Source of the DNA: Peribacillus frigoritolerans
Lineage (GTDB): Bacteria; Bacillota; Bacilli; Bacillales; DSM-1321
Assembly (NCBI RefSeq): GCF_040250305.1
Contig: NZ_CP158190.1
Location: forward strand, 5,488,001-5,552,000
Reading direction: 5' to 3'
DNA length: 64,000 nt
A program made the translations under genes and the position numbers. Below are positions 1-64,000 of the stretch, in pieces. The first letter of the stretch is position 1. Every line of letters begins with the position of its first letter. A model generated the notes under the pieces. It was not told where the DNA came from, did not search any database, and was given only the letters and a program-made list of their open reading frames with translations.

Positions 1-18
1 TTAAAATTTTTCATGCTA

Positions 19-47
19 TTGTACTTTATTTATTTTTCTAATATAAT
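19..47 (+). promoter_or_regulatory. Sigma-A type promoter of the purine permease
   Basis: TTGTAC at 19-24 and TATAAT at 42-47 are separated by exactly 17 bases, a near-consensus vegetative promoter. Transcription would start near position 54 and give a leader of roughly 100 bases before the permease start at 152. No start site is measured. Confidence 0.6.
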
Positions 48-101
48 TTATAAGATTTATTATCATCGAGCTACTTACTTGAAAAAGGGTAAGCATCTCC
101 T

Positions 102-128
102 CCTTGTAGATTTTTGCAAGGGTTTTTT
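102..128 (+). terminator. Attenuator-like hairpin in the permease leader
   Basis: CCTTG (102-106) pairs with CAAGG (117-121) and is followed by a run of T at 123-128, between the promoter and the permease ribosome binding site. A second small stem, CTTAC/GTAAG (74-78 and 89-93), precedes it. The layout resembles a leader terminator, but the stem is only 5 bp and the conserved core of a purine riboswitch is absent, so regulation by attenuation is inference. Confidence 0.3.
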
Positions 129-151
129 GTATAGAAAAAAGGAGTGACCGC

Positions 152-1444
152 ATGTTTAAATTAAAAGAACGGAATTCAAATATTAAGACGGAAGTACTTG
201 CGGGGCTTACAACCTTTTTAACACTGGCTTATATCATCGTTGTAAACCCCATGATCCTTTCTGATGCCGGTGTTCCATTCGACCAGGCATTCACAGCAAC
301 CATAATCGCAATAATAGTCGGAACCCTATGCATGGCCCTTTTAGCCAATTACCCAATTGTCATAGCACCGGCAATGGGATTGAATGCTTATTTTGCATAC
401 TCGGTATTGGGAACCCATGATATCTCATACACAGTTGCTTTCTCTGCAGTCTTTGTTACGGGCATCATCTTTATCCTTTTATCCCTAACCTCTTTCCGCT
501 CAAAATTGATCGAGGCCATACCAAATAACTTGAAGCATGCAATCAGTGCCGGAATCGGGCTTTTCATCACCTTCATCGGACTTCGTTTGTCAGGTGTCGT
601 AACACAGCATGAATCCAACCTGGTGACCCTTGGAAGCTTCAGGGATCCAAGTGTGGCACTTACATTGGTTGGTCTGGTCATAACGATCGTGCTGATCGTT
701 CGTAATGTACAGGGAGCGATATTCATCGGAATGATCGTGACAGCCATAATCGCTTTTTTTACAGGCCAATTGCAAATTAACGGCCTGGTTTCCACCCCTT
801 CCTTACCTGAAGGAATAATAGTCGCAAATCCAATCACATCTATCGCCGATGTCATTAACTATGGGCTTTATGGCGTCGTCTTCTCCATTTTACTTGTAAT
901 GCTATTCGATACGACCGGTGCTTTATTAGGCATTGTCCGTCAAGCTGGATTGCTGAAGGAGAATAAGCTTGAAAAATCCGGCAGTGCCTTTTTTGCAGAT
1001 TCCGTCGGCACTACTGTCGGCGCAATGTTCGGTACAAGCCCGACCGCTGCCTCGGTTGAATCATCAGCTGGTGTAGGAGCGGGGGGCAAGACAGGTTTAA
1101 CCGCTTTGGTAGTGGCCATCCTATTCTTAATAACCGCCTTCTTCAGCCCGCTGATAGGAGCTGTCTCAAATGTAGCGGCAATCACGGCACCTAGCTTGAT
1201 CATCGTGGGAAGCATGATGATTAAGAGCATTAATGAAATTGACTGGACACACTTTGATGAATCATTCCCAGCCTTTTTGGTCATTGTCGCCATGCCTTTA
1301 ACATCAAGCATCGCCAACGGGATAGCACTCGGATTCATCGCCTACCCCATTTTAAAAATGGCAAGAGGCAAATTCCGTGAAGTGCATCCGTTCGTGTACA
1401 TGTTTGCTGCTCTATTTCTTTATCAACTGATTTTCCTGGCTTGA
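152..1444 (+). CDS. NCS2/AzgA-type guanine-hypoxanthine permease (PbuO-like)
   Basis: This is a polytopic membrane transporter of 430 residues, the usual length for AzgA-type purine permeases that import guanine, hypoxanthine or adenine by proton symport. Visible family signatures are GLTTFLTLAYIIVVNP near residues 18-33, APAMGLNAYFAYS at 72-84, and a Ser/Gly-rich loop GTSPTAASVESSAG near 293-307. The start is ATG at 152 behind AAAAGGAGTGA (137-147). The gene stands alone between its own promoter and a strong terminator at 1476. The N-terminus looks more like B. subtilis PbuO than PbuG, but that is from memory of the family, so exact purine specificity is left open. Confidence 0.85.
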   Translation: MFKLKERNSNIKTEVLAGLTTFLTLAYIIVVNPMILSDAGVPFDQAFTATIIAIIVGTLCMALLANYPIVIAPAMGLNAYFAYSVLGTHDISYTVAFSAVFVTGIIFILLSLTSFRSKLIEAIPNNLKHAISAGIGLFITFIGLRLSGVVTQHESNLVTLGSFRDPSVALTLVGLVITIVLIVRNVQGAIFIGMIVTAIIAFFTGQLQINGLVSTPSLPEGIIVANPITSIADVINYGLYGVVFSILLVMLFDTTGALLGIVRQAGLLKENKLEKSGSAFFADSVGTTVGAMFGTSPTAASVESSAGVGAGGKTGLTALVVAILFLITAFFSPLIGAVSNVAAITAPSLIIVGSMMIKSINEIDWTHFDESFPAFLVIVAMPLTSSIANGIALGFIAYPILKMARGKFREVHPFVYMFAALFLYQLIFLA

Positions 1445-1475
1445 TCATCTCATGAAGGGCACCATGGGATAATAA

Positions 1476-1512
1476 AAAGGAGTGTTCAATTAGGCTAATT
1501 GAACACTCCTTT
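1476..1512. terminator. Bidirectional terminator between permease and glycan cluster
   Basis: An 18-bp perfect inverted repeat (1476-1493 with 1495-1512) lies between the convergent ends of the permease and the acetyltransferase. A-rich sequence on the left and T-rich sequence on the right suit termination on both strands. Confidence 0.85.
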
Positions 1513-1528
1513 ATTTGTTTACGTGCAA

Positions 1529-2065
1529 TTATTTTATAACGTTTTCTTTCTGCTTACCTTTAATCACACTTGGCACTCCAACTGCCGTGCAATTATCGGG
1601 AACGGATGTCAAAACAACAGCATTTGCTCCCACTTTCGAATTATTGCCAATTCGGATGCCGCCCAATATTTTAGCGCCCACTCCAATATATGCATAATCA
1701 CAAACCTCAGGAGCTTTTCTGCTTTCTTTACTTTGCCCGAACGTTACTTGGTGCAATATTGTAACATGATCCCCTATTTTAGTAAACGGATTGATTATAA
1801 TGCCTTTAGCTCCATGTGGGAGATGCAAATTTTTTCCTATTTGAGATTGCGCAGGAAATTCACAGTTCATGAAGAGTCTTATAATTAACAAATCAATCAT
1901 GCGGTACAAAATCCATAATACTTGTTTTAAGATTGGAACGTTCACTTTATAGTAAATTATATTGCCTATCCGGTAAACAAACATGACGATTATTCCGTGG
2001 ATTCCGCCCAGTCTCCCCCAGTTACTAATAAACGCCAATTTATTTATCCATTTAAATAATCCCAT
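1529..2065 (-). CDS. Serine acetyltransferase-like hexapeptide transferase
   Basis: This 178-residue protein is a left-handed beta-helix acyltransferase of the CysE/WcaB type, probably O-acetylating a sugar of the glycan made by this cluster. Hexapeptide turns run from about residue 88 to 170, including IGKNLHLPHGAKGIIINP, the catalytic-type His in HQVTFG, and AVGVPSVIKG at the end. An N-terminal part of about 75 residues lacks hexapeptides and contains a hydrophobic stretch. The start ATG at 2065 follows AGGAGG closely, 10 bases after the upstream glycosyltransferase stop. A role in cysteine synthesis is less likely because it is the last gene of a polysaccharide operon. Confidence 0.75.
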   Translation of the reverse strand: MGLFKWINKLAFISNWGRLGGIHGIIVMFVYRIGNIIYYKVNVPILKQVLWILYRMIDLLIIRLFMNCEFPAQSQIGKNLHLPHGAKGIIINPFTKIGDHVTILHQVTFGQSKESRKAPEVCDYAYIGVGAKILGGIRIGNNSKVGANAVVLTSVPDNCTAVGVPSVIKGKQKENVIK

Positions 2066-2075
2066 ACCAAACCTC

Positions 2076-3197
2076 CTAGGAGCATGAATTTAATTCATCA
2101 AACAGAGATAGTAGTTTTTCCTCTTCATTCTCCCAATTATATTCTTGTCTATATGCAGCTTTTCCTCGTTCCCCCATGTTCGCGGCTTCCTCAGGGGATT
2201 CCAGTAAATAAACCGCTTTTTGAACCATATCATCCATGTTTGCTACATCGGCCGACACTCCACAGCACCATTTATCCAGTACATCTTGAATAAGAAAATC
2301 AGAGACCATAAATGGAATGCCAGCGGCCATATATTCAAAACACTTTGTTGTTTTACCACCCATGAAATTAGGATCAGGAACTAAAAATGCCATGCCTGCA
2401 TGTGCTTTCTGGATAGACTCGAATGCTTTATCAAAGGCCATTACACCCTCTAGACTGATATAATCTTCCAAGCCGTTGTCCAGGATGAATGTTTTCAATT
2501 TTCCGATGTATCCTTCCCTGCCCGTTCCAATTATTTTCATATGAAACACTTTCTTTAATTCTACTAATCTTTTTGCAAGAAGCAGCATGATTTCCCCGCC
2601 ACGTATATCAGAGATGCTTCCAAGGTAGATAAAGGTGAAAACATCTTCTTTTCCTTTGTTTTCTTTCATTTCAGGAATTTTTGGGTAATTGTAAACATCT
2701 GTTGTTGGACAAGTTAAGAATCGATAATCCTCTTTATACGTCATTTCTGCAAACACGACCCCGCTGCATGCCCTTAGCAATCGTTTCTCCAAATGACGAT
2801 ACATACTCAATGCAATTCCGGGGATTTTTTTTCTCATAAGGACCTTTGGTACATTTTCATGCATGTCATAAACAATGACTGGATGATAACGGGGAATCCT
2901 CCTAATGATGCTCATTAAAATCAGCAGCTCCGGATCATGAAACTGAATCACATCAGGTTTATCCTTCTTAATCTTCCAGTAAAGAGCAATCCAATTCAAC
3001 ATTCGCCCTTCCCTGGATTTCTTAGGCAACAGTTCAACTTCGATATTGGCAGGGATATTTTCAGGGATCAAGTTATTTTCAATCGCTATATGCTTCACCT
3101 TGTACATTCCCGTTTCTCCAAAAGAGAAGGCTTGCCGAAAATAAATCCTCGTATCATTCCATGGGTGCACCGAACTAATATTATAAAATAACTTCAT
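2076..3197 (-). CDS. Family 4 glycosyltransferase (GT-B fold)
   Basis: This 373-residue protein is a retaining GT4-type glycosyltransferase. The N-terminal half contains the acceptor-side motif FHDPELL near residue 86, and the C-terminal half has the donor-binding region KTTKCFEYMAAGIPFMVSD near residues 280-298, where Glu and the AAG(I/K)P turn are typical of GT4 enzymes. It starts at ATG 3197 and overlaps the end of the upstream polymerase-like gene by four bases, showing translational coupling. It probably adds one sugar of the repeat unit. Donor and linkage cannot be read from sequence. Confidence 0.8.
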   Translation of the reverse strand: MKLFYNISSVHPWNDTRIYFRQAFSFGETGMYKVKHIAIENNLIPENIPANIEVELLPKKSREGRMLNWIALYWKIKKDKPDVIQFHDPELLILMSIIRRIPRYHPVIVYDMHENVPKVLMRKKIPGIALSMYRHLEKRLLRACSGVVFAEMTYKEDYRFLTCPTTDVYNYPKIPEMKENKGKEDVFTFIYLGSISDIRGGEIMLLLAKRLVELKKVFHMKIIGTGREGYIGKLKTFILDNGLEDYISLEGVMAFDKAFESIQKAHAGMAFLVPDPNFMGGKTTKCFEYMAAGIPFMVSDFLIQDVLDKWCCGVSADVANMDDMVQKAVYLLESPEEAANMGERGKAAYRQEYNWENEEEKLLSLFDELNSCS

Positions 3198-4477
3198 CTG
3201 TTATCTCCCTTTTGTAAATCTGACCCTAACAATAAATACATGATAACGAAAGTAAAAAACATCCCGCCTGTCACAAACGTTGTGGTAAGCGCAGTATCCG
3301 CTAAACACCATGCAGGTACAACAAACAGGATTATGCCGACACCTTGCCACTTTTCATTTTGCGTAAGGCTATCATAAAACCATAATATCGCTGCTAAAAT
3401 CACTGTATAAACCAAGAATCCAATATAACCGAAATTAGCAAAAGCATCGGCGAACATATTGGCATTGGCTGCCATTTCTGGTCGGCCAAAGTACTCTGTA
3501 CCGATAATGTATGGCGGACTCTTGTCATAAACAGGATCTATGAATTTTTCTAAAATATTATACGATAGCAAGGCTTTTGGGTGGGTTGAAAAGAAGTCTA
3601 CATAATAGCTTGTCAGCAAGCCCGGTGTGATGATCATCCTTCTGGCAAACAAATTAGAAAAATATGCCTGATCAAGGATAAAATCTAGAAAAATGCTGAT
3701 GCCTAACAGCGAGCAAAGACTTATACAAAAAAGTATGGAAAAATCCCTTCCCTTCTTCCGAAAAGCAATGAATACAATGATTAATAATCCAGTCGATAAA
3801 AGAGTGGATTTCAAGCCATTGACGGTGTACAAAAGGTATTGCAGCCCTAGTCCGATAACCACATAGGTATATTTTTTTTTGCATAATCCAATGGTCACGA
3901 CCAATGGATTACATACTTTTGCAAGCCACTGTATAATATAGCCTGCAAGAGGGGTTAGTTTTGTTCGAAAGGTCATTCGCTTATCATAGATATCCTCAGA
4001 ATTTATAGGAGGCTTTAGACTAATTCCCCCCGAAACTTTGAAAATGTAAAGAAAAAAAATCAATAATGTTATAACAAAAATGATTTTTAATAGACCGAGA
4101 TTAACATTAGGAGGTGTAAACTTCATGGCTGGCAATCTATTTACATTCCCAATGATAAGTAAACAAAAAAACAAAAGAACATTCGTATATATAAAATCAG
4201 GCTGCAGCGTAAATAAATAGTTCGGAACCCATACTACCGGTATATAGACAATAAAATACAAAATCCAGAAAACGAGTTCCGACGGCTTATCCAGTTCCTT
4301 TTTTATGAATATGACTGGCAATATAATAAAAAACATGGAAATCACTATCATGACTGCACTTGGATGTTGCCGATATATATACCCCATATAAGCATATTCA
4401 GGGGAAATAAAGTAAACGTAGGATATATCCAGTAACCAGACGTATATTCCTACCAGACCCAGTTGAATCAGCTTCAT
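3194..4477 (-). CDS. Polytopic O-antigen polymerase-like protein (Wzy role)
   Basis: The 427-residue product is hydrophobic throughout with roughly 10-12 membrane segments and a large external loop around residues 280-345, which is the layout of Wzy-type polymerases and O-antigen ligases. No short conserved motif defines this group, so the call rests on topology and on position next to a flippase and glycosyltransferases. It sits 16 bases after the flippase gene. Polymerisation of flipped repeat units outside the membrane is inference. A ligase or a lipid-linked sugar transferase is the main alternative. Confidence 0.6.
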   Translation of the reverse strand: MKLIQLGLVGIYVWLLDISYVYFISPEYAYMGYIYRQHPSAVMIVISMFFIILPVIFIKKELDKPSELVFWILYFIVYIPVVWVPNYLFTLQPDFIYTNVLLFFCLLIIGNVNRLPAMKFTPPNVNLGLLKIIFVITLLIFFLYIFKVSGGISLKPPINSEDIYDKRMTFRTKLTPLAGYIIQWLAKVCNPLVVTIGLCKKKYTYVVIGLGLQYLLYTVNGLKSTLLSTGLLIIVFIAFRKKGRDFSILFCISLCSLLGISIFLDFILDQAYFSNLFARRMIITPGLLTSYYVDFFSTHPKALLSYNILEKFIDPVYDKSPPYIIGTEYFGRPEMAANANMFADAFANFGYIGFLVYTVILAAILWFYDSLTQNEKWQGVGIILFVVPAWCLADTALTTTFVTGGMFFTFVIMYLLLGSDLQKGDNR

Positions 4478-4493
4478 TTTTTTAGATATCCTC

Positions 4494-5762
4494 TCAATCT
4501 ATGGAATGTATCGCCCTATAGCCAAGGAGAGCAAAAAAGTAGTAGCTGGCCCCCATACAAATGCTAAAATATAAAATGGCTGCTTTAGCTGAACCCCCTG
4601 AAATGAAAATGACCAGTACTCCAATCGATGACAGTAACAGCCTTGAAACATCCCATAAGAGTTGAGTCCGTTGTTTTTTGGCTAAATACAATATTTGAGA
4701 AACCGGCATGACAATCACTTGACTTATAAACATAAATGACATCAATGTCACATATTCACCGGAAACACGCCACTCTTCTCCAAAAACAAAGCTGAAGACA
4801 CCGGGTGCTATCCATGCCAAAATTGCCATTAACGGCACACCTAACATGGCCGTTTTAGTAATAATGCTCTTATACAAATGTAAAACTCTTCCTGGTTCAT
4901 TTGAAATGCTTTTTGCCACTTCGGCATAGAATACTGTCGAAATACTCGCTCCCACCATCGTAATGGGCAGACCTATCGTTTTTGAAGCCATGGAAAAATG
5001 CCCTGTCACGTCAGGTCCGTATAGACGCATCAATAACAAAAAAATGATTTGCAGAGATAAGGAACTTAAGAGGGTTGACCATGTGGAGTATTTGGCGAAT
5101 TTCTCATATTTTTTAAGCAAATAACCGATTCTCCTATAGTTCACTTTTGGCCAATGCATTCGCTTTAAGTAATATCGCCAAATGTACACAAGGGTTATTC
5201 CCCGTCCTATCATATCACCCGCTATTAAACCAATTCCTGGAGTCACATGATTAATGGAAATAAGTGAGAACTGACTTGTTACATTGCTAATCGATTGAAG
5301 CAGTTTAGAATGAGTTAGTCCTTTAAACTTATCTTCTTTTAACATCCAGTAGCTCATCACTTGATAGATTCCAGCAAAAAACAGGCCAATTGAAAGCAAA
5401 AGGTCATTCATAATCGAAGCTTCTATACCGTATAATCGAAATAATGATAGATTAAGGAAGCCCAAACCTATATTCAGGATACAAACGACGGCAATCGTAA
5501 ACATGCTAATGTACATCAAGTGAACCATATTACTATGGTTTTTTTCTAGAGGAATCGCCTTTTCTAAACAAAGAGATGAAAATGATATGAGAATGGCCAA
5601 TAGTGACGTATAGGTTGAAAACACCCCAAAATCTTCTGGTGTATATATTCTTGTCAGTATGGGAGAACTTGCGAATAGAATAAGCTGTGCCAGTGAATTC
5701 CCTGTTAATAATAAAAGGATTTTATTTATAAATTCATTTTTTATTTTCATATTTTCAACCAC
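4494..5762 (-). CDS. Oligosaccharide flippase (Wzx-like, MOP superfamily)
   Basis: This 422-residue protein with about 12 membrane helices resembles polysaccharide biosynthesis flippases: an early ILLLLTGNSLAQLILFASSP helix followed by LTRIYTPEDFGVFSTY, the characteristic short cytoplasmic loop of this family. It should move undecaprenyl-linked repeat units across the membrane. The start is GTG at 5762, and ATG at 5750 (MKIKNEF) is equally plausible because neither has a strong ribosome site. It lies 22 bases after the WbqC-like gene. Confidence 0.8.
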   Translation of the reverse strand: MVENMKIKNEFINKILLLLTGNSLAQLILFASSPILTRIYTPEDFGVFSTYTSLLAILISFSSLCLEKAIPLEKNHSNMVHLMYISMFTIAVVCILNIGLGFLNLSLFRLYGIEASIMNDLLLSIGLFFAGIYQVMSYWMLKEDKFKGLTHSKLLQSISNVTSQFSLISINHVTPGIGLIAGDMIGRGITLVYIWRYYLKRMHWPKVNYRRIGYLLKKYEKFAKYSTWSTLLSSLSLQIIFLLLMRLYGPDVTGHFSMASKTIGLPITMVGASISTVFYAEVAKSISNEPGRVLHLYKSIITKTAMLGVPLMAILAWIAPGVFSFVFGEEWRVSGEYVTLMSFMFISQVIVMPVSQILYLAKKQRTQLLWDVSRLLLSSIGVLVIFISGGSAKAAILYFSICMGASYYFFALLGYRAIHSID

Positions 5763-5784
5763 GCCACATCTCTATTTGATATAC

Positions 5785-6516
5785 TCATTTACATTGTTCT
5801 GATTTGCCTAATTTATCTTTCGTTAACGTTTCTTTTATTTGATCCGCCGGATCGTGCATGATCCAGTCTAGAATCGATAAATTTTTTACACATTCTTTTT
5901 CATTTTTCACATAATACACGGGATGTATGAACTTTTGATAAACGACTTCAATTCCTTCTTTATGAAACAATTCTTCTTCCAAGTAATCCTTTCCGCTTTT
6001 CCCGCTTAAATAGCATGTACCTTCGGTTTGCTTAATTAAGCTAACTAATCTCTCTGTTTTTCCAAAGGAAGTGTTAAAATCATTGGAAAGGTGTGTTTCT
6101 CCTTCATAGTTTAAATACTTTAAAATCAATTCAAATAAATGAATATTTAAATCGACTAACAAAGCGTGTTCTTTTTGATATGCTTCTTCCAACAGCGGGA
6201 AAAAATCTTGAAAGTGCCGAGTTTTTTTATAAACTTCCGATATTTGCTTCAAATGATTCCTTTTCCATTTTTGATTTGGGGAATGATAACTGATTAATTT
6301 TTCATGTAACATTTCAGGCTTTTTTTGAAGCGGTACAGTTAGCCTTGACTCTTTTCCATCAGCACCTAGAATATATGTTTTATTTTGAAAATTACTTGAA
6401 GAGTATTTCACATCGGTCAAATATATAAAAACGTCCGATTGAAAAACCTTATGAATCAAACCAATCCAAGGCAAGAAATTGGGCTGGTGAATTGTGACTA
6501 TCTTCTTTTTTTCCAC
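5785..6516 (-). CDS. WbqC family protein
   Basis: This 243-residue protein has the WbqC family hallmark IHQPNFLPWIGL at residues 9-20, and continues with YSSSNFQNKTYI and LSGKSGKDYLEE. WbqC-like proteins recur in O-antigen and capsule clusters next to aminosugar genes. Their reaction is not firmly established, and acyl or amino-acid transfer to an amino sugar has been considered. The start is GTG at 6516, immediately behind the PIG-L stop at 6517. A shift towards AT-rich codons with Phe, Lys and Ile is shared with its cluster neighbours. Confidence 0.8.
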   Translation of the reverse strand: MEKKKIVTIHQPNFLPWIGLIHKVFQSDVFIYLTDVKYSSSNFQNKTYILGADGKESRLTVPLQKKPEMLHEKLISYHSPNQKWKRNHLKQISEVYKKTRHFQDFFPLLEEAYQKEHALLVDLNIHLFELILKYLNYEGETHLSNDFNTSFGKTERLVSLIKQTEGTCYLSGKSGKDYLEEELFHKEGIEVVYQKFIHPVYYVKNEKECVKNLSILDWIMHDPADQIKETLTKDKLGKSEQCK

Positions 6517-7146
6517 CTACAAAACCTCTTTTGAAAAAATTAATAGGAATGTCTCCGCGTATTTGCAATTCACTTGGGAACCCCTCCAACTGCCGATATG
6601 CTCCGCATTCACTAAATAATGCCCCATATAACCGGTTAGCTGTGATTGGAACATGGTAATCATACGTTTTTTATCTTCCATGAACTCTGTAATATCACTA
6701 TAGATATTCGGGTGAAATTGATTGGCAGCGATGTTATTATTTTGGTTGATTTGTTCGAATTCATATATGGTGAATTGTTTTTTCCTGAAACAGCTTCTTA
6801 CCACCTTTGATAACTTTTGATGATCTTGATGACTGTCATTCATCCAATGTGTGTAGACTTCGTCCGGATCCATCTTTTCGATGATATCGTCGAGCTCTTT
6901 TATTAATTTATGAAAAGGGATATCCTCAACGTTATTACCCTCACAGTACTTAGAAAACTGTACCTCATATCCGAAATTCTTTGATGACTCTATTGCCTCT
7001 TGTTTCCTGACCTCGATATTCGAAGGGATGGAAAATATGATGTTGATAATGTAATGTCCTTGGTTCAACAGCTTACGAATGGTACCGCCCATACTAATTT
7101 CCGCATCATCTGGGTGTGCTGTTACTAGCAATATTTTTTTCATCAT
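6517..7146 (-). CDS. PIG-L family N-deacetylase
   Basis: This 209-residue zinc-dependent deacetylase belongs to the LmbE/PIG-L family. Residues 10-18 read AHPDDAEIS, the metal-binding HPDDxE motif, and THWMNDSHQDHQ near residues 99-110 supplies the second catalytic His cluster. Such enzymes remove N-acetyl groups from GlcNAc-type sugars. Its start overlaps the dehydrogenase stop by four bases and follows GGAGGAAC. Set between an oxidoreductase and a WbqC protein, it may expose an amine that is then re-acylated, which is inference. Confidence 0.85.
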   Translation of the reverse strand: MMKKILLVTAHPDDAEISMGGTIRKLLNQGHYIINIIFSIPSNIEVRKQEAIESSKNFGYEVQFSKYCEGNNVEDIPFHKLIKELDDIIEKMDPDEVYTHWMNDSHQDHQKLSKVVRSCFRKKQFTIYEFEQINQNNNIAANQFHPNIYSDITEFMEDKKRMITMFQSQLTGYMGHYLVNAEHIGSWRGSQVNCKYAETFLLIFSKEVL

Positions 7147-8120
7147 GTTCCTCCATTTAAAGCTTGTTCAATGATAGATATCGCTTTAAGCGCAATGTTC
7201 TTTTGTTCCATGTAGGCCGTTACATTTTTCATTAAAATCCATTCTGAAAATTCAGTGATTTCATAAAGCAAACTATTATCACTGATAGGTTCACTTAACG
7301 TTTCTTCCATGTCATTAATGATACTGCGGTAACTTATTGTGCGAATATCGTATAACGAGTGAAAACGCAAGGTTCCGTTCTCTCCGTAAATTTCCGATAT
7401 TGAATCATTCGTTAAGTTAATTTTTGAAATCAACATCGTTATTTTAAAATCTTCATATTCAAAAATGCACGTACCGCCTAAATCAATGTTTTTTACGATC
7501 AGTTGTTTAAAATAATAACTTTTAACGGGAACACCAAATAATTGAATGGCCGCATAAATAGGATAAATTCCAATCGTTCTTAATGTCCCGCCACCATGAT
7601 TTTCATCGAAAAGTGGAGCTTTCTCCCCTTTTAATAAGGCCGAATACTGCTTGGAATAGTTTTGGTACTTTAGGGTTGCCCCATGGATTTTCCCTAACTT
7701 TTTAATAGCATTCTTTAAAATTTGAAAGTTGGGTTCATAAATGGATCTTACTGCCTCAAACACAAAAACATTTCGTTTTTCTGCTGCATCGAAAACCCGA
7801 TTGGCCTGATCGGCTGTCATGAATGCCGTTTTCTCCACAATAACGTTCTTTCCATGCTCAATGGCTGCTAACGCTTGTTCATAATGGGAAGCATTTGGAG
7901 TGGCTATATAAACAGTATCCAGCTCATCATCTTCAAACACTTCATTCAGGGATCCATAAACTTTAGACACTCCTTTTTCTTTTGCAAGCTTCTTGGCAAA
8001 ATGAAATCTTCTCCCCCAAATTCCCATTACCTCTCCATTTGAACTTTCATTAATGGCATCAATCATGGCACAGCTTATTGAACCTGAGCCCACCACTCCA
8101 ATCCTATTTTTAATCGCCAT
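7143..8120 (-). CDS. Gfo/Idh/MocA family sugar dehydrogenase
   Basis: This 325-residue NAD(P)-dependent oxidoreductase has the Rossmann motif GVVGSGSIS at residues 8-16, an active-site EK pair in VEKTAFMT near 96, and the family signature IGIYPIYAAIQLFG near 188-201, followed by an alpha/beta C-terminal domain. In glycan clusters these enzymes oxidise or reduce nucleotide-linked sugars next to an aminotransferase. It overlaps the upstream DegT gene by 11 bases and the PIG-L gene by four, so the three products are made together. Confidence 0.85.
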   Translation of the reverse strand: MAIKNRIGVVGSGSISCAMIDAINESSNGEVMGIWGRRFHFAKKLAKEKGVSKVYGSLNEVFEDDELDTVYIATPNASHYEQALAAIEHGKNVIVEKTAFMTADQANRVFDAAEKRNVFVFEAVRSIYEPNFQILKNAIKKLGKIHGATLKYQNYSKQYSALLKGEKAPLFDENHGGGTLRTIGIYPIYAAIQLFGVPVKSYYFKQLIVKNIDLGGTCIFEYEDFKITMLISKINLTNDSISEIYGENGTLRFHSLYDIRTISYRSIINDMEETLSEPISDNSLLYEITEFSEWILMKNVTAYMEQKNIALKAISIIEQALNGGT

Positions 8121-9234
8121 GTTCCACTACCTGTTTACATTTAGCTGCAATGTAATTCAAATCCTCATCAGACAAATCCAAGTGACATGGCAACGTGAAA
8201 TGAGATTCACGAAATCTATCGGCATTCGGGAGAGATGCCAGGGGATATTCCTCCAATAATGTGGGCTGTAAATGCAATGGGACCCCATAACAATGCCCGG
8301 TGCTTATATGAGACTCTTTTAAATGCTTTTTAAATTTCTCGCATTGCTCTTTGCTTTTAGACATGACGATAATTTTATAAAATGAAGATATATTGTGGTC
8401 AGATGAAGCTTGGAAGTAAAGACCGTGTTCATGAAAAATATCCTTCAAAGTCTCCTTATAGAAACTGAAGATTTCCTGCCTGACCTGGATCATCCCATAA
8501 GCTTCCTGAACTTGCAGATAACCAAGCAATGCATTAAATTCACTGAGAAGCATGTCACCGGATAATACTTGGTTGACTGCACCATTTTCATTCCCATGGT
8601 GCCTTAACAACTCACAGTATTTGATTAAATCTATATCGTCCGAAGTAATGACACCCCCTGTTGCACTTGTAACAATTTTAGTGGGGTACATTGAAAAAAC
8701 CCCAGCAAATCCAATTGTACCTGCTTTATATCCATTTATAGTGGCACCAAAAGCATGTGAAGCATCTTCGATTAGATAAAGATCATTCTCATCACAAAAC
8801 TCTTTAATCTCAAAGATGTTATCAGGGATCTTTCCGGCAATATACGTAATTAAGACAACTTTCGTTTTAGGAGTCACGGCGTTCTTCAGGCTATTTAAAT
8901 CCAAATTGAAATCCTCTAAATTAATGTCACAAAGAACGACTCTTCCTTTCGCATTTTTCACCGCATATACTGGAGAAATGAACGTATTGCTTGGCATGAT
9001 CACTTCTTTGTCTTCAACATCTAGATATTTTAAAATAATTTCAATGGCAGCCGTGGCACTGGAAAGTGCGACAGCATACTTAGAATCACTGTATTGTCTG
9101 ACGCTTTCTTCAAATTTTCGAGTATACTCACCTAAAATTAGCCTGCCAGAATCCAAAATGCGCTCAATGTTCTTAAGGTATTCCCGTTTTACCCAACCTG
9201 TTATCACTGGCTTTGTATTTACGATAGTCTCCAT
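8110..9234 (-). CDS. DegT/DnrJ/EryC1/StrS sugar aminotransferase
   Basis: This PLP-dependent enzyme of the DegT family transaminates a keto-sugar nucleotide. Visible features are SSATAAIEI near the N-terminus, EDASHAFGA (cofactor-binding Asp and His), and FSMYPTKIVTSATGG carrying the Schiff-base Lys near residue 185. I place the start at ATG 9234, behind AAGGATGGAG. An upstream TTG at 9270 lacks a ribosome site. The resulting 374 residues match the family length. Followed directly by a Gfo/Idh dehydrogenase, it suggests synthesis of a dedicated amino sugar for this glycan. Confidence 0.85.
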   Translation of the reverse strand: METIVNTKPVITGWVKREYLKNIERILDSGRLILGEYTRKFEESVRQYSDSKYAVALSSATAAIEIILKYLDVEDKEVIMPSNTFISPVYAVKNAKGRVVLCDINLEDFNLDLNSLKNAVTPKTKVVLITYIAGKIPDNIFEIKEFCDENDLYLIEDASHAFGATINGYKAGTIGFAGVFSMYPTKIVTSATGGVITSDDIDLIKYCELLRHHGNENGAVNQVLSGDMLLSEFNALLGYLQVQEAYGMIQVRQEIFSFYKETLKDIFHEHGLYFQASSDHNISSFYKIIVMSKSKEQCEKFKKHLKESHISTGHCYGVPLHLQPTLLEEYPLASLPNADRFRESHFTLPCHLDLSDEDLNYIAAKCKQVVEHGD

Positions 9235-9328
9235 GGAACTCCATCCTTTTTCCAAAATTAGATCTTTCAATAGACGTTAAGTGAGATGCAGACAAATATT
9301 CACCATTGTTCAAGAGGAACTTGATTAT

Positions 9329-10501
9329 TCAATGATCATTAACAATCAATTCCGACAGTGTTCTCTCCAGTTTTGAAATCAATTTGGTTTTCTCATAATT
9401 CAGGGTTAAACGTTTTATATTTTCTTGGATTTTCAGATACATTTGTTTGTCACTTTTCATTGATTTTACATACTCTATCATCTTTGATTCTTCACTATAT
9501 TCAAAACCGTGACCTGCATCATATTTTGTCATGACCTCATGCTGCCAGCCTTTATAGTTTATTAATGTTGGTTTTCCGGCTGCCCAAAAATCAAAAAGTT
9601 TATTTTGACTATTCCTATCCAATATTTCATAATCACGTACAAAACACAGACCTATATGAGATACGGCCATCAATAAGTACGCTTCTTTTTTAGATACCTG
9701 ATCCAAGAAAATGACGTTGTTTAATTTTTTGCTCTCTTTCACTTGAATTAAGCGTTCTTTTTCCTTTCCATCCCCTACAATTAGGTAGACAATATCGGGG
9801 TCATCCGTCTTTTCGGCAAGCTGTAAAATATAATCGATATTATTGATAAATCCTAATGTGCCTGCATATAAACAGATAAACTTCGCTTTTAAACCTAATT
9901 TATCCAATGCTTCTTCTTTATCTTCGGAACGAATTCGAGAAAAATAGTTTATATCCGCAAAGTTAGTAACCGTAGCAATTTTTTCCCGTTTAACTCCTTT
10001 TTTCAATAAATCTTCCTTCATCCCAGGCGAAAGCACGATGATTTTATCAGCCGAAGAATAAATAATGCTTTCTAGCTTCAATAAAATTCTCTTTAACCAT
10101 TCATGTCTGATGATTCCCAGCTCAATAGGTATATCTGGCCATAAATCCCTTACTTCAAACACAAATTCGCTGCGCTTTACCTTAGCAAGGAGCATACCTA
10201 TCAATCCAATTGTCAAAGGGGTCGAGGAAGCATAAACTACCTCTACCTCCTTCTCCTTCACCCCAATGAAAAAACTCTTATACATATAATGAATAAACGA
10301 TAATAATCTTTTCAGGTAACTATATTCTTGTTTATATTTAGTTTTGGTTGATATGATCTTTATTCCCTCACGCGAATCTATGGAATTTCCGGTGATGATG
10401 GTGACTTTATTATTTTTAGAGACTAAAAATTTAGCTATTTCATAAGATCGGGTACTGCCTTTATCGGTATTGAAATATTGATGCAAATAAAGAATCTTCA
10501 C
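9329..10501 (-). CDS. WbuB-like family 4 glycosyltransferase
   Basis: This GT4 enzyme starts KILYLHQYFNTDKGSTRSYE, the N-terminus usual in WbuB-type N-acetylamino-sugar transferases, and has FEVRDLWPD near residue 115 and NKLFDFWAAGKPTLINY near 295-311, the donor-binding region. I choose the GTG at 10501, which has AGAGGAAG just upstream, over the GTG at 10525. The product is about 390 residues. It is the first enzyme gene of the run that continues to 1529, and 196 bases of noncoding sequence separate it from the beta-helix gene. Confidence 0.8.
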   Translation of the reverse strand: MKILYLHQYFNTDKGSTRSYEIAKFLVSKNNKVTIITGNSIDSREGIKIISTKTKYKQEYSYLKRLLSFIHYMYKSFFIGVKEKEVEVVYASSTPLTIGLIGMLLAKVKRSEFVFEVRDLWPDIPIELGIIRHEWLKRILLKLESIIYSSADKIIVLSPGMKEDLLKKGVKREKIATVTNFADINYFSRIRSEDKEEALDKLGLKAKFICLYAGTLGFINNIDYILQLAEKTDDPDIVYLIVGDGKEKERLIQVKESKKLNNVIFLDQVSKKEAYLLMAVSHIGLCFVRDYEILDRNSQNKLFDFWAAGKPTLINYKGWQHEVMTKYDAGHGFEYSEESKMIEYVKSMKSDKQMYLKIQENIKRLTLNYEKTKLISKLERTLSELIVNDH

Positions 10502-10697
10502 TTTTTCACTTCCTCTTTTACCCACTGTGATTCAATTTGACTTACAGAGTAATGCTTTCCCTATTGCATTCACCCCAGAAAACAAATGTAACACTTAATA
10601 TAGGTGAGGCTTGTCCCTTTTTTAGAATGGGGCGTTTTAACTTTGAAACCCACTAGCATCTTATACAGCCATTCCTTACTCCTGCTTTTTCATCACA

Positions 10698-12365
10698 TTA
10701 GGTTTGTTCCAGTTCAAGGAAGGCCGTAATGGCAATCCAGTCATCCAGGCGGTTATAAACCGTTTTGTCTTGTACATGGATTTCAGGCCCAACTTCGGTA
10801 AATATGTTATCCCTTTCAATACCGTTATTTTTCATGTTCAAAGAGGTGAAGGCATAATCATTTGTAGGGCTGCCGTTATTATGCGATCCTCTGATACCAA
10901 TGCCCGCTGAAATAAACTTTTCATCGGATTTATGAATTTGGTTTATGATGTTTCCTTTGATTTTGGTGAACTTGTTGGAGCTAAGCATCGCAATCCCATT
11001 GTTGAGGCTATTTTCAATGATATTGCTTTCAATAAGGGCATTTTTGGTCACATGAATACTGATGCCTCCCCATTCCTCGACATTAGCCCGGACATCATTC
11101 ACATAATTGCCTTTAATCACGACCTTTTGCAGGAAGCCCATCTTTGTTTCAGTAAGATCATGGTATTGCGTTCCGTTGACTGTAATGCCCCGTTCGCTGA
11201 CTGTTGCATTTTTATCTATATCGTAATACGCATAATCATTAAAAGAATTGATTCTATTCCCCTCAATCGTAATATTGCCGGGTGGGTAAGCTGAGATAGC
11301 TCCTCCCTTGTAATCCATTCCGCCGACAATGATTGGAAAACGCGTGTTTAAGATGACATTATTCGTGAAGGAAACATTTTGGCCTGAATGGGTGTCAATT
11401 CCTTCCCATCCTGGGTTGTTCGCCACCACATTCCCATCGACTGCGATTGTGTCACTTCGCGGGAACTTTGATTGAGTTATTGCATCTCCGGCACTGTCTT
11501 TCCGGTGACTAAAGGCGATGCCATAGCTTTGTTTGGTATTGCCCACCGTCTCCCCGGGTCCAAGATTTATCACTGTCGCATGCCTTACAGTCACGTTACT
11601 CGCAGAATAACCGCCGATGCCTGCATATCCAATATCCTTTATGATCATTTTGTTTCTTTTTCTTGAATCAGACCCTTTAATCATGACTCCATTCACATGT
11701 TCTAAGTAAATGCCATATCCTTCATACCCGGTGATTTGAACATCTTCGATCAGGATATTTTGAAGCCTGTGCAAATCATTTACAGCCGAATAGACAGACA
11801 CCAAATCCGACGTGGATTTGGATTGATCGATTGCAGTAACCTCGATGCCCCTGTTCCTTGCTTCAAAATAATTTCTCGGTTTCCCAGTTTTGGGGTCTTC
11901 CGTCCGTCGCTTTCCTTCTAGTATCAGGTTTTTGACACCAGTATGGCTCACCATGATTTTAATGGTGACAGAATCGCTTGAGGGCTGGGTACACATTGTC
12001 GTGACGGTTCTTTCGTTCTCCACCGTCCCTTCTAAAGTGACCCCTTCTTTCATTGCAATAAACGCACTCGCCGTAAACTGGCCTTTTGACAAACGGACCG
12101 TTCCCCTTTTCCCATTCGATACATCTTGCGGATAGGCTGAAACCTTTGTAATGGCATTGTTAAGGATTTTCCGGATCGATGTGGCGGAATGGTTCGCGTC
12201 TAGTGACAGCGTTTGTTTTAACTCCCCTTTATTGTCCAATAACTGAATCGCGGTACCCGTTGTGGGACTGCAGACCTCGTTTGCCCCGACGGCAGTTGAC
12301 TGAAGGGAGAAGAACGTCATGAGTAACACGGTAAATATTCCTGTAATTTTATATAGATATTTCAT
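10698..12365 (-). CDS. Secreted right-handed beta-helix repeat protein
   Basis: This protein of about 555 residues has a signal peptide (MKYLYKITGIFTVLL then MTFFSLQSTAVGA) and a long run of parallel beta-helix repeats, with recurring strand-turn units such as NVTVRHATVINLG, NITIEGNRINSFN and ALIESNIIENSLNNGIAML between about residues 130 and 500. The fold is shared by pectate lyases, alginate epimerases and NosD-like proteins. I chose ATG 12365 because GGGAG precedes it, and an ATG lies at 12392. It may modify, cleave or bind the polysaccharide of the following genes. No catalytic residues could be assigned. Confidence 0.75.
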   Translation of the reverse strand: MKYLYKITGIFTVLLMTFFSLQSTAVGANEVCSPTTGTAIQLLDNKGELKQTLSLDANHSATSIRKILNNAITKVSAYPQDVSNGKRGTVRLSKGQFTASAFIAMKEGVTLEGTVENERTVTTMCTQPSSDSVTIKIMVSHTGVKNLILEGKRRTEDPKTGKPRNYFEARNRGIEVTAIDQSKSTSDLVSVYSAVNDLHRLQNILIEDVQITGYEGYGIYLEHVNGVMIKGSDSRKRNKMIIKDIGYAGIGGYSASNVTVRHATVINLGPGETVGNTKQSYGIAFSHRKDSAGDAITQSKFPRSDTIAVDGNVVANNPGWEGIDTHSGQNVSFTNNVILNTRFPIIVGGMDYKGGAISAYPPGNITIEGNRINSFNDYAYYDIDKNATVSERGITVNGTQYHDLTETKMGFLQKVVIKGNYVNDVRANVEEWGGISIHVTKNALIESNIIENSLNNGIAMLSSNKFTKIKGNIINQIHKSDEKFISAGIGIRGSHNNGSPTNDYAFTSLNMKNNGIERDNIFTEVGPEIHVQDKTVYNRLDDWIAITAFLELEQT

Positions 12366-12787
12366 CTGAAAACTCCCATGTCTCTTATTCATTTTTCGGC
12401 AGTTGTTTTACATACTTCAGGGGCTGGGTGACAAAGACACCATAGTCGGCCTGGAAAGGAAGGGGTGCATATCTAATTTTACAAGGGAAGTGAGATTTGC
12501 ATTTCTCAAAATCAACATATCTTGTGTTAATCTTGGGACAGTAGCTTAAACGTACGGCCAATTTTCCCATACAAAAAACCTTCAATAGCTCAGGGGTAAA
12601 CCGGATTGTGATGGGAAAACAAACCTCCTTGCGCCACTATTGAAAAGAGAAGGAATGTGTCCGGCGATTACAAGGGGGGTAATCTCTCATTCGAAAGAAA
12701 AAGCCTTTCCCCGATGTTGGCCGGGAAAGGCTGCAGCTTGATATACTCTTTTTTATGTGTCATTCTTTATAACCCCCGCAAAGAAAA
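12366..12787. other. Noncoding stretch with two hairpins upstream of the beta-helix gene
   Basis: No convincing gene lies here. On the minus strand the arms TTCAATAG and CTATTGAA (12637-12644 and 12581-12588) enclose about 48 bases and are followed by GGTTTTTTG, as in a transcription attenuator about 200 bases before the beta-helix start. A second hairpin pairs AGCCTTTCCC (12702-12711) with GGGAAAGGCT (12723-12732), with T-rich sequence following on the minus strand. I could not match the first element to a known riboswitch. Confidence 0.45.
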
Positions 12788-12822
12788 AGGAGGATATCCA
12801 ACTTGTAGTCAGATATCCTCCT
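12788..12822 (-). terminator. Terminator of the parMR operon
   Basis: AGGAGGATATC (12788-12798) is perfectly repeated in inverse at 12812-12822, and the minus strand continues with a T-run. It lies 10 bases beyond the stop codon of the ParR-like gene. Confidence 0.85.
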
Positions 12823-12832
12823 ATATGTTCAC

Positions 12833-13375
12833 TCACTGGTTCATTTGATCGAGAAAATCACCAAGAAGATCATCAAGATTTTCCTCTTCAGGTTCTGGTT
12901 CCTCCACTTGTTGCGTGGTTTTTTCCAAACTCCAATCAAAGTCATCCAAATCTTTCTTAGATATTTCTGCCTGCACCACTTCATTATCCTGTTCTTCGGG
13001 CTCATCCTGCAAATAAATCTCCTCATTAATTACATTGCTGTTTAATGAGGCTAGCAAGGCTGTTGCGCGTAAAGGATCGGATAAAAGATGGTACATAATC
13101 GTTCCAAGCATAGCTTCTGAGTGGGAATGCTTGAGCCAGTCACGCTGAGATTTGCTAAGCTTGTTCGGCATGGGCAGGGCAATCATTTCCCGTTCCTGAT
13201 GGGTCGATTGTCCGATTCCATCGAGAACATACTCGGCAATTTTACTGGAAAAATTCCTTCTTTCCGTTTCCTTTAATTTCTGCAGCTGCCTTAACGTATA
13301 ATCTGATACATCTGAAGGGATACGAAAAGTGATGGCTTGTCCTCTTTTGATTTCAGAAGAAGCTGTTTTTTTCAT
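12833..13375 (-). CDS. ParR-like adaptor of a ParM segregation system
   Basis: This 180-residue protein follows the actin-like gene after eight bases, the normal place of the DNA-binding adaptor in type II partition operons. Residues 12-34 (GQAITFRIPSDVSDYTLRQL and onward) look like a ribbon-helix-helix DNA-binding segment, the middle is helical, and the last 40 residues are strongly acidic, ending LLGDFLDQMNQ. ParR proteins use a C-terminal helix to cap ParM filaments. I infer binding to the repeats upstream of parM. I do not recognise a named family by sequence, so the call depends on gene order and domain layout. Confidence 0.65.
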   Translation of the reverse strand: MKKTASSEIKRGQAITFRIPSDVSDYTLRQLQKLKETERRNFSSKIAEYVLDGIGQSTHQEREMIALPMPNKLSKSQRDWLKHSHSEAMLGTIMYHLLSDPLRATALLASLNSNVINEEIYLQDEPEEQDNEVVQAEISKKDLDDFDWSLEKTTQQVEEPEPEEENLDDLLGDFLDQMNQ

Positions 13376-13383
13376 TCTCTCAC

Positions 13384-14577
13384 CTATTTAACAGCACCTG
13401 ATCTTTGTTCTTTCTTCTTTTGGTGGGATTGCTGCTGTTCCTTTGAATTCCGGCGATTAAAATCCGAAATCAATTTATAATAGGCGTTGGCCATCATCCA
13501 AACGCTTTCCCGTTCATCTTCAAAAAAGTCTATATTGTAGCCATCAAAATTCTGATTGAGCGTTTTCAGGTAATCTTTCAAGACAATCGAACCTCCGCCA
13601 ACAAAATAGCAGATTTCCGTTTGCGAGTTTTTCTGCCATACGTTGCGCAGATGGCGATATTGCTTTTTCGCAAGTTCTCCTAAAATCCGGTCGACGATAT
13701 CATGGACGCTTGTCCGGCTTCCGCGAACCATAATATGGTTACGATCGTTTTTCTTCGTGATGATTTCAACGACATCTCGTCTGCTATCCAGCTCGACACC
13801 GTGTTTTTTTCTGATTTCTTCACGAATAGATTCAAGAGCCTCAGCTACTCCTAGATTGAATCCTTGCGCCTTATCATCGTCAACTTTACGGTTTTTAATG
13901 ACCGCGATATCTGTCGATAGTCCGCCAATATCTTGAATGAGAATTCTTCTATCTATCAATTCACGGTTAATGATATTCAGATCATTGTCCATGACTAAAT
14001 TAATGTATGCGGCGAAGCCCTCTGGATAGACTTTCACTTCATCAAATTTGATATTAACCTTAATACCTTGGTATTTAGGTGTAATTAAAAATTCTACTTG
14101 GTGAACGGATCCCAGTAGCTTCGAACGGTACCCAACATCTTTCCCTTCCTTAACTTCCCGAAGAGGTAGACCTGTGCCCAGCGTATAATTCGCTTCGACA
14201 ACGTTATTTACTTTTTTGAACTTATCATTATTCCCTTGCTTGGCAGCATCCAATGCAATAGCCGCAAAAAGCATTACTAATGTTTGGTCTTCCTCTGATT
14301 TACTGCTCCCCAAATCTAGTTCTGTTGGGTTATCACTTTTTGTCGCTAAATTTCCGACACGATAAATGGCATTATTGTCTTGCAAGGCTGGTGAATGGAC
14401 TCTAATATGTAACCCTTCCAATGGGTTTTTTTCATCGAGTTCTTCGATTCCTATGACCGGACGATCTTCAATGTCTTTTGCAATGACATTTGGTATATAT
14501 AGTTCAGACTCTAGCTTTCCAAAAATAGCTTTAATTGCATCATTTCCTACATCTATTGCTGCGATTCTAGAACTCAT
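13384..14577 (-). CDS. parM: ParM/StbA family actin-like ATPase
   Basis: This 397-residue protein of the actin superfamily polymerises with ATP or GTP to push DNA copies apart in plasmid partition. Phosphate-1 AIDVGNDAIKAIFG is at residues 6-19, phosphate-2 IQDIGGLSTDIAVI near 213-226, and the adenosine motif VGGGSIVLKDYL near 327-338. The C-terminal 20 residues are Gln/Lys-rich. The start ATG 14577 follows AAAGGGGATG. The upstream region carries repeated TGTACA-type motifs. It resembles ParM of Bacillus plasmids, yet sits among ordinary chromosomal genes. A second, broken 5' copy lies at 15342-15638. Confidence 0.8.
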   Translation of the reverse strand: MSSRIAAIDVGNDAIKAIFGKLESELYIPNVIAKDIEDRPVIGIEELDEKNPLEGLHIRVHSPALQDNNAIYRVGNLATKSDNPTELDLGSSKSEEDQTLVMLFAAIALDAAKQGNNDKFKKVNNVVEANYTLGTGLPLREVKEGKDVGYRSKLLGSVHQVEFLITPKYQGIKVNIKFDEVKVYPEGFAAYINLVMDNDLNIINRELIDRRILIQDIGGLSTDIAVIKNRKVDDDKAQGFNLGVAEALESIREEIRKKHGVELDSRRDVVEIITKKNDRNHIMVRGSRTSVHDIVDRILGELAKKQYRHLRNVWQKNSQTEICYFVGGGSIVLKDYLKTLNQNFDGYNIDFFEDERESVWMMANAYYKLISDFNRRNSKEQQQSHQKKKEQRSGAVK

Positions 14578-14700
14578 CTAAAAACATCCCCTTTTTCATA
14601 AAAAAAATTTAGGTGGAGCACTCTATTAAGCATAGAAAAGGTTTCTATATTAGTCAATGCTTCATAAGTTGTAGCTTTATTTGTCGAATTGTATTCATTT

Positions 14701-14830
14701 GTGTACACATTAGGAACAAATATGTACACACGTTATATATAGCCATGTGTACTTGTTTGTAAACATGTTTACTTTTTTTGTGTACAAACCAACTATTTTC
14801 GTTTACATGTATACAATATTGCAAACAAAC
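14701..14830. repeat. Centromere-like repeat array, copy 1 (parC candidate)
   Basis: The spacer upstream of parM holds closely spaced short motifs: TGTACA at about 14703, 14723 and 14782, TGTAC near 14748, and GTTTACA, TGTAAACATGTTTAC and GCAAACAAAC near the right end. They occur in both orientations. Type II partition loci place the ParR-binding centromere and the parMR promoter in exactly this position. Binding by the adjacent ParR-like protein is inferred. Confidence 0.55.
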
Positions 14831-14942
14831 AAAAAACTAACTTTTAATAATCTTATTCATATAAAAGAAAGCGTAAAAAAGGAGAATTTGGTCATGGTAA
14901 TAAATTGGACAAACCACTAATGAAACGTATGAAGATATTAAA

Positions 14943-15341
14943 ATCACTGAAAAAATAAAGAACTTCCTCAATATCCGTAGCCATATTGGCGCAGCACTTT
15001 ATCCTTCCTTCGTTTTCTAAGCTAGAAACAGATATAACAACTGATGTCTTAATTGTTGGTGGCGGAATTACGGGTATCACTTCAGCTTATCTATTAGCCA
15101 AGCAAGGTGTGAAAGCCACATTCATTGAGGCAGATGAGACCCTTAATGGAACAACAGGCCACACAACCGTAAAAATCACGGTCCAGCACGGCTTGATTTA
15201 CGACCAATTTATTACTGATCACAGTGAGGAATAGGCCAGACTATACTTTATGAGGCCAACACTGAAGGAACGGAGCTATCAAAGGATTGATAGAAGAACA
15301 TTCTATTGAATGTACAAGATGCTTATGTATACGCAAATACT
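14943..15341 (+). pseudogene. Truncated duplicate of the Rieske-FAD oxidoreductase 5' end
   Basis: This stretch matches the first 400 bases of the intact oxidoreductase at 16003, including the FAD-binding segment IVGGGITGITSAYLLAKQG. It is dead: the ribosome site GGAGG has become GAAGA, the start ATG is ATC (14943-14945), the reading frame shifts early, a TAG stop occurs near 15232, and deletions follow. The match ends abruptly at 15341, where parM-derived sequence begins in the opposite sense. Confidence 0.85.
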
Positions 15342-15638
15342 AATGTTTGGTCCTCCTCTGATTTACTGCTCCCCAAATCTAGTTCTGTTGGGTTATCACT
15401 TTTTGTCGCTAAATTTCCGACACGATAAATGGCATTATTGTCTTGCAAGGCTGGTGAATGGACTCTAATATGTATCCCTTCCAAGGTTTTTTACATCGAG
15501 TTCTTCGATTCCTATGACTGGCCGATCTTCATGTATTTTGCAATGACATTTGGTATATATAGTTTTAGGCTCTAGCTTTCCAAAAATAGTTTTAATTGCA
15601 TCATTTCCTACGTCTACTGCTGCGATTCTAGAACTCAT
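15342..15638 (-). pseudogene. Truncated duplicate of the parM 5' end
   Basis: These bases repeat the first 300 bases of parM (14278-14577), start codon included (CAT at 15636-15638), with small indels, for example where the Asn-Gly codons of IEELDEKNP are altered, that break the frame. The 3' three-quarters of the gene are absent. The junction with the oxidoreductase remnant shares the short sequence TACT with both parents, pointing to a tandem duplication joined at microhomology. Confidence 0.85.
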
Positions 15639-15761
15639 CTAAAAACATCCCCTTTTTCATAGAAAAAATTAGGTGGAGCACTCCCGATAGAAGAGATTTC
15701 TATATTAGTCGATTCTTCATAAGCTGTAGCTTTATTTTCATTTGTCGAATTGTATTCATTT

Positions 15762-15892
15762 TTGTATACATTAGGAACAAACATGTATACACCTTATATA
15801 CAGCCATGTGTACGGGTTGTAAACATATATACACATTTGTGTACAAAACATCTATTTTTGTTTACATGTATACATAATTGTAAACAAACCAA
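15762..15892. repeat. Centromere-like repeat array, copy 2
   Basis: This spacer is the duplicate of 14701-14830 and keeps the same order of motifs, but two of the TGTACA elements read TGTATA here, and one gained CATATATACA. It lies upstream of the intact oxidoreductase and of the dead parM fragment. It may supply a second ParR-binding site or simply the oxidoreductase promoter. Confidence 0.5.
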
Positions 15893-16002
15893 ATAATGTA
15901 TTTTTTTAACCTTTCTTCTTACAAAAATAAGCGTATAAATAGCGGATTTGGGTATGGTAATAAATGGACAATTCAACTAATGAACTGTATGGAGGTATTA
16001 AA

Positions 16003-17523
16003 ATGACTGAAAAAAATACAGATCTTCCCCGATTTCCGGAACCCTATTGGCGCAGTGAGTTAACTTTCCCTTCTTTTTCTAAACTAGATACAGACATAAC
16101 CACTGATGTCTTAATAGTGGGCGGCGGAATTACCGGAATCACATCTGCGTATCTACTAGCTAAACAAGGTGTTAAAGTCACTCTGATTGAAGCAGGCGAA
16201 ATCCTTACTGGAACGACAGGACACACTACAGCAAAAATCACGGCCCAGCATGGCCTGATTTACGACCAGCTGATCACTGACCATGGTGAAGAGAATGCCA
16301 AACTTTATTATGAAGCCAATACAGATGGAATGAAGCTTATCAAAGACTTGGTAGAAGAACATTCCATAGAATGTAATTTGACTGCACAGGATGCCTATGT
16401 GTACGCAAATACTGAGGAATATAAAAGCAAAATTCAAAATGAATTGAAAGCCTATCAAAAACTCGGCATTCGGGGGGATTATGCGGAGAATATCCCTTTC
16501 TCCATTCCTTGTAAAGCTGCTGTGATAATGAAAGACCAAGCACAGTTTCACCCGTTAAAATACTTAACTGCCCTCATTTCGACAATTCTCGAAAGCGGAG
16601 GCACCATTTATGAACGGACCACGGCAATGAAGATTGAAGACGGCGATCCACCGACCGTTCTGACGGATACGGGACATACAATCAAAAGCAATCAGGTCAT
16701 TGTTGCTTCCCACTTCCCCTTTAATGATGAAATGGGCTTATACTTTGCCCGTGTTCATGTAAAAAGATCCTATGTACTTGGAATCAGGACTGAACAGGAA
16801 TATCCCGGTGGGATGTATTACAGTGCCGACAGCCCTACCCGCTCCCTTCGCTATACGGAGTTGGACAATGGGGAAAAACTTATACTTGTTGGCGGAGATG
16901 GCCATAAAACAGGACAGGGAATCTCGACGATCGAGCATTATGAAGCACTGAAGGAATTCAGTTCCCAGTATTTCGATGTGAAAGACATTCCCTACCGCTG
17001 GTCGGCACAGGATATTGTGACACCGGATAATATCCCCTTCGTCGGGCCGGTGACACCCAATCATCAAAACGTCCTGATAGCTACCGGCTATGCGAAATGG
17101 GGAATGACGAACGGATCGATTGCCGCCAGGATTTTAACTGACCGGATTTTGCAAAGAGATAACCGGTATGCGGAATTGTATGATCCTGCCCGTTTAAAAG
17201 GTGTGAAGAATATTCTCCAAGATAATGCTGATGTGGCGAAGCATCTCATCAAAGGCAAATTGGCCTTCAATCATAAAACGCCGGAAGACATAGGAATTGA
17301 TGAAGGAGCAATCGTGAAGGTGAATGGTGACAAAGCTGGGTGTTATCGTGATCATGATGGCCAGCTCCATATTGTTGATTCCACCTGTACACATATGGGG
17401 TGTGAAGTTGCCTGGAATAGCGGCGACCGTACTTGGGATTGCCCATGTCATGGCTCCCGCTACTCTATCGCTGGTGAAGTGTTAAATGGCCCTGCTGTCG
17501 AACCATTGAAGAAAATTCGCTAA
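16003..17523 (+). CDS. yhfW: FAD-dependent oxidoreductase with C-terminal Rieske domain (YhfW-like)
   Basis: This protein of about 506 residues fuses a DAO-type FAD oxidoreductase to a Rieske [2Fe-2S] domain. The dinucleotide motif VLIVGGGITGITSAYLLA is near residues 34-51, and the cluster ligands are CTHMGC near 462 and CPCHGS near 481. The architecture and length match B. subtilis YhfW, of unknown substrate. I place the start at ATG 16003, seven bases after GGAGG. An in-frame ATG at 15964 has no ribosome site. The gene diverges from the par locus, and its 5' end exists in a broken second copy at 14943-15341. Confidence 0.85.
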   Translation: MTEKNTDLPRFPEPYWRSELTFPSFSKLDTDITTDVLIVGGGITGITSAYLLAKQGVKVTLIEAGEILTGTTGHTTAKITAQHGLIYDQLITDHGEENAKLYYEANTDGMKLIKDLVEEHSIECNLTAQDAYVYANTEEYKSKIQNELKAYQKLGIRGDYAENIPFSIPCKAAVIMKDQAQFHPLKYLTALISTILESGGTIYERTTAMKIEDGDPPTVLTDTGHTIKSNQVIVASHFPFNDEMGLYFARVHVKRSYVLGIRTEQEYPGGMYYSADSPTRSLRYTELDNGEKLILVGGDGHKTGQGISTIEHYEALKEFSSQYFDVKDIPYRWSAQDIVTPDNIPFVGPVTPNHQNVLIATGYAKWGMTNGSIAARILTDRILQRDNRYAELYDPARLKGVKNILQDNADVAKHLIKGKLAFNHKTPEDIGIDEGAIVKVNGDKAGCYRDHDGQLHIVDSTCTHMGCEVAWNSGDRTWDCPCHGSRYSIAGEVLNGPAVEPLKKIR

Positions 17524-17635
17524 GTGCCAATTTGTGATTTTATCTAATAGTCGACTGGGCCCGCCGTTTTCCTTATACTGAAGTTACTGCATGATTGAAT
17601 GGTTGCAAATAACTGTGAAAAGGATTGAATTGAAC

Positions 17636-17830
17636 ATGAACGGTAAAAACCGGAAAGATATTACCCCAGGTGCCTCTGTGGACATTGTACTTAAAGCAGA
17701 TCAACGCACCGGAAAACTGACAAGCGGCACTGTAAAGGATATTTTAACCAACTCCAGCACTCACCCTCATGGAATTAAAGTAAGACTGACTGATGGCCAG
17801 GTGGGCAGGGTTCAAGTCATTCATAAGTAA
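17636..17830 (+). CDS. ywbE: YwbE family protein
   Basis: This 64-residue protein beginning NGKNRKDITPGASVDIVLK matches the YwbE family, small conserved proteins of unknown function common in Bacilli and found elsewhere in bacteria. The sequence is beta-rich with a Gly-x-Val-x-Asp-Ile turn and ends GQVGRVQVIHK. I start it at ATG 17636, and an earlier ATG at 17591 would add 15 residues not seen in the family. It is followed at once by its own terminator and is probably transcribed alone. Confidence 0.8.
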   Translation: MNGKNRKDITPGASVDIVLKADQRTGKLTSGTVKDILTNSSTHPHGIKVRLTDGQVGRVQVIHK

Positions 17831-17834
17831 TGTG

Positions 17835-17861
17835 CACTCGGTCAAGGCCGAGTGTTTTTTT
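17835..17861 (+). terminator. Terminator of ywbE
   Basis: CACTCGG (17835-17841) pairs with CCGAGTG (17848-17854), followed by seven T residues, four bases beyond the ywbE stop. Confidence 0.9.
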
Positions 17862-17967
17862 GTGATTGTTCGATGAATTAATGACAAAGGGAATATTTCA
17901 ATCATGTTTTCCATTCATAATTCGTACAATAGGGGTGAGATTACCTCTTAAAAAGGCTGGTGTCAAA

Positions 17968-18627
17968 ATGAATCAAGAATACAATGCCCCCGATAGGGAT
18001 TATTACCGCAACGATGAACATATATTGAAAGTTTCCGGCTCAGAGACGCTATCTGCTGCTCCGGATCAAGCTACGATCACCCTTGGAGTCATAACAGAGG
18101 ATGAGGACCCGCAAAAGGCCCAGCAAGCCAATTCCCAAGCAATCGCAAATGTCATCGCATCACTTAAATCCGCAGGCATTCCCGAAGAGCAATTGAAAAC
18201 GAGTGATTACAGAATCGATCCACAATATGATTATATTGACGGAAAGGAATTGTTCAAGAACTACAAAGTCCAGCACATCATACAAGCCCAAACGTCCGAC
18301 ATCGAGAAAATAGGCAGCATAATCGACACGGCCGTCAAAAGCGGCGCCAATTCAATCACCAGCATCCGCTTCTCTTTATCCAATCCAGAAGCATACTATA
18401 ACCAGGCACTTTCTCTCGCTTTAAAAAATGCATATGAAAAAGCACTCTCCATGGCTCGAACGCTAGGAATCTCATTGAACCCAGTCCCTAATCAGGTTGA
18501 AGAGCTATCCGAAACGGCAACCCCCATGCTTTACCAAACAAGTACCTTTTCAAAAATGGCGACTACTCCGATTCAGCCTGGTGAATTGAACATCACTGCC
18601 TCAGTAAGGGTGGAGTACACGTACTAG
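17968..18627 (+). CDS. SIMPL (DUF541) domain protein
   Basis: This 219-residue protein is of the SIMPL/YggE family. Recognisable parts are LKVSGSETLSAAPDQATITLGV near the N-terminus, the central YDYIDGKELFKNYKVQHIIQ, and INITASVRVEY-like C-terminal strand ELNITASVRVEYTY. Family members form oligomers and affect stress tolerance, but the mechanism is not settled. I choose ATG 17968 behind AAAAGG. The upstream ATG at 17866 would add an unrelated 34-residue lead. Unlike periplasmic YggE there is no signal peptide, so it appears cytosolic. Confidence 0.75.
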   Translation: MNQEYNAPDRDYYRNDEHILKVSGSETLSAAPDQATITLGVITEDEDPQKAQQANSQAIANVIASLKSAGIPEEQLKTSDYRIDPQYDYIDGKELFKNYKVQHIIQAQTSDIEKIGSIIDTAVKSGANSITSIRFSLSNPEAYYNQALSLALKNAYEKALSMARTLGISLNPVPNQVEELSETATPMLYQTSTFSKMATTPIQPGELNITASVRVEYTY

Positions 18628-18650
18628 CACTCACTAAATTCCATCCTAAA

Positions 18651-18679
18651 AACCCCCCTTTGCAACCCAAAGGGGGGTT
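18651..18679. terminator. C/G-rich hairpin after the SIMPL gene
   Basis: A 12-bp perfect stem (18651-18662 with 18668-18679) around a five-base loop. The minus strand continues with a T-run, so it best stops leftward transcription from purU, though it may also act on the SIMPL transcript. Confidence 0.75.
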
Positions 18680-18738
18680 CAGACTGTAGACAAATTAGAG
18701 AAGAACTAGTTTAATTTCAATTCGTTTAAAAAAGTTCC

Positions 18739-18856
18739 AGCTGATTTCAGAAATCCGCTCCCTTTCCGCCGACTGTCTGCCAAGCCTCCTCGCCGGCAAG
18801 CGTCTCCGGGGTCTCGGCTAGCCAGTTATTCGGCAGGAGTGTCGCAAATTTCTTCA
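18739..18856 (-). repeat. Divergent copy of the dispersed palindromic repeat
   Basis: Read on the minus strand this stretch shows the same landmarks as the two repeats at 52466 and 52697: GCCGAATAACTGG in place of the GCGGGAAAAG region, GAGACCCCGGAGACGCTTGCC, GGCGAGGAGGCTTGGC, and GGGAGCGGATTTCTGAAATC at the end. It is clearly diverged. No coding potential is seen in the 380 bases between the SIMPL gene and purU. Confidence 0.6.
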
Positions 18857-18975
18857 ATCTAGTAAGGGTTTCATTCCTATAATCAAGTAAAAAAACATGA
18901 CTGATAATTCAGTATTGTACTAAAATCATGGTTCTAGGATGGGAGCAATCCGAACCTCCTTTTGTCGCAAACGGA

Positions 18976-19004
18976 ACCCCCCTCGGCATTCAAAGGGGGG
19001 TTTT
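18976..19004. terminator. C/G-rich hairpin after purU
   Basis: AACCCCCCT and AGGGGGGTT form a stem around a ten-base loop, five bases beyond the purU stop, with a T-run on the plus strand. It is nearly the reverse complement of the hairpin at 18651-18679. Confidence 0.75.
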
Positions 19005-19009
19005 TCATT

Positions 19010-19912
19010 TTAAAAGACTACCGTTTTATTTTCATGAACAATGACGCGGTCCTCCAAATGCCATTTAACGGCACGTGCCAGCACCCTGCGTTCAGCTGAA
19101 CGACCGATTTTCTTCATATCCCCGGCAGAATCACGATGGTCCACACGTTCGATATCCTGCTCGATGATTGGACCTTCATCCAAATCATTCGTCACATAAT
19201 GGGAAGTTGCCCCAATCAGCTTAACACCTCTGTCATAAGCTCGTTCATAAGGCCGGGCTCCAATGAAGGCAGGTAAAAATGAATGATGGATATTAATGAT
19301 TCTGTTCGGATGGGCCGCTACGAAGTCCGGCGTCAATATCTGCATATACCTGGCCAATACAATAAGGTCCACCTTGAATTCTTCCAGAAGTCCAAGCTGT
19401 TTAGTCTCCACTTCCTTACGTATATCCTTATTGGCAGGAATGTAATAAAACGGGATGCCCATCGATTCGACAATTTCCCTCGTATCTTCATGATTGCTGA
19501 TGACCAGCGCAATGTCAGCCAATAAATCCCCGCTTTGCCACTCCCATAGCAATTCCAGAAGGCAATGAGGTTCCTTGGAAACGAAGATGGCCGTCCTCTT
19601 CAGATCACTGACATGGTTAAATGTCCATTGCATCGAGAATGCTGTCGAAACTTCCTGGAATGCCAGTTGCATATCCGCTGCCTTGTCCTTCAATCCTGGA
19701 CAATCGAACTCGATCCTGGTGAAAAAAGTACCGCCCTCAGGATTCATCGAATACTGACTCAATTCAACAATATTTGCATCATATTCTTTAAGAAAAGCCG
19801 TAACTGTCGAAACAATTCCCGGCTGGTCAGGACATTTTATAATCAAACGGCCTCTATCTTGATTTCTTTCGCGAAATTCCTGTAACTGCTCTTGCACAAA
19901 GTTGCTCACCAT
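19010..19912 (-). CDS. purU: Formyltetrahydrofolate deformylase
   Basis: PurU hydrolyses 10-formyltetrahydrofolate to formate and tetrahydrofolate, balancing one-carbon pools. At 300 residues it has the N-terminal ACT domain (LIIKCPDQPGIVSTVTAFL, about residues 23-41) and the C-terminal formyl-transferase-type domain with LARYMQILTPDF, the catalytic INIHHSFLPAF near 218-228 and DLDEGPIIEQD near 257. The ATG at 19912 follows AAGAAGGG. The gene appears monocistronic. Confidence 0.92.
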   Translation of the reverse strand: MVSNFVQEQLQEFRERNQDRGRLIIKCPDQPGIVSTVTAFLKEYDANIVELSQYSMNPEGGTFFTRIEFDCPGLKDKAADMQLAFQEVSTAFSMQWTFNHVSDLKRTAIFVSKEPHCLLELLWEWQSGDLLADIALVISNHEDTREIVESMGIPFYYIPANKDIRKEVETKQLGLLEEFKVDLIVLARYMQILTPDFVAAHPNRIINIHHSFLPAFIGARPYERAYDRGVKLIGATSHYVTNDLDEGPIIEQDIERVDHRDSAGDMKKIGRSAERRVLARAVKWHLEDRVIVHENKTVVF

Positions 19913-20094
19913 TTTCCCAACTGCCCTTCTTCTATTTTGCTATATTATACTTCAACTCATGGCCAAAATTAAAGTCAGTCAATCAATTCAGGATTGAATG
20001 CAAAGACCCCCCTTCTTTAACAGGGGGGCAGTAATCGCAAAAATGACTAATATTGAAACGAGGTGTCTCTGTTTAGAGATGCTTTTTTATTTTA

Positions 20095-20424
20095 TTATTT
20101 ATTTTGTTTTTTTTCACCTAGACTTGCCGCTAGAGATAAAAAGATATAAGGGAACGCCAATAAAATTAAATCCGGGAATCCGTATTTCTCAAATACTAGG
20201 TTGTTCGGGGTTTCCTCATCAATATAAAAGCCAAAGCCTGCCATATAAAATCCCACTAGTAAATAAGTAAGAAGGGAAATAGCAAGGGTACTTATAGCTA
20301 ATGTATCTAATTTGATTTTAACGATAGTTAATCCGAAGTAGATCACATAAACAATTCCTAAAAGCAGTAACAGTAGAGAAATATAATCTGGCTCATATAT
20401 TGCTTGATTGGTACTATCAAACAT
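20095..20424 (-). CDS. Small membrane protein of unknown function
   Basis: This 109-residue protein has three predicted membrane helices: LLLLLLGIVYVIYFGLTIV, TLAISLLTYLLVGFYMAG, and a third around LILLAFPYIFLSLAA near the C-terminus. The loop between the second and third is acidic (DEETPNN). I do not recognise a family. The ATG at 20424 follows AAGAGGATG. It stands alone between purU and a decayed gene. On the plus strand just beyond its stop, GTGTCTC/GAGATGC (about 20063-20083) forms a hairpin followed by T residues. Confidence 0.6.
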   Translation of the reverse strand: MFDSTNQAIYEPDYISLLLLLLGIVYVIYFGLTIVKIKLDTLAISTLAISLLTYLLVGFYMAGFGFYIDEETPNNLVFEKYGFPDLILLAFPYIFLSLAASLGEKKQNK

Positions 20425-20470
20425 GTGAATTCATCCTCTTACTTAAAATTTATACTTGTTGTAAAAATCA

Positions 20471-20695
20471 TTACGGATTGCATCTATTGTAATAAGTTAA
20501 TGCTAGCGATAAATCTGGACGCCAAGGTTCTAAGTTCCAAGGTGACTTGTAAATTGTTAATGGATTTACAGCATGACAAATGAATTGATCTTTAATTCTT
20601 CCTTCTTTTGAACTTGATACATGGGATTTAAATGAAGCATCAGCTTTTAATTCAGCCCACATATCTTTTATTAATGAAGATTGAATTGTAATAAT
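20471..20695 (-). pseudogene. C-terminal remnant of a DUF2599-like protein
   Basis: The open frame encodes about 75 residues ending KDQFICHAVNPL then SPWNLEPWRPDLS and a final CNP. The DQFxCH, WNLEPWRP and terminal CNP pattern is what I recall for the DUF2599 domain. The frame opens directly after a TAA near 20696, no signal peptide or N-terminal part is present, and an internal ATG at 20662 would give only 63 residues. It looks like the surviving tail of a secreted protein. Confidence 0.5.
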
Positions 20696-21235
20696 TTAAT
20701 CGTATATAAAAGTAAATTATTTAACGTTCCTACTTTGGAACAATGGGTTTCATTTTTGAGTAAATAAAGAGAAAGTGATGATATGAAATAAGTGTATTTT
20801 ATTCCAAGAGTCACTAGTTCTACTCTAGTAACACTTGCAAAATCAAATGGAGTTTCCTTTTTATAAAGCTATCCTCTATTCATATTTCATAGGTTTTAAT
20901 CCCGGAAAAGTCGGCCTGATCACGGTCGACTTTTTTTTATGAAATAGAAGTGGCCTAGATCTGAGGATGAAAAGATACCATTAGTTTTCATCCTCTATTA
21001 ATAGGCACTATCATTCTTCCAATAAATAACTGGTGAATTTAAAGGAAATGAAGGCAAACGCCGAGAACCTTTATGAAATGCATAGTGAAGGGGGATTCTT
21101 GGATGAAATGTCGGTATGTTCTGGACAACCTTTTTGGTTTCAGTTTTATTTTCCATAGTTAATAAGGTTATTCACTGCCTCATAAGGGTATAGACCATTC
21201 TATTAGTTTTTTTCAAAGGGGGAAATGAAATTATC
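20696..21235. other. Noncoding stretch before the amino-acid transporter, with several hairpins
   Basis: I see no supported gene. AAAAGTCGGCC (20906-20916) pairs with GGTCGACTTTT (20924-20934) and is followed by T residues, as in a terminator on the plus strand. GAGGATGAAAA (20963-20973) is perfectly inverted at 20985-20995 without a T-run. A weaker stem GTCACTAG/CTAGTAAC lies near 20810-20833. No T-box core was found. A 37-codon frame at 21048-21158 has a badly spaced ribosome site. Confidence 0.5.
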
Positions 21236-22015
21236 ATGAAATCATCAGTTACATTCATTGTATCCATTCTGGCTGTTCTTGGTCTTCTGTCCGGCTGTGC
21301 TGAAAAGGACCAGCTGGAGGACGGGAGTAAGCTGATCAATGAGGACCAGTTTGTTTTCGCTGCCTCAGGTGAATTCAAGCCATTCAGTTATGTCAATGAT
21401 GACATGACCGTAACCGGGTTCGATATTGAAGTCGGCGATGCAATTGCAAAGGAACTCGACCTAGAACCAGTGCCTAAACGGATAAAGTTCAAAGGTATCG
21501 TGGAAGGTGTTAAAACCGGTCGGGCAGATGCCGCGGTTGCCAGTCATACAATCAATGAACAACGAAGTAAACATGTTGCCTTCTCGACCCCTTATTACTA
21601 CTCAGGTCCTCAAATTTTCGTCCGTTCGGATAGTGATATTAAAACGGTTGAAGATTTAAAGGGTAAGGAAGTTGCGGCTTCTAAAGGCTCTACGTACGCA
21701 ACCACAGCAGAAAAATATACAACCAATGTAAAAACCTATGACAGTGATATCACTGCCCTGAAAGCATTGAGCGGAGGACGTCATGATGCCGTCATCACCG
21801 ACTTCGTAACCGGCAAGGAAGCGACCAAGGAAGGTTTCGACATCGAAGGAAGGCAATTGATTGAACGAAGCGAGCAGGCCATCGTACTGCCTAACGACAA
21901 CCCTCAGCTGCTTGCACGCATCAACGAAGCACTTGAAAACCTCCGGGAAGATGGAACTCTTGCGGAAATCAGCAAAAAATACTTTGGTGAGGACATCACA
22001 ACTAAGCCTGAATAA
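21236..22015 (+). CDS. Amino-acid ABC transporter substrate-binding lipoprotein
   Basis: This 259-residue family 3 solute-binding protein starts with a lipoprotein signal ending LLSGC at about residue 21, so it should be tethered outside the membrane. The domain shows FKPFSYVNDDMTVTGFDIEV, GRADAAVASHTINEQR and LKGKEVAASKGSTYA, all typical of polar amino-acid binders such as GlnH, TcyA and ArtP. It heads a three-gene operon with permease and ATPase. The ATG at 21236 follows AAAGGGGG. Ligand (cystine, glutamine, arginine) cannot be fixed by eye. Confidence 0.88.
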   Translation: MKSSVTFIVSILAVLGLLSGCAEKDQLEDGSKLINEDQFVFAASGEFKPFSYVNDDMTVTGFDIEVGDAIAKELDLEPVPKRIKFKGIVEGVKTGRADAAVASHTINEQRSKHVAFSTPYYYSGPQIFVRSDSDIKTVEDLKGKEVAASKGSTYATTAEKYTTNVKTYDSDITALKALSGGRHDAVITDFVTGKEATKEGFDIEGRQLIERSEQAIVLPNDNPQLLARINEALENLREDGTLAEISKKYFGEDITTKPE

Positions 22016-22041
22016 AGATTGATAGAAAGGGAGTCATTACA

Positions 22042-22707
22042 TTGCCTAGTTTTTCACATTTTTTTGATACATTATTTAGCTCCTCGGACGTATTCATCCG
22101 AGCCATGCTCCTCACATTGGAACTGACGGTAGTCTCCATATTGGTAGGTATCGTCATCGGTTTGCTATTTGCACTTTTAAAAATATCCAATATAAAAATT
22201 CTTGCATGGATTTCAGATACATATGTATTCCTGGTACGTGGAACACCTTTAATCGTACAGATATTCATACTCTATTTCGGTATCAGCAATCTCTTCTTAC
22301 TGCCGGACTTCTGGGCGGCGTCACTTGCCCTGGCCTTCCATAATGGAGCTTATATCTCAGAGATTTTACGTGGTACGATCCAATCCATCGACAAAGGCCA
22401 AATGGAGGCCGGACGCTCCCTTGGCATGAGCAATTCGCTCACCTTAAGGAGAATCATCTTGCCTCAAGCCTTCCGACGCGCATTGCCGCCGCTTGGCAAC
22501 CAATTCATCATCGGGCTCAAGGATTCATCACTGGCAGCCTTCATATCCATGAATGAGCTGTTTAATGTGGCGACTACGTTAGGCTCGAATAATTTCGATG
22601 AAATGACTTATTTATTGATTGTAGCGGTCTACTACTTGATTCTAGTGGCTTTCCTGACCATTATCGTCAATTTATTCGAAAAGAAACTGTCCATTAGTGA
22701 TCGATAG
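22042..22707 (+). CDS. Amino-acid ABC transporter permease
   Basis: This 221-residue permease of the HisMQ type has about five membrane helices. The conserved segment [17 protein letters not shown] is near residues 62-78 and the cytoplasmic EAA loop [20 protein letters not shown] near 126-145, which contacts the ATPase. It starts at TTG 22042 behind GAAAGGGAG, 26 bases after the binding-protein gene. It should form a homodimeric channel. Confidence 0.9.
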
Positions 22708-22718
22708 GGGGAATTGAA

Positions 22719-23459
22719 ATGGAACAAAAAGAAATGATTCGGATAAGGAATTTAAATAAATCGTATGGAAATCTGCATGTACTTAAAGATATTGATATGA
22801 AGGTGCTCGATAGCGATGTTGTCTGTTTGATCGGACCGAGTGGTTCGGGAAAAAGCACCCTGCTCCGCTGTTTGAATTATTTAGAGAAGAAAGACAGCGG
22901 CCAAATCCTCATTGAAGGAACGGAAATCAATCCAGGTACCCATGATATTAATAAAATTCGAGAGAAAGTCGGAATGGTATTTCAGCATTTCTACCTCTTT
23001 CCTCATATGACAGTGCTGGAAAATGTCATCGAAGCACCGACACACGTCAAAAAGATCCCTAAGGCCCAAGCGATTGAAGAAGCAAAGGCATTGCTTGCCA
23101 AAGTCGGTTTATCAGATAAAGCGGATGTCTATCCAAGCAAGCTCTCAGGTGGGCAGAAGCAGCGTGTTGCCATAGCCCGCGCCCTTGCCATGAAGCCTGA
23201 TATCCTGCTCTTTGATGAGCCCACCTCGGCTCTGGATCCCGAACTTGTCGGAGAAGTTCTTGCCACGATGAAGGAACTTGCCTTGGAAGGGATGACAATG
23301 GTAGTCGTTACACATGAAATGAGCTTTGCACGTGAGGTCGGGGATTGGATTGTCTTCATGCATAACGGGAGGGTTGTCGAAAGCGGACCGCCAAAAGAAT
23401 TCTTCACCAATCCAAAAGAAGAACGTACAAAAGAATTTTTACAAACGACAGTCTTTTGA
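22719..23459 (+). CDS. Amino-acid ABC transporter ATPase
   Basis: This 246-residue ATP-binding subunit of the GlnQ/TcyC type has Walker [10 protein letters not shown] near residues 41-49, the Q-loop in [12 protein letters not shown], signature [15 protein letters not shown], Walker [13 protein letters not shown] and the switch His in VVTHEMSFA. It closes the three-gene importer operon, starting 11 bases after the permease stop with AGGGGGAA upstream, and a strong terminator follows at 23498. Confidence 0.93.
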
Positions 23460-23497
23460 TTTTAATTCTAAAGTCCTGTCTGCTAGTGCGATTATAA

Positions 23498-23532
23498 GCA
23501 ATACAGGCGTGAATTCCTGTATTGCTTTTTTT
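23498..23532 (+). terminator. Terminator of the amino-acid importer operon
   Basis: GCAATACAGG (23498-23507) pairs with CCTGTATTGC (23516-23525), followed by seven T residues. The remaining 220 bases to glnS show no gene and no T-box. Confidence 0.92.
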
Positions 23533-23756
23533 GAATGAAAAAGGATTTATTGGTTTCTTTAATATCCAGTTAGGTAGTTCCCTAAATCCCATGATTAAAG
23601 TTTCAGGGATATTTCGGCTCTGATTGTACAAACTAAATACTTGATGAATTGTTTCAGATAAACCGTGATTCCGGCTCGATGGAAAAATATCTGTATTTAT
23701 GGTATATATACAGGTAAAATTAAAAGAAGTATATAAATGAAAGAGGTCGAATTCAG

Positions 23757-25409
23757 TTGGAAAATAACTCTTCGAATTTTATTAAAAATATTATAAAAGA
23801 TGACCTAGAGTCCGGAAAACATGATCATGTCATCACCCGCTTCCCTCCTGAGCCGAACGGATATTTACATATCGGACATGCCAAATCAATCATTTTGAAT
23901 TTTGGGGTGGCTGATGATTTCAATGGGAAAACTAACCTTCGTTTCGATGATACGAATCCATTGAAAGAGGATATTGAGTTTGTCAACTCCATAAAGGAAG
24001 ATGTAAAGTGGCTCGGTTACGACTGGGATAACCTTTTCTTCGCTTCCGACTATTTTGATGAAATGTATAAAAGAGCTGTGCTGCTCATCAATAAAGGACT
24101 GGCATATGTGGACGACCTTAATGCCGACCAAATCCGTGAATATCGCGGAACGCTGACTGAGCCAGGGAAGGATAGCCCCTACCGAAATAGAACCGTCGAG
24201 GAAAATCTTGAACTATTTGAAAAGATGCGCAGCGGCGAATTCGAAAACGGCGCAAAAGTCTTGCGTGCAAAAATCGATATGAGCTCACCTAACATTAATT
24301 TGCGTGATCCCGTCATATACCGTATCTCCCATACTGAACACCATAATACCGGCAACAAATGGTGCATCTACCCAATGTATGCCTTTGCCCACCCAATTGA
24401 AGATGCCATCGAGGGAGTCACACACTCCATTTGTACGCTTGAGTTCGAAGATCAACGCCCTCTTTATGACTGGATCGTTGAGAATTGTGAAATGGAAAGC
24501 AAACCAAAACAATATGAATTTGGCCGTCTTAACCTGACCAATACAGTAATGAGCAAGCGAAAACTGAAGCAGCTTGTCGATGAGGGCTTCGTGGACGGCT
24601 GGGACGACCCGCGGATGCCTACTGTTTCAGGCTTGCGGAGACGCGGGTATACACCCGAAGCGATTCGTGCATTCTGCCAAGAGATAGGTGTCGCAAAAAC
24701 AAGCGGTGTCGTGGACTCTCAAATGCTTGATCATTTCGTGCGGGAAGACTTAAAGCTCAAGGCTCCACGGACTATGGCAATCCTGAACCCGCTTAAAGTG
24801 GTCATCACCAACTATCCGGAAGGCGAGATAGAATGGCTGGATGCCGAGGTCAATCCGGAAGTTCCGGAAATGGGCACACGCCAAATCCCGTTTTCACGTG
24901 AAATATATATCGAACAGGACGATTTCATGGAGAACCCGCCGAAAAAGTATTTCCGACTTTTCCCGGGCAATGAAGTTCGTTTGAAACATGCTTATTTCAT
25001 TAAATGTGAAGAAGTGATAAAAGATGATGCCGGTAACGTCATTGAACTTCGCTGCACATACGACATTGAAACGAAAAGCGGATCTGGCTTCACTGGCCGT
25101 AAAGTAAAAGGTACATTGCACTGGGTCGAAGCTTCACAAGCCGTTTCAGCGGAATTCCGCAACTATCAGCCTTTAATCCTGGATAAGGAAAATGATGAAG
25201 AGGAAGAAAAATCATTCCTGGACCGGGTAAACCCTGATTCTATAGAAATTTTACAAGGATTTGTCGAGCCTAACATGAAAGATGTTAAGCCTCAGGATAA
25301 ATTCCAATTCTTCAGGCATGGCTATTATAATGTTGATTCAAAACTCACTGCGGCCGATCACTTGGTCTTCAACCAAATTGTCGGGTTGAAAAGTTCATTC
25401 AAGTTATAG
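23757..25409 (+). CDS. glnS: Glutaminyl-tRNA synthetase
   Basis: GlnRS charges tRNA-Gln directly with glutamine. The 550-residue protein has the class I HIGH motif in [18 protein letters not shown] near residues 27-44, the KMSKS-equivalent VMSKRKL near 264-270, and the GlnRS C-terminal anticodon-binding beta-barrels. The bacterial Gln[14 protein letters not shown] is also present. It starts at TTG 23757, nine bases after AGAGGT. Most Bacilli lack this enzyme and instead amidate Glu-tRNA-Gln with GatCAB, so its presence is notable. It is transcribed alone. Confidence 0.95.
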
Positions 25410-25416
25410 AATCACG

Positions 25417-25454
25417 AAAAAGAACCAGATTCCTAGCGGGATCTGGTTCTTTTT
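25417..25454. terminator. Bidirectional terminator after glnS
   Basis: A 14-bp perfect stem (25417-25430 with 25441-25454), A-run on the left and T-run on the right, lies between the convergent ends of glnS and the STAS-protein gene. Confidence 0.92.
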
Positions 25455-25473
25455 CATTTTCTGCACCTTTATA

Positions 25474-26328
25474 TCATTTTTTCTCGTAAAGTTTGATCCC
25501 TTGCTTGGAAAGGGCCTGTTTAAGAGTACTATGTGTCGAAACCTGACTAAAATCAAGACCTAACTGAATCGATGTCTGGGCCACTTCAGGACGAATCCCG
25601 GAAATGGTCGATTGAATGCCTAACAGGTTCAGGGTACTTATCAATTGATAGATCTGTTGGGCAACCATCGTATCCAAAAGGGATACTCCCGATAAATCGA
25701 TGAATAAGTGTGTGATATTTTTGCTAATGCATTTGCTTGGAGTCCCATTCAAAATTTCTTTTGCCCGATAGGTATCGATTTCACCGATTAACGGCAAAAC
25801 CGCAATGGCATCAACAATGGGAATGACAGGTGCGCCCAGTTCATTAATCAGCTCCTGTTGAGCAAGGAGTCGTTCTTTTGTCAAAAGGTAATACTGCTCA
25901 GTGAACTCACGGTTCAATTGATCGAAGGCACGATTAATAATCCGGCTCCACCGGATGATTGTATCCTTCGTTATCCCAGTATCCTTTAGCATATAATCAG
26001 TGATGAATGCCCAATATGTTTCGCGAACCTTATTAAGCGCTTCCAACACTTCGTAAATGGGGGTGTCCGATTCAACCCTGCTCTTTGCGACAAGTGTAGC
26101 CCACTGCTCCATCGTTTCAATAAAAGCAGTTTTATCTTCAAGTAAAGCACTGGTCACTGTCTTGATCGTCAATGTATTCTGTTCCCTAAGCAGCTTTTCG
26201 ATTTCCTCATTAGAATCTATTGAATAGATGGATCCAGACTGCTTTTCCCTTAAAGCCAGCCAGTTTTCCGTAATCTTGGATGAGTTATCAAGGATATATC
26301 GATATAATCTTTCATCTATTTTATCCAT
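25474..26328 (-). CDS. RsbR-like stressosome protein (N-terminal sensor plus STAS domain)
   Basis: This 284-residue protein has the two-part layout of RsbR paralogues: a helical N-terminal region (about residues 1-155) and a C-terminal STAS domain from about 165 to 275, with IVDAIAVLPLIGEIDTYRA and HLFIDLSGVSLLDTMVAQQI. Thr in EIDTYRA and Ser/Thr in SGVSLLDT are at the positions phosphorylated by RsbT in RsbR. Such proteins build stressosomes that control sigma-B. The signal sensed is unknown. It is separated from msrAB by 22 bases and may share its transcript. Confidence 0.82.
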   Translation of the reverse strand: MDKIDERLYRYILDNSSKITENWLALREKQSGSIYSIDSNEEIEKLLREQNTLTIKTVTSALLEDKTAFIETMEQWATLVAKSRVESDTPIYEVLEALNKVRETYWAFITDYMLKDTGITKDTIIRWSRIINRAFDQLNREFTEQYYLLTKERLLAQQELINELGAPVIPIVDAIAVLPLIGEIDTYRAKEILNGTPSKCISKNITHLFIDLSGVSLLDTMVAQQIYQLISTLNLLGIQSTISGIRPEVAQTSIQLGLDFSQVSTHSTLKQALSKQGIKLYEKK

Positions 26329-26350
26329 TTGTGTTCCCCTATCTCACTAG

Positions 26351-27310
26351 TTATTTCATTTTAAATAGTATTAATAAATCTCCATATCCCGCTTTCTCCA
26401 TTTCATTTCTAGGAATGAATCGAAGGGCCGCAGAGTTTATGCAATATCTCGTGCCTTTAGGACTTGGGCCATCAGGAAAAACATGTCCAAGGTGTGAATC
26501 GGCATCCCTGCTGCGCACCTCGGTCCGGGTCATTCGGTGGCTGAGATCCATTTTTTCATTGACACTTGCCGACATGATGGGCTTCGTGAAGCTTGGCCAC
26601 CCACAGCCGCTATCATATTTATCCCGCGAACTGAATAGGGGCTCCCCAGAAACAACATCCACATAAATGCCTTCTTCAAAGTGATCCCAATAGGCATTAT
26701 CGAAAGGCGGCTCCGTGCCATTTTCCTGGGTGACATGAAACTGATTCTCCGTTAAGGTCTTTCTAAGGTGTGCATTATCCTTAGGCCAATTTTCTTTAAT
26801 GAAAGCATCCCGCCCTGAGCCTTTACGATACAATGCATAGCGAAATTGATTTTTCCGATAGAATTCTTGATGATATTCCTCAGCGGCGTAAAATTCCCCC
26901 GAGGGTAGAATACCCGTAACAATAGGTTTCTTAAACCGCCCGCTCATCATTAAATCTTCCTTCGATTGTTCTGCCTCCTGTTTCTGACGTTCATTAAGAT
27001 AGAAAATGGCAGCCTTGTATTGCTTTCCCCTATCCGAGAACTGTCCATCGTCATCCGTAGGATCGATTTGCTGCCAGAATATCTCTAATAAAGTTTTATA
27101 GGAAATGATTGATGGATCGAATACCACTTGAACCGCTTCAACATGATCAGTCGCACCGGTAATCACTTGTTTATAACTAGGAGCGGCAAATTTACCGCCT
27201 GTATAACCTGATGTCACTGAAATGATACCATCACTTTCATCAAAGGGAGCAACCATGCACCAAAAGCAGCCTCCTGCAAAGATAGCCGTTTCTTTTCCAT
27301 CCATCGTCAT
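26351..27310 (-). CDS. msrAB: Fused methionine sulfoxide reductase MsrA-MsrB
   Basis: One 319-residue chain carries both stereospecific repair enzymes. The MsrA part has the catalytic GGCFWC at residues 13-18. The MsrB part, from about 175 onward, has [22 protein letters not shown] and the catalytic Cys in [13 protein letters not shown]. The usual CxxC zinc pairs of MsrB are missing ([12 protein letters not shown]), placing it in the zinc-free class. The ATG at 27310 follows AAGGGGAG. It leads a probable two-gene transcript with the STAS protein. Confidence 0.93.
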
Positions 27311-27411
27311 CCTAAAACTCCCCTTTCACGCCTGTCATTTTATGTATTATATACCAGCAAGCCAAACACCTTCAAATTCAAAATTCTACCTTTGCGTAAC
27401 AAATATAAAAG

Positions 27412-27444
27412 AGGCACTTAGGAGTAACCCCAAGTGCCTTTTTT
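27412..27444. terminator. Terminator of the nucleoside transporter
   Basis: AGGCACTT (27412-27419) pairs with AAGTGCCT (27432-27439) with a T-run on the plus side and a shorter one on the minus side. It lies 17 bases past the transporter stop. Confidence 0.85.
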
Positions 27445-27460
27445 GTGTTAAATCCGTTAT

Positions 27461-28645
27461 TTAAAGTATCACACTTACAATGATCGCTGATAGGATGCTG
27501 ACAAGAGTCGCACCGTAAAGCAGCTTCAAGCCGAAACGTGCTACAACATTACCCTGTTTTTCATGAAGTCCTTTGACTGCACCGGCAATGATTCCAATTG
27601 ATGAAAAATTGGCGAATGAAACCAAGAAAACCGAAACGATCCCTATCGTCCTTTCGCTCAAGGCAGCTGATGCGTCACCTAAGCTCAGCATGGCAACGAA
27701 TTCATTGGTTACCAGTTTCGTTGCCATGATTCCTCCAGCAGTCACGGTTTCTGAAATCGGTATACCCATGATAAAGGCAAACGGTGCAAAGATATATCCC
27801 ATGATGTCTTGGAAGCTGATGCCGAAGATCATGTCGAATACGCTGTTGATCCCTGCGATTAAAGCAACGAAACCAATTAACATCGCTGCTACAGTGATAG
27901 CAACCTTGAACCCATCCATGATATATTCCCCAAGCATTTCGAAGAATGACTGCTTCTCTGCCCCTTCTTCTACAGGGAGAATATCCTCTTCATCCGTTAC
28001 GGTATAAGGATTGATAATGGATGCGATGATAAATCCACCAAACATGTTAATAACAATTGCCGTCACAACGTACTTTGGTTCAATCATCGTCATATATGCA
28101 CCGACAATCGACATCGATACAGTTGACATGGCTGATGCACAAAGCGTATACATGCGAGATGGCGGAATGGCACCGAGTTGTTTTTTCAAGGTTATGAAAA
28201 CCTCGGATTGGCCAACTATTGCTGATGCAACCGCATTGTAAGATTCCAATTTACCCATCCCATTCACCTTACTTAGAAGGAATCCAATCCACTTCATGAT
28301 GAACGGGAGGATCTTGAAGTGCTGTAATATCCCGATTAATGCTGAGATGAATACGATTGGAAGAAGGACATTTAAAAAGAAGGGCGACGCTCCTTCGTTT
28401 ACAATCCCGCCAAATACAAAAGTGATCCCTTCATTTGCCCATTCTAAAAGTTTTCCGAAACCATCGGCAATCGAATTGATGATCACTAAACCAAACTTCG
28501 TATTTAATAATAAATAAGTTAAAATAAGCTGAATGACCAGCATGAGGATGATCGGTTTAATTTTAACTTTCTTCCGGTCACTGCTGGCTAATAAAGCTAG
28601 TCCAAAAACAATAACCAGTCCTAAAATTGCAATCAGAAATTTCAT
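27461..28645 (-). CDS. NupC-type concentrative nucleoside transporter
   Basis: This 394-residue CNT family symporter takes up nucleosides with H+ or Na+. Family segments include [22 protein letters not shown], the [11 protein letters not shown] loop, and the C-terminal [17 protein letters not shown]. The start is ATG 28645, eight bases after GGAGG. A GTG at 28660 lies inside that ribosome site and is rejected. A possible cre box upstream suggests carbon catabolite control. Confidence 0.9.
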
Positions 28646-28714
28646 ATATTCTGCCTCCACTAAGGGTGAATTTAATGTTCGTGCATTAATAGTAGGTTAC
28701 CCTCAAAAAATTTA

Positions 28715-28728
28715 TGCAAACGTTTTCT
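28715..28728 (-). promoter_or_regulatory. Possible cre box upstream of the nucleoside transporter
   Basis: TGCAAACGTTTTCT fits the catabolite-responsive element core (TGNAARCGNWWWCA) with one mismatch in the last base. It lies about 70 bases upstream of the nucleoside transporter start. CcpA binding is unproved. Confidence 0.35.
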
Positions 28729-28859
28729 CTTTCATCCAAAATACATGTACGTACCTCTCCAGAAGTCTATATTAAACTAATATTTTTTTAAGTGCAATTA
28801 TTATTTCACTTTTTGAAATAACAATTAGTGACAATAATGGGTTTCGTGAATTAAAAAAG

Positions 28860-28884
28860 AAGGCTCCCCTTCGAAAGGAACCTT
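28860..28884 (-). terminator. Terminator downstream of the interrupted small membrane-protein gene
   Basis: An imperfect stem around TTCGAA (28860-28884), with a run of T on the minus strand immediately after it, ends leftward transcription of the sensor-kinase module. Confidence 0.75.
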
Positions 28885-28910
28885 ATCTTTCCTCAAATAG
28901 TATCGACTAT

Positions 28911-29360
28911 TTAGGCAGCTGTTTTTCTGGATATCATCGTTGTTGCTAATCCAGCGCCTCCAATTACAAAGATGATGATGGATGCGGCCAAACCGCCTGC
29001 ACCTTGATAAAAGTCGATGAATTTCCCTGCAAAAGAATCTCTGCCTTGGAAACCGCCACCGCTTGGCATCTCCCCTGGAGTCCCGGAACCATTAGGCCCG
29101 CCTTGTGGAGTGCCCTAGGTATCATTAGATGCCGTTTCCGTAGATGAATCATCGGTCGCCGTACTGCTATTAGCAGATGCTTCCGTATCATCCGTCTCTG
29201 TTGTGTTGCGTTCGGCAGGCTGACCCATCACCGCCTGTCGGTTCATGGATTCAGTGCCGCTGCCATCCACATACATCATGATCCCAATTACTGCTTGGAC
29301 CATTAAAAGGACCGAAGCCAATATTCCAACCAAAAAGTGTAACCTACCAAGTCTTTTCAT
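28911..29360 (-). pseudogene. Small two-helix membrane protein gene interrupted by an in-frame TAG
   Basis: From ATG 29360 (behind GGAGGGGAATC) the frame runs 81 codons to TAG at 29115-29117, then stays open for 67 more codons to TAA at 28911. The first part has a membrane helix (FLVGILASVLLMVQAVIGIM) and a Ser/Thr/Asp-rich linker. The part after TAG has a Gly/Pro/Met-rich stretch (GEMPSGGGFQG) and a second helix (LAASIIIFVIGGAGLATTM) followed by basic residues. Both halves make biological sense together, so a nonsense mutation is the likely cause. It is last in the kinase-regulator-exporter module. Confidence 0.7.
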
Positions 29361-29406
29361 CAATGATTCCCCTCCGAAAATAAATGTATTTATAAGATGA
29401 TTATCT

Positions 29407-29460
29407 AAAAAGACCCTTAATTTTTCCTTAAGCAGAAAGGAAGAAAGTAAGGGTCTTTTT
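29407..29460 (-). terminator. Terminator after the histidine kinase
   Basis: AAAAAGACCCTTA (29407-29419) and its complement at 29448-29460 form a 13-bp stem with a 28-base loop. It lies between the kinase stop and the small membrane-protein gene, which then needs its own promoter or read-through. Confidence 0.75.
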
Positions 29461-29475
29461 CGTATTGGATGGCAT

Positions 29476-30714
29476 CTAATTTTTCCTTTGATTTCTCGGA
29501 AAAGTGATTTCAAAACGGGTCCGTTCATTCTGTTCACTTGTAACCTTGATGTTCCCTTGATGTGTGTTTACAATCCATTTGGCAATGGATAGACCTAAGC
29601 CAGAGCCTTCATTAGCCGAGCGGGATTGCTCCACTTGATAAAAACGGTTAAAAATCAAGGGGAGTTCTTCCTGTGGAATGCCTATTCCATTATCTTCTAC
29701 AGTAAGAATGATGGATGAAGCATTCTTGATGCAGGATAGGGAAATTTCCCCGCCTTCCTCGGTGAATTTCATGGCATTATCCACCAAGATCACCAATAGC
29801 TGATGAATTCTCTCTTTATCACCATGAAACACTACCTGTTCGGGAGCATGGCTAATGATTGATTTTTCTTGAAAAGAAGCTATATCCGCATACTGTTCCA
29901 CGATATCCATAAGTAAGTCATCAAGGAAAAAGTTCGATTTCTTAACCTCCATTTGATTCGAATCCGTTCTGGTCAAGGTCAAAAGTCCGTTAACAAGCTT
30001 ATTCAATCTCCGGACTTCTTTCGAAATGATGGATATATCAACGGCTTTTTCCTCGATTGTCGCGTTCGGTGATTGAAATAGCAAATCAGCCCGCGATTGA
30101 ATGACAGCAAGCGGCGTTCGAATTTCATGCGAAGCATCCGAGACAAACTGCTGCTGCTGATCCCAGGATTTCTTGACCGGGATCAGGGCCCGTCCTGCCA
30201 GAAGATAGCCTGCGCCTACCGCCACTAGACTTCCAATTCCTCCGCCAACAAACAATATTAGCAGCAAACGATCGAGCATTTCTTTTTCTGTATCGACATT
30301 CTTGATGAATTGTACGGCCATCTCACCATACCCCGTATCGACCTTGGTCGAAAGGGCCCGATACGTGTATCCATTCACCGATATTTCTTCAATCTCATCA
30401 AAATTTTTAGGGAAAAATTGTTGTTCATTGACCTTAAAAAAATGGTCTACACTCAGTCTTGGCTCAATGATCGTATCATCCGGTCCCCAAACGATGACGC
30501 TCGGTCCCGGCCCTAAGAGAAATTCACCTTGCGGACGTCCGCCTGGCATGCCGCCATTATTGAAATCCCTGTAATCCTTTATAAGTGAATCATTGACATC
30601 CTTATAGATCTGATTTTCCGTATAGAAATAAATCGTTCTGCTTAATATGGCTATTAAGACAATAAAGACGATAGAATTCAATAATGTTAGTTGAAGTCGT
30701 GTTTTTTGGAACAT
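29476..30714 (-). CDS. Sensor histidine kinase
   Basis: This 412-residue membrane kinase has an N-terminal helix (residues about 8-27), an external sensor region of about 120 residues containing GGMPGGRPQGEF and GPGPSVIVWGPDD, a second helix near 150-172, then HisKA with phospho-acceptor His in VSDASHEIRTPLAV near 195. ATPase motifs follow: LVILVDNAMKF, VEDNGIGIP and GSGLGLSIAKWI. It starts 11 bases after the response regulator and forms a two-component pair with it. Neighbouring exporter genes suggest it responds to a cell-envelope or small-molecule stress. Confidence 0.9.
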   Translation of the reverse strand: MFQKTRLQLTLLNSIVFIVLIAILSRTIYFYTENQIYKDVNDSLIKDYRDFNNGGMPGGRPQGEFLLGPGPSVIVWGPDDTIIEPRLSVDHFFKVNEQQFFPKNFDEIEEISVNGYTYRALSTKVDTGYGEMAVQFIKNVDTEKEMLDRLLLILFVGGGIGSLVAVGAGYLLAGRALIPVKKSWDQQQQFVSDASHEIRTPLAVIQSRADLLFQSPNATIEEKAVDISIISKEVRRLNKLVNGLLTLTRTDSNQMEVKKSNFFLDDLLMDIVEQYADIASFQEKSIISHAPEQVVFHGDKERIHQLLVILVDNAMKFTEEGGEISLSCIKNASSIILTVEDNGIGIPQEELPLIFNRFYQVEQSRSANEGSGLGLSIAKWIVNTHQGNIKVTSEQNERTRFEITFPRNQRKN

Positions 30715-30724
30715 GATGATCCCC

Positions 30725-31396
30725 TTATGGTTGTTTTAGCATATAACCAATACCCCGAACGGTTTGAATATCTTTATGATAATTGAAAGGTTCCAATTTT
30801 TTTCTAAGGTGATGGATGAACACTTCCACAATGGCAATTGTCGTATCTGAATCAAACCCCCAAATGCGGTCGAAAATCTGCTCACGGGTCAATATTTTCC
30901 CATTATTTTGAATTAGGTATTCCAGTAATTCAAACTGTTTCAAGGTCATTTTAATGACCTTTCCATCAACCAAAATATCCTTTTCTTTTTCCAACAGTTC
31001 AATATTACGGTATTTCACATGCTGCTCAAGCGATATTATGCCGCTCCTTCGAAGCAGGGCACGAATCCTTGCCTTAAGTTCCGGTGCCTGGAACGGCTTG
31101 ACTAAATAATCATCGCCACCCATTTCCAATCCTCTGACACGATCCTCAAGTGCATCTTTTGCTGTCAAAAACAAGACACTTGTATCGATTTTTGCTTCCC
31201 TGATTTTCCGTACGATTTCAAACCCATCGATTCCAGGAAGCATTACATCCAAAATGATGATATCGTATATACTTTGCTGAGCCATGAATAGCCCATCTTC
31301 CCCATTATCCGCTGTATCGACTTCATATTCATCCGTCAGAATCTGTCGGATCGATTCTAATAATGAAACATTATCTTCTACCACCAAAACCTTCAT
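30725..31396 (-). CDS. OmpR-family response regulator
   Basis: This 223-residue regulator has a receiver domain with acidic pocket VEDN, phosphorylated Asp in IIILDVMLPGIDG near residue 53 and Lys in DYLVKPF near 101, then a winged-helix DNA-binding domain with the usual LTREQIFDRIWG and RKKLEP. The gene is transcribed ahead of its kinase, 110 bases after the exporter permease. It likely controls the exporter genes just upstream. Confidence 0.92.
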   Translation of the reverse strand: MKVLVVEDNVSLLESIRQILTDEYEVDTADNGEDGLFMAQQSIYDIIILDVMLPGIDGFEIVRKIREAKIDTSVLFLTAKDALEDRVRGLEMGGDDYLVKPFQAPELKARIRALLRRSGIISLEQHVKYRNIELLEKEKDILVDGKVIKMTLKQFELLEYLIQNNGKILTREQIFDRIWGFDSDTTIAIVEVFIHHLRKKLEPFNYHKDIQTVRGIGYMLKQP

Positions 31397-31506
31397 TCAG
31401 GGTACCTCCCAACCGCTTCAATTGTGATATATATGTTGATTTTATCCTTTTTCATATGCAAAAGAAAGCGGGCTTTTAATCGCCTGCTTTCTCTCAAATT
31501 GTATGT

Positions 31507-32676
31507 TCATTCGTGACGCAATGCTTGAATTGGATTTAATTTGGATGCCTTATTGGCTGGAAATACGCCAAACATTATCCCGATTAAAATGGAGAATAAG
31601 AAGGCAAACAATGTCACCGACCATGAATAACTGATCGTTAAACTTGAAAAAGCTGAAATCAATTTTGCGATTCCCAAGCCAATTCCAACCCCCAACAATC
31701 CCCCGAAGCAGCTCAGGACCATCGCTTCAATTAAAAACTGAAGAAGAATCGATTTCCGATTTGCCCCAATTGCTTTTCTGATCCCGATTTCCTTCGTCCT
31801 CTCTGAGACGGAAACCAACATGATATTCATGATCCCGATTCCGCCTACCAGTAACGAAATACTGGCAATACCGCCAAGCATGAGTGTGAACGTATCCGAT
31901 ACAGAGCTCATTGTATCCATCAGATCTTCTTGATTGGACACCGAATAGTTATCACTCTGTTCTGGGAATGATGTGGTCATTGCACCTTGTACCTGGTACA
32001 TCGCCCTATCCATGATATTCTCGTTCTCCGCTTTTAAATAAACGGTTCCGATTGTCGTGCTGCCTGTAGCCCTTTCGGCAGTGGTGATCGGTGCAATGAT
32101 TACATCATCCCCGCTCGATCCCATTGAGGTGCCCACCGATTTCAGGACACCGATCACGCGATAGGAAACACCGCCGATAAGCACGTTCTGGTCCAGGGGT
32201 TTTTGATTTTCAAAAAGCGTGGTGGCTGTATCTGACCCCAGGACAACGACCTTGGAGCGTAATTCCGTTTCCATATCCGTCAAAAACCGGCCTTGACTGA
32301 GCTCCAAATCCCTGACTGATAAGTAGGATGAAGTTGCACCGGTCATTGAAACCTGTGCCGTAGCTTCTCCGTTCTTAGCATAAACGCGTCCAGTGACCAC
32401 AGGCGCCACTTCCGATATCCCGCTCAGCTCTTTAAACTGTTCAATTGTATCATCCGTCAGCTCCACGGAGTCGGTATCCGTGACACTTACCGTTATCAGG
32501 TTCGTTCCCAGGCTATTGATCTCATCCTGAACGGACTGTGAGGAACCCTGCCCAATCGAAACCAGGACGATTACGGAAGCAACTCCAATTATGATTCCAA
32601 GCATGGTTAAAAATGCTCTGACTTTATTGGTTTTGATACTGCGTATAGCCATCTTCATTGATTCGCTCAGGTTCAA
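31507..32676 (-). CDS. MacB/YknZ-type ABC exporter permease (FtsX fold)
   Basis: This 389-residue permease has one N-terminal helix (AFLTMLGIIIGVASVIVLV), a large extracellular MacB-PCD domain, and three C-terminal helices with the conserved SERTKEIGIRKAIGA loop. I place the start at TTG 32676, eight bases after GGAGGT. This makes the gene overlap the ATPase coding end by 53 bases. With the adaptor and ATPase it forms a YknXYZ/MacAB-like efflux pump for peptides or other amphiphiles. Confidence 0.88.
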   Translation of the reverse strand: MNLSESMKMAIRSIKTNKVRAFLTMLGIIIGVASVIVLVSIGQGSSQSVQDEINSLGTNLITVSVTDTDSVELTDDTIEQFKELSGISEVAPVVTGRVYAKNGEATAQVSMTGATSSYLSVRDLELSQGRFLTDMETELRSKVVVLGSDTATTLFENQKPLDQNVLIGGVSYRVIGVLKSVGTSMGSSGDDVIIAPITTAERATGSTTIGTVYLKAENENIMDRAMYQVQGAMTTSFPEQSDNYSVSNQEDLMDTMSSVSDTFTLMLGGIASISLLVGGIGIMNIMLVSVSERTKEIGIRKAIGANRKSILLQFLIEAMVLSCFGGLLGVGIGLGIAKLISAFSSLTISYSWSVTLFAFLFSILIGIMFGVFPANKASKLNPIQALRHE

Positions 32677-33364
32677 TCCAATCACCTCCGTTTTCAAATA
32701 GCTGACCATCCTGTATCCGGACGACACGGGTCGCTTCTTTAGCAACTTCCAAGTCATGGGTTATAAGAATGATTGTTTGTCCCTTTTCATTCAATTCCTT
32801 CAGCATCTGCAGCACTTCTTTACTCGTTTTACTATCCAGCGCCCCCGTCGGCTCATCCGCCAATAAAACGGGGGGATTACCGGCAAGTGCCCTTGCAATC
32901 GCAACTCTTTGCTGCTGTCCACCCGACAGTTGGGTCGGCAGATGATTCTTCCGGTCAACAAGGCCCACCATATCAAGGCACGCATTGGCCACTTCCCTTC
33001 TTTCCTTCACGCTTGCCCCTCTATAAACCAGGGGAAGTTCGACATTCTCCAACGCTGTCAGTTTTGCCAACAGGTTGAAATTTTGAAAGATAAATCCTAT
33101 TTTAATATTACGAATGGCAGCCAGCTCATTATCCTTCATCTTTTCCACTTCTTTACCATCAAGAAGATATTCACCTATGTCAGGCTTGTCAAGACAGCCA
33201 ATCATATTCATGAACGTCGATTTCCCTGATCCAGAAGGTCCGATGATCGAAATGAAATCGCCTTTCTCGATTGTAAGACAGACATCTTGAAGGGCCTTAA
33301 CCGTTTCACCGCCTAATTCATATGATTTAGACATGTTTTTAATTTTTATGATGGGTTTCGCCAT
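32624..33364 (-). CDS. MacB/YknY-type ABC exporter ATPase
   Basis: This 246-residue ATPase of the LolD/YknY class has Walker [12 protein letters not shown], signature [17 protein letters not shown], and Walker B LLADEPTGALDSKT, the ADEPTGALD form characteristic of lipoprotein or peptide exporters. I start it at ATG 33364 behind GGGAGGTCAG, directly after the adaptor stop. The 12 codons upstream in frame are part of the adaptor region. Its last 50 bases overlap the permease start. Confidence 0.92.
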   Translation of the reverse strand: MAKPIIKIKNMSKSYELGGETVKALQDVCLTIEKGDFISIIGPSGSGKSTFMNMIGCLDKPDIGEYLLDGKEVEKMKDNELAAIRNIKIGFIFQNFNLLAKLTALENVELPLVYRGASVKERREVANACLDMVGLVDRKNHLPTQLSGGQQQRVAIARALAGNPPVLLADEPTGALDSKTSKEVLQMLKELNEKGQTIILITHDLEVAKEATRVVRIQDGQLFENGGDWIEPERINEDGYTQYQNQ

Positions 33365-33365
33365 T

Positions 33366-34337
33366 TTACTGACCTCCCTTGCCACTCGGCATTCCGCCAC
33401 CGCTTGGCATCCCGCCGCTCGGCATTCCGCTGCCGCTCTGCATTCTTATCTCGCCTCCTTGGCCTCCCCTCATTCCTTCGCCGTCACTGCCAGTGGAGCT
33501 TTCATTGATGGTAATGGGCAAGGAAACAAACTGGCCCTCTTCAAGACCAGAAGTTATTTCAATATACCTATCATTGCTGATTCCAGTCTCAACCACTTTT
33601 TTTGTACTGGCTGTTCCTTCAGTTGTACCGGATTGTTGTATATTCACATATTTCTCTTCACCGTCCATTTGGACTGCTTCAATCGGAACATATAAAGCAT
33701 CTTTTACACTATTCGTCAAAATGCTCACTTCAGTCGACATCCCAATTTTTATATCGCCGGGTTTGTCAATTTTGATAGTGACATCGAACGAAGAAACTCC
33801 ATTCTCATATGTACCTTCCTTTGCTACACTGGTCACTTCCCCCGTAAACGTTTCATCTTCAAAAGCACTGGCTATAATTTCAACCGTTTGTCCTTTTTTA
33901 ACGCTCGGAACATCCAATTCATCAACGCTGATCGTGGTTTTCAATTTTTTATAATCCGTAACATGTGCCACCACTTCACTGCTTGATACACGATCTCCTT
34001 CTTCTACATCCAATGTTGTCACGGTGCCATCGAATGGTGCCGTTATCGGGTCACTTCCATCCGTGAAGGTAATGAGTTCATCACCTTTCTCAACCAATTC
34101 ATTCTTCGCTACAAGGACTTCATCCACTTCATCCGTTACCGAGGAAGTGATGTCCTCACTATTGATTGCGGCGACCGATCCGGAACCGCTTATTTGAACT
34201 TCAAGATCTCCCTTTTCAACTGTAGCCGTCACCGACTTTGCAATTACAGGCTCAGCATTGTCCTTCATGAAAAACCAAACGCATCCCCCAATCGCCAGCA
34301 CTAAAACCGTACCTATCATTATCAACTTTTTCATCAC
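33366..34337 (-). CDS. MacA/YknX-type membrane fusion adaptor
   Basis: This 323-residue HlyD-family adaptor is anchored by an N-terminal helix (IMIGTVLVLAIGGCVWFFM) and has a barrel-sandwich domain (ITAPFDGTVTTLDVEEGDRV) and a beta-barrel ending KVVETGISNDRYIEITSGL. It lacks the long coiled coil of Gram-negative adaptors, as expected. The last 35 residues are Gly/Met/Ser-rich with three GMPSG repeats, an unusual tail also hinted at in the kinase sensor and in the small membrane protein of this module. First gene of the exporter operon. Confidence 0.88.
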   Translation of the reverse strand: MMKKLIMIGTVLVLAIGGCVWFFMKDNAEPVIAKSVTATVEKGDLEVQISGSGSVAAINSEDITSSVTDEVDEVLVAKNELVEKGDELITFTDGSDPITAPFDGTVTTLDVEEGDRVSSSEVVAHVTDYKKLKTTISVDELDVPSVKKGQTVEIIASAFEDETFTGEVTSVAKEGTYENGVSSFDVTIKIDKPGDIKIGMSTEVSILTNSVKDALYVPIEAVQMDGEEKYVNIQQSGTTEGTASTKKVVETGISNDRYIEITSGLEEGQFVSLPITINESSTGSDGEGMRGGQGGEIRMQSGSGMPSGGMPSGGGMPSGKGGQ

Positions 34338-34434
34338 TTTTCTCCTTTCAGATTTCCTTCATTGAAACCAGTATCGTGAAAGAAGCTTAACTTTTCCTTA
34401 ATGGCTCGTTAAGTTGTAAACCCTTTGCCTTTGC
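34338..34434. other. Spacer upstream of the exporter operon
   Basis: This stretch should hold the leftward promoter and the operator of the adaptor-ATPase-permease operon. I found no clear promoter match, only CTTAACTTTTCCTTAA near 34387 and TTAAGTTG near 34409, possible response-regulator half sites. Confidence 0.25.
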
Positions 34435-34577
34435 CGCGGATAATCCGGCCTTTCGCTTAATTATTCGGCCTTCGTCGTGGATTATTCGACCTTCTTCGCG
34501 GATAATCCGACCTTCCGTGTCATTATTCGGCCTTCGTTGCGGATAATCCGGCCTTCCGCTTAATTACTCGTCCTTTG
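34435..34577. repeat. Tandem repeat of about seven 20-22 bp units
   Basis: A unit close to GCGGATAATCCGGCCTTC alternates with GCTTAATTATTCGGCCTTCG seven times between the exporter operon and the symporter promoter. The invariant part is (A/G)ATAATCCG or ATTATTCG followed by (G/A)CCTTC. GGATAATCC is itself palindromic. It encodes no gene. Confidence 0.75.
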
Positions 34578-34614
34578 GTGTCGAACGAAAAATGCTTTAT
34601 TTTCAGCATTTAAA

Positions 34615-34643
34615 TTTACAATATATTCTGAAAAATATATACT
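34615..34643 (+). promoter_or_regulatory. Sigma-A promoter of the DUF485-symporter operon
   Basis: TTTACA (34615-34620) and TATACT (34638-34643) are spaced by 17 bases, about 60 bases before the DUF485 start. Confidence 0.6.
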
Positions 34644-34704
34644 GATACTGTTATCGTAAATTGGTAATGAAAACCAAATCAATGATGATGAAGGGGGAAC
34701 CAAC

Positions 34705-35043
34705 TTGGCATCAAACGATTCAATCGCTAAGGAAACCGAGGCAAGCGCTTCCACGGACTACACCAAGATCGTCCAATCACAATCTTTTCAAGAGCTCTTA
34801 AGGAAAAAACGCAATTTCATCGTCCCGCTATCCATTTTTTTCATGGTCTTTTATTTCACCCTACCCATACTAACTTCCTATTCTAAAGTTCTTAACTCAA
34901 TTGCTTTCGGGGCAATCAGCTGGGCCTGGATCTTTGCCTTCGCTCAATTTATCATGACGTGGACATTATGCATCCTCTATTCCAAAAAAGCTGCGACATT
35001 TGACCAATTAGTAGAAAAAATCGTTAAAGAAGCGAAAGGATAA
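34705..35043 (+). CDS. DUF485 membrane protein (YwcB/YjcH-like)
   Basis: This 112-residue protein has two membrane helices (FIVPLSIFFMVFYFTLPILT and WAWIFAFAQFIMTWTLCILY) joined by a short loop, the DUF485 layout. DUF485 genes nearly always precede an SSS-family acetate symporter, as yjcH does actP, and here the partner follows after 14 bases. The protein may assist the symporter. Start is TTG 34705 behind AAGGGGGA. Confidence 0.85.
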   Translation: MASNDSIAKETEASASTDYTKIVQSQSFQELLRKKRNFIVPLSIFFMVFYFTLPILTSYSKVLNSIAFGAISWAWIFAFAQFIMTWTLCILYSKKAATFDQLVEKIVKEAKG

Positions 35044-35057
35044 AAGGTGAATTCACA

Positions 35058-36596
35058 ATGAATATACTTGCTTTTATATTATTTCTAATCATTGTCGGAC
35101 TAACATTGGTCATTACCTATTTTGCTTCACGGCGCACCAAAACGACCGCGGACTTTTATACGGCTGACAGCAGCCTTACTGGCTGGCAGAATGGCTGGGC
35201 CATTGCGGGAGATTATATGTCCGCCGCCTCATTTTTGGGGATAGCCGGCATGGTCGCACTCTCTGGATTTGATGGTTTTTTCTATAGCATAGGTTTTCTG
35301 GTTGCGTATCTGGTCGTTCTTTATATCGTGGCCGAACCGCTCCGTAACCTTGGCAAGTATACATTGGCGGACATGATCGCTGCCCGTTTCAATGAAAAGA
35401 AAGTACGCGGGGTTGCTGCTCTTAACACCATTTCCATTTCAACCTTTTATATGATCGCCCAATTAGTCGGTGCAGGTGCCCTTATAAAACTCTTACTTGG
35501 AATTGATTATCTTTACTCCGTCATCATTGTAGGTATTTTAATGACCGTATATGTCGTATTTGGCGGTATGACGGCCACCAGTTGGGTCCAAATCGTTAAA
35601 GCCGTTTTATTGATGGCAGGTACATTCATCATCTCCATCATCGTGTTGGCGAAATTCGACTTTAGCGTGATCGAGATGTTCAAGCAAATGAAAACAGCCA
35701 CTCCTTTGGGCGCGGATTTCCTCAACCCCGGTAACAAATTCAAGGATCCTTTGGATACATTATCCCTTAATTTAGCGCTTGTACTCGGTACAGCTGGACT
35801 ACCTCACATTCTCATCCGTTTCTTTACGGTAAAAGACGCCATCACAGCCCGTAAGTCCGTAGTATATGCCACGTGGATCATTGGCATCTTTTATATAATG
35901 ACCATTTTCCTCGGCTTTGGGGCGGCAGCTTTTGTTGGATACGACAAAATCATAGCCGCGAATGCAGCCGGCAATATGGCCGCTCCGCTCCTTGCCGAAG
36001 CCATTGGGGGTGACTTCCTGTTCGCCTTCGTCTCTGCTGTTGCTTTCGCAACCATTTTAGCGGTTGTAGCAGGTCTCGTCCTATCGGCAGCATCTGCCTT
36101 TGCCCATGACTTCTATGGCCACATCATCCGGAAAGGCCAAGCCACTGACAAGGAACAAGTCGTTGCAGCTCGTTGGGCATCCATCGGAGTATCCGTCCTC
36201 TCCATCATCCTTGCCTTATTTGCCCAAAACATGAATGTCGCCTTTCTTGTTTCACTCGCCTTTGCCGTCGCTGCCAGTGCCAATCTGCCAATCATTGTCT
36301 TCACGGTATTCTGGAAACGTTTTAACACTGCTGGGGCTGTCACGGGCATGATAGTTGGACTGGTCAGTTCTTTATTGCTTGTGTTCCTAAGTCCCAATGT
36401 CTGGTCACCGGTAGAGGGAGCGGCAATATTCGTTGGGGAGCCATTATTCCCGCTTGCCAATCCAGGCATCATCTCCATCCCGATTGGGTTTATCGCAGCC
36501 ATCGCCGGAACACTCCTGTCAAGCAAGAAAGCTGATGCAAAAAAATACGACGAAATCTTGGTCACGGCTAACACTGGGATGAAAGATCCTATATAA
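35058..36596 (+). CDS. Sodium:solute symporter, acetate/monocarboxylate type (ActP/YwcA-like)
   Basis: This 512-residue SSS transporter has about 13 helices. Typical segments are GDYMSAASFLGIAGMVALSG near residues 51-70, VFGGMTATSWVQIVKAVLL near 166-184, the GTAGLPHILIRFFTVKD segment near 244-260, and FAFVSAVAFATILAVVAGLVLSA. The TAGLPHILIRF form is shared by ActP-like acetate permeases. Coupled to the DUF485 gene, and ended by a strong terminator. Substrate is inferred from the pair. Confidence 0.88.
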   Translation: MNILAFILFLIIVGLTLVITYFASRRTKTTADFYTADSSLTGWQNGWAIAGDYMSAASFLGIAGMVALSGFDGFFYSIGFLVAYLVVLYIVAEPLRNLGKYTLADMIAARFNEKKVRGVAALNTISISTFYMIAQLVGAGALIKLLLGIDYLYSVIIVGILMTVYVVFGGMTATSWVQIVKAVLLMAGTFIISIIVLAKFDFSVIEMFKQMKTATPLGADFLNPGNKFKDPLDTLSLNLALVLGTAGLPHILIRFFTVKDAITARKSVVYATWIIGIFYIMTIFLGFGAAAFVGYDKIIAANAAGNMAAPLLAEAIGGDFLFAFVSAVAFATILAVVAGLVLSAASAFAHDFYGHIIRKGQATDKEQVVAARWASIGVSVLSIILALFAQNMNVAFLVSLAFAVAASANLPIIVFTVFWKRFNTAGAVTGMIVGLVSSLLLVFLSPNVWSPVEGAAIFVGEPLFPLANPGIISIPIGFIAAIAGTLLSSKKADAKKYDEILVTANTGMKDPI

Positions 36597-36626
36597 GCTA
36601 GATTTATTATTATTTTAAAATATCAA

Positions 36627-36672
36627 AAAGAGAAAGGAGATCAGGGTGTTCGACCTGCTCTCCTTTCTCTTT
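36627..36672 (+). terminator. Terminator of the symporter operon
   Basis: AAAGAGAAAGGAGA (36627-36640) and its complement at 36659-36672 form a long stem that extends through CAGG/CCTG, ending in T residues. It also faces the leftward exporter genes. Confidence 0.9.
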
Positions 36673-36703
36673 ATTCAGAACATAATCATCAGGAAGATTC
36701 CCG

Positions 36704-37153
36704 CTAACTTCTCAATCTTAACTTCCTTCTATTGTACTTAGTTACTAACTGGTTCATGACTTCTGCAAAGATCAGCCCCATCGCAATGGCACCAGCGAGC
36801 ATGAAGACCTTGGCCGCCAGCTGAACGGCGACATAGAAATCATTTCCGACAAAATGCTTCATCGCATCATATGACAAACCTCCGGGCACAAGGGGAATGA
36901 TTCCCGATACATTGAAAATCGTGATCGGAGTTTTATACCTTTTAGCAAAATACTGGCTGATAACCGCAACGATAAATGCAGCCGCTAAAGTTGCAATGAT
37001 GCTGTTTATCTCATTTTCAACCAAAGCAAAGTATAAGACCCACCCCAACATCCCTACGAAACCACATTGAAACAATGAATTTTTTGGTACATTGAAGATG
37101 ACTCCAAAGGCGGCTGAGGCAATGAAACTTGTAATAAGCTGTGCAATCATCAT
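36704..37153 (-). CDS. Threonine/serine exporter family protein, C-terminal half type (ThrE_2/DUF3815)
   Basis: This protein of about 150 residues with four to five helices matches the C-terminal half of ThrE-like exporters, ending in GGLSYDAMKHFVGNDF and VQLAAKVFMLAGAIAMGLIFAEVM. I start it at ATG 37153 behind GGGGAGG, with ATG 37150 next to it. It follows the DUF1212 partner after 16 bases, and the two should assemble into one exporter of threonine and serine, as YjjB with YjjP. Confidence 0.85.
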   Translation of the reverse strand: MMIAQLITSFIASAAFGVIFNVPKNSLFQCGFVGMLGWVLYFALVENEINSIIATLAAAFIVAVISQYFAKRYKTPITIFNVSGIIPLVPGGLSYDAMKHFVGNDFYVAVQLAAKVFMLAGAIAMGLIFAEVMNQLVTKYNRRKLRLRS

Positions 37154-37169
37154 TCTTCCTCCCCTAAAA

Positions 37170-37925
37170 TCACAAGAAAACAAACGCAGCCGATATTCCT
37201 GCCCCAATGGCTAAAGCAGTCAAACCTGCATCCGCACCCTTGGATAGACCCGAAACCAAATGCCCTGCAATTAAATCCCTGGCCGCATTCGTAATTAACA
37301 GCCCTGGCACAAGCGGCATCACCGCTCCAATGATTATCGTGTCCAAATGACTTCCAACTCCAATCTGGACAAAGAATATAGCTACTAACCCTACGACTAA
37401 AGAGGCGATGAATTCAGCAAAAAAACGAACTTCCAGTAACCAGTGCAAATAAAGCAGGCATGAGAATCCCATTGCTCCAGCTATACAGGACCAGATGAAA
37501 TCATTCCACTGTCCTTGAAACATGATTAAAAAGCAGCCGCTCGCTATAAATGCAGCAAAGACCTGTACCCACATGGGATAGCCCATCCCGGCCTTTTCGA
37601 TTTGCTTTAACCGTAAATATGCTTCCTCCGGTGTCATTTCCTTGCTGGAAATGCTTCGGGATATACTATTAACCAGCGTCACTTTATGTAAATCTGTAGA
37701 TCGTTGGGAAACTCTGATTAATTTTGAAGCCGGGTGCATACCATCCAGCGAAAAAATAATTCCTGTAGGGGTCGAAAAACTGTGTGATTCACCGCACCCA
37801 AACGCTGCAGCGATCCTAACCATCGTATCTTCCACCCTTGATGTTTCCGCTCCGTTCTGAAGCATGATTTTCCCCGCAAGTAAACATACATCTATAATTT
37901 CATTGTATGGTAAACGATCATCCAT
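37170..37925 (-). CDS. Threonine/serine exporter family protein, N-terminal half type (ThrE/DUF1212)
   Basis: This protein of about 251 residues begins with a soluble part containing CLLAGKIMLQNGAETSRVED, the DUF1212 signature with NGAExxRVED, and FSTPTGIIFSL, followed by about five helices including VMPLVPGLLITNAARDLIAG. The ATG at 37925 follows GGAGAGGATAAA. The ATG at 38012 lacks a ribosome site. With its partner it replaces the single-chain ThrE of actinobacteria. Confidence 0.87.
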   Translation of the reverse strand: MDDRLPYNEIIDVCLLAGKIMLQNGAETSRVEDTMVRIAAAFGCGESHSFSTPTGIIFSLDGMHPASKLIRVSQRSTDLHKVTLVNSISRSISSKEMTPEEAYLRLKQIEKAGMGYPMWVQVFAAFIASGCFLIMFQGQWNDFIWSCIAGAMGFSCLLYLHWLLEVRFFAEFIASLVVGLVAIFFVQIGVGSHLDTIIIGAVMPLVPGLLITNAARDLIAGHLVSGLSKGADAGLTALAIGAGISAAFVFL

Positions 37926-38156
37926 TTTATCCTCTCCATCACTTCCTGCATGAGTTTCTCTAAATAACAGATAACGATCAAACCAATTTAAATCCACCTC
38001 ATAATAGCCCAATTCCTGTGAAAAGGATATAAAAATATTAGCTATTTAATTTATCAATTCCATTAACCTTCACTACTATCTTCCTTAGTACCAGTATTCC
38101 CTTTATTTCCTGCCGAAACCGTTTAGTTGAAAGAAAATTCAATTATATCCATAATT

Positions 38157-38194
38157 AAAAGGAGTGCAGGAACGGTCACTGCATCCCCCTTTTC
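38157..38194 (-). terminator. Terminator after the alpha/beta hydrolase
   Basis: AAAAGGAGTGCAG and CTGCATCCCCCTTTT form an imperfect stem (38157-38194) about 14 bases after the hydrolase stop, with T residues on the minus strand. Confidence 0.65.
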
Positions 38195-38207
38195 CTATCC
38201 TGTACGA

Positions 38208-39014
38208 CTATACTCCCTTTTGAATGAAGCAATCCACTGTTTCATTAAACAAGTCGCTTTCTTCCATAAATGGACAATGGCAGCTATCTTCAAAGATTAC
38301 TAGTTTGGAATTCGGAATGTTTTTATGCAAATGTTCCCCTGCAGCTACAGGAATGACTTTTTCATGCCTTCCAAAACAGAGAAGTGTCGGAATATTGATT
38401 TCTGGCAAGAATTCACGATAGTCCACTATCGATTGGTCAAATAGAATGCTACTGGCGATGGATTCCGGCATTTTGGTCACTTCTCCAAGCATCCAGCTTG
38501 CATCCTCTGCCGATAATTCATTGTTGAACATGGAAGCAAGGAAGCTTTGCAAAAATGGGGAACGATTCGTTTGAATTTCAGTCATGAAGGCAATCAACGT
38601 GTCCATATCAAATGCGCCGATATTAAAATCGGGCCACTTGAAATCAGATGCCAATTCATCCACAATCACGGTTGAATGAATATTTTCCTCACCGAATTGC
38701 TTAAGATACTCCCAGACGACAAATGCCCCCATCGACCAGCCTACAAGTATGACATCCTTTAATCCCAGTTCACCTATGAACGCATGAAGATCTTTTGCAT
38801 AAACGGAGACCGTATTTCCGTAATGTACATGATTTGACTGGCCATGGCTTCTTAAATCAAGTAAGATCGTTCTATATTTTTCTGAAAAGTACGGAAGCTG
38901 CCTTTTAAAAAACCGGCTGCTCATCCACACACCATGGATAAAGATAATCGGTTTCCCCTGGCCCTTTTCTTCATAAAATAAGCGAACGCCTTCTTCCACC
39001 TCAATAAATGCCAT
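38208..39014 (-). CDS. Alpha/beta hydrolase
   Basis: This 268-residue hydrolase has the oxyanion region VIFIHGVWMSSRF near 24-36, nucleophile elbow VGWSMGAFV with Ser near 92, and catalytic His in DSCHCPFMEES near 245. The closest general type is the haloperoxidase/esterase group. The ATG at 39014 follows GGAGGGATAG. An ATG ten codons earlier has no ribosome site. Substrate unknown. It appears monocistronic and divergent from the dicarboxylate symporter gene. Confidence 0.85.
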   Translation of the reverse strand: MAFIEVEEGVRLFYEEKGQGKPIIFIHGVWMSSRFFKRQLPYFSEKYRTILLDLRSHGQSNHVHYGNTVSVYAKDLHAFIGELGLKDVILVGWSMGAFVVWEYLKQFGEENIHSTVIVDELASDFKWPDFNIGAFDMDTLIAFMTEIQTNRSPFLQSFLASMFNNELSAEDASWMLGEVTKMPESIASSILFDQSIVDYREFLPEINIPTLLCFGRHEKVIPVAAGEHLHKNIPNSKLVIFEDSCHCPFMEESDLFNETVDCFIQKGV

Positions 39015-39104
39015 TCTATCCCTCCTTCTTGATATTTTCATCATCCATTCCCCATTATTATTTATTGCATTTCTTCTTTTAACATTCCTTCCTATAAAAA
39101 TATA

Positions 39105-39133
39105 TTGTCAAACCTGATTTTAGAGTTGATAAT
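39105..39133 (+). promoter_or_regulatory. Sigma-A promoter of the dicarboxylate/amino-acid symporter
   Basis: TTGTCA (39105-39110) and GATAAT (39128-39133), 17 bases apart, 48 bases before the start codon. Confidence 0.6.
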
Positions 39134-39180
39134 GAAGTATATTTTTATTGATATCTTCATCCTGAAAGGACGGAATTTTA

Positions 39181-40449
39181 ATGAAGAGTTTTATCAAAAA
39201 CTATCGATCCTCTTTAATACTGCTCACTGCCATTATTATCGGCGGGATAGCGGGTGTGGTTTTCGGGGATAAAACCTCGGTCATACAGCCTCTAGGGGAC
39301 TTATTCTTAAATCTGATGTTCACGATCATCGTGCCATTGGTATTTTTCAGCATTGCTTCAGCTATTGCCAATATGAGCGGAATGAAGCGTCTCGGAAAAA
39401 TCATGGGAAGTATCGTTCTCGTATTCCTGACAACAGCCGCTTTGGCCGCCGTCATTGGATTTATTGGGACAACCATTGTCAATCCGTTGGAAGGCACAGA
39501 TACGACAGCCATTAAAGAACTGATGGAAAACAGTTCCCCTGAAGAGACCATCGAAGAAGTATCTTTCTTCAGTCAACTGGTCAGCACTGTAACCGTTTCC
39601 GATTTCCCAGAACTGTTCTCCAGAAGCAATATGCTTCAGCTTATCGTTTTCTCAGTACTAATCGGACTTTCCACTGCACTGGTCGGTGAGAAAGCAAGAC
39701 CGATTACTGAGTTTTTGACAGCGGGTACAGCTGTCATGATGAAGGTCGTCAAAATCGTGATGTACTATGCTCCAATTGGACTTGGTGCTTATTTTGCGGC
39801 GATTATCGGGCAGCTTGGGCCGCAGATTTTAGAAGGCTATGCCCGCACTTTCATTCTTTATCTAGTCTTGGCCTTGATTTATTATTTCGGCTTTTTCACT
39901 TTGTATGCCTTTATCGCAGGCGGGAAAGATGGAGTTAAACTATTTTGGAAAAATGCCCTGACACCATCCATTACAGCGATCGCCACTTGTTCAAGTGCCG
40001 CTTCCATTCCAGTCAATCTGGAATCAGTCAAGAAAATGGGCGTGCCTAAGGATATAGCAGAGACTGTCATCCCACTCGGAGCCAACACCCATAAAGATGG
40101 TTCAGTATTCGGCGGGGTATTGAAAATCGTTTTCCTATTCAGCTTATTTGGAAAGGATATGACAAGCATTTCAAGCATTTTAAGTATACTAGCTGTTGCC
40201 TTTTTGGTTGGAGCTGTTATGGGTGCCATTCCTGGGGGCGGCATGATTGGGGAAATGCTGATTCTTAGTGTATTCGGCTTCCCTGTGGAAGTCCTGCCGA
40301 TCATTGCCGTTATATCCACGATCATCGATGCTCCCGCTACACTGCTTAACTCAACAGGAAACACGGTCTGTGCCATGCTTGTCACAAGGCTTGTTGAGGG
40401 GAAAAACTGGTTAAAACAAGCATTCGTTAAAGAAAATTCAGCCGTATGA
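39181..40449 (+). CDS. Dicarboxylate/amino acid:cation symporter (DAACS family)
   Basis: This 422-residue symporter has the DAACS landmarks: the Ser-rich re-entrant loop ATCSSAASIPVNLES near 266-280, LGANTHKDGSVFGG near 299-312, a PGGGMIGEML loop near 348-357, and DAPATLLNSTGNTVCAMLVTR near 384-404. Members move glutamate, aspartate, serine or C4-dicarboxylates with Na+ or H+. The start ATG 39181 follows GAAAGGACGG. Flanked by its own promoter and a perfect terminator. Confidence 0.88.
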   Translation: MKSFIKNYRSSLILLTAIIIGGIAGVVFGDKTSVIQPLGDLFLNLMFTIIVPLVFFSIASAIANMSGMKRLGKIMGSIVLVFLTTAALAAVIGFIGTTIVNPLEGTDTTAIKELMENSSPEETIEEVSFFSQLVSTVTVSDFPELFSRSNMLQLIVFSVLIGLSTALVGEKARPITEFLTAGTAVMMKVVKIVMYYAPIGLGAYFAAIIGQLGPQILEGYARTFILYLVLALIYYFGFFTLYAFIAGGKDGVKLFWKNALTPSITAIATCSSAASIPVNLESVKKMGVPKDIAETVIPLGANTHKDGSVFGGVLKIVFLFSLFGKDMTSISSILSILAVAFLVGAVMGAIPGGGMIGEMLILSVFGFPVEVLPIIAVISTIIDAPATLLNSTGNTVCAMLVTRLVEGKNWLKQAFVKENSAV

Positions 40450-40455
40450 TTCTTA

Positions 40456-40498
40456 TAACTAAACTGGCTCCTGGTTAAAACAGGAGCCAGTTTAGTTA
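40456..40498. terminator. Terminator of the dicarboxylate/amino-acid symporter
   Basis: An 18-bp perfect inverted repeat (40456-40473 with 40481-40498) around GTTAAAA. A similar core, CTGGCTC/GAGCCAG, recurs in the hairpin at 52897-52922. Confidence 0.9.
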
Positions 40499-40584
40499 TT
40501 TTCACGACTTTCCTTCAAACAGTTCTTTAATTGACAGGGGTTCCATATCCTTGCATAGAATTAAAGATATAAGGAGGGAAATGA

Positions 40585-41256
40585 ATGTTAATGAAATGCT
40601 TACCTGCCGCAATCACTATCACGGGGCTATTATATATTTTCTTTATACCGGAAGAGCCTTTAATGATTAAAATCATGTTCAAGGTACTCCCCATGTTATT
40701 GATTTTGCTCTATGCCTGCACAACTGTGGGAAGACGGAATCGTTACCAATCCTTAATACTTCTTGGTTTATTCTTTTGCATGCTTGGAGATGGTTTGTTA
40801 ATCTGGTTCGTCATCGGGCTTTCCGCCTTCTTGATCGGCCACCTTTTCTATATTTCAGCATTCTTTAGACTATGGAGCTTTTCATGGCTTCGATTTGCGA
40901 CGATTGTTCCGATTTGCATTTACTCCACTTGGATTGGCCGTGAAATTGTACATTCTTTAATTGAAAAAGGTGAACATAACCTCATCATCCCTGTAATCTG
41001 TTATATAACGGTCATCTCCCTCATGGGCTGGGCGGCTTTTATGACCGGAAATACGGCCGCAATCATCGGCGGGGTCCTGTTCGTGATTTCCGACTCCATT
41101 TTATCTTGGAACAAATTTATCGATGATGTTGCCTATTCTGGTCCACTGATCATGCTTACCTACTATGCAGCCCAGTTTTGCATCGCTAACAGCATTCGCA
41201 TGAAACCTTCTTTTCATTTATCGAAAGGTTTGAAAAGTGAACGGCCAAACCTTTGA
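40585..41256 (+). CDS. YhhN family protein, lysoplasmalogenase-like
   Basis: This 223-residue membrane protein with about eight helices matches the YhhN/TMEM86 family. Conserved spots are the early LYACTTVGRRNRYQ, FFCMLGDGLL and GGVLFVISDSILSWNKF, where Asp residues are thought to be catalytic. Family members hydrolyse the vinyl-ether bond of lysoplasmalogens in animals. In aerobic Bacilli, which lack plasmalogens, the true role is unclear. ATG 40585 follows AAGGAGGG. Confidence 0.85.
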   Translation: MLMKCLPAAITITGLLYIFFIPEEPLMIKIMFKVLPMLLILLYACTTVGRRNRYQSLILLGLFFCMLGDGLLIWFVIGLSAFLIGHLFYISAFFRLWSFSWLRFATIVPICIYSTWIGREIVHSLIEKGEHNLIIPVICYITVISLMGWAAFMTGNTAAIIGGVLFVISDSILSWNKFIDDVAYSGPLIMLTYYAAQFCIANSIRMKPSFHLSKGLKSERPNL

Positions 41257-41303
41257 TTTCCGAATATCCGTTCGTTTCACATGAAACAATTTTATTACAA
41301 AAA

Positions 41304-41340
41304 AAGGCGTTCACAGTTCTGCTTGAACTGTGGACGCCTT
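41304..41340. terminator. Bidirectional terminator between YhhN and methyltransferase genes
   Basis: AAGGCGTTCACAGTTC (41304-41319) pairs with GAACTGTGGACGCCTT (41325-41340), with one mismatch, A residues before and T residues after. Confidence 0.88.
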
Positions 41341-41343
41341 TTC

Positions 41344-42543
41344 TTATCCTTTAATTTTCTTAATGAAGACCACCTTTAAATAATTCCCTTCCTTATACTC
41401 AGGAATTGTTTTAAAATCAGCCGGTAATGAGAATTGTTCCATGATTTCATACTTTCCATTCATTTCCTTGAAAGCAACATCAATGAAGTTCTTGAATTTT
41501 TTCATGTCGAACGTACTGCAATTAGTTGAGGCGATAATGACCCCATTGTCTTCCGTAATGGAAATGGTATCCTTCAATAGATTTGTGTAGTCTTTTCCGG
41601 CACTGAAAGTAAACTTCTTCGATTTGGCAAAGCTGGGCGGATCGAGGATGACCATTTCAAATTTCAAAGCCTTCTTCACTGCATATTTAAAATACTTGAA
41701 AACATCCATCACCACGATATTGTGGGCTTCGGGATCTATTTCATTCACACTGAACTGCTCGATCGTCTTTGGTAAACTGCGATTCGCCAGGTCGACACTC
41801 GTTGTTTTAACAGCACCGCCTAAAGCGGCAAACACGGAGAATGCCCCAGTATAGGAGAACATATTCAACACGGTTTTCCCTTTGGCGTATTCATCCCGGA
41901 TTTTCCTTCTGACATCGCGTTGATCAAGGAAGACACCGACCATTGCCCCATCATTCAGATAAACAGCGAAATGGACTCCATTCTCTTTTACAAGAAGCGG
42001 AAATGCCGGCTGTTCGCCCATGACAAAATCGTCTTCATCCACGTACTGCCCCTTTGTATCAAAGCGTTTCTTCTGATAAATCGATTTGACCTCGACCGTT
42101 TCCTGCAATGCCTTAATGATGTAGTCCTTAAAGGAATATATTCCTTTGCTATACCAGCTAATGACATAGTGACCATCATAATGATCAATGATTAAACCGC
42201 CAATTCCATCCCCTTCCCCATTAAACAAGCGGAAAGCTGTAGTCTCCCCATCTTCAAAAAAAGACTTTCGGAATTCATAGGCTGCCTGGATTTTGCCGTT
42301 AAAGAAGGATTGATCGATCTTTTCATTTTCTCTTCGGGTCAATATCCAGCCATAGCCCTTATTCTGTATACCATAATATCCTTTTGCCAGAAAGCGGTTG
42401 TTCTCATCCACCAAGCGCACCAAGGCCCCCTCTTCCTGAAGGTCATTAAGATTGGCTATCGACTCTTTTACAATCAAGGGAAAACCCTTGCTGATTTTAC
42501 TTACGAACTTAGCTTTCACTTTTATATCTATTTCTTTTCCCAT
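41344..42543 (-). CDS. RlmI-like class I rRNA methyltransferase with PUA domain
   Basis: This 399-residue enzyme has an N-terminal PUA RNA-binding domain, a central EEHAD-like region (FRLFNGEGDGIGGLIIDHYD), and a SAM-binding Rossmann domain with LNMFSYTGAFSVFAALGGA and motif IV ILDPPSFAKSKK. This layout belongs to the RlmI/RlmK/YwbD group that makes m5C in 23S rRNA. The ATG at 42543 is preceded by only a weak ribosome site. Transcribed alone, between two terminators. Confidence 0.88.
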   Translation of the reverse strand: MGKEIDIKVKAKFVSKISKGFPLIVKESIANLNDLQEEGALVRLVDENNRFLAKGYYGIQNKGYGWILTRRENEKIDQSFFNGKIQAAYEFRKSFFEDGETTAFRLFNGEGDGIGGLIIDHYDGHYVISWYSKGIYSFKDYIIKALQETVEVKSIYQKKRFDTKGQYVDEDDFVMGEQPAFPLLVKENGVHFAVYLNDGAMVGVFLDQRDVRRKIRDEYAKGKTVLNMFSYTGAFSVFAALGGAVKTTSVDLANRSLPKTIEQFSVNEIDPEAHNIVVMDVFKYFKYAVKKALKFEMVILDPPSFAKSKKFTFSAGKDYTNLLKDTISITEDNGVIIASTNCSTFDMKKFKNFIDVAFKEMNGKYEIMEQFSLPADFKTIPEYKEGNYLKVVFIKKIKG

Positions 42544-42606
42544 CTATATCATCCTATCTTTGCAAATGCTTTCCTCCCCATTTTACCCTAATCCCCTTAT
42601 AAATAA

Positions 42607-42638
42607 AAACCAGCCCGGTTCCTTAACCTGGCTGGTTT
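42607..42638 (-). terminator. Terminator of the PfoR-like gene
   Basis: AAACCAGCCCGGTT and AACCTGGCTGGTTT (42607-42620 and 42625-42638) form a stem with T-rich sequence on the minus strand, 15 bases past the PfoR-like stop. Confidence 0.85.
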
Positions 42639-42653
42639 CCAAGAAAACTTTGA

Positions 42654-43676
42654 TTATGAAACTTCCAAATGAAGATCGCCTGGCTTAACTTTACCCATCA
42701 TCTTCAATACGCGATGTAAGGCAAGTGTGATCACAGCTGGCAATACCATACCCACTGCCACATAAACCAAGAACGTGTATAACCCCTGACCGGTTATGAT
42801 GGCAATCGGGGCAATCATTGAACTTAACCCCATGCCTCCAAGCTCATACGGCACTTGAAAATCGAATGCCAAGGTAGCGATAGGCGCACAGATGATTGCC
42901 GCCACAAAAGGCGGAATTACATATAATGGCTTTTTGATCAAGTTAGGAAATTGAACTTTGGGCGTAACGACCATCTGTGCCAGGAACCCGCCCATATCAT
43001 TATCTTTATAAGACATGACAGTGAACCCGACAAACTGAACGGTACATCCGATTAGAGCTGCAGCACTGGAAACGGGATCTAATTGGAGGGCGATCGCCAG
43101 TGCAGCGGAAGACGCCGGTGTCATCAATAAAATGCTCCATACCAAGGCTATGACCATGGAACCGATTAAGGGAGAACCCTCGACCGCGGCCGTGGTTTGA
43201 CTGCTTATCCATGTTAGGAGCGGAGTGGTGACAAGAGCCAGGCCATATCCCGAAACTCCACCGACAAGAACTGCTCCCATTGGGATGGCCATGATGTCCA
43301 ACTTCGTTTTGCCGATTATGCGCTTACCTATATATGTTGCAATCACTGCTGCCAAGACAGCACTTAGCGGCTGACCCGTAACAATCGTGAAGGCACCCTC
43401 AGCAGTTTTGTGAATGGCAGCACCTCCAACAGCACTTGAAGCCATGGCGCTAAAGATAATTAATGAATTTCCTCCTAGCTGATATGCGATTCCTGCTCCT
43501 AAAGCTGGTGCCAGCAAGACCTTTGCGGCCCCGCCTATTGCCAGGAAGACCTCCCAGCCTAAATATCCCCCTATGGATTCAAACAATAACCCGATCCCTA
43601 ATGTAACCAAAACAGCATTGGCTATCCCTGTTGATGCCTTGTACATTCGATCGCTGATGTATTCTTTCCTGCTCAC
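42654..43676 (-). CDS. PfoR-like PTS EIIC-type membrane protein
   Basis: This 340-residue protein has about nine helices and matches the PTS_EIIC_2/PfoR family, with IGGAAKVLLAPALGAGIAYQLGG, MAIPMGAVLVGGVSGYGLAL and MTPASSAALAIALQLDP. These proteins resemble sugar-specific PTS membrane subunits but usually occur without EIIA and EIIB neighbours, as here, and their substrate is unknown. GTG 43676 is the start, behind GGAGTGGAG. A cre-like box lies about 180 bases upstream. Confidence 0.82.
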   Translation of the reverse strand: MSRKEYISDRMYKASTGIANAVLVTLGIGLLFESIGGYLGWEVFLAIGGAAKVLLAPALGAGIAYQLGGNSLIIFSAMASSAVGGAAIHKTAEGAFTIVTGQPLSAVLAAVIATYIGKRIIGKTKLDIMAIPMGAVLVGGVSGYGLALVTTPLLTWISSQTTAAVEGSPLIGSMVIALVWSILLMTPASSAALAIALQLDPVSSAAALIGCTVQFVGFTVMSYKDNDMGGFLAQMVVTPKVQFPNLIKKPLYVIPPFVAAIICAPIATLAFDFQVPYELGGMGLSSMIAPIAIITGQGLYTFLVYVAVGMVLPAVITLALHRVLKMMGKVKPGDLHLEVS

Positions 43677-44055
43677 TTTATCTCCACTCCTTATTAATTA
43701 TCAGAATATTCAATTTAGTAAAATCGAAAAAAAAATAAAGGTCTTCATTTAAAAAACCTATTAAGTATATCGTACCGCTACCTAAATGTCTGTTAATGTC
43801 TGTTCGTATAATAACATGAATTTTCTGATAATGTAAGTGATATTTTTATTCTAATAAAATAAAAGCGCTTTCAAAATATAAAGGTTTAACACATTACGAT
43901 CAAATAAAAGCTAATAATTTATTATTTTAAAATAAGTTATCCCCTTTTAAGGATGTCTACATGGAGCTATTTCGGTACATTTGCGTCAAAAAAAAGAACC
44001 CGATTAAGGATTCCCTCACTAGCTGGATTTATGACTTTTCTAATAAATACCCATC
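43677..44055. other. Noncoding spacer between PfoR-like and LysR genes
   Basis: About 380 bases without a supported gene. It holds a cre-like box at 43860-43873 and a short tandem repeat of AATGTCTGTT at about 43784-43803. The right part, where the LysR gene ends, has no clear hairpin terminator. Confidence 0.4.
43860..43873. promoter_or_regulatory. cre-like box (CcpA site candidate)
   Basis: TAAAAGCGCTTTCA matches the ideal symmetric cre TGAAAGCGCTTTCA at 13 of 14 positions. It is placed upstream of the PfoR-like PTS gene, which suggests glucose repression. Confidence 0.55.
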
Positions 44056-44961
44056 CTATTTTTGAAAACCTTCCAATTTTGCAAAAGTGTCCTTCAAATA
44101 TTGGTAAAACAATTTCTCCGTTGGCATCAGTTCCCTATCAGTCGGAACGATGACCCCTACAGCCCTGGTTACAGATGGATCCTCCAGCGGCAATTTAACC
44201 GTAAAACGCGGCAAGCTATCAATCAAGGAAATCTCAGGTATCAAGGTTATACCCAGACCTGCTGCCACCAGTCCTTTTATGGCATCAGTATCTTTCCCTT
44301 CAAATGCCACTTCCGGTTCAAAGCCATGCAATTTGCAAGCTTTCATAACGAGATCCCTTAAAACATAACCCTTTGGAGATAAGATGAACGGATTTCCTTG
44401 AAGCTCATTCAAGGATAATGATTTCTTTAGGGCCAAAGGATGGCTTTCTGGTAAAAGGGCAACTAAGTTCTCAATAAACAGCGTTTCACCTTTGATTTTC
44501 TTTTCATTCACCGGCAGCGGACCGATTAAGGCCATGTTAATGTTACCTTTAATCACAGAATCTATCAGGTAGCGATATGAACCTTGTTTCAATGTGAATT
44601 TCGCCTGCGGGTAACTTTCCCTGAAGTCGGAAATGGCCCTTGGCAATATATAAGAAGCTAAACTGCTGGGAAAGCCGATGCGGATTGTCCCTTTTTCCGG
44701 ATCCAGACTTTCAGCCATCTCACGCTTGGCACGATCGATAATATCCATAGCTTGTTCCATATGAGCTAAAAATGTATGTCCTATAGGCGTTAATCTAATC
44801 TTTCGGCCTTCCCTGATAAATAAGGGCACACCCAGCTCTTCTTCTAAATTGTATATTTGGCGACTGACAGCAGACTGGGCAACATGCAAATCCACTGCTG
44901 CTTCCGTCATATGTTCACGCTTTGCCACTTCAATGAAATACTCGATTTGTCTTAATTCCAA
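44056..44961 (-). CDS. LysR family regulator, GltC-like
   Basis: This 301-residue LysR-type regulator has a winged HTH at residues 4-60 (IEYFIEVAKREHMTEAAVDL, VAQSAVSRQI, EELGVPLFIREGR) and a periplasmic-binding-type effector domain. The N-terminus is very close to that of B. subtilis GltC, which links glutamate synthesis to 2-oxoglutarate. It is transcribed divergently from gdhA across a 157-base spacer, so gdhA is its likely target. ATG 44961 has AAAGAGGGAG upstream. Confidence 0.88.
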   Translation of the reverse strand: MELRQIEYFIEVAKREHMTEAAVDLHVAQSAVSRQIYNLEEELGVPLFIREGRKIRLTPIGHTFLAHMEQAMDIIDRAKREMAESLDPEKGTIRIGFPSSLASYILPRAISDFRESYPQAKFTLKQGSYRYLIDSVIKGNINMALIGPLPVNEKKIKGETLFIENLVALLPESHPLALKKSLSLNELQGNPFILSPKGYVLRDLVMKACKLHGFEPEVAFEGKDTDAIKGLVAAGLGITLIPEISLIDSLPRFTVKLPLEDPSVTRAVGVIVPTDRELMPTEKLFYQYLKDTFAKLEGFQK

Positions 44962-45103
44962 TCTAAGCTCCCTCTTTCATATCAAAACAGCATGTTATTT
45001 ATCTAATATTCAGATTGTTTATTTCTTTTTAAAATTATACCATGAAAGTATCATATAAAAACCGATAGACTTACCCTATTTAATATTTTATGTATTTATC
45101 TAA

Positions 45104-46501
<1,398 letters not shown>

Positions 46502-46518
46502 CAATCAGTTGATTTAGG

Positions 46519-46541
46519 AGGCGGTCCGACATGGGCCGCCT
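46519..46541 (+). terminator. Terminator of gdhA
   Basis: AGGCGGTCC and GGGCCGCCT (46519-46527 and 46533-46541) form a stem around GACAT, 18 bases after the gdhA stop. The T-tract is short (TTACTTTT). Confidence 0.7.
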
Positions 46542-46642
46542 TACTTTTGTAAAAGAATGATCTCACTTTCTCACCTCTCTCATTCATATCAATTCAAGCT
46601 GAATATCCACAATCAGATAACATCAACGGAATTAAAAAAGGA

Positions 46643-46663
46643 GTGCCGGAAAAGTTCCGGCAC
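46643..46663 (-). terminator. Terminator of the rbs operon
   Basis: GTGCCGGAA (46643-46651) and TTCCGGCAC (46655-46663) form a perfect stem with a run of T on the minus strand, about 20 bases beyond rbsB. Confidence 0.9.
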
Positions 46664-46683
46664 CCTCATTGTTTGTATGACAA

Positions 46684-47604
46684 TCATTCTTTGGTGACCA
46701 ATTTCAATGGAACGGATATTGTGTCATCCACTTTGTCGCCTTTTAAGATTTTTTCAGCCGCATTAACCGCTTCTTCACCGATAAGTGCCGGTTGTTGGGC
46801 GATTGTAGCATTTAGTTCACCGTTTTCAACTGCTTTCAATGCATCATCATTTCCGTCAAAACCAACTACGATGATGTCTTTTCCAGCTGCCTTGATTGCT
46901 TCAATGGCTCCTAGTGCCATTTCATCATTATGGGCGAATACCGCTTGGATGTCTTTATCGCCTTGCAGGATATTTTCCATGACGTTAAGCCCTTTTGTCC
47001 GGTCGAATTCCGCCGTTTGGCTTGTCAGGACATCTAACTGCTTGTCCGCAATATTGTGGAAACCTTTCCCGCGTTCACGAGTTGCAGATGCACCAGATAC
47101 CCCTTCAAGTTCCACTACTTTCGCTTTTTCGCCAAGCTCTTTAACTAGATATTCTGCAGCCATTTCCCCGCCAGCCACATTATCGGAAGCGATGAACGTT
47201 TCAATGTCACCTTCGTCTGAAGATCGGTCAATCGTGATAACGGGAATGCCCGCTTCATTAGCTGATTGAACGGCTGAAGATATTGCCGCAGAGTCAGTAG
47301 GATTCACAAGAAGGACATCAACCTTTTGAAGGATTAAATCTTCAATTCCGCTGATTTGTTTTGCCGTATCATCTTGGGCGTCAACAACTGTGACTTTCAT
47401 GCCTTTTTCTTTTGCTTCTTTTTCAATACCATCTTTTAAGGAAACGAAGAATGGATTGTTTAAAGTAGAGATGCTGACTCCGACTTTCACGTCTTTCATG
47501 GAGTCTTTCTTTTCTTTTTTATCATCTGTTAGACCAGAATCCATTGAACAGGCAGCCAAGACCATTAAAGAAAGAACCATGATGATCGATACTATTTTTT
47601 TCAT
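46684..47604 (-). CDS. rbsB: Ribose ABC transporter substrate-binding lipoprotein
   Basis: This 306-residue periplasmic-binding-type lipoprotein has a signal ending LMVLAAC at Cys 19. The sugar-binding domain has VGVSISTLNNPFFVSLKDGI, LLVNPTDSAAISSAVQSANE, GIPVITIDRSSDEGD and IVVGFDGNDDALKAV, all conserved in ribose binders. It is the last gene of the rbs operon, 15 bases after rbsC. Confidence 0.93.
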   Translation of the reverse strand: MKKIVSIIMVLSLMVLAACSMDSGLTDDKKEKKDSMKDVKVGVSISTLNNPFFVSLKDGIEKEAKEKGMKVTVVDAQDDTAKQISGIEDLILQKVDVLLVNPTDSAAISSAVQSANEAGIPVITIDRSSDEGDIETFIASDNVAGGEMAAEYLVKELGEKAKVVELEGVSGASATRERGKGFHNIADKQLDVLTSQTAEFDRTKGLNVMENILQGDKDIQAVFAHNDEMALGAIEAIKAAGKDIIVVGFDGNDDALKAVENGELNATIAQQPALIGEEAVNAAEKILKGDKVDDTISVPLKLVTKE

Positions 47605-47619
47605 TGATTACACCTCTTC

Positions 47620-48564
47620 TTATGATTTTTTACGGTCAAGTAAGACCGCGATTAATATAACTGCACCTTTTACCACTTGCTGGTAAAAAGAGGATACACC
47701 AAGTAAATTCATGCCGTTATTCAAGGTACCGATGATCAGGACACCGACCAGCGTACCGAACAAGCGCCCTTTACCGCCTGAAAGGCTCGTTCCGCCCAGC
47801 ACTACGGCTGCGATGGCATCCATTTCATAGGATTGGCCTGCCGTCGGCTGTGCCGAATTCAGACGGGATGTCAAAATGGCACCGGCAATGGCCGCCATCG
47901 TACCGGCCAGACCATAGATGGCCACCTTGACCCGGTCAACTTTAATCCCCGAAATACGGGAAGCCCTTTCATTTCCTCCAATGGCATAAGTTTTACGGCC
48001 AAAGGATGTTTTATGAAGCAGGAACCATAGGATTAAGAAAGCGATGACCATCACAACGGCCGGTACTGGCACTCCAAGGAAGTAACCTCTCCCAAGCATC
48101 TGGAACATAACGGAATCGCCAATTCCTGTAATCGGCTTTCCATCCGTATACACAAGCGTTAATCCCCGGAAAATCGTCATGGTGGCCAGTGTCACGATGA
48201 AAGGGGCCATTTTACCCTTTGAAACGAGTATCCCATTGATTACACCCATTATTGCACCTAGTAGAATGCCTACTAATATTGCTAAAATCGGATCTAATCC
48301 CGAGACCATCATACCAGCCATAAGTGCGCTGGATAGAGCTAAAATGGAACCGACGGACAAGTCGATGCCGCCTGTCAATATGATAAAGGTCATTCCAAAT
48401 GCAATAAGTGCATTAATGGAGGTTTGACGCAATAAATTCAAAATATTATTCGGTTCCATGAATGATGGATTTAAAACGGTTATTACGATAAATAAAAGTA
48501 CCAGGGCGAGTAACGGACCGAATTTCTGCCAAATCCCGCTTTTCCCTGTAGCCTCAAGTTTCAT
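47620..48564 (-). CDS. rbsC: Ribose ABC transporter permease
   Basis: This 314-residue permease has about eight to ten helices. The segment ILTGGIDLSVGSILALSSAL near residues 62-81 is the family signature, and the EAA-like loop GGNERASRISGIKVDRVK near 196-213 docks on RbsA. It follows rbsA with one base between stop and start. Confidence 0.93.
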   Translation of the reverse strand: MKLEATGKSGIWQKFGPLLALVLLFIVITVLNPSFMEPNNILNLLRQTSINALIAFGMTFIILTGGIDLSVGSILALSSALMAGMMVSGLDPILAILVGILLGAIMGVINGILVSKGKMAPFIVTLATMTIFRGLTLVYTDGKPITGIGDSVMFQMLGRGYFLGVPVPAVVMVIAFLILWFLLHKTSFGRKTYAIGGNERASRISGIKVDRVKVAIYGLAGTMAAIAGAILTSRLNSAQPTAGQSYEMDAIAAVVLGGTSLSGGKGRLFGTLVGVLIIGTLNNGMNLLGVSSFYQQVVKGAVILIAVLLDRKKS

Positions 48565-48565
48565 C

Positions 48566-50056
48566 CTAGTTCCCTCCTGTCGCCAATGCCATAATTTTTT
48601 CTTGCGTCGCTTCCTGCTTTAACAATTCCCCAGCAATCTCACCTTCGTGAACGACAAGGATTCTATCACTCATTCCAATGATTTCCGGAAGCTCTGACGA
48701 AACCATGATGATGGCGATGCCTCGCTCCGTCAATTCATTCATCAACTCGTAAATTTCACGTTTTGCGCCAACATCTATGCCTCTGGTCGGTTCATCCATA
48801 ATTAAAACTTTAGGGGAAGTACCGATCCATTTGGCTATTACCACCTTCTGTTGATTTCCTCCGGATAGATTGCCGATGACCGTTTCAGCAGAAGATGTCT
48901 TTACATGAAGTCGCTTAATCATCATTTCGGCAAAGTTCATCTCATCTTCCGTTTTTACGATTCCGTTAGGAGCAAAACTTTTGAGATTCGGCAAGCCGAT
49001 ATTTTCCCTTACAGAAAAGTCCAGGATCAACCCCTCTTCTTTCCGATTTTCCGTAATGAAAGCCAGGCCGTGTCGAACTGCATCCGTTGGTTTTCGTATG
49101 GAAACCTTCTTGCCTTCAATGGTGATTTCACCCCTGTCTATTTGGTCGACACCAAAAAGGGCGCGCATTATTTCTGTTCTTCCTGCTCCCATCAATCCGG
49201 CGACACCGACAATCTCACCTTGGCGAACCGCGAAATGGATATCTTCAAAAAGCCCCTTTTTAGTTAAACCTTTTACATCAAGGACTATGTCGCCAGGATT
49301 CGCTTCACGATGAGGAAAACGGTCCTCCAGCTCCCGCCCTACCATTTTTTGAACGACTTCATCGAAATTTGTATCTGCAATTCTTTTCGTATCGACGGTT
49401 TTTCCGTCACGCATTACAGTGATCCGGTCACAAATGGCGAATATTTCTTCCATCCGATGAGAAATATAAACAAGCGAAACACCCTTTTTGGTAAGTCCCT
49501 TCATCACTTCAAAGAGCTTCTCTATTTCCCTATCAGTTAAAGCTGCTGTGGGCTCGTCCATGATGATGACTTCGGCATCCGTCATGAGCGCCTTGGCAAT
49601 TTCAATCATTTGCTGTTCCCCGACAGAACACAATCCGGCTTCCTTATCAAAAGGAAGGGAAATATTAAGTGTTTTAAAAATCTCGTTTGCACGCGCTTTC
49701 ATTTGTTTCGTCTTCAGGACGCCGAAGGCATTCACCATTTCCCTGCCGATAAATAGATTCTCCAGCACGGTCATTTCTGGCCAAATATTCAATTCCTGAC
49801 GAATAAAGGCCATTCCTGCCTCTTCCGCTTCCTTTGAATCCTTGAATGAGGTTTCTTTACCGTTAATCTCAATCGTCCCTTGATCTTGTTTATGCAGCCC
49901 GGTCAAAATGTTCATCAAGGTTGATTTCCCCGCACCATTTTCCCCCATTAGCGCATGTACTTCCCCAGCCTCTAAAGAAAAATGAACACCTTCCAATACC
50001 TTGTTTTGACCAAATGCTTTATAAATATTGTGCATTTCGATTTGCATGCTCATCAT
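48566..50056 (-). CDS. rbsA: Ribose ABC transporter ATPase (two ABC domains)
   Basis: RbsA is the tandem ATPase of the importer, 496 residues. The first domain has Walker [15 protein letters not shown] near 38 and Walker [13 protein letters not shown]. The second has [16 protein letters not shown] near 290, signature [15 protein letters not shown] and [18 protein letters not shown], which is typical of sugar importers. Three ATG codons compete at the start (50056, 50053 and 50047) with only a weak ribosome site. Confidence 0.92.
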
Positions 50057-50065
50057 CTCATTTCT

Positions 50066-50458
50066 TTAAAAGAATACTCCAGACTGCAATATGCAATTTG
50101 AATATGGCGTCGTCTCCCCGGTCCGGATTATTGCTTTCGCGTTACTTGTCAGCCTTTTAAAATCCTCATGGGAAACATATTCAATCGCTGCTCCGAATTG
50201 CTGCTCCATGTATTGATGCTGTTCCGGGTTTTTAACCTTCACTTCTGTGGCAGCGATAACTTTTTCAACAACCATATCTTCGTGAACCGCCCGGACGACA
50301 TCTTGAAATGATGGTGTTCCAGGCGTCAATGCTAAATCTATCTTGCATACTCCAGGTGGCACCGGCAGCCCGGCATCACCTACGACAATATAATCGGTAT
50401 GACCAAGGTCAACCAGGACCTTGGCTATTGAACTATTGATGATTCCTTGACGTTTCAT
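50066..50458 (-). CDS. rbsD: D-ribose pyranase
   Basis: RbsD converts beta-pyranose ribose to the furanose form used by ribokinase. The 130-residue chain keeps [19 protein letters not shown] with the catalytic His near residue 20, and the terminal [13 protein letters not shown]. It overlaps rbsK by four bases. Confidence 0.93.
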
Positions 50459-51339
50459 GCTTCAAAGCCCCTCTCGACCTCTAACCTTTGCGGCATGCCG
50501 CCTTGTGCGCCTAATTTCGTCACGGAAATGGAGGCTGCCCGGTTCGCGAACAACAAACATTCGTCAAAACTTTTTCCTTCTGCAACAGCCACCGCAAAGG
50601 CAGCATTGAAAGTATCCCCTGCCCCTGTCGTATCCACCGCTTCCACTTCAAAACTTGGAACAACCTTTTCTTCATGTCCGTCAAAATAACGGACGCCATT
50701 TTTCCCTTCGGTAATGAATAATTTATTTGGATACTCAGTCAAGACTTCCGTTCTATCTCTCCCATTGAATAGTATCTCGAATTCATGTTCATTCGGAGTA
50801 AGGAATGATGCCTGTTGAATGACAGCCTCGCTTAGCTTGCGGGCGGGAGCTGGGTTCAATAGTAATCTCTTTTGAAGCGTGTTGCACAAGTCAGCCAGAA
50901 ACTCCACCGTTTCCTCAGGTATTTCCTGCTGAACCAACACGATATCCGAATCTTCTATTACTTTTTTCGCCTTTTGTACATATTCAGGAGTAATGAAATC
51001 ATTCGCACCTTTTACGACAATAATGCTGTTATCACCTTCCGAAAGGGTAATGTGTGCTGTCCCGGAAGCAGACCCTGTAACCGGTTCCACATACTCCGTG
51101 TTTACATGATTTTTTTTCAGGTTTTCTAAGATGATCTCTCCATAGACATCATCTCCTACACATCCAACCATCGACACTTCTGCACCAAGACGTGCCGCTG
51201 CAACAGCCTGGTTGGCTCCCTTTCCTCCAGGAACCGTGATAAAGGACTCCCCTAAAACCGTTTCCCCCGCCATTGGCCGTTTGGCTGATGTCACCACTAA
51301 GTCCATTGACGAACTTCCGACTACTGCAATTCTAATCAT
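50455..51339 (-). CDS. rbsK: Ribokinase
   Basis: RbsK phosphorylates ribose to ribose-5-phosphate. At 294 residues it has the PfkB signatures [20 protein letters not shown] near 39-58 and [20 protein letters not shown] near 239-258, with catalytic Asp in GAGD. The ATG at 51339 overlaps the rbsR stop by four bases. Confidence 0.94.
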
Positions 51340-52322
51340 GTCTTCTCCGCCTTCCTTCTCGTTGTTTGTCTCTCCACAAAAGAAACAGGGAGCTTTTTAT
51401 GTGTTACTTCCATTTTTTCTTGATTGATCCTTTTAATTAGCATTTCCGCCGCTTGTGCCCCCATCTCATAGGCTGGCTGCCGAATTGTCGATAAAGGCGG
51501 GTGCAATAACGCTGTGAAGGCAATATCATCATAGCCGATCAATTGTATGTCTTCCGGTATCCGTATTCCCCGTTTTAAAATCTCTTGAAGTGCGGCGGCT
51601 GCAACAATATCATTACAAGCAATGATTCCATCGGTTTCCGGATATTGCTCGAAAAGCTGCTTCACGCATGTTTGGCCGCCCTGAAGAGTTAGGGATGAAT
51701 CCATGACTTGCACGTTCACTTTTGCTTGTTTCAATTCTTCCAATGCTGCCATGTACCGTTCATATACAGGCTTTATTTCGACTGGCCCCCTAATGAGGAC
51801 GATATTCGTACTACCTCTATCCAGCAATACGCGTGCTGCCAGCTTACCGCCTGTCTTTTGATCGGAATAAACAGCTGGTAACTTCTCAGCTGTACGGTCG
51901 AGAAGGACAACTGGAATATCCAGATTATCGAAATTTTCATTGGCTTCTTCACTAGTTGAAGCAATCATGCCCACTACATTATTTTGCAGGAATGTGTCGA
52001 TATATTCTATTTCTTTATCTCTCTTTTCATCACTATTTCCAAAAATTAACCGATAACCAAATTGCTGCAGATAATCCTCGACACCTCTTGCCATTTCTGG
52101 GAAGAAGGGATTCGTAATGTCCGGCAAAATCAAACCAACCAATTTGGATTTACGTTTGTAGAGGGATCTTGCCACTTCATTCGGTTTATAATTCAATTTT
52201 TCAACAGCTGCCATGACCACCTTTTTTGTGTCCTCATGTGCATAACCACTGCCATTCATAACTCTGGAAACCGTTGCCACAGAAACTCCAGCTTCCTTTG
52301 CCACATCCCGAATAGTTGCCAA
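51336..52322 (-). CDS. rbsR: LacI-family repressor of the rbs operon
   Basis: RbsR has the LacI HTH at the N-terminus (TIRDVAKEAGVSVATVSRVM), the hinge region NYKPNEVARSL, and a sugar-sensing domain with GLILPDITNPFFPEMARGVE and LIGYDDIAFTALLHPPLSTI. I place the start at TTG 52322 behind GAGGGTGAT, giving 328 residues. The longer frame to 52361 would run through the operator. First gene of the operon, hence autoregulated. Confidence 0.92.
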   Translation of the reverse strand: MATIRDVAKEAGVSVATVSRVMNGSGYAHEDTKKVVMAAVEKLNYKPNEVARSLYKRKSKLVGLILPDITNPFFPEMARGVEDYLQQFGYRLIFGNSDEKRDKEIEYIDTFLQNNVVGMIASTSEEANENFDNLDIPVVLLDRTAEKLPAVYSDQKTGGKLAARVLLDRGSTNIVLIRGPVEIKPVYERYMAALEELKQAKVNVQVMDSSLTLQGGQTCVKQLFEQYPETDGIIACNDIVAAAALQEILKRGIRIPEDIQLIGYDDIAFTALLHPPLSTIRQPAYEMGAQAAEMLIKRINQEKMEVTHKKLPVSFVERQTTRRKAEKT

Positions 52323-52342
52323 TATATCACCCTCAATACTTT

Positions 52343-52360
52343 TGTGTAACCGTTTACACA
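52343..52360. promoter_or_regulatory. Operator of rbsR (RbsR and/or CcpA)
   Basis: TGTGTAACCGTTTACACA is a near-perfect 18-bp palindrome around a central CG, 20 bases upstream of the rbsR start. LacI-family repressors, RbsR and CcpA alike, bind this pattern. Confidence 0.75.
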
Positions 52361-52465
52361 TAGCTTATCACCAATTTAAATGAACGGCAAGCCCTATACC
52401 AAAGATAATTTTTAGGGAATTTGACCTAAAACTGAAGGAAACAGGAGTTCTACCTAACTGTTAAA

Positions 52466-52623
52466 ACTAAGTTGATTGGAGTGGAAGGTACGAGACTCCT
52501 GCGGGAAAAGCGCGTCCAAGGGAGACCCCCGCAGACGCAAGCCGAGGAGGCTCACGGACCGCACCGCGGAAAGCGAGTGCCTGGAGCGGAAATCAACGGT
52601 CTAATTGTAAAAGCCATAAAAAT
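52466..52623 (+). repeat. Dispersed palindromic repeat, copy A
   Basis: About 158 bases beginning ACTAAGTTGATTGGAG and ending TAAAAGCCATAAA. It is almost identical to the copy at 52697. The ends GTTGATTGGAGTGGAAGGTA and GGAGCGGAAATCAAC are partly complementary, and GAGACTCCTGCGGG pairs with CCCCGCAGACGCAAG in part, so an RNA could fold into a long hairpin. It is a family of intergenic repeats rather than a gene. Confidence 0.8.
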
Positions 52624-52696
52624 ACTGTGGAAAGGTGGTCGGAACACATATTAACATCTTCAACTCCTTAGATATGGTTTCTATCTAAATTTAATG

Positions 52697-52853
52697 ACTA
52701 AGTTGATTGGAGTGGAAGGTACGAGACTCCTGCGGGAAAAGCGTGTCTAGGGGAGACCCCGCAGGCGCAAGCCGAGGAGGCTCCCTGACCGCCCGCGGAA
52801 AGCGAGTGCCTGGAGCGGAAATCAACGGTCTAATTGTAAAAGCCATAAAAAAA
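52697..52853 (+). repeat. Dispersed palindromic repeat, copy B
   Basis: Second direct copy, 231 bases after the start of copy A, with a handful of substitutions and small indels (for example CGTGTCTAGGGG for CGCGTCCAAGGG). It is bounded on its right by a hairpin terminator. Confidence 0.8.
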
Positions 52854-52892
52854 CAGTAGACAAACTCGATTTTCATGGAGTTTGACTACTGT
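52853..52892. terminator. Hairpin at the border of repeat B
   Basis: ACAGTAG-A-CAAACTC (52853-52867) pairs with GAGTTTG-A-CTACTGT (52878-52892) except for one central A:A mismatch. It abuts repeat B and may terminate transcription on either strand. Confidence 0.6.
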
Positions 52893-52896
52893 CTGA

Positions 52897-52922
52897 AATT
52901 GGCTCAAAAACCTGAGCCAGTT
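52897..52922 (-). terminator. Terminator of the siderophore operon
   Basis: TGGCTC (52900-52905) and GAGCCA (52914-52919), extended by A/T pairs, form a stem just after the last siderophore gene. The T-tract on the minus strand is imperfect. Confidence 0.6.
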
Positions 52923-52927
52923 TAACT

Positions 52928-54739
52928 TTAAAGCGATTTTGCAGGTAACTTTTCATAAAGGGCATTATTCACATGCCCAAACTCAGATGCATGCGGACGG
53001 TCTTCACCATCGCTATATCCATATTGAAGCATCCGATTTCTATTCAGGCAGAGTTTTGTTAATTTTGGCGCAAAGAAATTGAATGTATCGAAACGATCCT
53101 GTAACATAGGGAATTTTTTCTGATGTGCCAGGATTGTTCGGGCGACGCCTTCCCAGAAAGCATTCTCATCCAAAAGGGACCTCTTCATGAGAAGTGTTGA
53201 CAAGTATCGGAAATGACAGATGAATAGTCCCGTGAAAATGAATTGAACCAGCCCCTCTGGAGTCTCACTTCTTAGTACTTTCCTTAAATCATCAGGAAGG
53301 CTGCTTAATTCAGGAAGCGGCTGATCACTTACGTTTACATCATCTACAAAATCCTTGATGGCCAAACGGTGAGGCTTGTAATCCTTCAAAACTAAAATGG
53401 TATTTTGACCATGCGGCGAGAAGACCAATCCATATTGATAGATAAAATGCAGTAATGGGGATAGGATGACGTCGAATAATTGAGCTGTCCAGGCTTCTGC
53501 AGTCAATCCCGATTTTTCAATAAGGCTTTCCACATATGGTTTACCTTTGCTGTCTACATGTAAAAGGGACGCAAGCGTAATGGGCTTTTCGCCTTCTTCC
53601 ATATAACTGTAAATACTTTCTCTCCAAATCCCCCCCAGCATCTCTAAATATTGATACGGTACATTCTCTAGCTTGGAATAATACGGGTGATCAACATTTA
53701 AACTGGCCACTTCACCAGGAAGCACTACTTTGCATTGTTCTTTCAAGAATGAATCATTTTCATAAATGTTCTTTATATACGTTGTGATTTTTGGGGCAAT
53801 GACCGTGCGTTCAGCTGGCAATCCACGGTAGACTAGCGTATTTAAAATGCTCATCGGCAGCTTGACGTGGTGTTTATCCTTATTCGATACATTAACAAAT
53901 GTCCGGATGGATTGTTGCGGCAGATACTTATCAGGACCATTTCCCAAAGCTACGATCAGCCCTTTAGCCAGGTCATCGGTAAAGTTCTGGATGATTACAT
54001 TCTTCCACTGCCATTCATGAACTGGGAGGTAGTAATAGTTTTCTGCGTTCAGCCCTTTTTCTGTCAATATCTTTGCAAATGATTTTTGGGTTTCCCCATC
54101 CAGTTCATTCTCCATCAGTTGCTTATAGGATAACGTTTCGACTGAATTGAACTCACCCCTCGTTTTATGGACGGCAATCCAGGATAACTGAACTTCCTTC
54201 TGGTTTTCTGGGGCGAACTGCAAATAATCATCATAACCGAAACCGATTCTTCCCTTGTTATAAGCAATCCAAGGGTGACCGCTCATTTCTCCTTCAAGTA
54301 ATGCATAATCCAGTTCAACTAAATCATCCGCATCTTGTTCAGGTTTGGATAGCAATTGGAGATCCGCAAGCAGCGTATGATGGAATTCTTTGATTAAATG
54401 TCCTGTTGTTTCTGCAGTCATCCCAATTAACGGCTGGATGTCCAAAATGAATTGAATGGCATCCTTGGCCTGTGTAAAACCTTCCGTTTCACATTCCTGG
54501 ATCGACTCGGCCTGTACCTCATAGCTGTCAAAAAGACGGGGCGACGCCAAAAATCGATAAGATTTCCCCTCATTTATCTTTAACTCATATAGATTTCCTG
54601 CTGCGTTTTCGTTCAGGACAGCTGGATGGATCATATCTTCATACATATACTCAGAAATCATCTTTGCCAGCAGGTTTTGGTTTACTATCGACCAATTTTT
54701 TTCTGAAACTGCCTGTTCCACTTCATTTATGAACTGCAT
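52928..54739 (-). CDS. NIS siderophore synthetase, IucC/RhbF-like
   Basis: This 603-residue IucA/IucC-family ligase joins a hydroxamate-bearing amine to the citrate half made by its partner at 56638. The ATP-binding segment FSPHGQNTILVLKDYKPH near 435-452 has the conserved HxQN-type triad, and VHEWQWKNVIIQNF near 248-261 the HxWQxK motif. A C-terminal FhuF-like region follows. ATG 54739 lies eight bases after GGAAGGGGAG. It is last in the operon, the place of rhbF in rhizobactin genes. Confidence 0.9.
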   Translation of the reverse strand: MQFINEVEQAVSEKNWSIVNQNLLAKMISEYMYEDMIHPAVLNENAAGNLYELKINEGKSYRFLASPRLFDSYEVQAESIQECETEGFTQAKDAIQFILDIQPLIGMTAETTGHLIKEFHHTLLADLQLLSKPEQDADDLVELDYALLEGEMSGHPWIAYNKGRIGFGYDDYLQFAPENQKEVQLSWIAVHKTRGEFNSVETLSYKQLMENELDGETQKSFAKILTEKGLNAENYYYLPVHEWQWKNVIIQNFTDDLAKGLIVALGNGPDKYLPQQSIRTFVNVSNKDKHHVKLPMSILNTLVYRGLPAERTVIAPKITTYIKNIYENDSFLKEQCKVVLPGEVASLNVDHPYYSKLENVPYQYLEMLGGIWRESIYSYMEEGEKPITLASLLHVDSKGKPYVESLIEKSGLTAEAWTAQLFDVILSPLLHFIYQYGLVFSPHGQNTILVLKDYKPHRLAIKDFVDDVNVSDQPLPELSSLPDDLRKVLRSETPEGLVQFIFTGLFICHFRYLSTLLMKRSLLDENAFWEGVARTILAHQKKFPMLQDRFDTFNFFAPKLTKLCLNRNRMLQYGYSDGEDRPHASEFGHVNNALYEKLPAKSL

Positions 54740-54760
54740 ATAATTCTCCCCTTCCTTCTC

Positions 54761-56089
54761 TTAGTAAGCCATGACGGGTGTTTTTACACGGAATGACTGA
54801 AATGCACCCTTTGGCTTCGATGGATAAACTTCTTTACCTGCCAATTGATTGATGATAATCGAATTTCGGAATGCTCCTAAGCCTAGATCCGGAGCACCCA
54901 CACCATGTGTATGTATCTCGCCATTTTGAATAAAAAGGTGATTCGGTGTAGAGATGGCCGTTCCTACCCGATAGTCTTTCGTTATTGCAAGACGACCCAA
55001 GTCATCGCGGACTAAATGGTCCTCCATGGTTTCAAGGAATGCCGGAAGGGTTGATTTATAGCCCGTCCCAAAAACGATCGCCTCTGTATCCACATCAAAT
55101 TCGCTATCTTCTACCCACTGTCGGCATTTCAATTCCCAGCCCTTATCAGCAGGGTTAACCGCCGTAACTTCCGTCATTGCCCGAAGTTCAATGGACAGTT
55201 CGGCATTTCCAATCGATTTTTCATACATCTTGTCAAAAATTGCTGCGATTGTAGTGGCGCTGATGCCTTTATACAATAAATCCTGTTTCGGCAGGATTTC
55301 ATCCTTCTTTTCCTGCGGCAGCCGATAAAAGAAATCAAGGTAATCCGGCGTGAAGTATTCCAACCCGAGTTTTGAATATTCCATAGGGAAAAATCCCTTT
55401 GATCTTGTATACCAGTTTAGCTGGTAGCCATTTTCCTCCTGCTCATTAAGCAGATCCAGAAAGACCTCGGCTGCACTTTGTCCAGATCCGACAACCGTTA
55501 CGGATTTTTTCTTTAAGATATTTTCTTTATTCCGTAAATAATCGGCCGAATGCAGGATGCTCTCTCCCATATATGGATGAAAGGCCGATGGAACAGTCGG
55601 GGCGCTGCCAATTCCCATGACTACATGACGGCTATAATAGACTTCGATCTTTTGTGATTGTGCATCCCTAACACTGATTTGATAGCAGGGTTCATCTTGA
55701 TCCCCTATAAATTCAACCGCCTCCACCGCTTTTCCAAAACGGCAGCTATCAAGTTGACGGGCAGCCCAGCGGCAATAATCGTTATATTCTTTTCGCGGAA
55801 TCAAGAATTTTTCAAGGAAGTAGAAATGATAAAGCCGATCATGCTGCTGTAAATAATTCAGGTAACTATATGGGCTTGTCACATCTGCCATGCTAACCAA
55901 ATCGGCAAAGAACGGCACTTGCAGAGTTGTCCCTTCCAACAGCATCCCTTCATGCCAATTAAATTCCCGCTTTTTCTCAAAAAAGACGGCATTCAACTCC
56001 GGGGTTTTCTCCAAAAGGGCCGCAAGTCCAAGATTAAATGGACCTATCCCTATCCCTACCAGGTCATAGATAGATTGTTGCTTCTCCAT
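54761..56089 (-). CDS. Siderophore amine N-monooxygenase (RhbE/IucD-like)
   Basis: This 442-residue FAD and NADPH-dependent N-hydroxylase should hydroxylate the terminal amine of 1,3-diaminopropane. The FAD motif GIGIGPFNLGLAALL is near residues 12-26, the NADPH motif VVGSGQSAAEVFLDLL near 199-214 and the C-terminal FGTGYKST near 351-358. ATG 56089 overlaps the acetyltransferase end by 26 bases. Substrate is inferred from the neighbouring diaminopropane genes, not from the sequence alone. Confidence 0.9.
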   Translation of the reverse strand: MEKQQSIYDLVGIGIGPFNLGLAALLEKTPELNAVFFEKKREFNWHEGMLLEGTTLQVPFFADLVSMADVTSPYSYLNYLQQHDRLYHFYFLEKFLIPRKEYNDYCRWAARQLDSCRFGKAVEAVEFIGDQDEPCYQISVRDAQSQKIEVYYSRHVVMGIGSAPTVPSAFHPYMGESILHSADYLRNKENILKKKSVTVVGSGQSAAEVFLDLLNEQEENGYQLNWYTRSKGFFPMEYSKLGLEYFTPDYLDFFYRLPQEKKDEILPKQDLLYKGISATTIAAIFDKMYEKSIGNAELSIELRAMTEVTAVNPADKGWELKCRQWVEDSEFDVDTEAIVFGTGYKSTLPAFLETMEDHLVRDDLGRLAITKDYRVGTAISTPNHLFIQNGEIHTHGVGAPDLGLGAFRNSIIINQLAGKEVYPSKPKGAFQSFRVKTPVMAY

Positions 56090-56648
56090 AGTTCCACTTC
56101 CTCTCGAAATTCTCCCGTGTACATGACATTAGCAATGCTGTTTTGTCTGGGAGCTCAATCTCTTTAATTGGGGTAAACCCGCACTTTTCAAATAAATGAA
56201 TCATCTTTGCATTCCTGATATCCGGTTCTGCCATCACTTTGTTTGTTGTTGAAGTCAGTAGTTGGAATTTCACCATTGCACGTAAAAACGGCAAAGCCAG
56301 TCCTTTTCCTAGATAGTCCGGATCACCAATGAGTAAATGAATGCCTTGATCTCCCTCTTCGGATTCATAATAATCTTCGATGATATCGCCTTTTACCCAA
56401 TACGATTCCCAATAGCTCATGGGAATGGATTCCAGACAGCCTAAATAGAGTGTTTGGTGTGTATCAGCCAATGCCTTTTTTAAATGAACAGCGAATTTTT
56501 CTTTTGTGAAATTCAAATTCCAGTAGGGTATCACATGATCTTCATGCATCCATTTATGCAATGTATCCAAATCCCTCTCAAATTCAACTTTGACAAATGA
56601 AAGCTGATGATTACAGTCCTTAAGCATTTCTTCATAACTATTTTTCAT
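56064..56648 (-). CDS. Siderophore hydroxylamine acetyltransferase (RhbD/IucB-like GNAT)
   Basis: This protein of about 194 residues matches IucB/RhbD-type GNAT enzymes that acetylate the N-hydroxyl-amine to a hydroxamate. The acetyl-CoA loop region lies in HLLIGDPDYLGKGLALPFLR, and WMHEDHVIPYWNLNFTKE near residues 32-49 is typical of this subgroup. I start it at ATG 56648, overlapping the upstream synthetase by 11 bases. A frame extension to 56738 has no support. Confidence 0.87.
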   Translation of the reverse strand: MKNSYEEMLKDCNHQLSFVKVEFERDLDTLHKWMHEDHVIPYWNLNFTKEKFAVHLKKALADTHQTLYLGCLESIPMSYWESYWVKGDIIEDYYESEEGDQGIHLLIGDPDYLGKGLALPFLRAMVKFQLLTSTTNKVMAEPDIRNAKMIHLFEKCGFTPIKEIELPDKTALLMSCTRENFERKWNYGEATIYL

Positions 56649-58446
56649 GGACGGCCATAACCCCCTGCGCGAACGGATTATCAATCGTTGTATAAACGGA
56701 TTGTGTCTCAAGTGAACCGACAAGCTCATCCATATCATGAAATCGTGTCAGTAAATTAGCCTTACAAGATAATTCCCGGGCATGAAGCAATTTTGAAACA
56801 ACTCGATTCAACCCTTCATCTTCGCTATCCCTGCTGCATGTTTCCAGTTGTTCCTGAACGAGCTGTAACAGTTTGTTTTCTAATACTAATCCTTCCGTTC
56901 CAAAATTATTGATTAAGCCTAATAAGTGATTAAAAAAGAAATAGTATTGCAGTCTTTCTTCAGCGACTTCATCTGAACAAATCGTGAAGCTTTTTTCACT
57001 TAGTTCAGGCAAGATCTTCAGCAGCCTGTCCACTTTGGACTCACAATAGTAATACCCTTGATTATCACGATAATAAAAAGTGGCTGGATACCCATCTTGA
57101 AGTTGAATGATGGAATTTTGTTGATGGGCCTCCAAAACAATTCCATACTCTTCAAATAGCCAAAGCATCGGTTTCAATGTCATTGACAGATAGGTTTTGA
57201 ACCAATCCTTACTCACTTCTTCGGTACTGCGGTTTTCATCAGCTGATAATTTGCGGATGATCGCTCCAAGTCTTGATGGGGCACCATAGGCATTATCCTG
57301 ACATAAGCCGGCAATCAGGCTTGCTTGTTTAGAGTTTTCATAAAAAGGATTTTCCCGAATATCAACATCGAATCCTGATTCTTGCTCGGTTGTTTTGATC
57401 GTTAGGTAAGCAGGGTCCTTGATGATACGGAATGAGGGGTGCCGTTCTTTTAGATCGTCGCCCACTTTAGAATCTATTAATTTTGCAATTTCCACACCAC
57501 GATCCAATTCTTTTTGCAGATTTGCACGTAAGGAATTCGTAATTTTAACCGGAACGGAAAATTTGTACATATATCTCGATGTGGCACTATATACCGTTCT
57601 AAATGAAGAGGTGGCCGTGAATTTTTTCCCAAGCGGTCCTGCATAAACTAGTGTCCCTTGCTCGAGTAGCCTCTTGACCTCTTCTTTTTCGATAAGCACT
57701 TTTGCCTGGAGAGGGTGTGCCGGGATGATGATATATCGGCTTTCCTTTTGGCAATACGTTCTTCGGAATTCACTGGAAATCTCCAAGTCACCGGCTAATT
57801 CCTGTTTAATGATCTCACTTGCCGATGTGACTTCACTAGAATCCTGGATGACAATCGAAGGTTCTGCCAGGAAGTAGTGCAGCTGAAACTCCCCTTTTAA
57901 TTCGGGTGAATAGATCCATTCATCTTTTTCTGAAATTCCCTGCTTGCTTTTCGGTGTCGGGTGGAACAGGTGCCCGAATAAAAGCGACTGCTCTGCTTCG
58001 ATGTAGGTGAAATCAGGACTTTGAAGTGCCTCAATGTCTTCCGTCCTGGATTCAACATACCGATGAATATTTTGGCTGCTTAGGATGACGCGCAGCATCA
58101 ATTCATCTTCACTATCCGTCCGGCCCTGCTCATTCAATAATTCTTTAGAAACAATCGAGACCATTGTCACGTAATCTAATTCATGTACTTGTTTGGATGC
58201 CGTTTGATAGTAAATCGGGAAGTTGAAAATATGACGCCCCGTTTCCGACCAATATTTAAGCGGAACAAGCAATGCAATATCTTGGGATATGAGCTTACTG
58301 ACCATTAATGAATCGGAAATGGCACCCTCCAAATTCGGCCAGTTTTTCGTTTCTTCTAAACTGCAATTTCCGGTTTCCCGGAAATAACAATTCAGAAAGC
58401 TTTGCATCGTCGCCCTTTCAGCTATTTGCTTACCATTCATTTTCAT
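56638..58446 (-). CDS. NIS siderophore synthetase, IucA/RhbC-like
   Basis: This 602-residue IucA/IucC-family ligase probably makes the first amide bond to citrate. It has IIPAHPLQAKVL near 243-254, GKKFTATSSFRTVYSATSR, and the ATP-binding LEAHQQNSIIQLQDGYP near 435-451. It overlaps the decarboxylase gene upstream by four bases and the acetyltransferase downstream by 11. With the synthetase at 52928 it gives the A-type and C-type pair seen in aerobactin, rhizobactin and schizokinen pathways. Confidence 0.9.
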   Translation of the reverse strand: MKMNGKQIAERATMQSFLNCYFRETGNCSLEETKNWPNLEGAISDSLMVSKLISQDIALLVPLKYWSETGRHIFNFPIYYQTASKQVHELDYVTMVSIVSKELLNEQGRTDSEDELMLRVILSSQNIHRYVESRTEDIEALQSPDFTYIEAEQSLLFGHLFHPTPKSKQGISEKDEWIYSPELKGEFQLHYFLAEPSIVIQDSSEVTSASEIIKQELAGDLEISSEFRRTYCQKESRYIIIPAHPLQAKVLIEKEEVKRLLEQGTLVYAGPLGKKFTATSSFRTVYSATSRYMYKFSVPVKITNSLRANLQKELDRGVEIAKLIDSKVGDDLKERHPSFRIIKDPAYLTIKTTEQESGFDVDIRENPFYENSKQASLIAGLCQDNAYGAPSRLGAIIRKLSADENRSTEEVSKDWFKTYLSMTLKPMLWLFEEYGIVLEAHQQNSIIQLQDGYPATFYYRDNQGYYYCESKVDRLLKILPELSEKSFTICSDEVAEERLQYYFFFNHLLGLINNFGTEGLVLENKLLQLVQEQLETCSRDSEDEGLNRVVSKLLHARELSCKANLLTRFHDMDELVGSLETQSVYTTIDNPFAQGVMAVHEK

Positions 58447-59951
58447 TCCTCCATCATCTTGAACATTTCACCTAATACTCGAATTTCGTCTAAAATTTCC
58501 TCTATGTGTTCAAGCCTTGTCATTGGATTCAATAGTGTCATTTTTAAATATACCTGGCCTTCAAAACGAGTTTTTGCTAAAAATGCACGTCCGCTTATCA
58601 GTAATTCTTGCTGAATATGTTTATTTAATAGATTTACTAACTGATCACTTTCTCCTTCGGGATTATAACGGAATACAACCGCATTCAATTCAGGGTCTTT
58701 ATTCAATACTGTGAATCCTTCCTCTTTATCGATCTTCACAGCCGCTTCACGTGCAAGGTGACAAGTATAATCGATCATTTCGGCAAAGGCATCCAGTCCA
58801 ACGACCTTCAATGACATCCAGAGTTTCAGTGCGTCGAACCTTCTCGTCGTTTGAACCGATTTATTGACTAAGTGAACCATGCCCTCCGCTTCATCTTCCT
58901 GTGGATTCAAATAATCTGCGTGATGCTGGATATATTGAAATGAGTTGCTGTCAGAGACAAGAAAAGCACCACAGCTGATGGGTTGATAGAATAATTTGTG
59001 AAAATCGACCGTAATCGAGTCGGCCCGTTCAATTCCGCTGATCAACTCTTTGTAATCCTTACTTAAAATCATCGCGCCTCCATATGCGGCATCCACATGC
59101 AGCCATATCCCATTCTTCCTTGCAGCTTCGGACAATTCGTGTAATGGATCGATTGAACCAAAATCCGTGGTTCCACAAGTTGCAACGATGGCAAAGGGAA
59201 GTAAACCCTGTTCCTCTAATTGCAGCAGTTGTTGATTTAATTCAGCTACGGACAGACGATGATTTGAATCCGTTTTAATCGTGATTACAGCCTGTTCACC
59301 AAGCCCCAGCTGTGCCGCTGATTTACGAACCGTAAAGTGGGCAGCCTCGGAGCATAAGATCCGCAATTTTTTCGCCTCGACCGGCAAGCCATGCTGTTGA
59401 ACGTCAACACCCCAGACACGCTTACAATAAGCGTCCCTAGCCAATAGCAGGCCCATATAATTAGATTGGGTTCCACCGCTTGTGAAAATCCCATCCGCTT
59501 GTTCCGGCAACCCTACCTGGCTGCACAGCCAATCTATTAAACGCTCTTCAACGAAGGTTGCAGCCGAGCTTTGGTCCCATGAATCCATGGATTGATTCAA
59601 CGTACCGATAATCATTTCGGCAGCCACCGCAGGGATTAATGTCGGGCAATGCAAATGTCCGATACAAGCAGGGCTGTGTACATTGATGCTGTCATTAATA
59701 ACAAACTCTTCCAGCTCATCCGCTACCGCTTCCATTGTCTTTCCTTTTGGAGAAGCGAGGGTCAGCTCGCTTAATCTTGCTTCGATTTCATACGGTTTTT
59801 TCCCAGAGTATGGTGAATTATTCCCTTTTAAAAAGTTGGTCAGCTTTTTTTCAATGATGTTTAATGACTGGCTATAGGTATTAAAGCCTTCCTCGTTATT
59901 CAAGAACAATCGTGAATAAGCAAAATCCGTTTTATTTATCGTTTCGATCAT
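58443..59951 (-). CDS. ddc: L-2,4-diaminobutyrate decarboxylase
   Basis: This PLP group II decarboxylase of 502 residues should turn diaminobutyrate into 1,3-diaminopropane. HVDAAYGGAMILSKD near 287-301 and the Schiff-base Lys in SITVDFHKLFYQPISCGAF near 315-333 are characteristic. The gene follows the aminotransferase after seven bases, and this dat-ddc pair is the standard source of 1,3-diaminopropane. Glutamate or aromatic decarboxylation is unlikely in this context. Confidence 0.9.
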   Translation of the reverse strand: MIETINKTDFAYSRLFLNNEEGFNTYSQSLNIIEKKLTNFLKGNNSPYSGKKPYEIEARLSELTLASPKGKTMEAVADELEEFVINDSINVHSPACIGHLHCPTLIPAVAAEMIIGTLNQSMDSWDQSSAATFVEERLIDWLCSQVGLPEQADGIFTSGGTQSNYMGLLLARDAYCKRVWGVDVQQHGLPVEAKKLRILCSEAAHFTVRKSAAQLGLGEQAVITIKTDSNHRLSVAELNQQLLQLEEQGLLPFAIVATCGTTDFGSIDPLHELSEAARKNGIWLHVDAAYGGAMILSKDYKELISGIERADSITVDFHKLFYQPISCGAFLVSDSNSFQYIQHHADYLNPQEDEAEGMVHLVNKSVQTTRRFDALKLWMSLKVVGLDAFAEMIDYTCHLAREAAVKIDKEEGFTVLNKDPELNAVVFRYNPEGESDQLVNLLNKHIQQELLISGRAFLAKTRFEGQVYLKMTLLNPMTRLEHIEEILDEIRVLGEMFKMMEE

Positions 59952-59958
59952 TGATCAT

Positions 59959-61311
59959 TCACCCTCTTGCAACAGCTGCACGAACAGCTTGTTCAAAAAT
60001 TGCAGTGGCCTCGCGAAGCTGGGATTCCGTTACGATCAATGGAGGCAAGAACCTCACTACACTTCCATGTCTGCCGCCAACTTCCAGAATCAACCCTCTT
60101 TGAAAACATTCCTGTTGAATGGCACTGGCAAGTTGCGAATCAGCAGGGTGGCTTCCATTCGCATTTTGCGGTTCTTCATGATTGATCATTTCCACACCGA
60201 CCATTAATCCCCGGCCCCTGACATCCCCGATCTGCGGAATATCTTTTTGCAAATCTTTAAGAATATCCTTTAAGATTTCTCCCATTTTAGCGGCATGCTC
60301 TACAAGATTCGTCTCTTTCATGTATTTTAAAGTTGCTGTTCCCGCTGCCATCGCCATTTGATTTCCGCGGAATGTACCGATATGTGCACCTGGAGACCAT
60401 AGGTCCAGCTCTTTGTTATAAATCACCACCGATAATGGAAGACTTCCGCCTATTGCTTTGGATAGTACTAGAACGTCCGGAACGATTCCTGCATGTTCAA
60501 AGGCAAACATCTTCCCTGTACGGCCGATACCTGATTGAACTTCGTCGATAATTAGCGGAATGCCCTTCTCTTTTGTTATTCTTCTGATTTCCTTAAGCCA
60601 TGGAATTGGAGCTGGAATGGAACCACCCTCGCCTTGTACTGCCTCTAAAATCATCCCTGCAGGTGCCAATAATCCTGATTCGGGATCATTCAATAGATTT
60701 TCGATATACTGGCTGCTGATTTTATGGCTTTCTTCTCCGCCTATTCCGAAGGGACAGCGATATTGATAGGGATACGGCAGGAATTGTACATCCGGCATCA
60801 ACCCTTGTATTTTTTCCTTTGGTTTTGTATTGCCGCTGATTGACATGGTTGCATGCGTTGCCCCGTGGTAAGCTCCCTGGAAAGATAAAATGCTTCTGTT
60901 GCCTGTCGCTGTTTTAACCAGTTTGAGTGCTGCCTCAATGGCATCTCCGCCAGTAGGACCACAGAATTGAATTTTTGCATTTTTCCTAAATTCCTCAGGC
61001 AGGCATTCAAAAATTTCATCGACGAATTGTTCTTTGATTGGCGTCGTAAAGTCCAATGTATGTAAAGGACGTTTATCCTTAAGAACTTTTTCCATTGCTT
61101 CAAGCACTGCAGGATGATTGTGTCCGAGCGCTAATGTTCCAGCCCCGGCAAGAAAATCAATATATCGTTTTCCATCCATGTCTGTTAGGTAAATTCCCTC
61201 CGCTTGATCGATTGCCATGGGTAATCTTCTAGGATAAGATCGGGCATTTGATTCCCTTGTATTTTGTTGTTCCAGTAGTTGGTCATTTTTTGTAAGCGTA
61301 TAAGTTATCAT
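59959..61311 (-). CDS. dat: Diaminobutyrate--2-oxoglutarate aminotransferase
   Basis: This class III aminotransferase of 450 residues forms 2,4-diaminobutyrate from aspartate semialdehyde with glutamate as amino donor. Visible are LAGAGTLALGHNHPAV near 54-69, LIIDEVQSGIGRTGKMFAFE near 234-253, and the PLP Lys in VLSKAIGGSLPL near 264-275. It is the first gene of the siderophore operon and has the Fur-box promoter immediately upstream. Confidence 0.92.
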   Translation of the reverse strand: MITYTLTKNDQLLEQQNTRESNARSYPRRLPMAIDQAEGIYLTDMDGKRYIDFLAGAGTLALGHNHPAVLEAMEKVLKDKRPLHTLDFTTPIKEQFVDEIFECLPEEFRKNAKIQFCGPTGGDAIEAALKLVKTATGNRSILSFQGAYHGATHATMSISGNTKPKEKIQGLMPDVQFLPYPYQYRCPFGIGGEESHKISSQYIENLLNDPESGLLAPAGMILEAVQGEGGSIPAPIPWLKEIRRITKEKGIPLIIDEVQSGIGRTGKMFAFEHAGIVPDVLVLSKAIGGSLPLSVVIYNKELDLWSPGAHIGTFRGNQMAMAAGTATLKYMKETNLVEHAAKMGEILKDILKDLQKDIPQIGDVRGRGLMVGVEMINHEEPQNANGSHPADSQLASAIQQECFQRGLILEVGGRHGSVVRFLPPLIVTESQLREATAIFEQAVRAAVARG

Positions 61312-61336
61312 AGTAAACCTCCATGTATTGAATTAA

Positions 61337-61395
61337 TTGAGAATAATTATCATTATCGTGTACCCTATTCTAATGATAATGATAATTATTCTCAA
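61337..61395 (-). promoter_or_regulatory. Fur-box inverted repeat with embedded promoter of the siderophore operon
   Basis: Positions 61337-61357 and 61375-61395 are exact reverse complements, each containing GATAATGATAATTATTCTCA, which fits the 7-1-7 Fur box. On the minus strand, TTGAGA (61395-61390) and TAGAAT (61372-61367) are 17 bases apart, so one Fur site covers -35 and spacer and the other covers the start region. Iron repression is a strong inference. Confidence 0.88.
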
Positions 61396-61568
61396 TGAGT
61401 AAATCCACTCATTTTTCTTCTAGTAAATTCCAATAAAATTAAGAAAAGGTTAAAACTGGGGACTAATCTCTATTTATCTATTGAATTTAAAAATGTTGTT
61501 AAGGTTTTATTAAGATTCAGTTAATAAGCTGAATGCATTCAAAAATCAAGGAAAAGGAGGAACCAACA

Positions 61569-62252
61569 ATGAATGGTTTAAAGGGAAGGCGGGAGCTCAA
61601 ACATGCAATCACCAAAGCGGATTGTCATTTATTAAGAAATAATCTGCAAAACTTCATGAGCCTTGATCCGCATGGACTGGATGGGAAATATTTAATTCGA
61701 AGTGTCTATTTCGATAACTTTGACAATAAAATCCTGCGGCAAAAAACAGAGGGATTCTATCACAGGGATAAGTTCAGGGCTAGACTTTATGATCATAATA
61801 CCGATTTCATCAATCTAGAAAAAAAGAGTAAGCGGAATAACCTTACCTATAAACAGAAGTGCAGGCTTTCTGCTAGAGAATACGAACGGATTCGTTCAGG
61901 GGATATAGGTTGGATGTCCAGGGATTCAAGGGATATCCTTAGGGACTTATACGTTCAAATGACCCTTTTCCAACTCAAGCCGACGACCGTAGTTGACTAT
62001 GAAAGAGAGGTATTCATCTATGAGTACGGAAATGTGCGGGTCACCTTTGACAGTAATGTGAAATCGAGCTATCGGGATACGGACTTCCTGAATCCCGAAT
62101 TAATCGTGGTTGATGCTTTAGACCCAAATTGTGTCATCCTGGAAATAAAGTTTGACGAATTTCTTCCGGATATCATCAAACAATTGTTATCCATCATCGA
62201 TACTAGAAAAACAGCTTTTTCAAAATACCAACTAAGCAGAAGATACGGCTGA
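61569..62252 (+). CDS. VTC-domain protein (polyphosphate polymerase family)
   Basis: This 227-residue VTC-domain protein has the tunnel-forming beta-barrel signatures RRELKHAITKADCHLLRN, IRSVYFDNFDNKILRQK, FRARLYDHN, LEKKSKRNNLTYK, and VILEIKFDEFLPD. VTC domains make polyphosphate in yeast. In bacteria their activity is rarely shown. ATG 61569 follows AAGGAGGAACC. It heads a set with a DUF4956 membrane protein and a CotH kinase, an arrangement that recurs in bacteria. Confidence 0.85.
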   Translation: MNGLKGRRELKHAITKADCHLLRNNLQNFMSLDPHGLDGKYLIRSVYFDNFDNKILRQKTEGFYHRDKFRARLYDHNTDFINLEKKSKRNNLTYKQKCRLSAREYERIRSGDIGWMSRDSRDILRDLYVQMTLFQLKPTTVVDYEREVFIYEYGNVRVTFDSNVKSSYRDTDFLNPELIVVDALDPNCVILEIKFDEFLPDIIKQLLSIIDTRKTAFSKYQLSRRYG

Positions 62253-62287
62253 TTGCAGCAAACACATAATATTTGGAGGAATAGCAA

Positions 62288-62983
62288 ATGGATACGACGA
62301 CAACTAGCACCACTTTTAATGATATTTTCAAATCAAGCTTTTTGGACAAGACCGAGAGCTTTTCAATCATTGACTCCCTAATAGGATTACTGTTGGCATT
62401 TGCCATCGGATTGTTCATTTACGTCATTTATAAGAAGACCTTTTCCGGTGTGATGTACTCACACAATTTCAATATATCCCTCATCATCATGACAATGGCC
62501 ACGGCTTTGATCATCATGGGCATATCAACGAATATCGTTATCTCCCTTGGTATGGTCGGTGCCCTCTCCATCGTACGATTCAGAACGCCCATCAAAGATC
62601 CCATGGACTTGGTCTTCCTATTCTGGGCGGCGGCCTCCGGGATTTTATGCGGGGCAGGACTAATTCCGCTGGTTATCATCGGTGCAATCTTAATAGGTAT
62701 CGTCATGCTCATATTTGCCAATCGGATCACTGTTGAAAATCCATTTTTATTAATCGTTAAATATTCAGATGCGTCAATTGAAAAAACGTTGGAAGAAATG
62801 ATATCCAACAAGGTGAAAAAGCATTCCGTCAAATCGAAATCCGTCATGGCGGATAATAACCTCGAAGTGACATATGAAATTCGATTAAAAGATAATAATG
62901 CCCAATTCATTAATCAAGTCAAGGACATGAACAGCGTTCACTCTGCCATCATGTTAAGTTATGATGGCAACTTCACAGCTTAA
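62288..62983 (+). CDS. DUF4956 membrane protein
   Basis: This 231-residue protein has four to five helices (LIGLLLAFAIGLFIYVIY near 28-45, NISLIIMTMATALIIMGI near 60-77, then two near 80-150) and a cytosolic C-terminal part. The stretch SLGMVGALSIVRFRTPIKDP near 87-106 is the DUF4956 hallmark. The family is tied genetically to VTC and CotH proteins, and its role is unknown. It begins 35 bases after the VTC gene. Confidence 0.85.
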   Translation: MDTTTTSTTFNDIFKSSFLDKTESFSIIDSLIGLLLAFAIGLFIYVIYKKTFSGVMYSHNFNISLIIMTMATALIIMGISTNIVISLGMVGALSIVRFRTPIKDPMDLVFLFWAAASGILCGAGLIPLVIIGAILIGIVMLIFANRITVENPFLLIVKYSDASIEKTLEEMISNKVKKHSVKSKSVMADNNLEVTYEIRLKDNNAQFINQVKDMNSVHSAIMLSYDGNFTA

Positions 62984-63052
62984 GATAGATGGCGGACATA
63001 AATATCCATGCCCACCCCTCTATATAAGACTACAGGAGGAAGGAGCCAAGGC

Positions 63053-64000
63053 ATGTTAAAAACAAGATATGTAGTAGCGACCATTGGATTATTGATAATG
63101 ATTTTTATAGCAGTGCTATTTTTCCTTCCCAATCTTCAAGTTGAAAAAGCCACTAAAGGAAATACTTATACAGAATCTGTATTTGATCAAAGTAAGGTGA
63201 CAACCGTTGATATAATATTGGCTGATGAGGATTTGGATTCCATCCTGGAAAACCCCACTGAAAAGGAGATCGTAAATGCCGATGTAACGATAGATGGGGA
63301 GACGGTTAAAAATGTGGGATTTCGCACCAAGGGAAACCTTTCCTTGAATTCCGTTGTTCAAATGGGAGATTCCGATCGTTACAGCTGGAAGATAGACTTT
63401 GATTATTATCAGGAAGATCAAGATTTACACGGCCTGAAGAAGTTGGCCCTAAACAATAATTACAGTGATCCAACCTATATGAGAGAATACCTTTCCTATG
63501 AATTAATGGACAAGATGGGCATAGCGACTCCTGGACATTCCTATATGTACGTGACCATCAACGGAAAGGAATGGGGCCTTTATCTAGGGGTGGAAGCTAT
63601 AGAAGAAACCTTTCTAAACACCAACTTCACTGATGGCACAGGCGATCTATATTATCCGGATGGTACGGGAAGCGATTTAAAGTGGATCAGCGAAGACATT
63701 GATGACTACACAGGAATAAACTTGAAAACAAACGATAATTCGGACCAATCAGCCATGATCAAAATGCTTGATAGCATCAATAATGGTGGGAATCTGGAGG
63801 AAGTCCTGGATGTCGATGAGATGCTGCGCTATTTCGCAGCCAATACTGCCCTTGTCAACCTCGATCACTATCAAGGAGATAAAAAGCACAATTACTACCT
63901 GTATGAAGAGAACGGGGTCTTTTCGATATTGCCTTGGGACTATAATATGTCATTTGGCGGTTATTCCGGAGGCGGCGGGCGACTGGCGGGCAACTCTGAT
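63053..64000 (+). CDS. CotH kinase family protein (partial, cut by window end)
   Basis: The frame starts at ATG 63053 behind AGGAGGAAGGAG and stays open to the right edge, so at least 316 residues. A membrane anchor is at residues 6-27, after which the external domain shows VGFRTKGNLSLNS, YSWKIDFDYYQ, ALNNNYSDPTYMREYLSYEL, and the active-site region NLDHYQGDKKHNYYLY near 267-282, with PWDYNMSFGG near 294-303. CotH enzymes are protein kinases acting on secreted or spore-coat proteins. Here a membrane-bound form sits in the VTC/DUF4956 set. Confidence 0.9.
   Translation, partial: MLKTRYVVATIGLLIMIFIAVLFFLPNLQVEKATKGNTYTESVFDQSKVTTVDIILADEDLDSILENPTEKEIVNADVTIDGETVKNVGFRTKGNLSLNSVVQMGDSDRYSWKIDFDYYQEDQDLHGLKKLALNNNYSDPTYMREYLSYELMDKMGIATPGHSYMYVTINGKEWGLYLGVEAIEETFLNTNFTDGTGDLYYPDGTGSDLKWISEDIDDYTGINLKTNDNSDQSAMIKMLDSINNGGNLEEVLDVDEMLRYFAANTALVNLDHYQGDKKHNYYLYEENGVFSILPWDYNMSFGGYSGGGGRLAGNSD

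Follow-up and report, generated by a model that had tools for sequence, protein, structure and literature searches.

According to the main text of PMC12270681, chromosome-encoded ParMR (cParMR) systems are known in Desulfitobacterium, Clostridium, Moorella and Bacillus tropicus, and ParR of the Clostridium system was shown to bind palindromic repeats. The plasmid type II system (ParMRC), to which the present locus is nearest by the Alp7A type of its Pfam match, likewise has an actin-like parM, an adaptor-like gene behind it and upstream repeats. The same elements were found in the window, by which we mean the whole 64-kb stretch of Peribacillus frigoritolerans DNA that was analysed. Its parM product matched Alp7A_like_C (2.6e-36) and ALP_N (3.2e-11) in Pfam, with MreB-like_C also above and ParM_N below the cut-off, and it fell far below the cut-off of the NCBIfam ParM equivalog. 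The parR-like protein gave no Pfam or NCBIfam match, and among solved structures compared by sequence no parR relative appeared (best E 0.46, chains of other kinds); it was 29–35% identical (E 2e-16 to 1e-21) to the product of the gene behind parM on all three plasmids examined. Relatives of parM occurred in 201 of 397 genomes of the order (E<=1e-100), and all 80 named loci had a parR-like gene behind parM. By sequence, the locus is a chromosomal module of actin-like parM, parR-like gene and upstream repeat array. The contig that carries it is 5.6 Mb long and, taken as circular, places the locus about 95 kb from dnaA; since it is not plasmid-borne, the locus was filed as a chromosomal relative of ParMRC. 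Its chromosomal position near dnaA sets it apart from plasmid ParMRC, as do the sequences: members from the order were 77–100% identical among the matches listed, while the best 15 of 97 plasmid records reached 41–44% identity to the window ParM, all 97 being below 60%. Moreover, the three examined plasmids had no TGTNTACA cluster under the same test, unlike the chromosomal module.

Beside parM, the initial annotation had described two head-to-tail copies of about 1.07 kb, and these were recovered. When the window was compared with itself (E<=1e-6, low-complexity filter on), units 14275–15341 and 15338–16413, offset by 1055–1072 nt, aligned as one block of 1090 columns (83.5% identity, E 0), and the only other direct repeat of at least 60 nt was a single pair at 52.4–52.9 kb. 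The join leads from oxidoreductase codon ~137 to parM codon ~101 at a 4-bp microhomology, the TACT that had been said to be common to the junction and both parents (Table 1). All of the reported marks of decay were present as well: the ATG at 16003–16005 corresponds to ATC at 14943–14945 in the dead oxidoreductase piece, the GGAGG at 15991–15995 to GAAGA at 14931–14935 ahead of it, and the inner pieces also carry an in-frame TAG (15232–15234), frameshifts and an 11-nt gap. Both outer genes have open frames, of 397 aa (parM) and 506 aa (oxidoreductase; Pfam DAO 1e-47, Rieske 5.6e-13), and Rfam gave no match at gathering score in 12.4–18.7 kb. The same join, here called type A, is present in six genomes; intact inner genes were looked for in these relatives, and the pieces were truncated in all six. 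In nine genomes of a second kind (type B), oxidoreductase codon ~198 is joined to spacer nt ~58. Derivation of either type from the other by trimming was discarded, because each type has pieces that the other lacks and a junction of its own.

Table 1. Features of the parM–oxidoreductase region (window coordinates; "." denotes no strand).
Feature	Position	Strand	Basis or remark
parR-like adaptor gene, 180 aa	12833..13375	-	similarity to gene behind plasmid parM
parM, Alp7A-like actin, 397 aa, intact	13384..14577	-	Pfam
Spacer copy 1	14578..14942	.	
Array 1 of TGTNTACA repeats	14690..14827	.	10 units at 7/8 match or better
Dead oxidoreductase 5' piece, P. butanolivorans type	14943..15341	+	identity, tree and AU test, codon positions
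TACT, copy junction	15338..15341	.	common to parM (14275–14278) and oxidoreductase (16410–16413)
Dead parM 5' piece	15338..15638	-	~codons 1–101, frameshifted
Spacer copy 2	15639..16002	.	left half butanolivorans type, right half native type
Array 2 of TGTNTACA repeats	15751..15886	.	11 units; putative crossover at ~15780–15868
Intact FAD (DAO) and Rieske oxidoreductase, native allele	16003..17523	+	506 aa from start 16003

Owing to the mosaic make-up of the units, identity between the two copies stepped down along the unit, from 288/299 (96%) in the parM part to 261/310 (84%) in the spacer and 355/444 (80%) in the oxidoreductase part. The expected alignment was thus obtained, but not the spacer that was supposed to have remained well conserved while the fragments decayed. 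The dead oxidoreductase piece was 92.3% identical to the living gene of P. butanolivorans (genome G007) and 79.5% identical to the window's own gene. Its differences by codon position were flat against the G007 gene (8/10/14) and third-position-biased against its own (13/16/55), and a clade of the dead piece with its own living gene was rejected by the AU test (p-AU 1e-57), with tree and test built from five of the six type-A dead pieces and 19 living genes, leaving aside the mosaic piece of G013, every type-B dead piece and part of the living genes. Identity, AU test and codon positions together eliminated the intact window oxidoreductase as the parent; the dead piece groups with the P. butanolivorans gene and was not copied from its living neighbour. 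Hence, the tandem duplication with dead inner pieces stands, whereas descent of the dead oxidoreductase from its living neighbour does not hold in the window; among the type-A genomes it fits G007, where the dead piece and the living gene are 94.1% identical. Over codons 1–140, the window's living oxidoreductase was 89.3–95.2% identical to the nine type-B genomes and 82.9% to G007.

The window's genome belongs by sequence with the P. frigoritolerans complex, its housekeeping identity being 96.4–98.4% to eleven genomes of the complex and 90.5% to G007 (G008 and G025 were compared without the rpoB stretch). Its parR and parM, on the other hand, were 96–98% identical to G007, with parM differing at 39 of 1191 nt from G007 and at 133 from G023. 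In a sliding comparison along unit 2, spacer nt 110–169 matched G007 at 56 of 60 positions, while nt 230–289 matched G007 at 43 of 59 and G017 at 59 of 60. As judged by such comparisons, the butanolivorans form extends over parR, parM, array 1 and the two dead pieces into spacer 2, of which it takes up the left half; from there on, spacer 2 and the living oxidoreductase match the complex itself in type. From this mosaic and the contrast in housekeeping identity it follows that the block in butanolivorans form, about 3 kb long and with spacer 1 included, was probably imported. The left end of the donor-like stretch lies near 12.7–13.0 kb. Genomes G001 and G013 carry shorter donor-type stretches and were 86–91% identical to the window at 13.0–14.2 kb, so they are not donor-like over most of parM. 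The donor may have been an unsampled third lineage, because the dead pieces of the window's genome and G007 are 91.9% identical and not near-identical.

The most economical account, in which we have good, though not full, confidence, places a single duplication event in a butanolivorans-like lineage, after which the block of about 3 kb entered the window's lineage by homologous recombination, with the right crossover inside the spacer-2 array. The jobs of the old divergent spacer would then have been shared out between the copies, parM depending on copy 1 and the neighbouring gene on copy 2. In a weaker step of the same account, both arrays would have stayed putative sites for the ParR-like protein, so that a centromere-like element in two parts would span about 1 kb.

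An array of TGTNTACA repeats was found upstream of chromosomal parM in all 160 distinct upstreams, and 732 kb of base-shuffled sequence, in which only composition was kept, contained no repeat cluster. The 160 represent 196 sequences after merging of identical last 300 nt, taken from the best 80 of 435 loci, 80 hand-picked among the matches listed and 36 genus genomes. A second array was present in 21 of the 160, a proportion that is not a rate of events since the upstreams are mutually related. The 21 include L225/G265, whose clusters lie 280 nt apart and which was not counted as an event; outside them, L230/G209 has a weaker distal cluster of five units. The second arrays apparently had about four origins (Peribacillus A, Peribacillus B, a Cytobacillus-like group and Metabacillus bambusae), or about three should types A and B be separate deletions of one larger duplication. 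Remnants of parM or of the neighbour between the arrays were not found at L085, L086, L089, L090 and L128, so the doubling there is read solely from array similarity.

Slower evolution of the spacer than of the dead coding parts, as had been proposed, failed for the spacer as a whole, and comparisons in both types rule it out (all divergences were computed without gapped sites). Among the nine type-B genomes, mean divergence was 0.122 for the copy 1 array and 0.136 for the copy 2 array against 0.122 for the dead oxidoreductase piece, with the copy 2 array below the dead piece in 13 of 36 pairs. In four type-A genomes, array 1 changed faster than the adjoining dead piece, and its cores changed no more slowly than the intervening DNA (0.063 vs 0.033). 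What is conserved in type A is the half of each spacer that adjoins its living gene: the parM side of spacer 1 showed 0–1 changes of ~117 in the six pairs of these genomes, and spacer 2 showed 0–4 of 61 on the oxidoreductase side and 4–14 of 98–118 on the parM side. Less surely, the repeat units are conserved too. Exact units in array 2 equal those in array 1 in number and exceed a rough neutral model (star-like history, chosen substitution profile, estimated dead-branch range of 0.12–0.15), and the excess is smaller with the looser 7-of-8 count (8.7 in type-B array 2 and 9.6 in array 1, against 6.3–7.0 under neutrality). Recombination might be renewing the units without any selection for them.

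The one-sided conservation of type-A spacer 2 favours the view that array 2 is kept solely as promoter/operator of the divergent neighbour, with a doubling that means nothing for segregation. So does the position of that neighbour, which adjoins array 2 in Peribacillus; among the four Cytobacillus-like loci its distance from the array is about 0.25–0.5 kb at three and 1.2 kb at L086. We find this view almost evenly balanced between acceptance and doubt, as Metabacillus bambusae (L128, one genome) has array 2 though the gene beyond points towards the array and would be expected to require no promoter at that place, and the parity in exact units also speaks against it.

A mutational hot spot, with frequent duplication of the array region and doublings that merely drift, would agree with the direct repeats (at least 60 nt, 400–3000 nt apart) that involved the parM-proximal spacer in 20 of the 160 upstreams. 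The remaining 140 had no such repeat at any point of the searched stretch of at most 4 kb, and the control, gene-rich housekeeping neighbourhoods, gave 1 in 90 loci. The Peribacillus junctions, however, fall in gene sequence and at spacer nt ~58, outside the array, and a doubling is retained in 15 of the 16 sampled genomes of the butanolivorans–frigoritolerans clade, which makes drift at a hot spot a rather unlikely explanation.

Overwriting of the outer oxidoreductase by a frigoritolerans-type allele, after a duplication in an ancestor shared with butanolivorans, would yield the same mosaic with a breakpoint in spacer 2. It would also need parR and parM to have stayed as close to G007 as they are despite the housekeeping divergence, and most of parM in G001 and G013 lacks donor-like sequence; import of the block covers both points, and overwriting is in our judgement improbable. 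A tandem duplication that happened locally, within the lineage of the window, and then decayed neutrally, for all that the head-to-tail layout, microhomology and broken inner pieces suit it, is highly implausible, being refuted as stated for the oxidoreductase half (though it fits G007) by the AU result, the codon-position pattern and the allele-type switch inside spacer 2.

Returning to the imported duplication, its wider meaning can be put only tentatively. A near-oriC chromosomal actin-type module might repeatedly evolve a two-array centromere, with about four doublings, and pass it between species by in-array recombination; as part of the same hesitant reading, two putative ParR-binding arrays would lie about 0.8–2 kb apart on non-coding DNA. 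The results point to a conserved origin-proximal chromosomal ParMR family, in which one versus two arrays among related species provides a natural contrast, and they provide a par locus whose passage from one species to another, via its own repeat array, can be put to the test. They also illustrate that a dead piece adjoining a living gene need not be a copy of that gene.

The literature matches listed comprised the cParM paper and plasmid or prophage systems, and neither Peribacillus ParM nor duplicated parC arrays appeared in the titles and abstract openings among them. In the main text of PMC12270681, the terms "Peribacillus", "duplicat" and "origin of replication" do not occur, and "oriC" occurs once, in the reference list. 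The present locus resembles the cParMR described there in its chromosomal parM with parR, and an ordinary tandem duplication with truncated inner genes in its microhomology junction and dead inner pieces. Unlike such a duplication, the window's block apparently passed from one species to another as a unit, one of its crossovers falling inside the doubled array.

Two head-to-tail units, each of about 1.06 kb, lie between parM and the oxidoreductase gene, as the initial annotation had proposed, and the marks of decay it listed (ATC for ATG, GAAGA for GGAGG, a stop and frameshifts) are present in the sequence together with its TACT copy junction. In unit 1, spacer 1 separates the 5' end of the living parM from a dead piece of the oxidoreductase gene; in unit 2, spacer 2 runs from a dead piece of parM to the 5' end of the living oxidoreductase gene. 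When the units are aligned, identity falls from 288/299 positions (parM part) through 261/310 (spacer) to 355/444 (oxidoreductase part), a step that is not predicted by a single duplication followed by neutral decay, because the dead pieces would then be equally old. Elsewhere in the window, a further direct repeat (184 nt, 91% identical) occurs at 52448-52631 and 52679-52860.

Genes at the two repeated regions of the window
Feature	Position	Strand	Remarks
parR-like gene	12833-13375	-	180 aa
parM	13384-14577	-	Alp7A-type domains
FAD/Rieske oxidoreductase	16003-17523	+	
Gene flanking the 52.4-kb repeat	51336-52361	-	presumably a LacI-like regulator gene
Gene flanking the 52.4-kb repeat	52928-54739	-	603 aa; presumably a siderophore synthetase

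The dead oxidoreductase piece of the source genome (G000) shares 92.3% identity with the living gene of Peribacillus butanolivorans DSM 18926 (G007) versus 79.5% with its own living gene; within G007, the dead piece and the living gene are 94.1% identical. A tree of 24 sequences, including five dead pieces of type A (the doubled structure of the window), grouped these five with the G007 gene (100/100), and the living G000 gene with what is here termed the frigoritolerans complex. A clade uniting the G000 dead piece and its own gene was rejected (201 log units worse, p-AU 1e-57). Differences at the three codon positions amounted to 13/16/55 between the dead piece and its own gene, resembling the comparison of living with living genes (8/8/57), and to 8/10/14 between the dead piece and the living gene of G007, the pattern that unselected decay should leave. 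The dead piece in the window is hence foreign, and not a copy of the adjoining living gene. A third-position bias was also seen between dead pieces and own genes in type B, the other doubled structure (four tested; 24/17/51 in G017), which may stem from age or from allele exchange there too.

In a housekeeping tree (three stretches, 6194 columns, 21 genomes), G000 clustered with G061, G001 and G025 (96/99) within the complex, its housekeeping identity being 96.4-98.4% to eleven complex members, 92.8-95.1% to G013, G006 and G008, and 90.5% to G007. Over 13.0-15.7 kb, by comparison, identity was 91-98% to G007 (95-98% in seven of nine windows) versus 76-93% to G023. Followed in 60-nt steps, the resemblance of unit 2 of G000 shifts from G007 to G017/G023 at spacer nt 170-229 (about 15809-15868), inside array 2, the cluster of TGTNTACA repeats in spacer 2, and single sites suggest that the switch could start near 15780. 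The switch apparently falls earlier in the spacer of G001, whose parM shows no donor likeness to the left of about 14.2 kb. In G013, native sequence extends through spacer 1 and some 225 nt of the dead oxidoreductase piece, after which donor type begins. These donor-type stretches, taken with the housekeeping placement, indicate that the par block was probably introduced by recombination, with stretches of differing length present; G007 and the complex may both have received it from a donor outside the sample. The genes left of parR (about 4000-12700) have matches in G061, G023 and G013, two short matches only in G025, and none in the sampled stretches of G007, G021, G001, G017 and G029; from this patchiness, a variable island seems to adjoin the par block.

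The most likely history is that the divergent promoter/array region was duplicated in a butanolivorans-like lineage, that the lineage of the window acquired it by way of the array, and that the two copies then split the work between them. A second array lies upstream of parM in 15 of the 36 genus genomes, the other 21 having a single one. Type A, with an identical junction, occurs in six (G000, G061, G021, G007, G001 and G013), and type B in nine (G017, G004, G033, G029, G023, G008, G027, G006 and G031), all sharing a join from oxidoreductase codon ~198 to spacer nt ~58, the first bases past which are altered in some. At the G008 locus, L157, more than 1 kb of additional DNA separates the arrays, and one frame in it resembles a transposase remnant.

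Clusters of at least six TGTNTACA units in 150 nt were found upstream of parM in all 160 distinct upstreams, to which 196 sequences had been merged, with none in 732 kb of base-shuffled sequence and none in 633 kb of other loci except in par loci contained there. A second, distal array was present in 21 of the 160: fifteen from Peribacillus, the Cytobacillus-like L085, L086, L089 and L090, L128 of M. bambusae, and L225. The single-array locus L084 aligns with all four Cytobacillus-like loci on either side of extra DNA. The L225 clusters (G265) are merely ~280 nt apart and unusually distant from parM; they may represent a duplication, one long array or a misplaced start. Direct repeats (at least 60 nt, 400-3000 nt apart) involving the parM-proximal spacer occurred in 20/160 upstreams, and a search over up to 4 kb gave no such repeat at any place in the remaining 140; among housekeeping neighbourhoods, used as a control, 1/90 had a direct repeat. 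Since Peribacillus contributes 15 of the 21 second arrays through two events, the independent doublings number about four.

The view of the initial annotation that the spacer stayed conserved while the gene fragments decayed is not borne out for the arrays as wholes: mean type-B differences (36 pairs) were 0.122 for array 1 and 0.136 for array 2 versus 0.122 for the dead oxidoreductase piece, and in four type-A genomes array 1 changed faster (5-8 of ~137) than the adjacent dead piece (6-12 of 390-464), as if turning over fast yet keeping its units. In the six pairs of these four genomes, the parM side carried 0-1 changes of ~117 in spacer 1 and 4-14 of 98-118 in spacer 2, and the oxidoreductase side of type-A spacer 2 carried 0-4 of 61; conservation of the parM side in spacer 1 and the oxidoreductase side in spacer 2 speaks for a function. 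Repeat cores of array 2 differed less than intervening DNA in type A (0.045-0.051 vs 0.149-0.156) and type B (0.109 vs 0.159), the former contrast partly predating the join, since type-A array 2 unites two allele types. For array 1, the contrast was weaker in type B (0.100 vs 0.131), absent over six type-A genomes (0.100 vs 0.109) and reversed over four (0.063 vs 0.033). The mean number of exact units was 5.6 for type-B array 2, 4.8 for array 1 and 6.7 for single arrays, against 2.0-2.6 predicted by a neutral model with 0.12-0.15 changes per site; for 7-of-8 units the values were 8.7, 9.6 and 9.7 against 6.3-7.0. As these counts exceed the neutral prediction, units appear, by this rough test, to be retained in both array copies. 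That units are kept and doubling recurs would also suit a second array serving as a putative centromere, as would the M. bambusae neighbour, which should need no promoter at array 2; the arrays as wholes change fast, however, and this, like the neighbour gene's promoter in the other cases, argues against such a role.

Within the order, parM was found at E<=1e-100 in 201/397 genomes and 55/135 genera. On the 5.6-Mb Peribacillus contig that carries the window, dnaA is about 95 kb from parM if the contig is circular. Where both genes share a contig, complete contigs being treated as circular, this distance is 89-140 kb in 26/27 genus genomes, G016 being the exception at 281 kb; five genomes from other families span ~39-235 kb. 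Five genus genomes carry a second parM relative on another contig (G021:C65, G029:C111, G009:C2, G010:C3 and G030:C33), at 43-44% identity, nearer the level of plasmid records. Chromosomal ParMR systems, and ParR-bound repeats in one Clostridium system, are already described in passages of PMC12270681. Plasmid ParMRC is similar in having an actin-type parM with a related gene behind it (29-35% identity to the window's ParR-like protein on three plasmids), but differs in that its ParM relatives fall below 60% identity in all 97 records and the TGTNTACA cluster is absent from the three plasmids examined. By this comparison, the module is a chromosomal relative of plasmid ParMRC.
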